DNA of 36,751 nucleotides from a virus, in IMG/VR virus record IMGVR_UViG_3300034106_001645, positions 1 to 36,751 of that record, one strand, 5' to 3'. Made by a program: the position numbers and the translations under genes. Positions 1-36,751 of this stretch are shown in pieces. How positions within the stretch are numbered: the stretch's first letter is position 1; each line of letters begins with the position of its first letter. The notes below the pieces were generated by a model. The model had not been told where the DNA came from and made no database searches. It was given only the letters and a program-made list of their open reading frames with translations.

Positions 1-1398
<1,398 letters not shown>

Positions 1399-1400
1399 GA

Positions 1401-2435
1401 ATGGGTAACTTGTTCCAGGGATCACCGCTTCCGGATATCACGCAGACGACGAGCACTAAGTCCACTGCGCCTGATTACTACACCAACTATCTCAAGGATC
1501 TTGGTACCGCAGGTCAAACTGCGCTAACAAAGACTGCAAACACCGGCATTGCCGGCATGGATCCATTGCAGACAAAAGGGTATGGAGCCCTTGAAACTGC
1601 GGCGGATTCTTATAAGGCAATGCTGACCGATGCTGAGGCAACGGCACGAGCGGCCGGAGAGGGTATCTCTCCAGATCGGATAAAGGCGCTTCTCAATCCC
1701 TACCAGACAAACGTCGTCGATGAGATGGCTCGTCTACAGCAGCAGAACATTCAAAGGAATGTACTGCCTGGGTTGCGTGCTGGGTTTGTTGGTCAGGGGG
1801 CGCTGGGTTCTCAGCGGTACGCAGGAGCTTTGGGGCAGGCGATGACTGACATGCAGTCAAACCTGACTGGGCAACAGTACGGAGCCCTCTCGGCTGGATA
1901 CAACAAGGCGCTTGAGGCTGCGCTCAATGAATTGCAGACTCAGAACCAAGCTGCTCAAACGCAAGGCATGTTGGCGTCGAAGGGTCAAGAGCTTGGATTG
2001 ACCGGGGCTGGAGCGCTGACCAAAGCAGGGGGTGAGAAGCAAGCCTTTGAGCAGAGCAAACTTGACTACCCCTTGAGGACTGCAACGACCGTATCTAACT
2101 TGATGCGCGGATTTCAAGTTCCGATGGATCAAACGCAGACGTTTGTTGGGCCGAAAGATCGCGGTCTGTATCAACAGTCACCTTTGGATAAAGCACTATC
2201 CCTGGCAAGCCTTGTGGGGGCTGGAGCTTCTGGTACTGCTGGCAGGAAATTGGGAGACGCTTGGAGCAAGATCATTAATGCTATTAAGAGCGGGCAAGGA
2301 ACTGGTACAGGAACTGGTACAGGAGTTGTATCAGAACCCCCTGGTGACTCAGACTTTGGCGAGACAGATTGGACTAAGTGGGAAAGTATTTTTGATTACG
2401 ATATAGGTATAGGGACTGGAACTGGGACTGATTAA
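1401..2435 (+). CDS. Probable ejection/internal virion protein with C-terminal TG repeats
   Basis: 344 residues; ATG follows AGGAG at 1390-1394. It resembles a family common in environmental podovirus-type genomes: a segment with NPYQTNVVDEMARLQQQN (about 112-129), then GLRAGFVGQGALGS and long Gln/Ala-rich helices up to about 225. That family lies beside transglycosylase-bearing proteins and is thought to belong to the DNA-ejection apparatus; this is recollection, not a search. Residues 300-310 ([11 protein letters not shown]) and the extreme C-terminus (GIGTGTGTD) carry the same Thr-Gly repeat as the upstream gene, at both protein and DNA level. The last repeat block also places G-rich sequence just before the next ATG, which follows the stop codon with no gap. 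Structural role fairly likely; exact role unknown. Confidence 0.75.
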   Translation: MGNLFQGSPLPDITQTTSTKSTAPDYYTNYLKDLGTAGQTALTKTANTGIAGMDPLQTKGYGALETAADSYKAMLTDAEATARAAGEGISPDRIKALLNPYQTNVVDEMARLQQQNIQRNVLPGLRAGFVGQGALGSQRYAGALGQAMTDMQSNLTGQQYGALSAGYNKALEAALNELQTQNQAAQTQGMLASKGQELGLTGAGALTKAGGEKQAFEQSKLDYPLRTATTVSNLMRGFQVPMDQTQTFVGPKDRGLYQQSPLDKALSLASLVGAGASGTAGRKLGDAWSKIINAIKSGQGTGTGTGTGVVSEPPGDSDFGETDWTKWESIFDYDIGIGTGTGTD

Positions 2436-4124
2436 ATGGCAACGACTAAAACTCCTGCGCTTGCATATGCCACCGGAGAAACTACGGAGGCACAAGAGGC
2501 AAATCAAAAGTATCAAGAGGCTCAGCAACTTTTGTTGCAGACCCTGGACGCAAGGAAGAACCGTCTCTTTGATCCGTTTTGGCTTTCAGTAGCTGAAGGC
2601 TTTGCCAAGCCAACTGGTTCAGGCAGCTTCTTTGAATCGATTGGCAACGTTGCATCGAACATCAACAAAGCGCAAGCCGCTAGCGAAGCTGAGGATCAGA
2701 AGATCGCTGAGATGCGCCTAAACCTTGCGCAGCAGGGGTTGTCGCTGTCCCAGCAGCGTGAACGTGAGCGACTACTTCGCAGCATGATGCCTGGGCAAGC
2801 TGGCGCTCCTAGCCAAGGCGCTATTCCAGGTGTTGGTCAAGGTGCTAGTTCAAGCGCTGGTCCGAGCGCCATTCCAGGTGCTGGGGCCGCAGGACAGGCG
2901 GCATTGGCAGACAAGCCTCCTGGGATGGAAGGAGTCCAAGGCACGCCGATCATGCCTCCCAACCCGGAAGTGGCTAATCGCCGGTCCATTCTGATGTCAG
3001 CGATCTCCGAGCCTGGGAGATCCATGTTCGAAATTCAGAAGGAGCTTCAGGATCTTGAGCGCAAGCGCTACAAGGAGCATCCAGAGGGCATTGTGGATCT
3101 TGCAACGGGTCTGTTGTACAGGATCTCCAAGCCGATTGATGTTGCGCCTGTTTCTATCCAGTTGAGGACGATACCTGGGCTGGAGAATCAGACGATTACT
3201 GTTCCTACGGACGTTGCCAAGCAATGGACTCAGGCCTTCAATGAGGCCATCAAGTCAGGTAATGCAGACAAGCTGAGATCTTTGGAGCGCAGCATCACGT
3301 CTACGTTCAACGAATCCAAGTCTGTTGAGGGTGGAAATCCTGCGGTTGAAGCGGCCGTCAGACAAGCCACTGGCGCAGGTGGTCGAATTGCTACGACTCA
3401 AGACATTGAAACGTCGGCTGCTGCGCAGAAAGAGATTGCGATGATCTCGGCCAAAGACAAGGCCACGAGAACATCAACGATGATGCAGAACGCTGAGACG
3501 GCCGCGAACAACATGCCGGTGATTGAGCAGCTTCGAGCGTTTGCAGAAAAGCCCAGCGCCAATCGCGTGCTTGGCGCATTCACCAATCCTAATGTGATCA
3601 GCCAAGTGGTGCGGCTGGCGGAGACTGGAGTGTCTGGTCCTGGGTTCAGCATTGGTATCCCTGCGGTGCGTGATGTGGTCAACAACATGCGTCTGACGCC
3701 GGAAGAGCAGCGTGATCTGCAACTGGTGGGTCAACTGTTGGTACGTCTGCAGTTGGGGATGACTTCTGCAGAGCGTGGATCCGGGGCGGTGAGCAACTAC
3801 GAGCGTGAACTCTTTGCGAAGAGCAAAATCACGCAAGACGATCTGCCTCAGACCGTGATGGCCAAAGTCAACGGCATGGCCAGGATGTACAAGTATCAGG
3901 TTGAGATAGCCGATCGCTTGCAGGGCACGGGGATGCAGTATGACGACTACATCCGCACGAATGAGGGGCGATCGCTATACCGTCAATACCTGAGCGATAT
4001 GCAATCGATCGTTGGGAACCTACCGGCAGGAAGGAGTCCTGCGAGGCCTGCGAGGCCTGCGCGGCCTTCCAACCAGAACAACCCTGATCGTCAGGCGATA
4101 GACAAGCTGCTTGGAGGCAAGTGA
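2436..4124 (+). CDS. Probable internal virion (ejection) protein
   Basis: 562 residues starting at the ATG immediately after the previous stop. The N-terminal 110 residues are helical and Gln/Glu-rich (EAQEANQKYQEAQQLLLQTL, then LSLSQQRERERLL), followed by a Gly/Ala/Pro linker (about 118-165) and a long mixed helical region. Near the C-terminus there is a short RPARPARPARP repeat encoded by exact GCGAGGCCT units around 4041-4065. No catalytic motif is seen. Its place between an ejection-type protein and a lytic transglycosylase protein, as in many podovirus-type genomes, suggests an internal core or ejected protein. The stop overlaps the next start (TGATG). Confidence 0.7.
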   Translation: MATTKTPALAYATGETTEAQEANQKYQEAQQLLLQTLDARKNRLFDPFWLSVAEGFAKPTGSGSFFESIGNVASNINKAQAASEAEDQKIAEMRLNLAQQGLSLSQQRERERLLRSMMPGQAGAPSQGAIPGVGQGASSSAGPSAIPGAGAAGQAALADKPPGMEGVQGTPIMPPNPEVANRRSILMSAISEPGRSMFEIQKELQDLERKRYKEHPEGIVDLATGLLYRISKPIDVAPVSIQLRTIPGLENQTITVPTDVAKQWTQAFNEAIKSGNADKLRSLERSITSTFNESKSVEGGNPAVEAAVRQATGAGGRIATTQDIETSAAAQKEIAMISAKDKATRTSTMMQNAETAANNMPVIEQLRAFAEKPSANRVLGAFTNPNVISQVVRLAETGVSGPGFSIGIPAVRDVVNNMRLTPEEQRDLQLVGQLLVRLQLGMTSAERGSGAVSNYERELFAKSKITQDDLPQTVMAKVNGMARMYKYQVEIADRLQGTGMQYDDYIRTNEGRSLYRQYLSDMQSIVGNLPAGRSPARPARPARPSNQNNPDRQAIDKLLGGK

Positions 4125-5518
4125 TGTTGAGCTTTCTTGATCAACTCGATGAAGAGCAACTGAAGTACGCCAGGATCATTGGAGAGCGGGCTCGTTCGAT
4201 CAAGATTGATCCTTCCCTAGCCATTGCTATTGCGTATCAAGAAAGCCGGTTGCGACCTTCTGTGGGGAATAGCCCTAAGGGTGCTATTGGGATTATGCAG
4301 GTGATGCCTGCTACTGCTGCGAACTTGAACGTCGGGGCTGATGCACTTCGTGATGTTGATGCCAACATCAATGTTGGTCTGAAAGTGTTGAAGCAGGCGT
4401 TGAATGAAGCCCAGCAAGACCCTATTAAGGCCGCAATTGTTTACAACGCAGGCGGCCCAAAGTTAAAGTTGTTCAATGAAGGCAAGGGTCTTCCTGAAGA
4501 AACCAAGGGGTATATCGGTAGTTTGTATTCCTTTGGAGCCTTCAAAGATCGACCTATGCCTGAAGGCATTCCAACCCCTCCTCCAGAAGATACTCAAGAA
4601 CAGGATAAAGGAGGAACGCCTGCAGAGCGCGGTCCAGTCGGACAGGCTATGGACTTCATTGGAAAGTCTGCAGATGAACTTGGGCCTGGGGGTCTTGGGG
4701 CTACTGCGGGCTCTGTTCTTGCAATAGGTGAGAAGCTCGGCATGGGTCCGGCTTCAATTGCTGAGCAGTTTACCAAGGCGATGCAACCATCGGGGGCAAC
4801 CCCTGGAGCCCCTACTGCAGCGCCTTCTACGCCTCCAGTCCAACCTCCTGGAGTTACTCCTTCCCAACAGGCTACCCGTATCCTTCAGGGTACATCTGGG
4901 GACATGGGTACTACAGGTCGGCAGCGACAGATGGGCTACAACGAGCCTACCTCTCAGGTTGCTGCAAGGCGTGAGATGATTGCCAAGGATCTTGGAAAGA
5001 TCGGCCTGGACCCGCAGAAAGTTTTTGCGCAATTTCCGGACGTCACGTCTACCCCTAGTGGAGTGGTGTATCCCAGGGGCGTTGTGCCTCCTGATCTGAC
5101 GCCTCCTGCCCCGCCTCCGCCAAAAATCAGCCCGCTTGATCAAGCTAAGAAGTTGGTACAGGGCGTTATGAAACGAGGATCGCAAATCTCGCGTGGTCTG
5201 TCTGGGGTAGCCCGAGCGATTCCAATGGCTTCATACCCCTTAGCGGGATACTCAATCGGCAGCGATATCGGTGATATACGCGAGCAGATGAGCAAGCCCA
5301 AACCAGACTACACAGACATTGGATTGCTTGGCGCAGGGGCTCTAGGAACGCTTGGATCGTTCTCCAGCGCTCTTGCGCCTGTGGCAGTACCTCTAGCCCT
5401 TGGGGCGCCTGCTGTGCGCTATCTGAGAAGCCGTTTGAGCCCTAACGAGCCGGTGACTCCGGAAGATGAAACGCAAGCAGCGCGGCCAGCATTCGGTGTG
5501 TATCCAGGAATGAGGTAG
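4124..5518 (+). CDS. Lytic transglycosylase-domain internal virion protein
   Basis: 464 residues from the ATG at 4124, preferred over a GTG at 4121 because GGAGG at 4113-4117 is then correctly spaced. The N-terminal ~140 residues are an SLT (lysozyme-like goose-type) domain: YQESRLRP with catalytic Glu40, GAIGIMQVMPATA (53-65) and YNAGG (107-111). Such domains cleave peptidoglycan between MurNAc and GlcNAc and, in T7-type virions, locally open the cell wall during DNA entry. A Pro/Ala-rich middle (about 145-345) leads to a hydrophobic Gly/Ala C-terminal region (about 370-445) that could contact membrane. It is last in the late transcription unit and is followed by a strong terminator. Its position with two ejection-type proteins argues for a virion-borne enzyme rather than the main lysis endolysin. 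Confidence 0.9.
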   Translation: MLSFLDQLDEEQLKYARIIGERARSIKIDPSLAIAIAYQESRLRPSVGNSPKGAIGIMQVMPATAANLNVGADALRDVDANINVGLKVLKQALNEAQQDPIKAAIVYNAGGPKLKLFNEGKGLPEETKGYIGSLYSFGAFKDRPMPEGIPTPPPEDTQEQDKGGTPAERGPVGQAMDFIGKSADELGPGGLGATAGSVLAIGEKLGMGPASIAEQFTKAMQPSGATPGAPTAAPSTPPVQPPGVTPSQQATRILQGTSGDMGTTGRQRQMGYNEPTSQVAARREMIAKDLGKIGLDPQKVFAQFPDVTSTPSGVVYPRGVVPPDLTPPAPPPPKISPLDQAKKLVQGVMKRGSQISRGLSGVARAIPMASYPLAGYSIGSDIGDIREQMSKPKPDYTDIGLLGAGALGTLGSFSSALAPVAVPLALGAPAVRYLRSRLSPNEPVTPEDETQAARPAFGVYPGMR

Positions 5519-5577
5519 ACTGAAGCTGTTCAGCCTTCTCCCTGCTGAACACCGCAAGCAGTTGCCGCGGTTCTTGG

Positions 5578-5603
5578 CCCCCCTCGAGCAGGGGGGTTTT
5601 TTT
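5578..5603 (+). terminator. Rho-independent terminator of the late unit
   Basis: CCCCCC (5578-5583), a 7-base loop and GGGGGG (5591-5596) are followed by seven T (5597-5603). It lies 60 bp after the transglycosylase stop and faces the convergent leftward operon, whose last stop codon (TAA on the minus strand, 5602-5604) overlaps the T tract. A weaker stem, GTTCAG/CTGAAC at 5528-5550, precedes it. There is no T tract on the minus strand side, so it acts on rightward transcripts. Confidence 0.9.
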
Positions 5604-5823
5604 ATGGGCGCTGCGTGTTGAGCTTGTTGCCGACTTCCCGGTTCATGCTCGAGACAATGTCTACGCACCGGGAGTGCTCTTCTCTTGCGACGTCTCTGCG
5701 GATCACCGCATAGAACTTCTTAGCAAAGTCCAACAGGTTCACGTTGTCGGCGTACACCCCCTTGGGGTCTTTGTCGTCAACGTAGAAGAACACTTGTTTA
5801 ACGAGATCGTCATCGATTTTCAT
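5602..5823 (-). CDS. Hypothetical small acidic protein, last gene of leftward operon
   Basis: 73 residues beginning MKIDDDLVKQVFFYVDD. It is rich in Asp and Val, predicted soluble, and shows no known motif. It starts 3 bp after the PD-(D/E)XK nuclease stop, with AGGTAA upstream of the ATG, so it is co-transcribed with that gene. The stop codon falls inside the T tract of the opposing late terminator, showing how tightly the two convergent units are packed. Function unknown. Confidence 0.65.
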   Translation of the reverse strand: MKIDDDLVKQVFFYVDDKDPKGVYADNVNLLDFAKKFYAVIRRDVAREEHSRCVDIVSSMNREVGNKLNTQRP

Positions 5824-5826
5824 GAG

Positions 5827-6582
5827 TTACCTATGGTTGTGTTTGATTTGCCAGAAGCGGAGAAGGTGGTAGTACATCTCCCAGGCTTCGTCCAACTCTT
5901 CTGCGGTCCATTCCTTGATGACGCACAGGCCTGGGACTGACCGAGAGACAAAGATGTTGGCGCACCGGGCTTTGGGAAGAGCCAGTCCTACCCGGTAGGC
6001 GGCGAGTTGCATCCGATGGTCCTCGTAGCCATCAACTTTTGAGGGATCGGTGAACTCTTTGGTCTTGACGTCAACGACGATGCCTGGGCAATGCAGATCG
6101 ACCTTGCCACCGTATCCCAGGTCATGGCCGAAGGAGCGCTCAGCAACCCATCCCTGCGGGCCAAAGTGCCCGTCAAGGGCCTTAGAGCAGGCCTGGACGT
6201 GCTCTTGGTGCTTGTGCCATACCTCACCCCTGTAGAAGGCTTCGATCGCGGCGTGGATGTCTGTGCCGGCATCTGCCGCGGCTCTGCCTTGTTCCTTTGA
6301 GTCTTCCAGAATCCTTGCGAGGTAGTCGTCTTCTGACTCTGCATCGATTTTGGGCAGAGTCAGTGCTGCAAGCAGGACTTGCTTCTGCAGCCACTGCGTT
6401 AGTTGAGGCTTTGCAGCCACGTTCAGGATCGTAGTGACGCTGGGGACCAGAGAAAACTCCCTGGCGTCTCTGAGCGTGGTGTTGCGGATCTTCCCGTTCT
6501 TGCCGAGGATTGTGTAGGTAGGTTCTCCGTTTCTGGAGTACCAGTGTCCAGAGTCGGATGGGCGTTCTTTAGCTGTCAGCAT
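5827..6582 (-). CDS. PD-(D/E)XK nuclease family protein (RecB/Cas4-like exonuclease)
   Basis: 251 residues with the ordered motifs of this superfamily: AGTDIHAAIEAF with His110, then GGKVDLH with Asp162, DVKTKEF with Asp171 and Lys173, and QLAAYR with Gln192. These form the metal-binding D...DxK core and the helical Q-YR motif seen in phage exonucleases. It is likely to process double-stranded DNA ends for recombination or replication, or to degrade host DNA; the sequence cannot tell these apart. An SSB-like gene lies in the same operon, a usual partner of phage recombination nucleases, and a RuvC-like resolvase is in the rightward operon. No separate annealing protein is recognised. Confidence 0.85.
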   Translation of the reverse strand: MLTAKERPSDSGHWYSRNGEPTYTILGKNGKIRNTTLRDAREFSLVPSVTTILNVAAKPQLTQWLQKQVLLAALTLPKIDAESEDDYLARILEDSKEQGRAAADAGTDIHAAIEAFYRGEVWHKHQEHVQACSKALDGHFGPQGWVAERSFGHDLGYGGKVDLHCPGIVVDVKTKEFTDPSKVDGYEDHRMQLAAYRVGLALPKARCANIFVSRSVPGLCVIKEWTAEELDEAWEMYYHLLRFWQIKHNHR

Positions 6583-6799
6583 TTCTTTCTTTCTTGGCTT
6601 TGGCTTTGGCTTGAATTTCTTCCCATTGAGCCATTAAATCTTCGCCTGCAAGTTTGTGCTCTGCTTCTAGCTCGTAAATCCAGTCAGTAAGCAGATCACA
6701 ACGCATCAAAGGGTCTAACTCCCTAAATGCTTCAAGATTCCCGATTGATCCTTCTCCGCAATCAAAACTCCACTTAAAGGTTGGTTTGTTGGTTCTCAT
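6569..6799 (-). CDS. Hypothetical small protein
   Basis: 76 residues from the ATG at 6799, chosen over an upstream ATG at 6823 because GGAG stands 8 bases before it and the overlap with the preceding gene is then shorter. The protein begins MRTNKPTFKWSFDCGEG and is mostly helical and charged, ending in a Lys/Ala-rich tail (AKAKAKKE). Its end overlaps the nuclease start by 14 bp, so translation of the two is probably coupled. No family recognised. Confidence 0.65.
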   Translation of the reverse strand: MRTNKPTFKWSFDCGEGSIGNLEAFRELDPLMRCDLLTDWIYELEAEHKLAGEDLMAQWEEIQAKAKAKKERNADS

Positions 6800-6992
6800 T
6801 CTTAATCTCCATGAAGTCTCCATTAGGGCAAGGCCCGTGACCTGTCCACGGTCCTATCCACGTTTGCCATCCCGAATGCACAGGATTCATGTGTACGTTT
6901 CGTCCACATCTTTTGCATTGGTCTAGAAGAGGATTACTTTCACAGCGTGCAAAGTCCTGCGGCTTGTACTTGTAGATGTTGCTGCTGATCAC
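6774..6992 (-). CDS. Hypothetical Cys-containing small protein
   Basis: 72 residues. CKRCG (Cys26, Cys29) with Cys17 and Cys55 in the HGPCPNG segment could form a small metal site, although spacing is not that of a named zinc finger. Trp and Gly are frequent (GWQTWIGPWTGHG). It overlaps the preceding gene by an ATGA junction and the next gene by 26 bp, fitting an operon of coupled small genes. Function unknown. Confidence 0.6.
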   Translation of the reverse strand: MISSNIYKYKPQDFARCESNPLLDQCKRCGRNVHMNPVHSGWQTWIGPWTGHGPCPNGDFMEIKNENQQTNL

Positions 6993-7405
6993 GGCTTGTA
7001 CTCCTGCACTGCTTTGATCGCCGCTTCTGAAATCTCATAAGCACTTGCCTGATCCCACCACGAAGGCAGAAGACCGCCAGCATCAGACATCTCCTTACGG
7101 AAGCGCTCAATGATGGCAAGCTGCTTCTTGGTGTAAGGGTGAGACTTGATGTGATTGGTGGCTACGATCTTGTCTACGATCTTGTCTCTTATGGCCTGCT
7201 CCATCGCTTCGCGGGCAACCATCGCGGCGGCAACGAACGGGGCCGTAGCAGGAGTGACCGCGTAGTCATACTTACGCCCACCGTTCGAGTAACAGTAAGT
7301 GAGCCTGAACTCACCTACCTTCATCTGATCGCCTTCACGCTCGTAGTGCCAAGCCAAGCTGTAAGGCACGTACTTGCGGCCACGCTTTTCGTAGAGGGTT
7401 GTCAC
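6989..7405 (-). CDS. Conserved phage hypothetical protein (GTG start)
   Basis: 138 residues. GTG at 7405 is chosen because it overlaps the upstream TGA as GTGA and has AGGAG seven bases before it; an ATG further upstream would overlap the neighbour without a good ribosome site. The start is VTTLYEKRGRKYVPY, followed by EFRLTYCYSNGGRKYDYAV and an Ala-rich helix with MVAREAMEQAIRDKI. I associate the N-terminal pattern with unnamed small phage proteins. No catalytic residues identified; function unknown. Confidence 0.7.
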   Translation of the reverse strand: MTTLYEKRGRKYVPYSLAWHYEREGDQMKVGEFRLTYCYSNGGRKYDYAVTPATAPFVAAAMVAREAMEQAIRDKIVDKIVATNHIKSHPYTKKQLAIIERFRKEMSDAGGLLPSWWDQASAYEISEAAIKAVQEYKP

Positions 7406-7626
7406 TTCAGAACTCCTCTCCAAGGAAGGCATTGACGGGGCGCTACCATGAACGCATCCTTATGCCGCATGGCCTGTTCTACGGAATGCTCACCCATGCC
7501 CCATCCTTTTCCATTCCAGTAGCAATACTGGGGTAAGGTTGTCTTGGAGAAGTGTGGGTACTGCCGCTGGTACACGCCCTTGCGAACGGGCTTGGCTGAG
7601 CCAGGGAACCAATCAGTGAGGTTCAT
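7402..7626 (-). CDS. Conserved small phage protein (WF..KPVR..VYQ type)
   Basis: 74 residues starting MNLTDWFPGSAKPVRKGVYQ and ending with a LPWRGVLK segment. This aromatic-rich pattern, with N-terminal WFP and C-terminal PWRGL-like sequence, recurs in many phage early operons without known function. It overlaps its neighbours by 4 bp on both sides (TGA/ATG and GTGA), so it is part of the translationally coupled leftward string. Confidence 0.7.
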   Translation of the reverse strand: MNLTDWFPGSAKPVRKGVYQRQYPHFSKTTLPQYCYWNGKGWGMGEHSVEQAMRHKDAFMVAPRQCLPWRGVLK

Positions 7627-7820
7627 TCAAACCTCCCGAGAACATCAGAGATCAAAGAGCGGCATTCAGTGGCTGCGTCTCTCGCATCACCATCGTGCTT
7701 GAGGCAAGCCCTCAGAATGTGATTCACTTGATTGAGCGTGGAGTACAGTTCTCCGGCGTTCATAGCTAGTTCTGCTTCTTGCTTCTCTTCCGGCAGGTTG
7801 AATTCAAGTGTGACTTTCAT
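7623..7820 (-). CDS. Conserved small phage protein
   Basis: 65 residues, MKVTLEFNLPEEKQEAELAM at the start: one beta strand followed by helices. I recognise this N-terminal signature as frequent in small phage early genes, often immediately upstream of the WF-type protein as here. No function is known. ATGA overlap at both ends. Confidence 0.7.
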   Translation of the reverse strand: MKVTLEFNLPEEKQEAELAMNAGELYSTLNQVNHILRACLKHDGDARDAATECRSLISDVLGRFE

Positions 7821-8053
7821 GCTTCCTGCCCCCTTGCTCTGATTGCTGCTTCAATTTCAATACTGCCGCCGTGAAAAGCCACAAGGTCTATGCACTCCAG
7901 CGCAAATCGTTCGCGCTCGGCAGCGGCGACAAGATCGGCAAATCGAGCAAGTTCTTTGGTCCAGTACCCATCGGCAAAATATATGTTGTTTCCGTCTGCG
8001 GGGTCATGCTCAAACCCTGCCTCTATTGCAAAGCGGATAAGTTCGTCATTCAT
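7817..8053 (-). CDS. Small phage protein, paralogue of its upstream neighbour
   Basis: 78 residues from the ATG at 8053; a longer in-frame ATG at 8158 would bury the neighbouring gene, and a purine-rich GGGGGAA site precedes 8053. It contains RFADLVAAAERERFALECI and ends with AIRARGQEA. The same helical body (RFAALVAAQERE...AAAIRARG) forms the next gene upstream, so the two are tandem duplicates that diverged. This family is common, in several copies, in phages of Proteobacteria; function unknown. Confidence 0.7.
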   Translation of the reverse strand: MNDELIRFAIEAGFEHDPADGNNIYFADGYWTKELARFADLVAAAERERFALECIDLVAFHGGSIEIEAAIRARGQEA

Positions 8054-8283
8054 GTGTTCCCCCTTGCTCTGATGGCGGCTGCTGCCTTGGTGCCGTAAAT
8101 CTTGATTCCAGTCCCGAGGTGCATATCGCAAACGGTCTCTTTTGCCACCTTCGCACACGCCTCGCGCTCCTGCGCGGCGACAAGGGCGGCGAAGCGTTCA
8201 AGCCCCGCCATTAGCGTCAACTCGGTATGCGCGGCGTACACACCAGCCTCCTTACCCATGCGGATGATGTCGTCGCGGCTCAT
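8050..8283 (-). CDS. Small phage protein, paralogue of its downstream neighbour
   Basis: 77 residues, starting MSRDDIIRMGKEAGVYAAH and ending with AAAAIRARGNT. GGAGGGGAAGG lies just before the ATG. The ERFAALVAAQEREACAKV helix matches the equivalent helix of the gene at 7817-8053, with the same C-terminal IRARG. ATGA overlaps flank it. Function unknown. Confidence 0.7.
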   Translation of the reverse strand: MSRDDIIRMGKEAGVYAAHTELTLMAGLERFAALVAAQEREACAKVAKETVCDMHLGTGIKIYGTKAAAAIRARGNT

Positions 8284-8738
8284 ACCTTCCCCTCCGCCCG
8301 TGCGATGGCGGCGCGAGTGCGCTCAATGGGTCGGGTCTGCTCTTGGTGGTACTTCAATGCCTCCAGCAGTTCCCCGTTCAGGGCGTGCAACCGGCGCACC
8401 GCCTCCACCACATCCTCATAGTCGGCCACTTCGCCACCGAGGTGGGTCAGCAGGCTGATGGCGACAAGAGCGTCGAACGCGGGCTCCGTCTCGCGGCGGG
8501 GTGGGTGGGTGTAGAGGGGATGCCACTCTCCCGGCAACGGTGGTTTTTCCGTGCCTGACACAAACATCCAATCGTCTGCGTCAGGCATGGTTGTCCACGC
8601 CACCGGCTCCTGCACCGTCTGCTCCAGCGCGGCCTTGAGGGCGGCGATGGTTTCTCCAAGGTGTTCAAAGTAGCGGTTGACGGCTCGCGCCTCCAACGCC
8701 TCCAGCGCCTGCTGGGCGGCGGTTCGCAGGTCAGTCAT
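8280..8738 (-). CDS. Phage hypothetical protein with PVAW...PLYTHPP pattern
   Basis: 152 residues from the ATG at 8738, which overlaps the stop of the upstream small membrane protein (ATGA). It has an N-terminal helix (LRTAAQQALEALEA, AALKAALEQ), then EPVAWTTMPDADDW and HPLYTHPP, then a long helical C-terminus with RRLHALNGELLEALKYHQEQ. The PVAW and PLYTHPP pair is a recurring signature of phage proteins of unknown role. No catalytic motif. Confidence 0.7.
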   Translation of the reverse strand: MTDLRTAAQQALEALEARAVNRYFEHLGETIAALKAALEQTVQEPVAWTTMPDADDWMFVSGTEKPPLPGEWHPLYTHPPRRETEPAFDALVAISLLTHLGGEVADYEDVVEAVRRLHALNGELLEALKYHQEQTRPIERTRAAIARAEGKV

Positions 8739-8890
8739 ACCAACACCCCCACAACGAATGCAATCGCCCCAACGAGACAAACGATGCCCAAACCGAGCAG
8801 CACCAGCCTGCCCAATGATTCAGGGGAATCGTCAAGATCACACGGAGGAGGACAGACCTTGCGACCGCATGGTCCGTTACAGCCCTTCAT
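8735..8890 (-). CDS. Small Cys-rich single-pass membrane protein
   Basis: 51 residues: MKGCNGPCGRKVCPPPCD, a short acidic stretch (LDDSPE), then one hydrophobic segment of about 22 residues (VLLGLGIVCLVGAIAFVVGV, roughly 30-49). The N-terminus carries four Cys within 14 residues and would sit on one side of the membrane. Both ends overlap neighbours by ATGA, and GGGAAGG precedes the start, so it is a real coupled gene although short. It could be an inner-membrane early protein; there is no charge or length evidence that makes it a holin. Confidence 0.7.
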   Translation of the reverse strand: MKGCNGPCGRKVCPPPCDLDDSPESLGRLVLLGLGIVCLVGAIAFVVGVLV

Positions 8891-9108
8891 TTGCGGGGCC
8901 TTCCCAATGGCTTACTCAAAGTGCCGTCCTTTTTAAGGCGGAACTTGGGCTTAACTGTGGGAGTCACTTTGGGAGTAACTTCTGTGGGAGCAACAGTGAT
9001 TGTTGTTGGTTCTTTATGCAGTAACTCATTGATCAGCACTGCAGTTTTGAATCGCAGCGCGTCAACAATGATCTGAGCGTCCATATCGGACAAGGTGATA
9101 GTTTTCAT
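8887..9108 (-). CDS. Hypothetical protein with basic, AT-hook-like C-terminus
   Basis: 73 residues from the ATG at 9108 (AAGGA seven bases upstream); the longer in-frame version starting at 9261 would lie inside the SSB-like gene. A helical N-terminus (MDAQIIVDALRFKTAVLINE) is followed by a Thr/Val/Pro linker and a basic tail ending KKDGTLSKPLGRPRK. The GRPRK end resembles a minimal AT-hook, a DNA minor-groove-binding element, so DNA binding is a reasonable but untested guess. Confidence 0.65.
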   Translation of the reverse strand: MKTITLSDMDAQIIVDALRFKTAVLINELLHKEPTTITVAPTEVTPKVTPTVKPKFRLKKDGTLSKPLGRPRK

Positions 9109-9118
9109 CGAAATATCC

Positions 9119-9775
9119 TTAGAAGGGAATGTCGTCCTCTGGGAAAGCCTCGGTGGACTTCGCGGAATCCATTTGTTCCTGGGCGTACTTCTTGCCAAAG
9201 AACGAGTTCCATTCAGGAGATGCCTTGATCTTCTCCTTGATGGAATTGCTGAAGGTCTCAAACACGCTCATGTCTGCCTCTGATATGGAGAACAGAACGG
9301 TCTTGTTGTGGCCCTGCGGGAGGCCTGCCTTCTTGATAGCGGCCGGCACACCAGAGATGCCGATGATGTTTGTGTACTCCTTGCCGTTGTTGCCTGTAGC
9401 GCGAGTCACTGACAACATGGCCCACTGGCCAAGGATGGCCTTCAACTCGAAGCCGCGGAGTTCCTGAGGGGTGAACTCCTTTCCACGCCAAGAGGTCAGA
9501 TCCTTGCGGAGCGTAGCGTTCTCCGACAGGGAGAGCGTGTAGTTCTTCGAGATGGACATCGGCTCGCCCTTTTCGGTGAGCAGGGGTTGGCCATCCTCGT
9601 CTTCACCGTGAATCTCGAACTGCACCATGATCTTGGGCTGGCGCTTCTCCCCGAAGGATCCTTCGGTCTTCTGCGTGCCAAGATCGATGATGCGATAGCA
9701 GCGGGCCAGATGCGTGCCCGGAGGCACAGGCTTGAAGGCTGACGCTGTTCCTGATTCTTTTGCAATGAGTCCCAT
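9119..9775 (-). CDS. Single-stranded DNA-binding-like protein
   Basis: 218 residues. Beta-rich body with HLARCYRIIDLGTQ, the repeated basic and aromatic positions of an OB-like phage ssDNA-binding family, and WAMLSVTRATGNNGKEYTNI. It ends in EAFPEDDIPF, the acidic tail with terminal Phe that bacterial SSBs use to recruit partner enzymes. It would coat single-stranded DNA during replication and recombination. TAGGA lies upstream of the ATG. The PD-(D/E)XK nuclease in the same operon fits a recombination pair. The family assignment is from pattern memory; the C-terminal tail is directly visible. Confidence 0.75.
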   Translation of the reverse strand: MGLIAKESGTASAFKPVPPGTHLARCYRIIDLGTQKTEGSFGEKRQPKIMVQFEIHGEDEDGQPLLTEKGEPMSISKNYTLSLSENATLRKDLTSWRGKEFTPQELRGFELKAILGQWAMLSVTRATGNNGKEYTNIIGISGVPAAIKKAGLPQGHNKTVLFSISEADMSVFETFSNSIKEKIKASPEWNSFFGKKYAQEQMDSAKSTEAFPEDDIPF

Positions 9776-9935
9776 GATGGATTCCTAGTTGGTTGCGGAG
9801 GAGAGCGAAATCGCTCGGGGTTGCTGTTCCTGCTTCTGCTCGGTCAAGAGCGTCTTCCAGGTCTATGGTGGCTTCTTCGAAGTCAGTCAAACTGACTGAT
9901 GCACTCTCGGAGCCAGTCAATTTGATGCTTGACAC
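9603..9935 (-). CDS. Hypothetical protein overlapping the SSB-like gene (GTG start)
   Basis: 110 residues from GTG at 9935 with GAGG six bases before it. The first ~52 residues (SVSLTDFEEATIDLEDALDR, then GTATPSDFALLRNQLGI) look like a normal acidic helical protein and fill the otherwise empty 9776-9882 gap. The rest runs 173 bp into the SSB-like gene in another frame and looks like out-of-frame sequence. Either a true overlapping gene, or a shorter gene whose real end is hidden by a sequence error. The start is credible, the C-terminus is not. Confidence 0.45.
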   Translation of the reverse strand: MSSIKLTGSESASVSLTDFEEATIDLEDALDRAEAGTATPSDFALLRNQLGIHHGTHCKRIRNSVSLQACASGHASGPLLSHHRSWHAEDRRILRGEAPAQDHGAVRDSR

Positions 9936-10086
9936 GATTTGCCTCGTTCAGGTTGTGGGCAGACATGGTTGCGTGCTGCTCAGAAAGGGTCATGTACTCG
10001 ATGTACTCCCGCTGAGCATCTTCGATCCTGCGTTGTGCCACCACTTTGCCTGACGGTTTTCTTAGAAGTTCAATTAGATCTTTCAT
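9883..10086 (-). CDS. Small coiled-coil phage protein, first gene of leftward operon
   Basis: 67 residues from ATG 10086: MKDLIELLRKPSGKVVAQRR, then a charged helix with AQREYIEYMTLSEQHA and a second with EANRVKHQIDWLREC. The MxKxLLxxLxxPS...AQRELEEA pattern is typical of an unnamed small phage family, which favours this start. An in-frame ATG at 10125 has a better ribosome site (AAGGA) and would add 13 residues. It is the first gene after the leftward promoter. Function unknown. Confidence 0.65.
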   Translation of the reverse strand: MKDLIELLRKPSGKVVAQRRIEDAQREYIEYMTLSEQHATMSAHNLNEANRVKHQIDWLRECISQFD

Positions 10087-10113
10087 GCGCTGTCTTTCGC
10101 TGTTGTGGAAGCA

Positions 10114-10127
10114 ACATGCTACCATGT
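10114..10127. promoter_or_regulatory. Inverted repeat, possible operator
   Basis: ACATG-CTAC-CATGT: five-base arms with a four-base spacer, lying just downstream of the leftward promoter and overlapping an alternative start codon. It is a possible site for the Cro-like product of the adjacent gene. Only one copy was seen, so this is weak. Confidence 0.3.
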
Positions 10128-10140
10128 GTGTAAGTCCTTC

Positions 10141-10169
10141 TTGCAATACCGTACAAAATTACTTAGGAT
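10141..10169 (+). promoter_or_regulatory. Candidate rightward promoter for the YdaS/Cro-like gene
   Basis: TTGCAA (10141-10146), a 17-base spacer and TAGGAT (10164-10169). The -10 abuts the -35 of the opposing leftward promoter. A transcript starting near 10176 would have a 5' leader of about 22 bases and no clear ribosome site before the ATG at 10198. Confidence 0.5.
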
Positions 10170-10175
10170 TGTCAA
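10148..10175 (-). promoter_or_regulatory. Leftward early promoter
   Basis: On the minus strand a perfect -35 TTGACA (10175-10170), a 16-base spacer and TACGGT (10153-10148) as -10. It points into the leftward operon, with the first coding ATG at 10125 or 10086. It overlaps the rightward candidate promoter, so the two cannot be occupied freely at once. The -10 matches the consensus only partly. Confidence 0.6.
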
Positions 10176-10197
10176 ACTCTGGCGTACACTATCCAAC

Positions 10198-10401
10198 ATG
10201 AACTTGAAAGACTACTTTGCAAACAAGCCCTATGGGTCGAAGGTCGAGCTTGCCAACAGGCTGGGCATTACGAAGACGTGGATGAGCCAACTCATTGCCG
10301 GCAGGGAGAAGTGCAGTCCAGCGATGGCGGTCAAGATCGAGCACATGACCGAAGGAGTCGTGGCTCGTGCTGACATGCGGCCGGACCTGTTCGGAGGATG
10401 A
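10198..10401 (+). CDS. YdaS/Cro-like helix-turn-helix regulator
   Basis: 67 residues from ATG 10198. LANRLGITKTWMSQLIAGRE is a clear helix-turn-helix: helix 2 with LANRLGI, turn, recognition helix WMSQLIAG, followed by SPAMAVKIEHMTEG as in the YdaS/Cro family that reads operators as dimers. The C-terminus (VVARADMRPDLFGG) is also typical. It is the first gene of the rightward operon and lies next to overlapping divergent promoters, so it probably controls one or both. No second (CI-type) repressor gene and no integrase are visible. The message appears to have little or no leader with a ribosome site. Confidence 0.85.
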   Translation: MNLKDYFANKPYGSKVELANRLGITKTWMSQLIAGREKCSPAMAVKIEHMTEGVVARADMRPDLFGG

Positions 10402-10402
10402 G

Positions 10403-10744
10403 ATGAACTGGTACAAGTTTGACTTTGCCGCTTACTGGGCTGAGACCTATGGCATCGCTGATGCAGAGGATCTGGCTTACAGGCGGCTTCGTGACTTGTA
10501 CTACCAAGCCGAAGGCCCGATCGAGAACGACCCGTCCAGGATTGAGCGCGAGATCGCCTTGGACTGGGACTGCATCGAGCCCGTGCTTTTGAGGTTTTTT
10601 GTCCAGGAGCCCAAAAACTACTGGACCCACAAGGCTTGGCAGGAAGACATCGACCATCGCAAGAAGAGGTCAGCGTCCAACGCCAAGGCAGGACAGATCG
10701 GTGGCAAGGCGAAAAAGGTGCGCAAGGCCCCCGAAATGTTGTAG
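10403..10744 (+). CDS. DUF1376 protein (replication-module type), copy 1
   Basis: 113 residues from ATG 10403 with GGAGG upstream. The body WYKFDFAAYWAETYGIADAE and LAYRRLRDLYYQAEGPI matches the DUF1376 family (YdaU-like), found beside regulators and replication genes of many phages. It has a basic Lys-rich C-terminus (HRKKRSASNAKAGQIGGKAK), possibly DNA-contacting. It lacks the C-terminal domain present in the next gene. Role in replication initiation is inferred from family context only. Confidence 0.8.
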   Translation: MNWYKFDFAAYWAETYGIADAEDLAYRRLRDLYYQAEGPIENDPSRIEREIALDWDCIEPVLLRFFVQEPKNYWTHKAWQEDIDHRKKRSASNAKAGQIGGKAKKVRKAPEML

Positions 10745-10835
10745 AGTGTTGCGAAACCCGGCTAGGTGGGAAGTCATGAGCCCACCGAAAAGCGACCCCG
10801 TCCCGCCTGCCGTTGGTTTCCTTTAGGACGGATCT

Positions 10836-11546
10836 TTGGACGCGGAAATGCACTACTACCCACACCACATTGGTGACTTTTTGCGCGACACATCATCGCT
10901 GTCGCCAAGGGACTCCTACATCTACTTGCGCTTGATCTGGCTCTACTACGAGTCCGAGAAGCCACTTCCTGACGATCTTGAAGTGCTTGCCTACAAGGTT
11001 GGCGTGCGGGGGGAAGAGCAGTTGATCTCACTTCTGCTTCGCACGTTCTTCAGATACGACCCGGATCTGAAATCACATACGCATCAGAGGATCGACACAG
11101 AAATTGCCAAGTACCAACGCAAGGCAAACTCTGCAAGGCAAGCAAATCAGACTCGTTGGGCATCTGAAGCTGATCTGAAATCAGATACGAAATCTGATGC
11201 GCGTCAGATCGCAACCAATAACCAAGAACCAAGAACCACTAACCAAGAACCATCAACCAATGTTGTGGCGCCTAAGCGGCGCAAGCAGCTCCCGGATGAC
11301 TTCTATCCTGATGCAACAGGTCTGAATGCTGCTGGGCAGAAGGGTGTTGATGTTGCGGTGGAGTTGCAGAAGTTCCGCGACTACCACGCATCCAAGGGTT
11401 CAGTGATGCTTGACTGGCAAGCAGCCTGGAGAACATGGGTGGGTAATGCTCGGCCTCAGTTCTCTGTTGTCTCGAAGCAGTCAGCTTTGGAGGCTCGAAA
11501 CGCGGAAGTGGCCCGTCGGTTTTTGGCTTCTCAGGAGGGTGTATGA
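10836..11546 (+). CDS. DUF1376 protein, copy 2, replication O-like
   Basis: 236 residues if the TTG at 10836 is used (AGGA eight bases before it); an ATG at 10848 is the alternative. Residues 6-90 (YYPHHIGDFLRDTSSLSPRD, YIYLRLIWLYYESEKPLPDD) are a DUF1376 domain. A low-complexity hydrophilic linker (NNQEPRTTNQEP, about 128-140) leads to a C-terminal domain with LPDDFYPDATGL and WQAAWRTWVGNARPQ, a pattern seen at the end of phage replication proteins that recruit the helicase loader. GGAGG near its end serves the next gene. It is a diverged tandem relative of the gene at 10403-10744; the intervening 91 bp hold only a 6-bp stem (10765-10786). Confidence 0.8.
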   Translation: MDAEMHYYPHHIGDFLRDTSSLSPRDSYIYLRLIWLYYESEKPLPDDLEVLAYKVGVRGEEQLISLLLRTFFRYDPDLKSHTHQRIDTEIAKYQRKANSARQANQTRWASEADLKSDTKSDARQIATNNQEPRTTNQEPSTNVVAPKRRKQLPDDFYPDATGLNAAGQKGVDVAVELQKFRDYHASKGSVMLDWQAAWRTWVGNARPQFSVVSKQSALEARNAEVARRFLASQEGV

Positions 11547-12163
11547 GCCAGAAGTTCATTGATGTGTTGGCTGGTGTTCACGACTTTTACGGCAAGGAGT
11601 TGACTCCGTTTGCTGCTCAGGTGTGGCAGCAGGCTTGCAAGCAGTTCGATGTTGAGCAGGTCACTAAGGCCTTGTCTGCTCACCTGATGGACCCTGAGCG
11701 CGGGCAGTTCATGCCGAAGCCCGCGGACATCGTGAGGCAGTTGCAGGGCACCAATACAGACAGGGCCCTGCTGGCCTGGGGGAAGGTCTTTGACGCAATG
11801 CAGAGCGTAGGTGCCTACAGGTCTGTCGTCTTTGACGATGGAGTCATCCACGCGGTCATTGAAGACTTGGGCGGTTGGCCGAAGGTTTGTAGATATCCCA
11901 ACGATGAGTTGCAGTTCCTACAGAAGCGCTTCTGTGATTCCTACCGCGCCTATGCCGGTAGGCAAGACGTCACTTTCCCTGCGCAGTTGACTGGCGTGTA
12001 TGACCTTGAGAACGCGAAGTTTGGTCATGTTTCGATGAACGGCCCGATCCTGATTGGAGATAAGCAGAAGGCTCTTGCGGTCAAAAGCGCAGGGGTAACC
12101 GGGCCGAAGACTCAGATGATCGAGATGAAGTCTGTCTTGCCTCGATTGCTGGAGGCAAGATGA
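11543..12163 (+). CDS. DUF6475-like replication-module protein
   Basis: 206 residues; ATG overlaps the previous stop and is preceded by GGAGG. The N-terminal half (FYGKELTPFAAQVWQQACKQ, FMPKPADIVRQLQG) resembles helical domains of phage helicase-loader-type proteins, and VVFDDGVIHAVIEDLGGWPK followed by QKRFCDSYRAY is the signature I know as DUF6475. It directly follows an O-like protein, the usual place of a helicase loader, so that role is inferred. No Walker ATPase motif is visible, so it is not a DnaC-type AAA+ loader. Confidence 0.7.
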   Translation: MSQKFIDVLAGVHDFYGKELTPFAAQVWQQACKQFDVEQVTKALSAHLMDPERGQFMPKPADIVRQLQGTNTDRALLAWGKVFDAMQSVGAYRSVVFDDGVIHAVIEDLGGWPKVCRYPNDELQFLQKRFCDSYRAYAGRQDVTFPAQLTGVYDLENAKFGHVSMNGPILIGDKQKALAVKSAGVTGPKTQMIEMKSVLPRLLEAR

Positions 12164-12369
12164 ACTGCATGGGTGGCTGGTGTTCCAAGAGACAGAATTG
12201 CGTGTACTACTGGCAGGAGAGCTACATGACGATGGAGAGGCTTTGTGAGCCAGACAACACCGACGCCTACCGTCGATACAGCATCAGAGACCTGGAGGCA
12301 TCAGTGCCTCGTTCGGTGGATCCTAAAACTCCGGGTCAAGGATCCAGTGGCTGGGCGCCTCGAGCTTAA
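12160..12369 (+). CDS. Small Cys-rich phage protein
   Basis: 69 residues, starting MNCMGGWCSKRQNCVYYW with RLCEPDNTDAYRRY after it. Cys at 3, 8, 14 and 29 could form a small metal site; similar Cys-start proteins ending near an RLC motif are common in phage replication regions. ATGA overlap with the upstream gene. Its last 125 bp overlap the next gene in another frame, and the sequence after about residue 48 looks non-natural, so the true protein may have been shorter in ancestors. Confidence 0.6.
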   Translation: MNCMGGWCSKRQNCVYYWQESYMTMERLCEPDNTDAYRRYSIRDLEASVPRSVDPKTPGQGSSGWAPRA

Positions 12370-12475
12370 CGGCGACGGTAAGTGGCGAGGCTGGAAGGTC
12401 AAAGACCCGAAAGTGTATGAGGACGTGTTAAAACAATGGCGGTTAGGTAACCGAGGAGAGGGTTGGTATGACTGA
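12245..12475 (+). CDS. Small phage protein (WRHQCLVR type)
   Basis: 76 residues from GTG 12245, with GGAGAGG just upstream. The body ETWRHQCLVRWILKLRVKDP, then KDPKVYEDVLKQWRLGNRGE, matches a recurring small phage family with WRHxCEVR at the start and GNRG near the end. This makes the frame convincing although it overlaps the preceding Cys-rich gene by 125 bp. The first ~13 residues are Thr-rich and a later start cannot be excluded. ATGA-like overlap with the next gene. Function unknown. Confidence 0.65.
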   Translation: MSQTTPTPTVDTASETWRHQCLVRWILKLRVKDPVAGRLELNGDGKWRGWKVKDPKVYEDVLKQWRLGNRGEGWYD

Positions 12476-12746
12476 GATGAGTGACTTTCAGCGCAAGTTC
12501 TTTGCGCAAGGCCTGGGGCAGAAGCTCTTCACTGAGCAAGAGTTTGGTGAGGCGGTAGCCGCGGCTAAGGCGGAGATCATGGCGGTGGCCATCCACACCT
12601 CCCGGCAGGTGGTGTTCATCGAGCGTTCTGCTTGCGCAGACCTTGTCGACGCTCTTGCAACAAACGAAGACGAGGGGGAGGTCTGCACTGCTCTGCGTAA
12701 CGCCGCGGAGTCGATCCGTAATCGGATCCCTGAGCAGCGTCAATGA
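12468..12746 (+). CDS. Hypothetical phage protein
   Basis: 92 residues. MSDFQRKFFAQGLGQKLFTE is followed by an Ala-rich helix (EFGEAVAAAKAEIMAVAIHT) and a C-terminal helix ending in NRIPEQRQ. No known motif. It overlaps neighbours at both ends (last bases form the start of the RuvC-like gene), so it belongs to the recombination operon. Confidence 0.6.
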   Translation: MTEMSDFQRKFFAQGLGQKLFTEQEFGEAVAAAKAEIMAVAIHTSRQVVFIERSACADLVDALATNEDEGEVCTALRNAAESIRNRIPEQRQ

Positions 12747-13195
12747 GGTTCTGCGGTATCGACCCTGGAGCCATCTCTGGTGCCTGGGGGATGCTTGATC
12801 ACCATGGCCAGTATGGGTCCAGTGGGTTCATTCCAAACGATGCCGGCCGGATTAAAGCGGGCGACTTCAAGACGGAACTGATGCAGGCGATCGACAAGCA
12901 GGACGTGATGTTCTGCATCGAGGACGTACACGCTATGCCCAAGCAAGGCGTAAGCAGCACCTTCAAGTTCGGCATGGCAGTAGGTGCGATACAGGCGATC
13001 GTGGAGTTGACTCGTGCCCCATGGGTGATTGTGAGACCTCAGGCATGGAAGAAGGACATGGGAGTCACCGCTGAGAAGACCACGAGTCTGGAGTTGGCGA
13101 GACGACTGTGGCCGAGCGCCCCGCTGAAGAGAGTCAAAGACCACGGCGTGGCGGAGGCTCTGCTGTTGGCTGAATGGCTTAGGAGGCAATCATGA
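12743..13195 (+). CDS. RuvC-like Holliday junction resolvase
   Basis: 150 residues, close to normal RuvC-family length. GIDPGAISGAWG holds catalytic Asp7; CIEDVHAMP holds Glu60; KDHGVAEALLLAEWL gives Asp133 and Glu138 as the last acidic positions of the RNase H-like fold. It would cut four-way DNA junctions made during phage recombination and clear branched DNA before packaging. It is coupled to the gene before and, unexpectedly, to the epimerase after (ATGA). It lies in a recombination module with an SSB-like protein, a PD-(D/E)XK nuclease and a Ref-like nuclease. Confidence 0.85.
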   Translation: MRFCGIDPGAISGAWGMLDHHGQYGSSGFIPNDAGRIKAGDFKTELMQAIDKQDVMFCIEDVHAMPKQGVSSTFKFGMAVGAIQAIVELTRAPWVIVRPQAWKKDMGVTAEKTTSLELARRLWPSAPLKRVKDHGVAEALLLAEWLRRQS

Positions 13196-14172
13196 TAGTG
13201 ATACTGGGAGGCGGTGGATTCATTGGCGGTCATTTGGGGCGCAGGCTCAAAAGCGAAGGGCACCGCGTTCGTATCGTAGACATCAAGCGACACGAGTATT
13301 TCCAGCAAGACGAGATATGCAACGAGTTCATACTTGGTGACTTGCGTGACCCAAAGACAGTAGCCCTAGTAATAGACGAAGGCTCTACTGTGTACCAGTT
13401 GGCTGCGGATATGGGTGGCGCTGGATACATATTCACCGGGCTCAATGATGCAAACGTAATGCATAACTCTGCGCTGATCAATCTGAACGTAGCGCATGAA
13501 TGTGTTCAAAAGAAAGTGAAGCGCGTCTTCTACTCATCATCGGCGTGCATGTATCCAGAATATAACCAACTGGATCCAGATAACCCAAATTGTGAAGAGA
13601 GTTCTGCTTACCCGGCTAACCCAGATTCTGAGTATGGCTGGGAGAAGCTATTCAGCGAGCGCTTGTATCTCGCTTTCAATCGCAACTACGGGCTAGACGT
13701 CAGGATTGCACGGTTCCACAATATTTTTGGGCCGCAGGGTACATGGACAGGCGGGAAGGAGAAGGCGCCCGCGGCGATGCTGCGCAAAGCGGCCGAGGGC
13801 TGCATGGAGGTCTGGGGAGACGGTAAGCAGACGCGCAGCTTCCTCTACATCGATGAGTGCATCGAGGCGGTCTTGAGATTGATGCGGTCAAACTTCTTGG
13901 GGCCGGTCAATATAGGGTCTAAAGAGATGGTCACCATCAATCAACTAGCCAAGATTGCCATCGAGATATCGGGCAAAGATTTGCGCATTCAAAACATACA
14001 CGGGCAAGAGTTCTTTGAGAAGTATGGATTCAAATGTCCTGTGGGTGTGCGCGGCAGAACATCTGATAACCGACTGTACAGAGACCAGATTGGATGGGAA
14101 GTATCTGCGCCTCTTGTGGACGGCATGAAAACAACATATGCCTGGATTGCAGGGCAACTGGAGAAACAGTGA
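13192..14172 (+). CDS. GDP-mannose 3,5-epimerase (GME-like, SDR family)
   Basis: 326 residues, full-length extended SDR enzyme. GGGGFIGGHL (6-15) is the NAD-binding Gly motif. SSSACMYPE gives Cys119, YGWEK gives Tyr148 and Lys152, and GGKEKAPAAM gives Lys191; GVRGRTSDN lies near the C-terminus. From memory, plant GME uses Cys145, Tyr174, Lys178 and Lys217; the spacings 29, 4 and 39 are identical here. Segments RFHNIFGPQGTWTGGKEKAP and VWGDGKQTRSFLYIDEC are nearly plant-like. GME converts GDP-D-mannose to GDP-L-galactose (and GDP-L-gulose). An extra ~10 residues precede GVRGR. It is ATGA-coupled to the RuvC-like gene in a DNA-recombination operon, an odd place for sugar metabolism. Two sugar-transferase-like genes lie 6 kb downstream. 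Confidence 0.9.
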   Translation: MIVILGGGGFIGGHLGRRLKSEGHRVRIVDIKRHEYFQQDEICNEFILGDLRDPKTVALVIDEGSTVYQLAADMGGAGYIFTGLNDANVMHNSALINLNVAHECVQKKVKRVFYSSSACMYPEYNQLDPDNPNCEESSAYPANPDSEYGWEKLFSERLYLAFNRNYGLDVRIARFHNIFGPQGTWTGGKEKAPAAMLRKAAEGCMEVWGDGKQTRSFLYIDECIEAVLRLMRSNFLGPVNIGSKEMVTINQLAKIAIEISGKDLRIQNIHGQEFFEKYGFKCPVGVRGRTSDNRLYRDQIGWEVSAPLVDGMKTTYAWIAGQLEKQ

Positions 14173-14333
14173 AAGAACCAACCTTATTGGACGTGTTCGC
14201 GGTCTTTGCAATGCACGCCATGCTGCAACGCGGACATGAGATCGAACTGATTGAACTGTCTGAGGTGTCGTATGAGATAGCTCAGGCCATGCTGGAGCAA
14301 TCCCAGAAAGCGGAACATGGACAGCCCCACTGA
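14169..14333 (+). CDS. Small hypothetical protein (GTG start)
   Basis: 54 residues from GTG 14169, overlapping the epimerase stop as GTGA with GGAG six bases before it. VKEPTLLDVFAVFAMHAMLQ is hydrophobic but probably a packed amphipathic helix; ELSEVSYEIAQAMLEQSQKA follows. Similar short helical proteins are frequent in phage replication regions. Function unknown. Confidence 0.65.
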   Translation: MKEPTLLDVFAVFAMHAMLQRGHEIELIELSEVSYEIAQAMLEQSQKAEHGQPH

Positions 14334-14664
14334 GATCAACCCTGAACGCAGCCTCGAGTACATCTGGCGGCACTCCAAGGCCTACGCAAAGGCTAAGGCG
14401 GAGCGGATCTACCTCGAGGAGTACCGAAAGAGCCTGAAGGCCATCTTGATGAAGCGTGCGCTGACGCAAGGATTTGAGGCAGCAAACGCTCAGGAACGGG
14501 AAGCCTACGCAGACCCCGACTACAAAGCCCTCTTGGAAGGCCTTAAAACGGCCATAGAGGCTGAGGAAGCGATCAGGTGGGGGTTGATAGCCGCAGAGGC
14601 TGCAATCGACGTCTGGCGGTCTAAGGAAGCCAGCGCAAGACAAGAGGTAAAGGCAGCACTATGA
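14317..14664 (+). CDS. Conserved helical phage protein
   Basis: 115 residues, almost entirely helical and Ala/Glu/Lys-rich (YIWRHSKAYAKAKAERIYLE, then MKRALTQGFEAANAQEREAY). I associate this pattern with a small phage protein often found just before Ref-like or DUF968-like nuclease genes, as here. Overlaps both neighbours. A role with the nuclease is possible but not shown by any motif. Confidence 0.7.
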   Translation: MDSPTEINPERSLEYIWRHSKAYAKAKAERIYLEEYRKSLKAILMKRALTQGFEAANAQEREAYADPDYKALLEGLKTAIEAEEAIRWGLIAAEAAIDVWRSKEASARQEVKAAL

Positions 14665-14939
14665 CGACACTGGCAGAGAAGAAGCATATGAGCCGCGTGG
14701 CGGAACTTGGATGCGCTGTATGCCGCAGGATGGGCCACGCGGGTACGCCTGCAGAACTGCATCACCCGCGGCACGGGGCAGGAATGGGCAAGAGAGCAGG
14801 TCACTTCAGCGTGATTCCGTTGTGCCCGGAGCACCACCGCGGCAACACCGGAGTCCACGGCCTGGGAACGAAAGGCTTCCCGAAGCACTGGGGCTTCACC
14901 GAAGAGGATCTGTTGAAGGAGACCCTCGAACTTGTGTAA
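14661..14939 (+). CDS. Ref-like (RecA-dependent nuclease) HNH protein
   Basis: 92 residues. GCAVCRRMG (Cys18, Cys21), ELHHPRHGAGMGKRAGHF (His34, His35), IPLCPEHHRG (Cys55, His58, His59) and GVHGLGTKGFPKHWG give the Cys/His zinc site and HNH catalytic core of the phage P1 Ref type, without P1 Ref's long N-terminal extension. P1 Ref cuts DNA at RecA-formed displacement loops. Here it would serve phage recombination with the RuvC-like and SSB-like proteins. It is the last gene before the first promoter-leader repeat. Confidence 0.8.
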   Translation: MTTLAEKKHMSRVAELGCAVCRRMGHAGTPAELHHPRHGAGMGKRAGHFSVIPLCPEHHRGNTGVHGLGTKGFPKHWGFTEEDLLKETLELV

Positions 14940-14954
14940 GACCCCATGAAACAG

Positions 14955-15024
14955 TAGGGATTGACTCAACGATCAAAGAGTCGCTTACACTGCATTCACT
15001 GCAATGACGCAGGTTAACAAGGAA
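14955..15024 (+). promoter_or_regulatory. Promoter-leader repeat, copy 1
   Basis: TAGGG (14955), TTGACT (14961-14966), CAAAGAGTCGCTTACACTGC with TACACT at 14986-14991, TTCACTGCA, then GCAGGTTAACAAGGAA ending at 15024. The order and spacing match two later copies; AAGGAA provides the ribosome site for the ATG at 15031. TTGACT and TACACT are 19 bases apart, a little long for sigma-70. The conserved block is best read as a promoter plus 5' leader. Confidence 0.7.
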
Positions 15025-15030
15025 ACCCAA

Positions 15031-15321
15031 ATGACTACCGCAATCAAGACCAGCCAGATCGACGACCTCGGCATCCTCCTGGCTCAGATCGCTGATCTGA
15101 CCAAGCAGGCCGACAAGATCAAGGCCGACATCAAGGAAGAGGCCAGCCTCAGTGGCCAGAAGGCGTTTGACGGTGAACTCTTCACCGCCAGCTACATCGA
15201 GAGCAACCGGTCCACCGTGGACTGGAAGGCGATCGCCAAGGTTCTGGCCATCCCGGCCGACCTCATTGCAAAGCACACCGGCACCACCGCGGTGTACAGC
15301 GTCAAGGTCACGTCCCGTTAA
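15031..15321 (+). CDS. Conserved phage protein (helical N-terminus, ERSTxDWKA-type C-terminus)
   Basis: 96 residues from ATG 15031, preferred over ATG 15004 because the leader repeat places AAGGAA just before it. ILLAQIADLTKQADKIKADI is a coiled coil; the second half contains YIESNRSTVDWKAIAKVL and AKHTGTTAVYSVKVTSR, a pattern I recognise in a widespread unnamed phage family. First gene after promoter-leader copy 1. Function unknown. Confidence 0.75.
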   Translation: MTTAIKTSQIDDLGILLAQIADLTKQADKIKADIKEEASLSGQKAFDGELFTASYIESNRSTVDWKAIAKVLAIPADLIAKHTGTTAVYSVKVTSR

Positions 15322-15326
15322 ACCCA

Positions 15327-15340
15327 GCCCCTTCGGGGGC
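15327..15340 (+). other. UUCG-tetraloop hairpin
   Basis: GCCCC-TTCG-GGGGC directly after the stop at 15321, without a T tract. C(UUCG)G loops are exceptionally stable RNA hairpins. It may stabilise the upstream message end or slow transcription; two more hairpins with the same loop occur in the late region. Confidence 0.7.
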
Positions 15341-15357
15341 ATACCAAGGAAAGCACC

Positions 15358-15513
15358 ATGAAGATCTGTTTCACAGAGAAGGAAGTCGCGGAGATTGTTC
15401 TGGCTTATGTGCAGAAGTTCTTCCCGCAGGCCAATGTGGCCGAGATTAGCCACTACAGCGTGGACTACTGCAGGGTAACGCACGAGGCTCCGGCTGAGCC
15501 TGAGGCTGAGTAA
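15358..15513 (+). CDS. Small hypothetical protein
   Basis: 51 residues starting MKICFTEKEVAEIVLAYVQK and ending in an acidic EAPAEPEAE tail. AAGGAAAGCACC precedes the ATG, a strong ribosome site. It sits between a UUCG hairpin and a terminator-like stem, completing the first small-gene cassette. Predicted helix then strands; no family recognised. Confidence 0.65.
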   Translation: MKICFTEKEVAEIVLAYVQKFFPQANVAEISHYSVDYCRVTHEAPAEPEAE

Positions 15514-15518
15514 GCACA

Positions 15519-15539
15519 AGGCCCCTAGTGGGCCTTTCC
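15519..15539 (+). terminator. Weak terminator between small-gene cassettes
   Basis: AGGCCC (15519-15524), loop CTAGT, GGGCCT (15530-15535), then TTTCCT. It lies six bases after the stop at 15513 and just before promoter-leader copy 2. The short T run suggests partial termination. Confidence 0.6.
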
Positions 15540-15550
15540 TACTTAAACAC

Positions 15551-15618
15551 TAGGGTATCGACCAGTAGGCAAAGAATCGCTTACACTCTCTTTACTGCAC
15601 TACGCAGGCAACAAGGAA
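15551..15618 (+). promoter_or_regulatory. Promoter-leader repeat, copy 2
   Basis: TAGGG (15551), CAAAGAATCGCTTACACTCT with TACACT at 15582-15587, TTTACTGCA, then GCAGGCAACAAGGAA ending 15618. TAGGG-to-TACACT distance is 31 bases, as in copy 1. The -35 position reads ATCGAC, a poor sigma-70 match, while the rest is kept, so the conserved part is more than a housekeeping promoter. ATG follows at 15624. Confidence 0.7.
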
Positions 15619-15623
15619 TCAAG

Positions 15624-15803
15624 ATGTTCAAAGTCATCACTGAGTACAAGGGCTGGAGCCAGTCTCTGCCCGTCACCATGACCCGCGAGTTCAGCAGCCG
15701 CGAGCAGGCGTTAGACTGGATCTCTGACGAGATCTTCCAAGAGGACACGCTGCGCGTGCGCTGCCCGCAGATGGACATCGAGGAAGTGGGAGAGTTCGCA
15801 TGA
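15624..15803 (+). CDS. Small hypothetical protein
   Basis: 59 residues from ATG 15624, six bases after AAGGAA of promoter-leader copy 2; the longer in-frame start at 15528 would precede the promoter. MFKVITEYKGWSQSLPVTMT is a beta-strand pair and REFSSREQALDWISDEI a helix, a small alpha/beta fold. It resembles small phage proteins of unknown function. ATGA overlap with the next gene. Confidence 0.65.
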   Translation: MFKVITEYKGWSQSLPVTMTREFSSREQALDWISDEIFQEDTLRVRCPQMDIEEVGEFA

Positions 15804-16006
15804 ACACGCATCGCACCGGCAACGAGTGGGTTGCAGGCTTGGACCGGAAATGGGGTTTCGGCGCTGACTTTGCGTGCGAAGACATCATCGATGCCCCGTC
15901 TTGGATTCCTACGGGATCCTCGAAAGTAGTGGAAGGCTGCGGAGAGCCCGTCGTCTTCCGCCACAACTTCCGCCCAGGCATTTGGGGGAGCGGCAAATAT
16001 GACTGA
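15800..16006 (+). CDS. Small hypothetical protein
   Basis: 68 residues, MNTHRTGNEWVAGLDRKWGF at the start, rich in Gly and Trp, with no motif recognised. It overlaps the preceding stop by 4 bp and the next start by 8 bp, so it is translated from the same message. Function unknown. Confidence 0.55.
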   Translation: MNTHRTGNEWVAGLDRKWGFGADFACEDIIDAPSWIPTGSSKVVEGCGEPVVFRHNFRPGIWGSGKYD

Positions 16007-16178
16007 GATGAAGATCACGGTTGTCTACGATCCTCCCCCAATCCCGCTGCGCACAATGGACTATGTGGCTTACGAAGATGAGCACAGCGCTAGGGGCGCA
16101 ACGGCCGGAGAAGCCGTAGAGGCTCTGCTGGAGCAGTTCCCTGAAGAGCCCGACATCGAAGTGATAATCGAGAGATGA
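15999..16178 (+). CDS. Small hypothetical acidic protein
   Basis: 59 residues: MTEMKITVVYDPPPIPLRTM, then YEDEHSARGATAGEAVEALL and an acidic end (FPEEPDIEVIIER). One strand, a helix and a strand are likely. GGGGGAG lies upstream of the ATG; the stop overlaps the next ATG. Similar little proteins with AxEAVExLL helices occur across phages. Function unknown. Confidence 0.65.
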   Translation: MTEMKITVVYDPPPIPLRTMDYVAYEDEHSARGATAGEAVEALLEQFPEEPDIEVIIER

Positions 16179-16456
16179 ACGAACAGCATCAAGCAGTCAT
16201 CGACTTCTGCAACGAACCCAGGACCGCGGCTGAGATCAGCAAAGTCCTGGGAGTCACGCGCTGGTACACCTATTCGATGTGCCGGCGCAAGTTGCTCAAG
16301 AACGTCACACAGGCGCACGGGGAAGCCCGATACGTGGCCGCGGAAGAGATGCCTCCACCGGTCAAACGGAAATCTCGAGCTAAGCAGTGGACGCCTCAAG
16401 CAGCTATTGCCCAGGTCAGCAGCATCTGGCACTACGCCGAGCGTATGAAATCCTGA
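16175..16456 (+). CDS. Possible winged-helix DNA-binding protein
   Basis: 93 residues. AVIDFCNEPRTAAEISKVLG followed by VTRWYTYSMCRRKLLKNVTQ and RYVAAE has the helix-helix-wing shape of small winged-helix proteins (DNA end recognition helix WYTYSMCRRKLL). The second half is basic (PPPVKRKSRAKQW). It could regulate phage promoters, perhaps the repeated ones here, but nothing shows its target. ATGA overlap with the preceding gene. Confidence 0.6.
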   Translation: MNEQHQAVIDFCNEPRTAAEISKVLGVTRWYTYSMCRRKLLKNVTQAHGEARYVAAEEMPPPVKRKSRAKQWTPQAAIAQVSSIWHYAERMKS

Positions 16457-16464
16457 CAAAGATG

Positions 16465-16538
16465 TAGGGACATAGGCACACAGTCCAAGAATCGCTTACA
16501 CTAGCGTCACTGCAATCAAGCAGGTAACAGAGAAGGAA
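16465..16538 (+). promoter_or_regulatory. Promoter-leader repeat, copy 3
   Basis: TAGGG (16465), CCAAGAATCGCTTACACTAG with TACACT at 16497-16502, GTCACTGCA, then GCAGGTAACAGAGAAGGAA ending 16538. It has one extra base between TAGGG and TACACT and a few extra leader bases. ATG follows at 16546. Confidence 0.7.
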
Positions 16539-16545
16539 CAGAGAA

Positions 16546-16749
16546 ATGAACAACTACCGCATCAGCAAGGAAGGCAACGAGTGGGCCGTGAGCAACAAGA
16601 AGACCGGCCTGATCCTCGTCGCCTTCGACCGCAAGGACCAAGCCGAAGACTATCTGGTGGCACAGCGCCGCGCTGACGAGCAGAGCCAAGTGCTCGGCGA
16701 CTTCAACCGCGCTGCCCTGATCCGCGAACTGCTGGCTGAACTGGCTTGA
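16546..16749 (+). CDS. Small hypothetical protein
   Basis: 67 residues. MNNYRISKEGNEWAVSNKKT and GLILVAFDRKDQAEDYLVAQ suggest beta strands followed by helices; the C-terminus (AALIRELLAELA) is helical. It directly follows promoter-leader copy 3, with AAGGAA as ribosome site. No family recognised. Confidence 0.65.
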   Translation: MNNYRISKEGNEWAVSNKKTGLILVAFDRKDQAEDYLVAQRRADEQSQVLGDFNRAALIRELLAELA

Positions 16750-16761
16750 GAGGAGCAGATC

Positions 16762-17055
16762 ATGACTGCAATCACCGTTGTGTCAGCTTCGGAATACTCA
16801 AACACCTTGGTCTACATGGTGCTGCGTGGCAAAACCACCTATTGGATTCAGTACAGCGGAAAGCTGCCGCCCTACGTCAGCCAGCGGTACTTCTCCAAAC
16901 TTGGTAGGTCTGGAGAGCGCCGAGTGCCTGATGGCAAGGTACGTGCCAATTTGCTGGCCGCGATTGAGGCGTACAAGGCGCAACCGCTGCGCGAACGTCT
17001 CTGCACCCCCATGACTGTTGGCGAGGCTTCTCTTGCTGCCTCTAGCGTCATCTAA
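16762..17055 (+). CDS. Hypothetical protein
   Basis: 97 residues beginning MTAITVVSASEYSNTLVYMV, strand-rich and with several Tyr (YWIQYSGKLPPYVSQRYFSK). No catalytic motif or membrane segment. GGAG precedes the ATG; it lies 12 bp after the previous stop, in the third cassette. Function unknown. Confidence 0.6.
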   Translation: MTAITVVSASEYSNTLVYMVLRGKTTYWIQYSGKLPPYVSQRYFSKLGRSGERRVPDGKVRANLLAAIEAYKAQPLRERLCTPMTVGEASLAASSVI

Positions 17056-17066
17056 GGAGCAAGACC

Positions 17067-17318
17067 ATGCTGTACGGATACATCTCCTCCTTCGACGCCG
17101 ACAGGCCCGAAACCCCCGAAGTGACCGAACTCAAGTTCGACATCACCCTGAACGCCATCAAGCGTACAGTAGAGTACGACGAAGACGGCGCCTTCATCGT
17201 GAAGGCAAACGGCAAGACCGCGGAACGCGATCTCACTGAAGAACAGTGGGACGACCTTGAGCGCGAAGTCCAGAAACGCCTTCGCCCTGACTGGGTTGAC
17301 TATTGGCTGGCAAACTAA
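17067..17318 (+). CDS. Hypothetical acidic protein
   Basis: 83 residues: MLYGYISSFDADRPETPEVT, strands with VEYDEDGAFIVKANGK and a charged helix EEQWDDLEREVQKRLRPDWV. Strongly acidic overall. AAGGAGC precedes the ATG. Last gene before the packaging module; function unknown. Confidence 0.6.
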   Translation: MLYGYISSFDADRPETPEVTELKFDITLNAIKRTVEYDEDGAFIVKANGKTAERDLTEEQWDDLEREVQKRLRPDWVDYWLAN

Positions 17319-17330
17319 GAATAGAATCAA

Positions 17331-17350
17331 CTCCAGATTAAACGCTGGAG
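17331..17350 (+). promoter_or_regulatory. Hairpin covering the terminase small-subunit ribosome site
   Basis: CTCCAG (17331-17336), an eight-base loop and CTGGAG (17345-17350). The 3' arm holds the GGAG ribosome-binding sequence six bases before the ATG at 17357. If it forms in mRNA it would hide the site and lower translation. A TAGAAT at 17322-17327 just upstream could be a -10, but no -35 at proper distance was found. Confidence 0.5.
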
Positions 17351-17356
17351 CCAAAC

Positions 17357-17947
17357 ATGCCCCTCAAAGCCCTTAAAACGCCTCAGGAGCCACCAAAGCC
17401 AAAGACTAAGGCTAAGGTGGCTTCAGCCCTTGCGGTAGCTCCAAAGAAGACAGGACGGCCCTCTAAGTACACACCAGAGATAGCCAAGCAAATGTGCGAG
17501 ATGCTCGCAGATGGAGTGCCACTCAGAGAAATCTGCAGGCGGGAAGGCTTCCCAGCTTGGCAAACAGTTTACGACTGGATGTGGCGAGATGATTTGTTGG
17601 GTGAGGGCGGCGCCGGTCTTTCCGTAGCCATCGCACGGGCTCGTGAAGTCGGCCAGGACGCTATTGCCGAGGAGATCTGGCTGGACATGAACCAGCAGCC
17701 TGAGCGCATCCTCTCGGAGGGCGGCGGCCGGGTGGACTCAGGCTATGTGCAGTGGCAGAAGGCTAAGGCTGAGATCGGGCTGAAGCTGCTGGCCAAGTGG
17801 AACCCTAAGCGCTACGGTGACCGCGTGCAACTGGCTGGTGACGCTGATAGCCCGTTGAAGATCGAGGCTGAAGTGACCGCCGACAAGCTACTCCAGGCCT
17901 TGCTGACCAACGCAGAGTTGAAGAAGAAGGCTAACGACTCCGTGTAA
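17357..17947 (+). CDS. Terminase small subunit
   Basis: 196 residues. A Lys/Pro/Ala-rich N-terminus (1-30) is followed by GRPSKYTPEIAKQMCEML and VPLREICRREGFPAWQTVYD, the helix-turn-helix of a common phage small terminase family that recognises the packaging site. The C-terminal part has RVDSGYVQWQKAKAEIGLKL and NPKRYGDRVQLAGD, typical of the oligomerising region of this family. It starts the late/packaging unit, with the large subunit two genes downstream. Confidence 0.85.
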   Translation: MPLKALKTPQEPPKPKTKAKVASALAVAPKKTGRPSKYTPEIAKQMCEMLADGVPLREICRREGFPAWQTVYDWMWRDDLLGEGGAGLSVAIARAREVGQDAIAEEIWLDMNQQPERILSEGGGRVDSGYVQWQKAKAEIGLKLLAKWNPKRYGDRVQLAGDADSPLKIEAEVTADKLLQALLTNAELKKKANDSV

Positions 17948-18039
17948 GAACCTCTTTTGGTCTCGGAAAACACGGGCTGAGACCACCAAGCGTGCAATAA
18001 TCCATTGATCGTTGTGTAGTTTCTTGCTACATTCTTGTG

Positions 18040-18168
18040 ATGCCGAACTGCCGCACCTGCCATTACTCCTTTCAGGATCCTGCGCTGGTGCTGCGGTGCC
18101 GGTACTTCAACCGCATCTGCTACCAGCCGTGCGACTTGTACATCTACGAACCGGGGGCACTAGCATGA
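18040..18168 (+). CDS. Small Cys-rich (zinc-ribbon-like) protein
   Basis: 42 residues: MPNCRTCHYSFQDPALVLRC, then RYFNRICYQPCDLYIYEPGA. Cys4, Cys7, Cys20, Cys27 and Cys31 form CxxC-type pairs suited to a zinc ribbon; proteins of this length with CRxC at the start and a xEPGA end occur in other phage genomes, which favours a real gene. No good ribosome site is visible; GTG at 18037 is an alternative start. It lies between the terminase subunits. Confidence 0.55.
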   Translation: MPNCRTCHYSFQDPALVLRCRYFNRICYQPCDLYIYEPGALA

Positions 18169-18184
18169 GAGCTAGGAATAACTG

Positions 18185-18451
18185 ATGGACAACAGGATCA
18201 CTGTGCCCCAGGTAGCCCGCTTGATGGGCGTAGTGCTGGACAACCGCACTTCCTGGGCGGTGGGCTCAGAGATGGCTCACCAGTACCAGCAGGAGTTCGG
18301 TGAGAACCCGCCGAAGGACAACCGGCCGAAGACCAATGGCGGTGGCTCTCACTGCTTCGCGCTGTACCCAGTCAAGTGGGAGCAGAAGATCCGCGACGTC
18401 ATCGAGTCACATCTCGAGCAGCAGGCTCGGCAGGACAGCCTGTTCGAATGA
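18185..18451 (+). CDS. Conserved phage protein between terminase subunits
   Basis: 88 residues. VPQVARLMGVVLDNRTSWAV and MAHQYQQEFGENPPKDNRPK, then GGGSHCFALYPVKWEQKIRD. The first part could be a helix-turn-helix-like fold, but it is not decisive. Located directly before the large terminase with an ATGA overlap, so translation is coupled. Function unknown; possible packaging accessory. Confidence 0.65.
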   Translation: MDNRITVPQVARLMGVVLDNRTSWAVGSEMAHQYQQEFGENPPKDNRPKTNGGGSHCFALYPVKWEQKIRDVIESHLEQQARQDSLFE

Positions 18452-19866
18452 CTGACTTAGCAGAGGCGTTCAGAGACCCTCAGGTACTGGCCAGCCTCAA
18501 GTCCCTGCCCGTAGAGAAGCGCTTAGCCTATCTCTGGCGGGCCACCTGGGTGCAGACGGCACACAAGCATCAGATCGTCCCGTCAGGCGACTGGTGGAGC
18601 GTCTGGCTCATGCTGGCCGGCCGCGGCGCAGGCAAGACACGCACGGCCGCAGAGCAGATCGGCTGGTGGGCCTGGACGGAGCCCGAGACCCGCTGGCTGG
18701 TAGCAGCCCCCACTAGCGCTGACGTCCGTGGCACCTGCTTCGAGGGCGACTCAGGCCTGCTGAGCGTCATCCCGAAGGAGTTGGTGGCGGACTACAACAA
18801 GGCGTACCACGAGCTACGGCTGACCAACGGGAGCCTGATCAAGGGCATCCCTGCCAGTGAGCCTGAGCGCTTCCGGGGGCCGCAGTTCCACGGGGCTTGG
18901 TGCGATGAGCTAGCAGCCTGGGAGTACATCCAGGAGGCCTGGGACCAGATCCAGTTCGGGGTCCGGCTGGGCCAGAAGACCAGGACGATCATCACGACTA
19001 CCCCGCGGCCGAAGGATCTGATCCTCGAGTTGATCGGCCGGGAAGGCGACGACGTAGTGATGACGACCGCCTCCACATACGAGAACCTGGGCAACCTGTC
19101 GGAGAACTTCAGGAAGCAGATCCTGCAGTACGAGGGGACGAAGCTCGGCAGGCAGGAGATCTACGCTGAGATCATCGACCCTGAGGACGGGGGGATTGTC
19201 AGGCGGGACTGGTTCAAGCTCTGGCCTGCTGGGCGGGCGTTCCCGAAGTTCGAGTACATCGTGCAGAGCTATGACTGCGCGACGTCAGAGAAGGCGATCA
19301 ATGACCCGACTGCCTCGAGCACCTGGGGAGTGTTCAAGCCGCAGGATGGCCCGATGAGCGTGATGCTGATCGACTGCTGGAACGAGCGGATGCAGTACCC
19401 GGATCTGCGGCCGAAGGTTATCGAGGAGTACGACACCATCTTTGGAGAGGGCAAGGAGAAGAAGCGGGTGGACTTGATCCTGATCGAGGACAAGTCGGCC
19501 GGCATCAGTCTGATCCAGGATCTGCAGAGAGCGCACCTTCCTGTGCGGGGGTACAACCCTGGCAAGGCAGACAAGGTCCAGCGGTTGAACATCGTCTCGA
19601 ACATCATTGCCCGCGGCAGGGTGTGGATCCCTGAGAGCGATCGTCGGAAGGGTTACGTGAAGGACTGGGCTGAGGGGTTTGTGTCGCAGATGTGCGCCTT
19701 CCCTGAGACGACTCACGATGACTACGTAGACACCTGCACGCAGGCTTTGAGGTTCCTGAGGGATGCAGGGTGGTTGGAGATTGATCCTCCACCTGAGGAT
19801 GACTACGACGAGGACGACTACGTAGACAGTGGCAAGACCAAACGAGAGAACCCATACGCGCAATGA
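18448..19866 (+). CDS. Terminase large subunit
   Basis: 472 residues from ATG 18448, which overlaps the preceding stop; the longer in-frame start would overlap it more. Walker A is GRGAGKT (58-64), Walker B is WCDELAAW with Asp153 and Glu154, and a TTTPRP coupling segment follows. The C-terminal RNase H-like nuclease has YDCATSEK (Asp276), LIEDKSAG (Asp348) and HDDYVDTCTQAL (Asp424-Asp428), the three acidic positions expected for cutting concatemers. It drives DNA packaging through the portal. Acidic tail (PPPEDDYDEDDYVD). Its stop overlaps the first glycosyltransferase-like gene. Confidence 0.95.
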   Translation: MTDLAEAFRDPQVLASLKSLPVEKRLAYLWRATWVQTAHKHQIVPSGDWWSVWLMLAGRGAGKTRTAAEQIGWWAWTEPETRWLVAAPTSADVRGTCFEGDSGLLSVIPKELVADYNKAYHELRLTNGSLIKGIPASEPERFRGPQFHGAWCDELAAWEYIQEAWDQIQFGVRLGQKTRTIITTTPRPKDLILELIGREGDDVVMTTASTYENLGNLSENFRKQILQYEGTKLGRQEIYAEIIDPEDGGIVRRDWFKLWPAGRAFPKFEYIVQSYDCATSEKAINDPTASSTWGVFKPQDGPMSVMLIDCWNERMQYPDLRPKVIEEYDTIFGEGKEKKRVDLILIEDKSAGISLIQDLQRAHLPVRGYNPGKADKVQRLNIVSNIIARGRVWIPESDRRKGYVKDWAEGFVSQMCAFPETTHDDYVDTCTQALRFLRDAGWLEIDPPPEDDYDEDDYVDSGKTKRENPYAQ

Positions 19867-20552
19867 AGTACATATTCAGTATTGGTGTATTTGGGAATAA
19901 TCCCAGGTATATATATGGTGCGTATAAGCAGTATGAGTTAGCTCAGAGATATTACCCTGGCTGGGAGTTTCGAGTATATATTGATGATGCCAGCAGGATT
20001 AACTTACCTAGGGCGACGGTCATAGAGGTCAAGGACAACTCTGATGGTACGTTCTGGAGGTTCTTCCCTTGGTTTGAGTCTGGTCTAAACGTGACGATCT
20101 GCCGGGATGCTGATAGCAGGATTACGGCTAGAGAGGCGATGGCCACGTATGAGTGGTTGGCCTCTGACAAGATGTTCCATATCATGAAGGATCACCCTAC
20201 GCATAGGCCGATACCAATCCTTGCGGGGATGTGTGGGATGAAGGGCCAGTTAGATTCAGGTGTGGGGACTAAGCTACTGGCCAGGATGCTGGTTCGCAAA
20301 GAGTACGGCGCTGATCAGGATTTTCTTGCCAATGTGGTGTATCCGGTTGTCAAGCACAGTTGCATGGAGCACGAGTTTGATACTGGTTGGTTTGGAGTAT
20401 CAAGGAATCATTTGTATAACCGGTATGAGTGGGTAGGTAACGGGTTTGACGAGAATGAGTTACCGATATATCCGCCTACTGCTGAAGAGCGTAATGGGTA
20501 TGACCGTTTCAAGTTGCCGGAGTCGGCTAAGTTCTGTGGGTATTACAAATGA
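19863..20552 (+). CDS. Glycosyltransferase-like protein with DxD motif
   Basis: 229 residues. YKQYELAQRYYPGWEFRVYI and FWRFFPWFESGLNVTICRDA lead into RDADSRITAREAMATYEWLA with Asp82-Ala-Asp84, the DxD metal and nucleotide-sugar site of a GT-A-type fold. DHPTHRPIPILAGMCGMKG follows, a pattern I know from small bacterial and phage proteins of this kind. Substrate unknown. It is ATGA-coupled to the large terminase and to the next gene, and its DNA is visibly richer in A/T (e.g. 19907-19920) than neighbours, suggesting separate acquisition. Its first 11 bases are the same as those of the next gene. Confidence 0.75.
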   Translation: MKYIFSIGVFGNNPRYIYGAYKQYELAQRYYPGWEFRVYIDDASRINLPRATVIEVKDNSDGTFWRFFPWFESGLNVTICRDADSRITAREAMATYEWLASDKMFHIMKDHPTHRPIPILAGMCGMKGQLDSGVGTKLLARMLVRKEYGADQDFLANVVYPVVKHSCMEHEFDTGWFGVSRNHLYNRYEWVGNGFDENELPIYPPTAEERNGYDRFKLPESAKFCGYYK

Positions 20553-21367
20553 AGTACATTATCTCTAAGGGTTTTGAGGGGTTCTGTGACAGGCTGCAAT
20601 GCTTGTCTGATTGCCTTACTACCTCCATCAAGTACAACAGGACGCTGGTCGTTGACTGGAACGACAGGATCTGGAAGGAGGGGTTCTACCGGTACTTCTG
20701 GTTTGAGGGCTTGCCAGAACCTTCTGTAGTGGAGGGGGCGATCTGGCCTGAGTGGTGGAAGGAGGCGCTTGCAAAGCCTGCGGGGGACTGGATCTACAAG
20801 CTACGGGATGAGTTGACGTTCAACCTTGAGAAGGCTGACCCGTATGCGGGGGTGTGGGTGCATCCTGGGATAGGGCTGAGAACGTACAACTTCGGTGTCT
20901 TGGCGAAGCATTGGAGGCTGACGGATGACTGTAAGGAGCACGTTCTGGAGCATTTGAAGGGGGTTCCTGACCTTCCTGTGGTTCACCTGAGGGGTACGGA
21001 CAGGGAGTTCAAAGAGGAGCGCTTTGAGGAGCTTGTGGCAAAGGTGCCACGGGCTGCAGTGGTGTCAGATGATGAGGGGCTGGTGAAGAGGTGGATGGAG
21101 CGGTGCCCTGAGTCTGTAGTGGTGACCAAGAGGTTTGTGTCAGACAAGGTTGGCGGACACCGGCTAAATGAGTGGCAGCTACCTAAGGGGCTGACCAAGC
21201 ACCAGATGAACCTTGACCTGATTGCGGACTTCATGACGTTGGCATGTGCGCAGGAGGCGCATGGGCTGAACGAGGAGAGCCTGTTCTGCAAGATGGCGGT
21301 GCTGTTTGGCAAATGCGGCGGGCCAGAGGCGATGGGGCTCAAGAAGCGTCCGCAAGTGAACGCTTGA
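20549..21367 (+). CDS. Fucosyltransferase-like glycosyltransferase
   Basis: 272 residues. GFCDRLQCLSDCLTTSIKYN and RTLVVDWNDRIW resemble the N-terminal start of NodZ/FUT8-type and GT11 GT-B enzymes, and PVVHLRGTDREF (His146, Arg148, Asp151) is the Arg-containing motif that binds GDP-fucose. VVSDDEGLVKRWMERCPE and later LIADFMTLACAQEAHGLN match the second half of that fold, where the acceptor and nucleotide meet. The donor should be a GDP-sugar; GDP-L-fucose or GDP-L-galactose are candidates, the latter supplied by the epimerase at 13192. ATGA-coupled to the previous glycosyltransferase. Acceptor unknown. Confidence 0.75.
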   Translation: MKYIISKGFEGFCDRLQCLSDCLTTSIKYNRTLVVDWNDRIWKEGFYRYFWFEGLPEPSVVEGAIWPEWWKEALAKPAGDWIYKLRDELTFNLEKADPYAGVWVHPGIGLRTYNFGVLAKHWRLTDDCKEHVLEHLKGVPDLPVVHLRGTDREFKEERFEELVAKVPRAAVVSDDEGLVKRWMERCPESVVVTKRFVSDKVGGHRLNEWQLPKGLTKHQMNLDLIADFMTLACAQEAHGLNEESLFCKMAVLFGKCGGPEAMGLKKRPQVNA

Positions 21368-21397
21368 CGCTCATGCGGCAGGTATGAAGTAACGCAG

Positions 21398-21499
21398 ATG
21401 GACTTGACATCTGTGACGGCTTATGATCCGCCTACTGAAAGGTTGATGAAGACCGTGAGAAGGCCGCTGTTCGCTTTGTCCCAAGGCAAATGTTCATAA
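21398..21499 (+). CDS. Very short ORF, uncertain
   Basis: 33 residues (MDLTSVTAYDPPTERLMKTV, then basic RRPLFALSQG) in the 152-bp gap between the glycosyltransferase and the 690-residue gene. No good ribosome site. The composition is protein-like but length gives little support. Confidence 0.2.
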   Translation: MDLTSVTAYDPPTERLMKTVRRPLFALSQGKCS

Positions 21500-21519
21500 G
21501 TTGATCATGGAGGCTTAAA

Positions 21520-23592
21520 ATGGCAGGACCGTTGTTTGCTGTGGGGCGGGCGCTGCTGGGCAGCCAGCTCACCCAGCCGATAATGAATGAGATGGCGGTT
21601 CGCGGGTTGAGTAGCGGAACGCTGAGTCCGGAAGTGGCGCAGTTGCTGTACAGCAACCGCACTCTGGGCGAGCAGCTCGCCAGCAGCGTTGAGCCGCTGG
21701 GGCGGCTGCTGGGGTTCCTGCCCGAGGAGCGACCCAACTACAACCTGCCCGACGACTACAGCGTGGGTCCGCAGGGCGAAATTTACAACTTGGCCGGTGA
21801 CCGCATGGTTACGGGCGAAGGCGTGACGGGGTTCCAGCCCGTAGCGCAATACGGGGAGTACGGGTTTCAAGAGCCTTTGCCGCTCGATCAGCTGCCGTTG
21901 CCGCTCGATCAGCCGTTGCCGCCGCCGCCTGGGGCGGGGTCCGGCTTTTTTGTGCCTGCTGCGGAGGGGCTGCTCAGCCTACAGCAACCGTCGCAGGAAG
22001 ATGAACAAGAACGGCGCCGCAGGGAATGGCAGGATGCAACCGGAGGTGCTCATGGAGGTGTTGTTGCAAACGGGGTAATAGCGCAACGTAAAAGCCAGCA
22101 AGGCTACGCTAAAGGCGGTTTTGTACAGAACACAGAAGGCCGATCTATAGCAGACGACAAATACCTAGAGCGACTGAGTCAATTGCGCCCTCAGGCGGGA
22201 CGAAGACCTAAGCGGCCGGCAAAGCCAGCGCTGCTGGATATCCCTGCTGACCCATCCTTGTCTGTGCCGCCCCTTGCTGGGCCAAGGCGTCGACCTGAGG
22301 CCGAGGCTTCGATGACTGCGCTGCCAGAGCCTTCAATGGCGCAGAGGCACGCCCGAAGCCTTGAGCGGTATTTCACTCCCAAGATGGGTGGTCCGCAGTC
22401 CAGGGCTGTATCACAGACTTTACTAGGTGGCGATGCGAGTATGCTGCCTTTTGGCATTGGCCTTCAGGAGTTTGTGCCGCTCTCCCCGTATGTGGCGGAG
22501 CAAGCTGGTTCCATGATCAGGGAGGGGATTGAAACTGATAGCCCGATGACATCGGCGCTGGGGGCGGGCCTGGGCGTTTTGCAGGCGCTTCCTGTGGCTA
22601 AGCCGATGGCTCGAGGCGCGGAGCGGATGGCGAACATGGCGGTGCCTGCGATGGCAAGGCCGTTCACTAATGTTCCGTTGACGATTGAGGCGGTTAGCCC
22701 GGTGCTGGGCCAGAAGGGTTCTCGAGCGTTCAAAGAAGGCATGACGCAAGAGTTGATCGGCCCTGGCGGCGCGTATGACATGGGCACGATGGGTGGCCAG
22801 CGCACTACGCAGATGCCTGGGCAGGGCGTGTACCGGAACGTGGCTGGTGTGCTTGAGACCAACCCGATGCAGGTTGTGTACGTTCCTGGTATCAGGGACA
22901 TCTCCAAGAGCCCGCAGTTGACGCAGGATGTGGCCAGTGCTGGTTCTGCGCTGGAGCAAGAGGCGATGGCTGGCATCCGGTTCTTGCCGATGGCCACCAA
23001 CCGTGCTGAGGACTCTTCTGCGATGCTGATTCGGCCGAAGAAGGGTCAGCTATCTCCTGAGGAGATCATCGCGTTGTCTGACCGCCTGGGAAGCTCTATG
23101 GTGGTGTCGCACAACCCGCGGTTGGGTGGGGTTGTGGTGGTGCCGTTTGGCGAGGTCAAGCGCGGCAACATTCCTACGGAGTTCATCCAGGCGCAGTCTG
23201 CTGCCAACGACATTCTTGGCAAGAAGGCCAATGTTCAGTACGGTGTGGCGGACATGACCAAAGACCGGCTGTTCATGGAGAAGCCGGATTACGCGAGCTA
23301 TGGATCAAGGCCAGCCGACCCTGAGTTTGAAAAGTATCGGGATGAGTTGAAGTACCTGGAGAGCCGGATGTTTGGTTCTGGCCCTGAAGGAGGAGTTCAA
23401 TCCTGGTCTAGGGGACCGGCGTACCCGACCACCGTAGTAGGCCGAGGAGAAGGATGGCAACCAGCCAACCTAGCCACAGAAGAGTACGGCCGGGTGTTCC
23501 CAAGTTTCCGGCAGGCTGATGAGGAACGAGATGTGATGCTGCAGGACTGGCAGCGGTCGATGCCTGGAAGAGTGCGCGATACAATGCGTTGA
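21520..23592 (+). CDS. Large unknown phage protein with KGG motif, 690 aa
   Basis: 690 residues; ATG preceded by GGAGG. Residues 1-75 are a small hydrophobic/Gly-rich domain, 110-140 a Pro/Leu repeat (PLPLDQLPLPLDQPLPPPP), and 195-203 GYAKGGFVQ. After a basic Pro-rich linker, a domain from about 370 to 590 contains GVLETNPMQVVYVPG, LEQEAMAGIRFLP, RPKKGQLSPEEIIALSDRLG and GGVVVVPFGEV; I cannot name its fold. The KGGFVQ(N/D)TE stretch recurs in the next large protein, linking the two. Location between terminase and portal is unusual for standard structural proteins. It may be a virion-associated or injected multidomain (polyvalent-type) protein; this is a guess. Confidence 0.75.
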   Translation: MAGPLFAVGRALLGSQLTQPIMNEMAVRGLSSGTLSPEVAQLLYSNRTLGEQLASSVEPLGRLLGFLPEERPNYNLPDDYSVGPQGEIYNLAGDRMVTGEGVTGFQPVAQYGEYGFQEPLPLDQLPLPLDQPLPPPPGAGSGFFVPAAEGLLSLQQPSQEDEQERRRREWQDATGGAHGGVVANGVIAQRKSQQGYAKGGFVQNTEGRSIADDKYLERLSQLRPQAGRRPKRPAKPALLDIPADPSLSVPPLAGPRRRPEAEASMTALPEPSMAQRHARSLERYFTPKMGGPQSRAVSQTLLGGDASMLPFGIGLQEFVPLSPYVAEQAGSMIREGIETDSPMTSALGAGLGVLQALPVAKPMARGAERMANMAVPAMARPFTNVPLTIEAVSPVLGQKGSRAFKEGMTQELIGPGGAYDMGTMGGQRTTQMPGQGVYRNVAGVLETNPMQVVYVPGIRDISKSPQLTQDVASAGSALEQEAMAGIRFLPMATNRAEDSSAMLIRPKKGQLSPEEIIALSDRLGSSMVVSHNPRLGGVVVVPFGEVKRGNIPTEFIQAQSAANDILGKKANVQYGVADMTKDRLFMEKPDYASYGSRPADPEFEKYRDELKYLESRMFGSGPEGGVQSWSRGPAYPTTVVGRGEGWQPANLATEEYGRVFPSFRQADEERDVMLQDWQRSMPGRVRDTMR

Positions 23593-23761
23593 GGCTTGAT
23601 GCGAACTGGCGAGCTTCTTCTTGAGTCTTGAACCGACCAAAGATGCCGCCTGGACTGTCCAGACCTCCATGTACAACGATGATGTCCTCGCCATCCTGCG
23701 CCGTACCGAAGGGGTACAGCATCTCAACGGGAAGCGGCGTGAATGGCTTGTAGTAGAGCAT
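23408..23761 (-). CDS. Antisense small gene between the two large late genes
   Basis: 117 residues from ATG 23761. MLYYKPFTPLPVEMLYPFGT, GEDIIVVHGGLDSPGGIFGR and FKTQEEARQFASSLNALYRA read like a genuine conserved small domain with an RFKTxEEAxxFA-type end. The last ~45 residues overlap the 3' end of the 690-residue gene in antisense and may be non-natural. It fills the 215-bp gap left by the two + strand genes and opposes late transcription. No clear ribosome site, though GCGAGG abuts the ATG. It may be a late acquisition with its own promoter. Confidence 0.5.
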   Translation of the reverse strand: MLYYKPFTPLPVEMLYPFGTAQDGEDIIVVHGGLDSPGGIFGRFKTQEEARQFASSLNALYRALFQASTAASPAASHLVPHQPAGNLGTPGRTLLWLGWLVAILLLGLLRWSGTPVP

Positions 23762-23807
23762 CCTCGCATGCTTACATAATCTAACCCGCCCGTCAACGGA
23801 GTGAGGC

Positions 23808-26800
23808 ATGGCAGACGAGATTGGTGCGGCATTTGTATACCCTTCATCTGGGCGCAGGCCTGAGAGGCTGAACAAGAGCCGAGATGTGAATGCCCCATTA
23901 CAGTTGGCTAGAGGTTGGACTGCTGGTCTGCTGGGGTTACCCGGCGATATCGAGGGTCTGGGGCGGATGCTGGTGAATCTGGCGCCTGCCGGGCGGGAGC
24001 ACGAGCGCGTCACGGGGCGGAGTTTTGTGGATAAAACGCCCGCGTTGCCCACCAGTGATTTTTACCGCGAGTGGCTGCCCGGGTACGATCCCGCACCGGC
24101 GGCGAAGGCCTTCAGCGGGCTTGGGGCGCTTACTGGAGGCATGGGTGCAACCAAGGTAGCTGGCGCTGGTATCAAGGGCGCCAAGGCCGCAGGAAGGGCT
24201 CTGGGGCCGAAGGCTGCTGAGATGGCAGAGGGCTACCTGCTGAAGAGTGGTCTGGCCCCGTCTGTGATCAAGCCCAAGGGTGGCAACTGGTTGGCCGGCA
24301 GTGTGGAAGGTGGTGTGGAGCGGTTGAAAGTTATGCCTGACCCACCATACATGCCGTACAACCAGGAAGAGCTTCAGCAGGCCGCGGCCCGCGGTTTCGG
24401 CCCGCGTGATCCAGAAACCGGCTTGATGCCTGCTCCCGTGAGCGCCGAGAACGCCGCCCTCAACCACTGGATTGACACCAAGCTCAACAAGTACATCAAG
24501 AACGAGATGGGTACACCGGAAGACCCGGTGAGGGCTTTGGCTGAGCGTGGTGTTACTCACCTGCCTGAAGGTAATTTGGAAAGGGCGGCTGAGTGGACTC
24601 CTGATACTCTTGGCGGCCGACGTAGGGCTGCTGGTTTCCCAAAAGAGGGTTATGCGACTACGCCCGCTGGGCAAGGATGGGAGCAGCTTGCGGATGAGGC
24701 AATCCACAATATGCCTGCGAGTGAGCGTATCAAGCAGCGACCTGCTGGGTATCAAGATGAGGATACATGGTTAGATAAAGTCCCACCGGAAACCATGACC
24801 TATGGCGTATACAGAGGGATTGCTGAGGGCGATGAGCTTGGTCTACCGCACCTCATTGACGAACTGCGCAACGCAACTAACCCCAACTCTGATCTACCAG
24901 CTAATCTCCGGTGGAAGCCCGAAGACCTGAAGAAGGTCACAGTCCCCCAGGCTGTAGAGCGTGTTGCCAAGATCAACGAGTACCGTGCTGCTCAGATGGC
25001 TGCGGCTCAGAAGGCCGCCCGAGAGGGCATCCCGCTTCACAAAGAGTATGAGGGGGGCTTCCAATGGATGGCCGCACCTGATACCGCAATTGATCCCAAA
25101 TCTCTTCAATACATCAAAGATGTCGGGTGCGAGAGCGGGTGGTGTACGCAAGGCGAAGGTCTTGCCAAGAAATACGGCGGAGATGAGGGCAGGCTTTATG
25201 TGCTGCACGATCCTGCTGGCAAGCCGGTTGTTCAAATTTCAGTCAAGACTACAAAGCGGGAATTGCCTGAACGAGAGATTCCTTGGGAAGTTACAACTGA
25301 ACTCAAAGAAAGCGCTGAACAGAGGGCAAGGGCGATTGGTGAGCAAAAAGGGTTTGGCCCTTACAGTGATGAAGTATCACTGCTTCAGTCTGAGCTATAT
25401 CACGAAGACTTGTTTCAATGGAGATCCAAAAATCCACAAGTCTCAACTGAAATCTTGGAGATTAAAGGCAGGCAGAACGGCGCACCAAAGGAAGAATACT
25501 TGCCGATGGTGCAAGACTTTGTTCGCAGTGGTAACTGGAGCAGAGTTGGGGATTTACACAACACTCAACTGATCGCTGTTGATCCGGGGTCAGAGCTTGC
25601 GAATGCCTTGCAGACTGCAGGAAAAAAAGTACCGCAGTATGTAACCCAAGATGAGCTTACAAAACTGTTAACTTGGAAGCGTGGGGAGGGCGATGTTCCG
25701 CAAGGCTTTGCCAAAGGCGGCTTCGTACAAGATACCGAATCCCAGCTTCCAATGCTCGATGAGATGCGTCTGGAGATGATGGATCGCGGATACGCTGCTG
25801 GAGGTCTTGCTACGGCTCTCAAGGCTGCTACCAAGGCGCATCCCGTGCGGCAAGGAAGTTTGCAAGAGACCATAACCAACATCAACAAGAAGTTGGCCGA
25901 TGACGCTGCCGCCAACAAGACTAAGCCGATTGCCTCGGCGGCTGTCGTCAACTCCACCGTTTCCAGGTCTGCTGACAAGATTGCCAAAGCTAATCCAAAA
26001 CTCTCGGAGGCTGAGGTTGCAAAGAAAGCGGAGAGGGATGCTCTTGCTAAGCTCAAGTGGGAACGTCAAGAGAGGCCCGGGCTTGAGAAGACCTACGGTG
26101 AACTGGAGAAGAGCAGTTACCAGGATCCTCGTGCCAAACGGCTTCGCAACGTGCCTGAAGTGGTGGAGGAGCGTGCTCGCAAGGCAGAAGAGTTCCTGGC
26201 ACAGCCTGTAGAGCCCTGGAAGCCTCCAGAGTCAGGGCTACAAGCCTTTGATCGATCGCTTATTAAAGATGCCCTGGAGGGCTTTCCTGGCGTGGAACAG
26301 ACTCGGTTCCCCAGGTATCAGCCGGCGCGTGCAGATTTAAGCTACATCGATGAGATCTATAACGATCCGCGCAACCGTGCTTTGATTGAACAGCAGATCA
26401 AGCGAGGCCTTCCGCTAGGGGGCGAGACGTTCTACGCCAGCCTGTATCCGCTGAAGGTTGCGACAATGGAACGTGGGATGCCGGCGTCCAAGTTTGAGCA
26501 GTTTGTGTATGAGACTGCTCCGGCTAGCGCCAGAAACTCGATTATGAACGAGATGGCCGTAGGTCAGTTCTTAAGAGATATGAAGGCTCGCGGATTGCCG
26601 CTGGATGAAGATACTGTGACGCAAGAAATGGCCAAGTTTAAGAGCCAGTATGGAACTGGCTTGCCTTTAATGCCGGTCCACCGTGAAGGCGTGCGACAGG
26701 TCATTGAAGGCCCGCAAAACCTACGCGAGATGGTGAAGGCTGACATCCCCACCAATTACAAGATCCCGACGTACGGGACGCAGAAGGCTGGAGATTTTGG

Positions 26801-27308
26801 CAAGAGTATGGTGCTGGATGTCCATGAGTCTGCTGGGCAAACTCAAGCCAGCAGGTACCACCCGTACTTTACTGAGCAGGGTGGGTTTGGACCGACTGAG
26901 TACGGATTGGCTGAGGGCAAGATGCTGGACATCGCTCAAGGCCTTGGTATCCCAGGCGGTATGGCTCAAGCGGGCAGATGGTTTGGTGGTGGAGAGTTGA
27001 CCGGCCTGAAGTCGCCTCGTGGGGACGCGTTGGATCTGTTGGAAAAGCAGGCTGCATACACCATGCAAGGCATGGGTATCAACCCAACCCCGCAGAACGT
27101 GCGCAAGTACCTGCTGGACATGATTGAGAGTGGTGAAGGAGTGTTGATGCCATACTTCAAGTCTGAAGGTATGCCGGACTATCGCGTGAAGAAGAAAGAA
27201 GGTGGCCTAGTCACACTTGAAGGCGCAGAGGACTTTGCCAAGCAGATCATGACGAAGATTGCCAACAACCCAATGAGTGCAGCAGATGGCCACAGAATTC
27301 CCGATTGA
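23808..27308 (+). CDS. Giant multidomain phage protein with PcfJ-like segment, 1166 aa
   Basis: 1166 residues, the largest gene here. GGAG precedes the ATG. Residues 90-140 are Gly/Ala-rich and hydrophobic. A middle domain has VGCESGWCTQGEGLAKKYGG (Cys441, Trp445, Cys446), RLYVLHDPAGKPVVQISVK and IKGRQNGAPKEEYLPMVQDF (552-571); this order of a Cys motif, an Arg-Leu-Tyr strand and a QIKGxxN-type end resembles PcfJ-like domains as I remember them. FAKGGFVQ (634-641) follows, then GYAAGG. The second half (740-1166) is helical and ends IPD. The start of the portal gene lies inside its 3' end. Role unknown; virion or injected effector possible, not shown. Confidence 0.75.
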   Translation: MADEIGAAFVYPSSGRRPERLNKSRDVNAPLQLARGWTAGLLGLPGDIEGLGRMLVNLAPAGREHERVTGRSFVDKTPALPTSDFYREWLPGYDPAPAAKAFSGLGALTGGMGATKVAGAGIKGAKAAGRALGPKAAEMAEGYLLKSGLAPSVIKPKGGNWLAGSVEGGVERLKVMPDPPYMPYNQEELQQAAARGFGPRDPETGLMPAPVSAENAALNHWIDTKLNKYIKNEMGTPEDPVRALAERGVTHLPEGNLERAAEWTPDTLGGRRRAAGFPKEGYATTPAGQGWEQLADEAIHNMPASERIKQRPAGYQDEDTWLDKVPPETMTYGVYRGIAEGDELGLPHLIDELRNATNPNSDLPANLRWKPEDLKKVTVPQAVERVAKINEYRAAQMAAAQKAAREGIPLHKEYEGGFQWMAAPDTAIDPKSLQYIKDVGCESGWCTQGEGLAKKYGGDEGRLYVLHDPAGKPVVQISVKTTKRELPEREIPWEVTTELKESAEQRARAIGEQKGFGPYSDEVSLLQSELYHEDLFQWRSKNPQVSTEILEIKGRQNGAPKEEYLPMVQDFVRSGNWSRVGDLHNTQLIAVDPGSELANALQTAGKKVPQYVTQDELTKLLTWKRGEGDVPQGFAKGGFVQDTESQLPMLDEMRLEMMDRGYAAGGLATALKAATKAHPVRQGSLQETITNINKKLADDAAANKTKPIASAAVVNSTVSRSADKIAKANPKLSEAEVAKKAERDALAKLKWERQERPGLEKTYGELEKSSYQDPRAKRLRNVPEVVEERARKAEEFLAQPVEPWKPPESGLQAFDRSLIKDALEGFPGVEQTRFPRYQPARADLSYIDEIYNDPRNRALIEQQIKRGLPLGGETFYASLYPLKVATMERGMPASKFEQFVYETAPASARNSIMNEMAVGQFLRDMKARGLPLDEDTVTQEMAKFKSQYGTGLPLMPVHREGVRQVIEGPQNLREMVKADIPTNYKIPTYGTQKAGDFGKSMVLDVHESAGQTQASRYHPYFTEQGGFGPTEYGLAEGKMLDIAQGLGIPGGMAQAGRWFGGGELTGLKSPRGDALDLLEKQAAYTMQGMGINPTPQNVRKYLLDMIESGEGVLMPYFKSEGMPDYRVKKKEGGLVTLEGAEDFAKQIMTKIANNPMSAADGHRIPD

Positions 27309-29832
27309 CCAAGAGTTTGGACGCTTTGTTGGGCCTGACTCGGCCAACCAAGAAGAAGAGGAGCCGGTAGAGGTCGAGTTGGATCTCGAGGAGTCCGACA
27401 TTGAGGAGCTTCCTGATGGCTCGGCGATTGTGAAGATGCCCAGCAAGGGGCCGATGGAGGATGAGGACTTCTATCAGAACCTTGCAGACAGTGACGACAT
27501 CAATCCGCTGGATCTGGGCACGCTGGCCATGCGGTACATAGAACTGGTCGAGAAGGACCAGGAGGCTCGCAAGCAGCGCGACAAGCAGTACGAAGAGGGC
27601 ATTCGACGCACCGGTCTGGGCAACGATGCGCCTGGGGGAGCCAATTTCCAGGGTGCTTCGAAGGTAGTCCACCCGGTGATGGCTGAAGCGTGCGTGGACT
27701 TTGCTGCGCGGGCGTTCAAGGAGATGTTCCCGCCTGATGGGCCTACCAAGACCAAGATTCTTGGTGATGTTGACGAGGAAAAGCTGCAGATTGCCGAGCG
27801 CAAACGCGACTTCATGAACTGGCAATTGACTGACCAGATCGAGGAGTTCGCTGACGAGCAAGAGCAGATGCTCACTCAACTGCCTTTGGGTGGTTCGCAG
27901 TACCTGAAGCTCTGGTACGACGAAAAGAAGAAGCGCCCCTGTGCGCAATTCTTGCCGATCGATGATGTGATCTTGCCGTTTGCCACGGCCAACTTCTACA
28001 CGGCACAGCGTGTGACGGAGATGGATGACATCTCTGACTACGAGTTCAAGCGCCGGATCAAATCAGGCCTGTACAAGGACACCACGTTCATCCGGGCAAC
28101 GATGGATCCGGAGCCTACGGGGTCTCAAAAGGCCAGCGACAAGATCGAAGGACGGTCAGAGAACGACAACGAAGACGGCGTGAGGCGCGTCTACCACATC
28201 TATACGTGGTTGGAGCTTGAAGATGATCCCAGGACGAAGGGCGAGATGGCTCCTTACATCCTGATGATCGATAAGCTGGACTCCGAGGTGATCGGTTTGT
28301 ACCGAAACTGGGAGGAAGGCGATGAAACAATGACCAAGTTGAACTGGATCATTGAGTTCAAGTTCATTCCTTGGCGTGGAGCATATGGTGTAGGCCTGCC
28401 GCACCTCATTGGAGGCCTCTCAGCGGCCGCTACAGGCGCTTTGCGGGCGCTCCTGGACTCTGCCCACATCAACAACGCTGCAACGCTCCTGAAGTTGAAG
28501 GGCGCAAAGGTCTCTGGGCAGTCTCAGCAGGTCGAAGTCACGCAGGTTGCCGAGATTGAAGCGGCGCCTGGGGTTGATGACGTGCGCAAACTGGCTATGC
28601 CGATGCCGTTCAACCCGCCGAGCCCGGTACTTTTCGAGCTTTTGGGCTGGTTGACCAACGCGGCCAAGGGTGTGGTGACCACTGCAGAGGAAAAGATCGC
28701 TGATGTAGGCCAAAACACGCCTGTTGGCACGACTCAAGCGCTGATTGAGCAGGGCGCCGCGGTGTTTTCCGCCATCCATGCCCGTTTGCACAAGTCCCAG
28801 GCCCGTGTTTTGCAGGTTTTGCAGCGTATCAACCGCTGGTACGTTGATGACATGCGCCGCGGTGAGGTTGTAGAAGACCTCGACATCAAGAAAGAGGACT
28901 TTGCTCGGATCACAGACGTGATTCCGGTGTCTGACCCGCACATTTTTAGCGAAACGCAGCGGATGGCGCAGACCCAGGCGGTCATGGCCATGATGAAGGA
29001 CAACCCTGACCTGTTTAACAGGAAAGTGGTCATCCAGCGCTTTCTCAAGCAGATCAAAGTTCCCGGTATCAACGAATTGATGCCTGACACGCCTGCTCCT
29101 GAGAAAACTGACGCTGCAAACGAGAACGTGTCAATGTGTATTGGCCAAGCGGCGTTTGCATACCCTGAACAAGACCATCTGGGCCATATTCAGGCGCATT
29201 TGGACTTTGCTAAAAACCCAGTGTTTGGTCAAAACCCAGTCATTGCACCTAATTTCTTGCCGAAAGCTGTCGAACACATCAAACAGCACCTTGTATTGTG
29301 GTATCTTGGCAGGATGAACGAATACGTTGATCGCGCTGTTGGGCGAAAGATTGATCCGTATGACCTGATGGCTGATCCTAAGAATTTGGATCGATTGTTC
29401 GCAACAGCATCTCAACACGTACTGATGGACACCGAGGAGACCTTAAGTGGGATCATGCCGGTGATTAAGCAGATGGTGAAGGCGCTCGAGCAATACAAGC
29501 CCAAGCCTGATATGACGCCGGATGCACAGGTGTTGCTGCAGACCAGCATGGCCGAGACTGAGCGTCGTAAGGCACGGGATCAGGCAGAACTGCAATTGCA
29601 AGGCAACAAGTTGGCCGCGGATATCCAGATGGAGATGAAGAAGCTCCAAGATCAGCAGGCTATGGAGATGGAAGGTTTGCAATTGAAATATGCAATTGCT
29701 GCAGGCGACAACGAACTCAAAGAGCGCATCGAAGCTGCCCGCCTGACCAGGGACGCAGCTCGATTGAAGCAAGACCAGGATAGTTTGATCCTGGAGTATT
29801 CCCCTTTAGGAGCAAAACATGGCTACCAGTGA
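27286..29832 (+). CDS. Portal protein
   Basis: 848 residues if the ATG at 27286 is used (an in-frame GTG at 27277 is the alternative). An acidic N-terminus (EEEEPVEVELDLEESDIEEL) is followed by the helical stem region, DKQYEEGIRRTGLGNDAPGG and GGSQYLKLWYDEKKKRP, and by a C-terminal coiled coil (EMKKLQDQQAMEMEGLQLKY) that fits the long C-terminal barrel of podovirus-type portals. Portals form the dodecameric ring through which DNA enters and leaves the head. Immediately followed by co-chaperonin, scaffold and capsid genes, which supports the assignment. Longer than average for the family. Confidence 0.85.
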   Translation: MATEFPIDQEFGRFVGPDSANQEEEEPVEVELDLEESDIEELPDGSAIVKMPSKGPMEDEDFYQNLADSDDINPLDLGTLAMRYIELVEKDQEARKQRDKQYEEGIRRTGLGNDAPGGANFQGASKVVHPVMAEACVDFAARAFKEMFPPDGPTKTKILGDVDEEKLQIAERKRDFMNWQLTDQIEEFADEQEQMLTQLPLGGSQYLKLWYDEKKKRPCAQFLPIDDVILPFATANFYTAQRVTEMDDISDYEFKRRIKSGLYKDTTFIRATMDPEPTGSQKASDKIEGRSENDNEDGVRRVYHIYTWLELEDDPRTKGEMAPYILMIDKLDSEVIGLYRNWEEGDETMTKLNWIIEFKFIPWRGAYGVGLPHLIGGLSAAATGALRALLDSAHINNAATLLKLKGAKVSGQSQQVEVTQVAEIEAAPGVDDVRKLAMPMPFNPPSPVLFELLGWLTNAAKGVVTTAEEKIADVGQNTPVGTTQALIEQGAAVFSAIHARLHKSQARVLQVLQRINRWYVDDMRRGEVVEDLDIKKEDFARITDVIPVSDPHIFSETQRMAQTQAVMAMMKDNPDLFNRKVVIQRFLKQIKVPGINELMPDTPAPEKTDAANENVSMCIGQAAFAYPEQDHLGHIQAHLDFAKNPVFGQNPVIAPNFLPKAVEHIKQHLVLWYLGRMNEYVDRAVGRKIDPYDLMADPKNLDRLFATASQHVLMDTEETLSGIMPVIKQMVKALEQYKPKPDMTPDAQVLLQTSMAETERRKARDQAELQLQGNKLAADIQMEMKKLQDQQAMEMEGLQLKYAIAAGDNELKERIEAARLTRDAARLKQDQDSLILEYSPLGAKHGYQ

Positions 29833-29968
29833 CAAGGAACAGCAGAGCGTTCTCGTGCCTCAGCACAAGCGGATGGCGCAGGGCGCTCCCATCTCGGGCC
29901 AGACTCTTGAGAACAAGAGTCAGAAGAATACGGGAGGCGCTCTATCGCAAGCTAAGAAATCCAAGTGA
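29819..29968 (+). CDS. Small hypothetical protein
   Basis: 49 residues, MATSDKEQQSVLVPQHKRMA and a Lys/Gln-rich end (SQKNTGGALSQAKKSK); strongly basic, likely disordered. AGGAGC lies before the ATG and its start overlaps the portal stop. The end overlaps the next gene as GTGA. May be a small head-associated protein; no evidence beyond position. Confidence 0.65.
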   Translation: MATSDKEQQSVLVPQHKRMAQGAPISGQTLENKSQKNTGGALSQAKKSK

Positions 29969-30165
29969 AGACCATCGGAGATCTGATCGGCGGAATCAAG
30001 GCTAGGCAGGCTGAAATAGCCGCGTCCCTCGCTGCTGGCCATGCAGCGAACTGGGAGTCTTACAACCGCGTGGTCGGTCATAACCAGGGGCTCCAAGAGG
30101 CGTTGGATATCCTGAACGAATTGATGAAAGAACCTGATGAACATGAACGAACCGGAAGTCGCTAA
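29965..30165 (+). CDS. Small helical protein (GTG start)
   Basis: 66 residues from GTG 29965, which overlaps the previous TGA. It is one long helix: IGGIKARQAEIAASLAAGHA and QGLQEALDILNELMKE. Overlaps the GroES-like start by 29 bp. Similar short helical proteins follow portals in environmental phages; function unknown. Confidence 0.65.
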   Translation: MKTIGDLIGGIKARQAEIAASLAAGHAANWESYNRVVGHNQGLQEALDILNELMKEPDEHERTGSR

Positions 30166-30574
30166 CGCGACTGAATTAGCTTGGTCATTTCCGAGCGTGG
30201 ACCCCGGTGCGAAACCTCTAGGCGGACGAATCCTTGTGCAACTCCGCCGCACGAAGCAGAGGGCTACAAGCGCTGGAATCATCCTGGTCCACGAGACCAA
30301 GGAAACCGAGAAGTGGCAGAACATGGTGGCCAAGGTGATCGAGATCGGTCCCCTGGCGTTCAAGCACCGAGACACGATGCTGGCGTGGCCTGAGGGCTCC
30401 TGGTGCGTGGCTGGTGACTACATCCGTGTTCCGAAGTGGGGTGGCGATCGCTGGGAAGTCAAAGTCCCTGGCGAAGACGACATGGACGACCCCGCACTCT
30501 TCATGATCTTGAACGACCACGAAGTGATCGCCAAGGTTACGGGCAACCCGCTTGAGATGAAGGCCTTCCTATGA
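30137..30574 (+). CDS. GroES-like co-chaperonin
   Basis: 145 residues, longer than cellular GroES (~97). GGRILVQLRRTKQRATSAGI matches the Cpn10 first strands with the DRVLV-type start, IILVHETKETEKWQNMVAKV carries the mobile-loop region, IEIGPLAFKHRD follows, and GDYIRVPKWGGDRWEV with FMILNDHEVIAKV is the C-terminal beta-barrel closure. It would cap the host GroEL chamber to fold a phage protein, probably the capsid protein encoded 2 kb downstream, like T4 gp31. It precedes the scaffold with an ATGA overlap. Confidence 0.85.
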   Translation: MNMNEPEVANATELAWSFPSVDPGAKPLGGRILVQLRRTKQRATSAGIILVHETKETEKWQNMVAKVIEIGPLAFKHRDTMLAWPEGSWCVAGDYIRVPKWGGDRWEVKVPGEDDMDDPALFMILNDHEVIAKVTGNPLEMKAFL

Positions 30575-31494
30575 GCACAGAACCGAACAAAGACGACGAC
30601 ATAACTGTCGTTGAGGAGAAAGACGGCTCCGTAACCGTCGAGATGTCCGAGGATCTTGTCCCCGATACGGGCAATGACGCCGAGGAACAAGCGTCTGGCG
30701 ATGATCAGGACGCTCCTGGTGACTCTGATGCAGTCCGAGAGGCAAGGCGCAACAGGCGCAAGGCCAAGAAGGAGTACATCAAGCGCACCAACGAGGAGAA
30801 GGACTCTCGCCTGCAGTCGTTGCAGCGTCAGAACGAAGAACTGATGCGACGGCTGTCCCAGGTTGAGCGCAAGACTGTCGAGTCTGACATCCATCGTCTG
30901 GACAAGATGATGGAAGACGAGGAGTTGAAGGCGCGTTACTGGGAGACCAAGCGCAAAGACGCCTTCACCAGCCGAGACGCAGACGCCTTCTCAAAGGCTG
31001 AAGAGGCTCTAGCCCAAGCCAAGCAGCGCCTGTATCAGATGAACGCTGCCAAGCAGAAGTTCTCTGAAGGCGCTCAAGAGCCCAGTGTCGATCCCAAGGT
31101 TGTGCGCCGTGCCAAAGACTGGATGGACCGCAACGACTGGTACGACCCTGAAGGCAATGACGAAGACAGTCAAATTGCCAAGATCATTGACAAGAAACTC
31201 ACTGATGAGGGTTTGGACCCGACGTCAGAGGATTATTGGGATGAGTTTGACACTCGCTTGCAAAAGCGTTTGCCACATCTGTATACTCGACAACAAGGGA
31301 GATCCGAAAGGAGGCCCCGGTCGCTTGTTACTGGATCAGCGCGTGAGTCATATGGTGGTGGAGGTACTGTCAATTTGCGGTTGGAACCTGAACAGGTTCG
31401 AGCCATGAAGGACGCAGGCTTCTGGGACGACAAAGTCAAACGAGCCAAGATGATCAAGCGCTACGCTGAAGCAGCCCGCAACAACCGGAGTTAA
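30571..31494 (+). CDS. Capsid scaffolding-type protein
   Basis: 307 residues. An acidic disordered N-terminus (MSEDLVPDTGNDAEEQASGD), a long charged coiled coil (RRNRRKAKKEYIKRTNEEKD, LQSLQRQNEELMRRLSQVER) and a basic C-terminus (KVKRAKMIKRYAEAARNNRS) are the usual shape of scaffold proteins that direct procapsid assembly and then leave. Position between portal/co-chaperonin and capsid genes fits. No protease is found nearby, so removal would be by exit, as in P22-type heads. Confidence 0.8.
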   Translation: MSTEPNKDDDITVVEEKDGSVTVEMSEDLVPDTGNDAEEQASGDDQDAPGDSDAVREARRNRRKAKKEYIKRTNEEKDSRLQSLQRQNEELMRRLSQVERKTVESDIHRLDKMMEDEELKARYWETKRKDAFTSRDADAFSKAEEALAQAKQRLYQMNAAKQKFSEGAQEPSVDPKVVRRAKDWMDRNDWYDPEGNDEDSQIAKIIDKKLTDEGLDPTSEDYWDEFDTRLQKRLPHLYTRQQGRSERRPRSLVTGSARESYGGGGTVNLRLEPEQVRAMKDAGFWDDKVKRAKMIKRYAEAARNNRS

Positions 31495-31498
31495 CCAA

Positions 31499-32041
31499 AT
31501 GGATTCTCGTCTCAAGAAATCTCTGACCGCAGGTGGCCGCGAAACTCGTGCTAGCGAGGACGCTACCCGCCGTGCCCCAGAAGAAAAGTTCATGTCAACG
31601 CAGGAACGTCGCAAGATGTGGAGCGATGAGTGGACACAAAGTGCGCTACCGAAACTTCCGGAAATGCCCGGATGGCACCTTTGCTGGTTATCGACCACCA
31701 ACAGCTACGACAGCATTGATAAGCGGATGCGACTTGGGTACGTTCCCGTGCGAGCGGATGAGTTCCCTGGTTTTGACAACTACCGTATCAAGGCTGGCGA
31801 AGACGTCGGATTCCTCGCTTGCAACGAGATGCGCCTGTACAAGATCCCTATGGATATTTATCAGGACATCATGCTGCAGATGCACCATGAGATGCCCAAC
31901 GACGAGGCGGAAAAGATCCGCGTCCAAGTTGAGAATCTGCAGGGAGCACGAGATTCCAACGGCAAGAGCTTGGGGCGTGTTGAGGGCGAAGGCTTCGGTG
32001 AATTTGATCGAACTGTTGAAGCTCCCGTATTCCACGGGTAA
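31499..32041 (+). CDS. Virion structural protein (head region)
   Basis: 180 residues. A basic start (MDSRLKKSLTAGGRETRASE) precedes a globular part with PGWHLCWLSTTNSYDSIDKR and GYVPVRADEFPGFDNYRIKA, then an amphipathic C-terminus. The family recurs between scaffold and capsid genes of environmental podovirus-type phages and is taken to be structural. No exact role known. Confidence 0.7.
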   Translation: MDSRLKKSLTAGGRETRASEDATRRAPEEKFMSTQERRKMWSDEWTQSALPKLPEMPGWHLCWLSTTNSYDSIDKRMRLGYVPVRADEFPGFDNYRIKAGEDVGFLACNEMRLYKIPMDIYQDIMLQMHHEMPNDEAEKIRVQVENLQGARDSNGKSLGRVEGEGFGEFDRTVEAPVFHG

Positions 32042-32050
32042 GGAGTCCAC

Positions 32051-32674
32051 ATGCCTTCTACTGCTGCACCGTTCGGCCTGCGTCCTGCGTTCCATCCCTC
32101 CGGTCTGGATCGCGCTCAAGCGTTGGCGAACGGCATTCAAGCCGTTTCCACTTCTGGAAACGTTTCTGCTGGTTATGCAACCACCATTCTCAAGGGTCAA
32201 GCGGTCAAGATGAACACCGCTGGCTACATTGAGATTGCTGCTGCAACCGGCCCTTTGCTCGGCGCCTTCGCGGGTGTTGAGTGGACTGACTCTACGGGGC
32301 GCCGTCGAGTGAGCAACTATTGGCCTGCGAGCGAATCTTTCCTCGTTGGTTCGGTTGTCGCTTACTTCTACAGCGACCGGGAAATCGTGTACGAGATCCA
32401 ATCGGATGGAACTCTGGCGCAAACGTCAATTGGTGACCAAGCGAACCTGAGCAACCATACCGCAGGGTCTACGACGACGGGTCTGTCGCAAGCCACGATC
32501 TCGTCTTCGTTGGTCGGTGCAAACGGCGAAGCGCAACTGCGCATCGTTGACATCGCCCCGTATCCGGACAATGCCTGGGGCGACTCGTTCGTCACCGTGC
32601 GTGTTCAGATCGCGGAACATCAGTACAACGTCGTGCGCGTGTCGGGAACCGACTACACGCCGATCGCTATTTAA
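32051..32674 (+). CDS. Head decoration-type structural protein
   Basis: 207 residues; AAGGAG upstream. Beta-rich, with PFGLRPAFHPSGLDRAQALA at the start, GQAVKMNTAGYIEIAAATGP, EWTDSTGRRRVSNYWPASES and RIVDIAPYPDNAWGDSF. Proteins with the FGLRP start and this order immediately upstream of the major capsid gene are typical of head decoration or stabilising proteins; the assignment rests on context and pattern. Confidence 0.7.
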   Translation: MPSTAAPFGLRPAFHPSGLDRAQALANGIQAVSTSGNVSAGYATTILKGQAVKMNTAGYIEIAAATGPLLGAFAGVEWTDSTGRRRVSNYWPASESFLVGSVVAYFYSDREIVYEIQSDGTLAQTSIGDQANLSNHTAGSTTTGLSQATISSSLVGANGEAQLRIVDIAPYPDNAWGDSFVTVRVQIAEHQYNVVRVSGTDYTPIAI

Positions 32675-32687
32675 GGAGGGCTAAGCC

Positions 32688-33602
32688 ATGGCAGCCCCGA
32701 TGCGCAGTACAGACTTTCGTTCAATCGTTGAGCCTATCCTCAACGAGTGTTTCGATGGAGTCTACGACCAACGGACCGACGAATGGTCTCGCGTCTTCCG
32801 TGAACAGGACGGCATTCCTCGCAACTACCACGAAGAGCCGGTGCTCTACGGGTTTGGCGCGGCTCCTCAACTGCCGGACGGCACGCCTGTGTCGTACCAG
32901 CAGGGTGGCGTGCTCTTCCTGAAGCGCTACGTCTACAACGTGTACGGTCTGGCGTTTGCGCTGACCAAGGTGCTCGTGGAAGACGGCGACCACATCCGGA
33001 TCGGTCAGGTGTATGCCCGCCACCTTGCTCAATCTCTGATTGAGACCAAGGAGACGTTGTCTGCGAACGTTCTGAACCGCGCCTTCAACTCGTCCTACCC
33101 GGGCGGTGATGGCGTGCAACTGAACAGCACTTCGCACCCGATCGTCAACGGCACCTTCAGCAACCTGCTGTCCACTGCGGCCAATCTGTCGCAGACCTCG
33201 CTTGAGCAGATGCTCATCCAGGTGCGTCAGGCTGTGGACAACAACGGCAAGCGGATTCGTCTGGTGCCCCGCCAACTGGTGGTGGCTCCTGGCAACGTTT
33301 TCCAGGCCGAAGTGTTGCTGAAGTCTGTTCTGCGGACTGGCACCGCCAACAACGACATCAACCCGATCAAGTCGATTGGTTTGCTGGACGAAGGTGCCGC
33401 GGTCATCAGCCGTTTGACTTCGTCTACGGCGTGGTGGGTTCAGACCGACGCTCCGGAAGGCATGAAGCTCCTGATGCGCCGCAAGCTGGAGAAGACGATG
33501 GAAGGTGACTTCGAAACTGACTCGATGCGCTACAAGGCCACCGAGCGTTACGACGTCGGCTTCACCGATCCTCGCGCCATGTACGGCACGCCGGGAGTCT
33601 AA
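32688..33602 (+). CDS. Major capsid protein
   Basis: 304 residues; AAGGAGG gives the strongest ribosome site of the late region. PILNECFDGVYDQRTDEWSR, QQGGVLFLKRYVYNVYGLAF and KVLVEDGDHIRIGQVYARHL lie in the N-terminal half, RLVPRQLVVAPGNVFQAEVL mid-protein, and EKTMEGDFETDSMRYKATER with YDVGFTDPRAMYGT near the end, an HK97-fold capsid pattern of environmental podovirus-type phages. No N-terminal scaffold-like delta domain, consistent with a separate scaffold gene. A UUCG hairpin directly follows. Confidence 0.85.
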   Translation: MAAPMRSTDFRSIVEPILNECFDGVYDQRTDEWSRVFREQDGIPRNYHEEPVLYGFGAAPQLPDGTPVSYQQGGVLFLKRYVYNVYGLAFALTKVLVEDGDHIRIGQVYARHLAQSLIETKETLSANVLNRAFNSSYPGGDGVQLNSTSHPIVNGTFSNLLSTAANLSQTSLEQMLIQVRQAVDNNGKRIRLVPRQLVVAPGNVFQAEVLLKSVLRTGTANNDINPIKSIGLLDEGAAVISRLTSSTAWWVQTDAPEGMKLLMRRKLEKTMEGDFETDSMRYKATERYDVGFTDPRAMYGTPGV

Positions 33603-33610
33603 ATCTCAGA

Positions 33611-33626
33611 GGGGGCTTCGGCCCCC
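33611..33626 (+). other. UUCG-tetraloop hairpin after the capsid gene
   Basis: GGGGGC-TTCG-GCCCCC, a perfect six-base stem with C(UUCG)G loop, nine bases after the capsid stop and no T tract. It could stabilise the capsid message 3' end or reduce read-through. Confidence 0.8.
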
Positions 33627-33644
33627 GCTCTACAGGAGATCGAG

Positions 33645-34334
33645 ATGAGTAATTTCATCATTACTCGGTTCCCGAATGGCGTTACCAATGTTGGTGAGGA
33701 TTCCCCCCTTGCTGACATGGGTCAACCCGCGGCGACCAAGTTTCATACGTACTTCGAGGATTTTGACTATTACAACGCAGGAAATTGGACGGTAACGGAG
33801 ACTCAAGCCGGTGCCACCCAAGCTAAGACGAACGGTGATGGTGGTCTTCTTCTTCTAACCAACACCGCGGCCGATGATGATCTGGTTGCGATGCAAAAGG
33901 TAGGCGAGTCTTTCTTGTTCGCCGCTGGCAAGCGGCTGTTCTTTGAAGCTCGCTTCAAGGTCAGCGATGCCACCCAGTCGGATGTTGTGATGGGTCTTCA
34001 GATCACTGATGCAACTCCCTTGGATGTGTCGGATGGCGTGTTCTTCATTAAGGCTGACGGGTCGACTACGGTCAACCTGCTGGTTGAAAAGAACGGAACC
34101 GCTACGACGAGCAGCGTGACGACTCTGGCCAACGACACCTTCATTACCCTCGGGTTTGCCTATGATGGTGCGTCAGCGATTGAGTATTCGGTTAACGGCG
34201 TAGTGGCGGGTTCTTCAGTGACCACGAACCTGCCCGATGACGAAGACCTGACGGTTTCGTTTGCGATCCAGAATGGCGAGGCTGTTGCCAAGACCATGAC
34301 GATTGACTACATCTTCGTTGCGAAGGAGCGTTAA
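33645..34334 (+). CDS. Structural protein with lectin/jelly-roll-like domain
   Basis: 229 residues; GGAG before the ATG. After an N-terminal tail (1-28), YFEDFDYYNAGNWTVTETQA and FFEARFKVSDATQSDVVMGL, then FFIKADGSTTVNLLVEKNG and ITLGFAYDGASAIEYSVNGV look like the alternating strands of a concanavalin A/LamG-type beta sandwich. Such proteins decorate heads or fibres and may bind glycans. Position just after the capsid gene supports a virion surface role, unproven. Confidence 0.7.
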   Translation: MSNFIITRFPNGVTNVGEDSPLADMGQPAATKFHTYFEDFDYYNAGNWTVTETQAGATQAKTNGDGGLLLLTNTAADDDLVAMQKVGESFLFAAGKRLFFEARFKVSDATQSDVVMGLQITDATPLDVSDGVFFIKADGSTTVNLLVEKNGTATTSSVTTLANDTFITLGFAYDGASAIEYSVNGVVAGSSVTTNLPDDEDLTVSFAIQNGEAVAKTMTIDYIFVAKER

Positions 34335-34336
34335 TC

Positions 34337-35332
34337 ATGGGTCAATTCAAGCCGATGGTGAAGATGACCACCACTGAGCCCTCAGTCGAACTGAAGCTCA
34401 AGAGTGGTGGCGCGGTGGAGAAGAAGATGCAGATGGGTGGGGCGCTTGCCGCTACGCCTGCTGCTGGTCCTGCTATGCGTGCTCCGGCTCGCGGTGGGAT
34501 GATGCCTGCTGCAGCGCCTGGGAAGCCTTCTATGGCTGCTCGACGCCGTGCGATGAAGGCTATGCCTGCTGGCGCTGCTCCCGCGGCTCCTGTGGGCATG
34601 GCTGGTCGCATGATGAAAGATGGTGGCGAGGCTACTAGCCTGAAGGCTCACGCCGGCATGCCTGCGTCCAAGGCCCACAAGGGCTTGAAGACGGGTGGCG
34701 TGGTGGATGGGCAAGGCGGCTACAAGTCTGGCGGCATCATCAAGTCCAAGGTCGGCAAAACCACCAAGATGGACACTGCAAAGCCTGATCATTCACCGGC
34801 CAAGACTGGCGATGTGAAGATGGGCAATGGCGGTGGTTACAAAGATGGCGGTATGGCCTGCGCTACTGGTGGCGTCATCAAGGCAAATGGTGGCGGCTAC
34901 AAGAAAGGTGGCGCAGCAAAAAAAGCCTACGCCACGGGGGGGCTTGTTGACTCAGGCCGTCCCGTGGCGATGCCTCAAGGAGCGAAGAAGCCTTCGAAGC
35001 CTGTAAGCATCAATCAACTGTCAGGCACCTTCAAAAAGGGTGGGGCGGTGATGATGAAAGGGGGCGGCAAGGCTGATGTTCCTCCCAAGGGTGTTGAGGA
35101 TACGATTCAGACTGCACGAAACGAACGGGACTACAAGGCCTGGGAGAAGAGTCAGGCTGAAGAGAACAAGGCCGCGGCGCAAGGCGTTGGTAGCATGTTC
35201 TCGTCAATTCCTCGTAAGCTGAAGGAAATCTTCTCGCCAGCGAAGGCGGCTAGTGCGCCTGGGTCAGTGACAAAGACTGAAAAGTCTGTAACAGTCACTC
35301 CAAAGAAGCGCGGCGGGGCCGTTACCTGCTGA
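34337..35332 (+). CDS. Lys-Gly-Gly repeat virion-associated protein
   Basis: 331 residues, very basic. Residues 45-105 are Ala/Pro/Met-rich; 105-245 carry repeated KxGG units: LKTGGVVDGQGGYKSGGII, GNGGGYKDGGMACATGGVI, NGGGYKKGGAAKKAYATGGL and TFKKGGAVMMKGGGK. The C-terminal ~90 residues contain a charged helix (RNERDYKAWEKSQAEENKAA). These motifs resemble the KGGFVQ stretches in the two giant proteins and AAGGF in the TG-repeat protein. Probably disordered; may bind nucleic acid or membranes through its positive charge. AAGGAG near the previous stop is its ribosome site. Confidence 0.65.
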   Translation: MGQFKPMVKMTTTEPSVELKLKSGGAVEKKMQMGGALAATPAAGPAMRAPARGGMMPAAAPGKPSMAARRRAMKAMPAGAAPAAPVGMAGRMMKDGGEATSLKAHAGMPASKAHKGLKTGGVVDGQGGYKSGGIIKSKVGKTTKMDTAKPDHSPAKTGDVKMGNGGGYKDGGMACATGGVIKANGGGYKKGGAAKKAYATGGLVDSGRPVAMPQGAKKPSKPVSINQLSGTFKKGGAVMMKGGGKADVPPKGVEDTIQTARNERDYKAWEKSQAEENKAAAQGVGSMFSSIPRKLKEIFSPAKAASAPGSVTKTEKSVTVTPKKRGGAVTC

Positions 35333-35339
35333 ACCAAGT

Positions 35340-35355
35340 GAGGGCTTCGGCCCTC
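35340..35355 (+). other. UUCG-tetraloop hairpin with short T stretch
   Basis: GAGGGC-TTCG-GCCCTC, then GCTTTAGTTTT. Located eight bases after the stop of the KGG protein. The T-rich tail is broken by A and G, so termination may be partial; the stem and loop match the capsid-gene hairpin. Confidence 0.7.
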
Positions 35356-35385
35356 GCTTTAGTTTTGATTCATTAGGAGGCGTTT

Positions 35386-35712
35386 ATGCGTCCTGTAAGA
35401 GTGTCAGTAGCGTCGCAGACAGTGTCTAGCCCAATCCCTTTGGATGTAAACGTTGATCCATTTAGCGTTGGCGTGGCAGTAGCTGTAACTGGCGGGGCGA
35501 CTCTGACATATACCGTGCAGCACACATTTGACAATGTGTGGGCTACAGGTTTTGATCCTGCCACGGCTGTTTGGTATCCAAACACCAGTTTGTCTGCTAA
35601 AACAGCATCGTTGGATGGGAACTATGCATTCCCTGTAACTGCTGTCAGGCTCAATGTGACTGCTTGGACAAGTGGCACGGCGACCATGACGGTGATTCAA
35701 GCCGGTATTTAG
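35386..35712 (+). CDS. Small beta-rich structural protein
   Basis: 108 residues; AGGAGG upstream is a strong ribosome site. RVSVASQTVSSPIPLDVNVD, VAVTGGATLTYTVQHTFDNV and VRLNVTAWTSGTATMTVIQA alternate strands, a beta-sandwich. Many phages have a protein of this pattern after the capsid module, assumed structural. Precise role unknown. Confidence 0.7.
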   Translation: MRPVRVSVASQTVSSPIPLDVNVDPFSVGVAVAVTGGATLTYTVQHTFDNVWATGFDPATAVWYPNTSLSAKTASLDGNYAFPVTAVRLNVTAWTSGTATMTVIQAGI

Positions 35713-35721
35713 GGGTAAATC

Positions 35722-36240
35722 ATGGCAGTCGATATTGGAGCGTTGCGCAAGTTTCAGGATCTGTGGGGGCCGGTACTTGAGACCATTCCTGCGGTGATTG
35801 ATGCTTCTGCCAAGCAAGACGATCTGGCTCGGGCGATTGCCGAGCAGAAAAGGGCGCTGGACAAGGCCAAGCTAGAGGTTGATGCTGCTTACGAAGAGGC
35901 AGACAAGCGGATTGCGGCCGCTAATGAAGAACTAAAAAGCGTTCAGGCGCAGAAGGTTCAGACGTTGGTCAGTATTGATGCTGAGAAGAAGAAGGCCAAA
36001 GAAGAGGCTGCTTCGGAGATGCAGTCAAAGCAGGCGCGTCTGGATGCATTGAACACGCTGATCATGCAATCCACTGAAAAACTGAAAGGTGTTGAGGCGG
36101 AATTCGCTTCAAAACTGGCGGGCGCCCAGGCTGAGCATAATGCCGTGCTGAGCAAGATGGGAAGCGAAGCCAAGGCGATGGAAGACCGTCAGTTGAAGGC
36201 AGAAAAGGCTCTTGAAGCGCTGAAAGCAAAACTGGGGTAA
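35722..36240 (+). CDS. Long coiled-coil structural protein
   Basis: 172 residues, helical almost throughout: AIAEQKRALDKAKLEVDAAY, EADKRIAAANEELKSVQAQK, EKLKGVEAEFASKLAGAQAE and KAEKALEALKAKLG. Hydrophobic heptad positions extend over ~130 residues, so a parallel coiled coil is likely. Located among head-tail genes. Could be an assembly factor or structural rod; function unknown. Confidence 0.65.
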   Translation: MAVDIGALRKFQDLWGPVLETIPAVIDASAKQDDLARAIAEQKRALDKAKLEVDAAYEEADKRIAAANEELKSVQAQKVQTLVSIDAEKKKAKEEAASEMQSKQARLDALNTLIMQSTEKLKGVEAEFASKLAGAQAEHNAVLSKMGSEAKAMEDRQLKAEKALEALKAKLG

Positions 36241-36243
36241 GCC

Positions 36244-36498
36244 GTGTCGGTCAGCGGGGTATCTCAATCCTACCCAGTACAGGCCTACTACCTCAACAAT
36301 TTTGTTGATGGTGACCCCTTGTACCTGGGCAAGGTGAGCAACGTAAACACATGGCTCATACAGAAGTTCAGCACCTCAACGGGTGTGATGCTGTGGGCCA
36401 ATGTGTCTACTAACCCTGCTTACACGACCTATGCGTCTGCGTGGGCGAACAGGTTGACGCTGACATATTCGCCGTTCCAAGAACTGAGTAATGTGTAG
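36244..36498 (+). CDS. Small virion-type protein (GTG start)
   Basis: 84 residues from GTG 36244 (GGGGTAAGCC upstream, overlapping the preceding stop region). YYLNNFVDGDPLYLGKVSNV, TWLIQKFSTSTGVMLWANVS and YTTYASAWANRLTLTYSPFQ: a beta-rich pattern seen in other phages' head-tail modules. Function unknown. Confidence 0.65.
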   Translation: MSVSGVSQSYPVQAYYLNNFVDGDPLYLGKVSNVNTWLIQKFSTSTGVMLWANVSTNPAYTTYASAWANRLTLTYSPFQELSNV

Positions 36499-36507
36499 GA
36501 GTAGCTT

Positions 36508-36751
36508 ATGTCCATGACCAACGCCGCCGAAGCGGCACTTCTCGACCTCCTGTTCCTGAACGTTGATTGGGCGAACATCGGGGACGCTGCTGGCCTGCAG
36601 AACTCGGCCACGGCGGGTTCGTTTTACATCTCGCTGCACAGCGCAGACCCTGGAGAGGCGGGCAACCAGAGCACCAACGAGATCAGCTACACCGGCTACG
36701 CCCGCGTGGCTGTGAACCGCACGGCAGGCGGCTGGACGCGGACAACCTCCA
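36508..36751 (+). CDS. Phage structural protein, partial (runs off window)
   Basis: 81 residues visible, no stop before the end. MSMTNAAEAALLDLLFLN at the start, and FYISLHSADPGEAGNQSTNE with SYTGYARVAVNRTAGGW. The LHxADPGExGxQxTxExxYTGYARV motif belongs to a family common in tail-to-head regions of environmental phages, assumed structural. AGGAG precedes the ATG. Confidence 0.75.
   Translation, partial: MSMTNAAEAALLDLLFLNVDWANIGDAAGLQNSATAGSFYISLHSADPGEAGNQSTNEISYTGYARVAVNRTAGGWTRTTS

Follow-up and report, generated by a model that had tools for sequence, protein, structure and literature searches.

A phage locus with a candidate GDP-mannose 3,5-epimerase, two putative sugar transferases and a Thr-Gly/Ser-Gly repeat protein as candidate acceptor

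Genes at the locus

The window is the whole stretch of DNA analysed, 36,751 nucleotides of IMG/VR record IMGVR_UViG_3300034106_001645. The phage is a freshwater one. In the original prediction, three ORFs were read as a possible glycosylation pathway of the L-galactose type. All three were recovered in place, and are named GME, GT and FUT below.

1..1398, + strand: C-terminal part of a structural-module protein of ~1,775–1,789 aa that carries (TG)n/(SG)n arrays and is the candidate acceptor; the window edge cuts the gene, which is complete in L299 and L300
13192..14172, + strand: GME, candidate GDP-mannose 3,5-epimerase, 326 aa; closest PDB match a plant GME (E 4.7e-91)
14317..14939, + strand: two small genes, for a 115-aa protein and an HNH/Ref-like nuclease, given as context; homologues in L160
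18376..19866, + strand: TerL, terminase large subunit (PF03237, E 3.6e-26), given as context and not as part of the pathway
19863..20552, + strand: GT, small DxD glycosyltransferase, 229 aa, with a conserved RDADSR and a predicted GT-A fold (fold model); presumed chain-extending
20549..21367, + strand: FUT, transferase of the NodZ/FUT8/POFUT superfamily by profile and predicted fold, 272 aa; presumed first transferase onto Thr/Ser

GME is preceded by a RuvC-like gene, with a 4-base overlap. Its top PDB match was the Arabidopsis GDP-mannose-3',5'-epimerase 2c59, with 309 bits versus 88 bits for the best other family, so that among SDR sugar enzymes the protein is nearest to GME. On the Fcl model of NCBIfam it reached 89 bits, the cut-off being 500. 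The SDR NAD-binding GxxGxxG (G6, G9, G12) and the YxxxK (Y148, K152) were invariant across five phage GME sequences. When these were aligned with 2c59, C119, Y148, K152, K191 and R289 were conserved, and the catalytic Cys and Lys and the conserved Arg required in a GME are thus present (C119, K191 and R289). We take K191 to be the equivalent of Lys217, the catalytic Lys of Arabidopsis GME. Section 2.4 of PMC6678494 names the SDR and catalytic features of GMEs, including Cys145 and Arg306 (Arabidopsis numbering). With the plant and Methylacidiphilum fumariolicum enzymes of that paper, the window GME shares its whole length and the catalytic Cys, Lys, Tyr and Arg. It is phage-borne and accompanied by GT and FUT, whereas passages of the same paper discuss ascorbate, antibiotic and LPS roles for GMEs. 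The epimerase assignment thus holds by sequence and catalytic residues, and the product would most likely be GDP-L-galactose (or L-gulose), made from GDP-D-mannose.

FUT had been called fucosyltransferase-like for its HLRGTDR, which lies at residues 146–152 and was invariant in the 7 rows of alignment A4 and the 10 rows of alignment A6. In a profile search of solved structures, profile A6 matched NodZ (2hhc, E 1.8e-6). The structural model, of only moderate quality (pLDDT 62.5), was closest to FUT8 (Z 12.6), NodZ (12.5), AtFUT1 (11.3) and POFUT1 (10.2). The first 42 VIA rows were all fucosyltransferases (Z 9.6–12.6), followed by a drop to 5.7 for the next, unrelated structure. The first 32 Foldseek rows were likewise fucosyltransferases, NodZ being the best (E 7e-4). 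Profile and predicted fold agree, and on this model FUT is a distant relative of the NodZ/FUT8/POFUT fucosyltransferases. It has in common with NodZ, FUT8, AtFUT1 and POFUT1 the predicted fold and, presumably, GDP-sugar donors, whereas identity in the structure alignments was 13–19% and no Pfam, PHROG or NCBIfam match was found for the window FUT at E 0.1. Neither the GDP-fucose protein O-fucosyltransferase family PF10250 (Pfam O-FucT) nor the curated NodZ (GT23) profile matched it; the latter gave E 0.079 with the FUT of L160 and E 0.0043 with that of L471, both short of the cut-off. The phages collection had no match to the window FUT, and the plasmids collection gave only chance-level matches to the L160 FUT (E 0.6–0.7). 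We take the HxR motif of the four known enzymes to be the equivalent of the HxR in FUT. NodZ and FUT8 belong to GT23, AtFUT1 to GT37 and POFUT1 to GT65, and enzymes with a FUT-like fold act on glycans or on protein Ser/Thr.

In GT, RDADSR occupies residues 81–86, with R81, D82, D84, S85 and R86 invariant in 10 rows. A glycosyltransferase fold was predicted (pLDDT 75.9, pTM 0.78), in agreement with the DxD glycosyltransferase proposed originally. The top PDB match of the model in Foldseek was 2p6w, a capsid-glycosylation glycosyltransferase of PBCV-1, a virus of algae (E 1.9e-6); the TM-score to this enzyme (2p6w/2p73) was only 0.47, at 14% identity. The first 42 Foldseek rows were named glycosyltransferases or glycogenin, presumably of the GT-A class, with TM-scores of only 0.37–0.55. 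None of Pfam, PHROG and NCBIfam matched GT at E 0.1, 10 members of its family had no match in Pfam, and its profile found nothing credible among solved structures (best E 0.5).

GT overlaps TerL and FUT by 4 bases each and starts ~5.7 kb after the end of GME, close to the 6 kb first reported. Neither the window nor any of five relatives had a sugar-related RNA that reached the Rfam gathering score.

Co-occurrence of the sugar genes in other phages

GME, GT and FUT were overlapping neighbours in three other phage contigs, in the order GT-FUT-GME in L160 and GME-GT-FUT in L471 and L481. In a fourth contig, L474, GME directly adjoins FUT, and the stretch examined lacks GT. Co-occurrence in related genomes, suggested originally as a check, was thus found, and the refuting condition given there, transferases unaccompanied by the epimerase in every relative, does not hold. 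L160 also encodes, at 3659–4245, homologues of the 115-aa protein and of the HNH/Ref-like nuclease, directly before GT-FUT-GME.

In a tree made with a quick method, the window and L160 GMEs fell in different clades, and a short insertion in the former is absent from the latter. We considered a separate gain of GME in the two lineages on these grounds, yet the AU test did not reject the two as a sister pair (p 0.091).

Among 48 terminase-relative records, GME was present in two, GT in three and FUT in four, each set nested in the next. Neither GME nor GT was found in any of 75 FUT-less terminase-relative loci. Of 30 FUT clusters, five had GME and eight had GT in the stretches examined, many of which are fragments; 25 were without GME and 21 without both. 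No GME was found in two FUT records, of 61 and 82 kb, which belong to the same phage group and were searched in full. Two parts of the L-galactose-type pathway are supported, the linkage of the genes and the predicted GDP-fucose-enzyme fold of FUT, while the 21 clusters with neither gene make GDP-L-galactose no more than a possible donor.

The 25 clusters without GME would fit a FUT that uses host GDP-L-fucose on the TG/SG repeats, with GME serving another step, e.g., supplying the donor of GT. A GDP-fucose synthase-like gene (>400 bits) in three of the five bacterial genomes with FUT, and a GME-like gene in one of the five, point in the same direction. The placement of GME directly beside FUT in L474, in a stretch without GT, speaks against this alternative, which we consider unlikely.

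Seen from the epimerase, 31 of 126 non-redundant phage GME loci had a fucosyltransferase-like gene within 5 kb, adjacent in 11 (the raw count, 51 of 177, included some records repeatedly). This count is stated for fucosyltransferase-like genes and not for FUT, because the iterative FucT profiles drifted into GT11. When 37 such neighbours were scanned, 30 were Pfam GT11, two O-FucT and one FUT8. As controls, hits to the fucosyltransferase-like profile came from 3 of the 78 loci chosen by terminase, each of them FUT, and from 1 of the 120 TG-chosen loci, a comparison biased toward GME loci by a profile built from GME neighbours themselves.

GT11 is known mainly from polysaccharides. Its share among the GME neighbours (30 of 37) would suit a remodelling of LPS or capsule on the host surface, perhaps to keep other phages out, a role put forward for the sugar genes of cyanophages; the repeat protein would then be unrelated to FUT. 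Passages of PMC9602691 describe the T4-like cyanophage S-SCSM1 with GME, GMD, GDP-fucose synthase, a protein O-fucosyltransferase, NodZ and many GTs, interpreted by the authors as cell-wall genes. In the sugar cluster of S-SRM01 (PMC8557907), we located NodZ and a homologue of the window GT within 2 kb, ~1.4 kb apart. Profile A6 matched neither of the two NodZ proteins at E 1e-3. S-SCSM1 resembles the window in its phage-borne GME with fucosyltransferases, including NodZ and the protein O-fucosyltransferase. It additionally has GMD, GDP-fucose synthase and the many GTs, whereas the window combines three genes of this kind with a structural protein that carries TG/SG repeats. "Undescribed", the word used originally for the candidate system, was too strong: cyanophages with GME plus fucosyltransferases are published, and the window set is a variation on that. 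The position of the window GT and FUT directly behind TerL argues against a host-surface role, which we rate as rather unlikely.

The Thr-Gly/Ser-Gly repeat protein

No acceptor had been named originally, and the repeat protein at 1..1398 had gone unmentioned; it is now the candidate. From its gene neighbours, we infer that this protein is part of the virion. Its C-terminus matched tape-measure families weakly and it is located before an ejection protein, suggesting that it may not be exposed. In L299, all 16 TG hexamers are used in the tract, indicating that the repeat is kept as amino acids.

TG/SG arrays were found in all 11 FUT-bearing phage records with the homologous structural protein visible, and in none of 10 FUT-less relatives with a homologue, linking a Ser/Thr-rich structural protein to the transferase. 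Several of the FUT records are close relatives; counted as four lineages versus ten, the association had a Fisher p of 0.001. Counting against the acceptor reading, the FUT-less G026 has a Thr/Gly-rich linker with 11 TG per 60 aa, and in the L168 record (61 kb, whole), which has FUT, we found no GME, TG array, strong dipeptide repeat or repeat-protein homologue.

Outside this tally are the TG-chosen loci, excluded as they were chosen by repeat pattern, and G004, excluded as its FUT would fall off the contig. L375, L396, L400, L413, L416, L418, L433, L441 and L447 have a repeat-bearing acceptor homologue and no FUT in the stretch examined, and in L344, L379, L382, L394 and L402 the frame of the acceptor homologue holds no dense array. 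At least 120 viral stretches carried the (TG)7 DNA pattern; FUT was present in none of the 120 listed, which are short, and 74 of these read the pattern as TG. For one TG-chosen stretch, L383, the contig carries FUT outside the stretch (L491). GME was found in one stretch (L424), beside an O-FucT-like gene.

The bacterial FUT genes found had a (Thr-Gly)n-repeat protein within 3.2 kb at five of five loci, the distance between FUT and the array-bearing frames being 50 to 3,158 b. In G057, G058 and G059, every (TG)5 match of the genome was on the FUT contig (contigs matched by number or position). By comparison, any (TG)5 DNA match occurred in 50 of 399 genomes within one order; as FUT was present in only one of the 399, TG arrays also exist apart from it. 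A probability product of 1e-14 for the FUT-TG linkage is a rough estimate with a criterion chosen after the data were seen, and we give it no weight.

If low-complexity repeats were simply common and the tally tracked shared ancestry, the link between FUT and the arrays would be coincidental. The (TG)5 matches in 50 genomes, the viral stretches with (TG)7 and the relatedness of several FUT records are in line with this. The short distances at all five bacterial loci, and the Fisher p obtained even with four lineages against ten, make coincidence improbable. The bacterial loci and the 11 versus 0 phage records would also go unexplained by host-surface remodelling. Phage DNA bases are a further conceivable target: DNA glucosylation by phage GTs is reported in passages of PMC12619734, and in L164 a Mom-family gene lies ~0.2 kb before FUT. 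By its predicted fold, FUT groups with enzymes that have glycans or protein Ser/Thr as acceptors, and its bacterial homologues sit beside repeat proteins, which makes DNA modification very improbable.

Proposed pathway

Gene identity, predicted folds, gene neighbourhood and the FUT-TG/SG association together suggest a small glycoprotein pathway. GME would provide GDP-L-galactose (or GDP-L-gulose). With the GDP-sugar as donor, FUT would attach an L-hexose, either L-galactose or the host's L-fucose, to Thr/Ser hydroxyls in the Thr-Gly/Ser-Gly tract of the large structural protein. The tract with its sugars would be mucin-like, and GT would follow with a further sugar. For this reading, with its proposed reactions, donor and linkage, we see about equal chances of being right and of being wrong. 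On the role of the coat we can only guess at shielding, receptor binding or keeping the tract extended.

More tentatively, FUT may represent an unnamed family, a dedicated Thr-Gly/Ser-Gly O-glycosyltransferase of bacteria and small tailed phages, with some phages adding their own GME and so producing an L-galactosylated mucin-like phage protein. We know of no virion carrying L-galactose, and among the matches listed in searches of open-licence papers none concerned TG-repeat glycosylation. If the pathway is correct, an acceptor and the likely first transferase would be named for a phage glycosylation pathway, and the purpose of phage nucleotide-sugar genes would be directly testable with one peptide, one enzyme and three GDP-sugars. 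Thr-Gly/Ser-Gly repeats would then be a bacterial O-glycosylation motif with its enzyme, of use in annotating repeat proteins and in making mucin-like polymers.

The serine-rich-repeat glycoproteins of Gram-positive bacteria have transferase families other than that of FUT. They too pair a repeat protein with dedicated glycosylation, as proposed here, and differ in being adhesins with accessory Sec export and not phage proteins (PMC7948813). Mycobacteriophage GTs decorate virion proteins, reportedly at the C-termini of capsid and tail-tube proteins (Freeman 2023, as cited in PMC11600133 and PMC12619734). The enzymes are phage-borne there as well, and the window proposal differs in its TG/SG tract and its dedicated nucleotide-sugar enzyme.

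Three sugar genes of the phage and their predicted products

The window belongs to a tailed phage: the 36,751 bases of this IMG/VR virus record encode terminase, portal and capsid proteins. The original prediction had joined an epimerase and two transferases into one L-galactose-type pathway, and an ORF check found all three genes intact. The genes considered here were:

1-1398 (+), C-terminal part of a structural-module protein with (TG)n/(SG)n arrays (repeat protein)
13192-14172 (+), GDP-mannose 3,5-epimerase (GME)
18376-19866 (+), terminase large subunit (TerL)
19863-20552 (+), small DxD glycosyltransferase (GT)
20549-21367 (+), NodZ/FUT8/POFUT-type transferase (FUT)

The start of GME overlapped the end of a RuvC-like resolvase gene by four bases. 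Four-base overlaps of the same kind joined TerL to GT and GT to FUT, and because of them GT and FUT are probably translated together with the late structural genes. Elsewhere in the window, an int-alpA RNA match (10755-10831) barely reached the Rfam gathering score (35.9 vs 35.8 bits), and a basic, glycine-rich repeat protein (34337-35332), which matched nothing in PHROG or Pfam at E 0.01, was found behind the capsid gene.

The best solved relative of GME was the Arabidopsis GDP-mannose-3',5'-epimerase (309 bits, E 4.7e-91), with UDP-glucuronate decarboxylase and other families far below (≤88 bits). The window GME carried the NAD motif, YxxxK, the catalytic Cys and Lys and an equivalent of Arg306, the features listed for this enzyme in PMC6678494.

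FUT was not named by any family library searched (Pfam, PHROG, NCBIfam), and it did not reach the cut-off for membership in the Pfam NodZ or O-FucT families. Among solved structures, a profile of ten FUT relatives found NodZ at E 1.8e-6. With a structure predicted from seven sequences (pLDDT 62.5, pTM 0.66), Foldseek rows 1-32 were all fucosyltransferases, and VIA gave Z 12.6 for FUT8, 12.5 for NodZ, 11.3 for AtFUT1, 10.2 for POFUT1 and 10.0 for POFUT2, the first unrelated chain having Z 5.7. The earlier assignment of FUT to a GDP-fucose type is supported at the level of the predicted fold; a shared fold alone does not establish function.

The GT model had a predicted GT-A fold (pLDDT 75.9, pTM 0.78). 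Among solved structures it came closest to a PBCV-1 major-capsid-protein glycosyltransferase, LgtC and glycogenin ranking next, and the TM-scores were low, at about 0.4-0.5; such matches would point to a sugar transferase and give no lead on the donor. GT relatives with 29-34% identity were found in six phage records, two of them annotated by the depositors as SPINDLY-type O-GlcNAc transferases. One relative, in cyanophage S-SRM01, was close to NodZ.

Thr-Gly repeats in bacterial and phage FUT loci

Bacterial genomes were scanned as well and yielded five FUT genes (46-49% identity to the window FUT); the metagenome-assembled genomes that carry them are titled Nitrosomonadales, Oryzomonas, proteobacterium, Comamonadaceae and beta proteobacterium. 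In all five loci (L265-L269) FUT had a close neighbour with (Thr-Gly)n tracts, a repeat protein whose open frame was 50, 919, 211, 3,158 and 1,488 bases away from that of FUT, respectively. Among 271 sequences examined, frames with at least 10 TG in 40 residues were confined to these loci and the window. With contigs matched by number or position, the FUT contig carried every (TG)5 match of the genome in three cases and 8/10 in another; in the fifth genome the tract was interrupted (TGTGSDTG) and did not fit the strict pattern. For comparison, any (TG)5 match was present in 50 of 399 genomes from a single order, and FUT was found in one of the 399, the query's own genome. In three of the five loci FUT adjoined a gene for a sulfotransferase (PF13469, E 4e-19 to 1e-17), and the tract sugar might be sulfated:

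L265, 2034-2864, sulfotransferase
L266, 9165-9998, sulfotransferase
L267, 2253-3308, sulfotransferase

GDP-L-galactose is GDP-L-fucose with a hydroxyl group on C-6. A GDP-fucose synthase-like gene scoring >400 bits was present in three of the five bacterial FUT genomes, in one of them above the curated cut-off, and a GME-like gene (312 bits) in one of the five. FUT may therefore use L-fucose or an L-hexose, L-galactose being the version used where the phage supplies GME.

In the phage, the candidate acceptor is the repeat protein at the left edge of the window. Two near-identical records (L299/L300) had it in full, with 1,775 and 1,789 aa, 187 and 195 TG and 70 SG dipeptides; the tract length is thus variable. 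All 16 Thr-Gly hexamers were in use, showing that the tract is kept as amino acids and not as a simple DNA repeat. The C-terminus (motif QSDDIPA...) was common to relatives. Wherever the homologous protein was visible in FUT-bearing records (window, G001, G005, L489-L494, L496, L499), it had 23-30 TG+SG per 60 aa (11/11; mostly SG in L489 and L490). FUT-less records (G013, G015, G017, G019, G022, G023, G024, G026, G037, G044) had ≤11 and dense arrays in 0/10, the highest being G026, with a Thr/Gly-rich linker. The association had a Fisher p of 2.8e-6 on records, and 0.001 with L489-L494 and L499 as one lineage (four vs ten), in a comparison not controlled for phylogeny and with FUT-less records picked by terminase similarity to the window. 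L489-L494, L496 and L499 were retrieved as FUT loci only after the repeat idea had been noted, so their arrays are a prediction that came true. The L168/L169 phage group counts against the acceptor idea, having FUT and lacking TG arrays, GME and the repeat-protein homologue. In the remaining FUT loci the homologue is not visible in the available stretch. In L493, the homologous structural protein (14810-19060, -) had a nearly pure (TG)n run several hundred residues long.

For the C-terminus of the repeat protein, matches to tape-measure families were weak (best E 2e-6); neighbouring genes encode a DNA-ejection-like protein and a virion protein resembling a lytic transglycosylase. The repeat protein may be internal or ejected rather than an exposed stalk, which makes a shielding role a guess.

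Phage GME together with fucosyltransferases is already in print: PMC9602691 describes cyanophage S-SCSM1 with GME, GMD and GDP-fucose synthase as well as NodZ and a protein O-fucosyltransferase, interpreted as cell-wall modification. NodZ is likewise reported for S-SRM01 (PMC8557907), and virion glycosylation is known in mycobacteriophages (as cited in PMC11600133 and PMC12619734). Among open-licence papers, those on threonine-glycine repeats in phages included none on glycosylation as judged by title and abstract opening, and a search for bacterial O-fucosylation with Thr-Gly found none; the specific link proposed here is therefore new.

Epimerase and transferases in other phages

Other phages carried transferases together with the epimerase, as GT-FUT-GME in L160, GME-GT-FUT in L471 and L481, and GME-FUT in L474, in line with the original prediction and contrary to its refuting case, in which relatives would have the transferases and never the epimerase. 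In the L160 phage, whose TerL was 72% identical to that of the window, GT (4260-4961), FUT (4958-5770) and GME (5767-6723) overlapped end to start and adjoined homologues of the two small genes that lie behind GME in the window. The others came from a scan with a FUT profile; in L471 and L481 the genes followed TerL at about 1.8-1.9 kb, a single gene on the opposite strand lying between, and in L474 the 14.7 kb examined had no window-type terminase match.

Among 30 FUT sequence clusters from 52 viral loci, GME was within the available stretch in 5, GT in 8, both in 4 and neither in 21. FUT-less loci picked by terminase similarity had GME or GT in 0/75. In 48 records searched whole, many of them fragments, GME, GT and FUT formed nested sets (2, 3 and 4 records). 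FUT was scattered over the terminase tree (5 changes). The window and L160 GMEs were in different parts of a 126-row GME tree, which would mean two separate pairings; a sister relation was not rejected (p 0.091).

A fucosyltransferase-like gene was within 5 kb of 31 of 126 non-redundant phage GME loci (adjacent in 11). Among 78 terminase-chosen loci the fucosyltransferase profile matched only FUT itself (L096, L133, L160). GME beside a fucosyltransferase-type enzyme therefore looks like a recurrent phage arrangement. This proximity is weaker as evidence of direct coupling, since large sugar clusters also contain both kinds of gene and these same GME neighbours were the source of the profile. 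Pfam assigned 30 of the 37 such neighbours scanned to GT11, 2 to O-FucT and 1 to FUT8.

In L164, a relative of the window phage, a Mom-family gene (123-779; PF25680, E 8e-37), of a DNA-modification family, was just before FUT-GT-HNH. In L096 (region 1-1497), a cut FUT gene was followed by a 209-aa protein without Pfam match and a methyltransferase-like gene (by eye), ahead of the HNH gene; the accessory locus varies from phage to phage. The viral contig L424 had four genes in a row, possibly a further route to the same arrangement via another transferase family:

3-461 (-), (TG)n protein
1646-2659, O-FucT-like gene (PF10250, E 4e-4, below cut-off)
2626-3648, GME
3645-4430, second epimerase-like gene (by eye)
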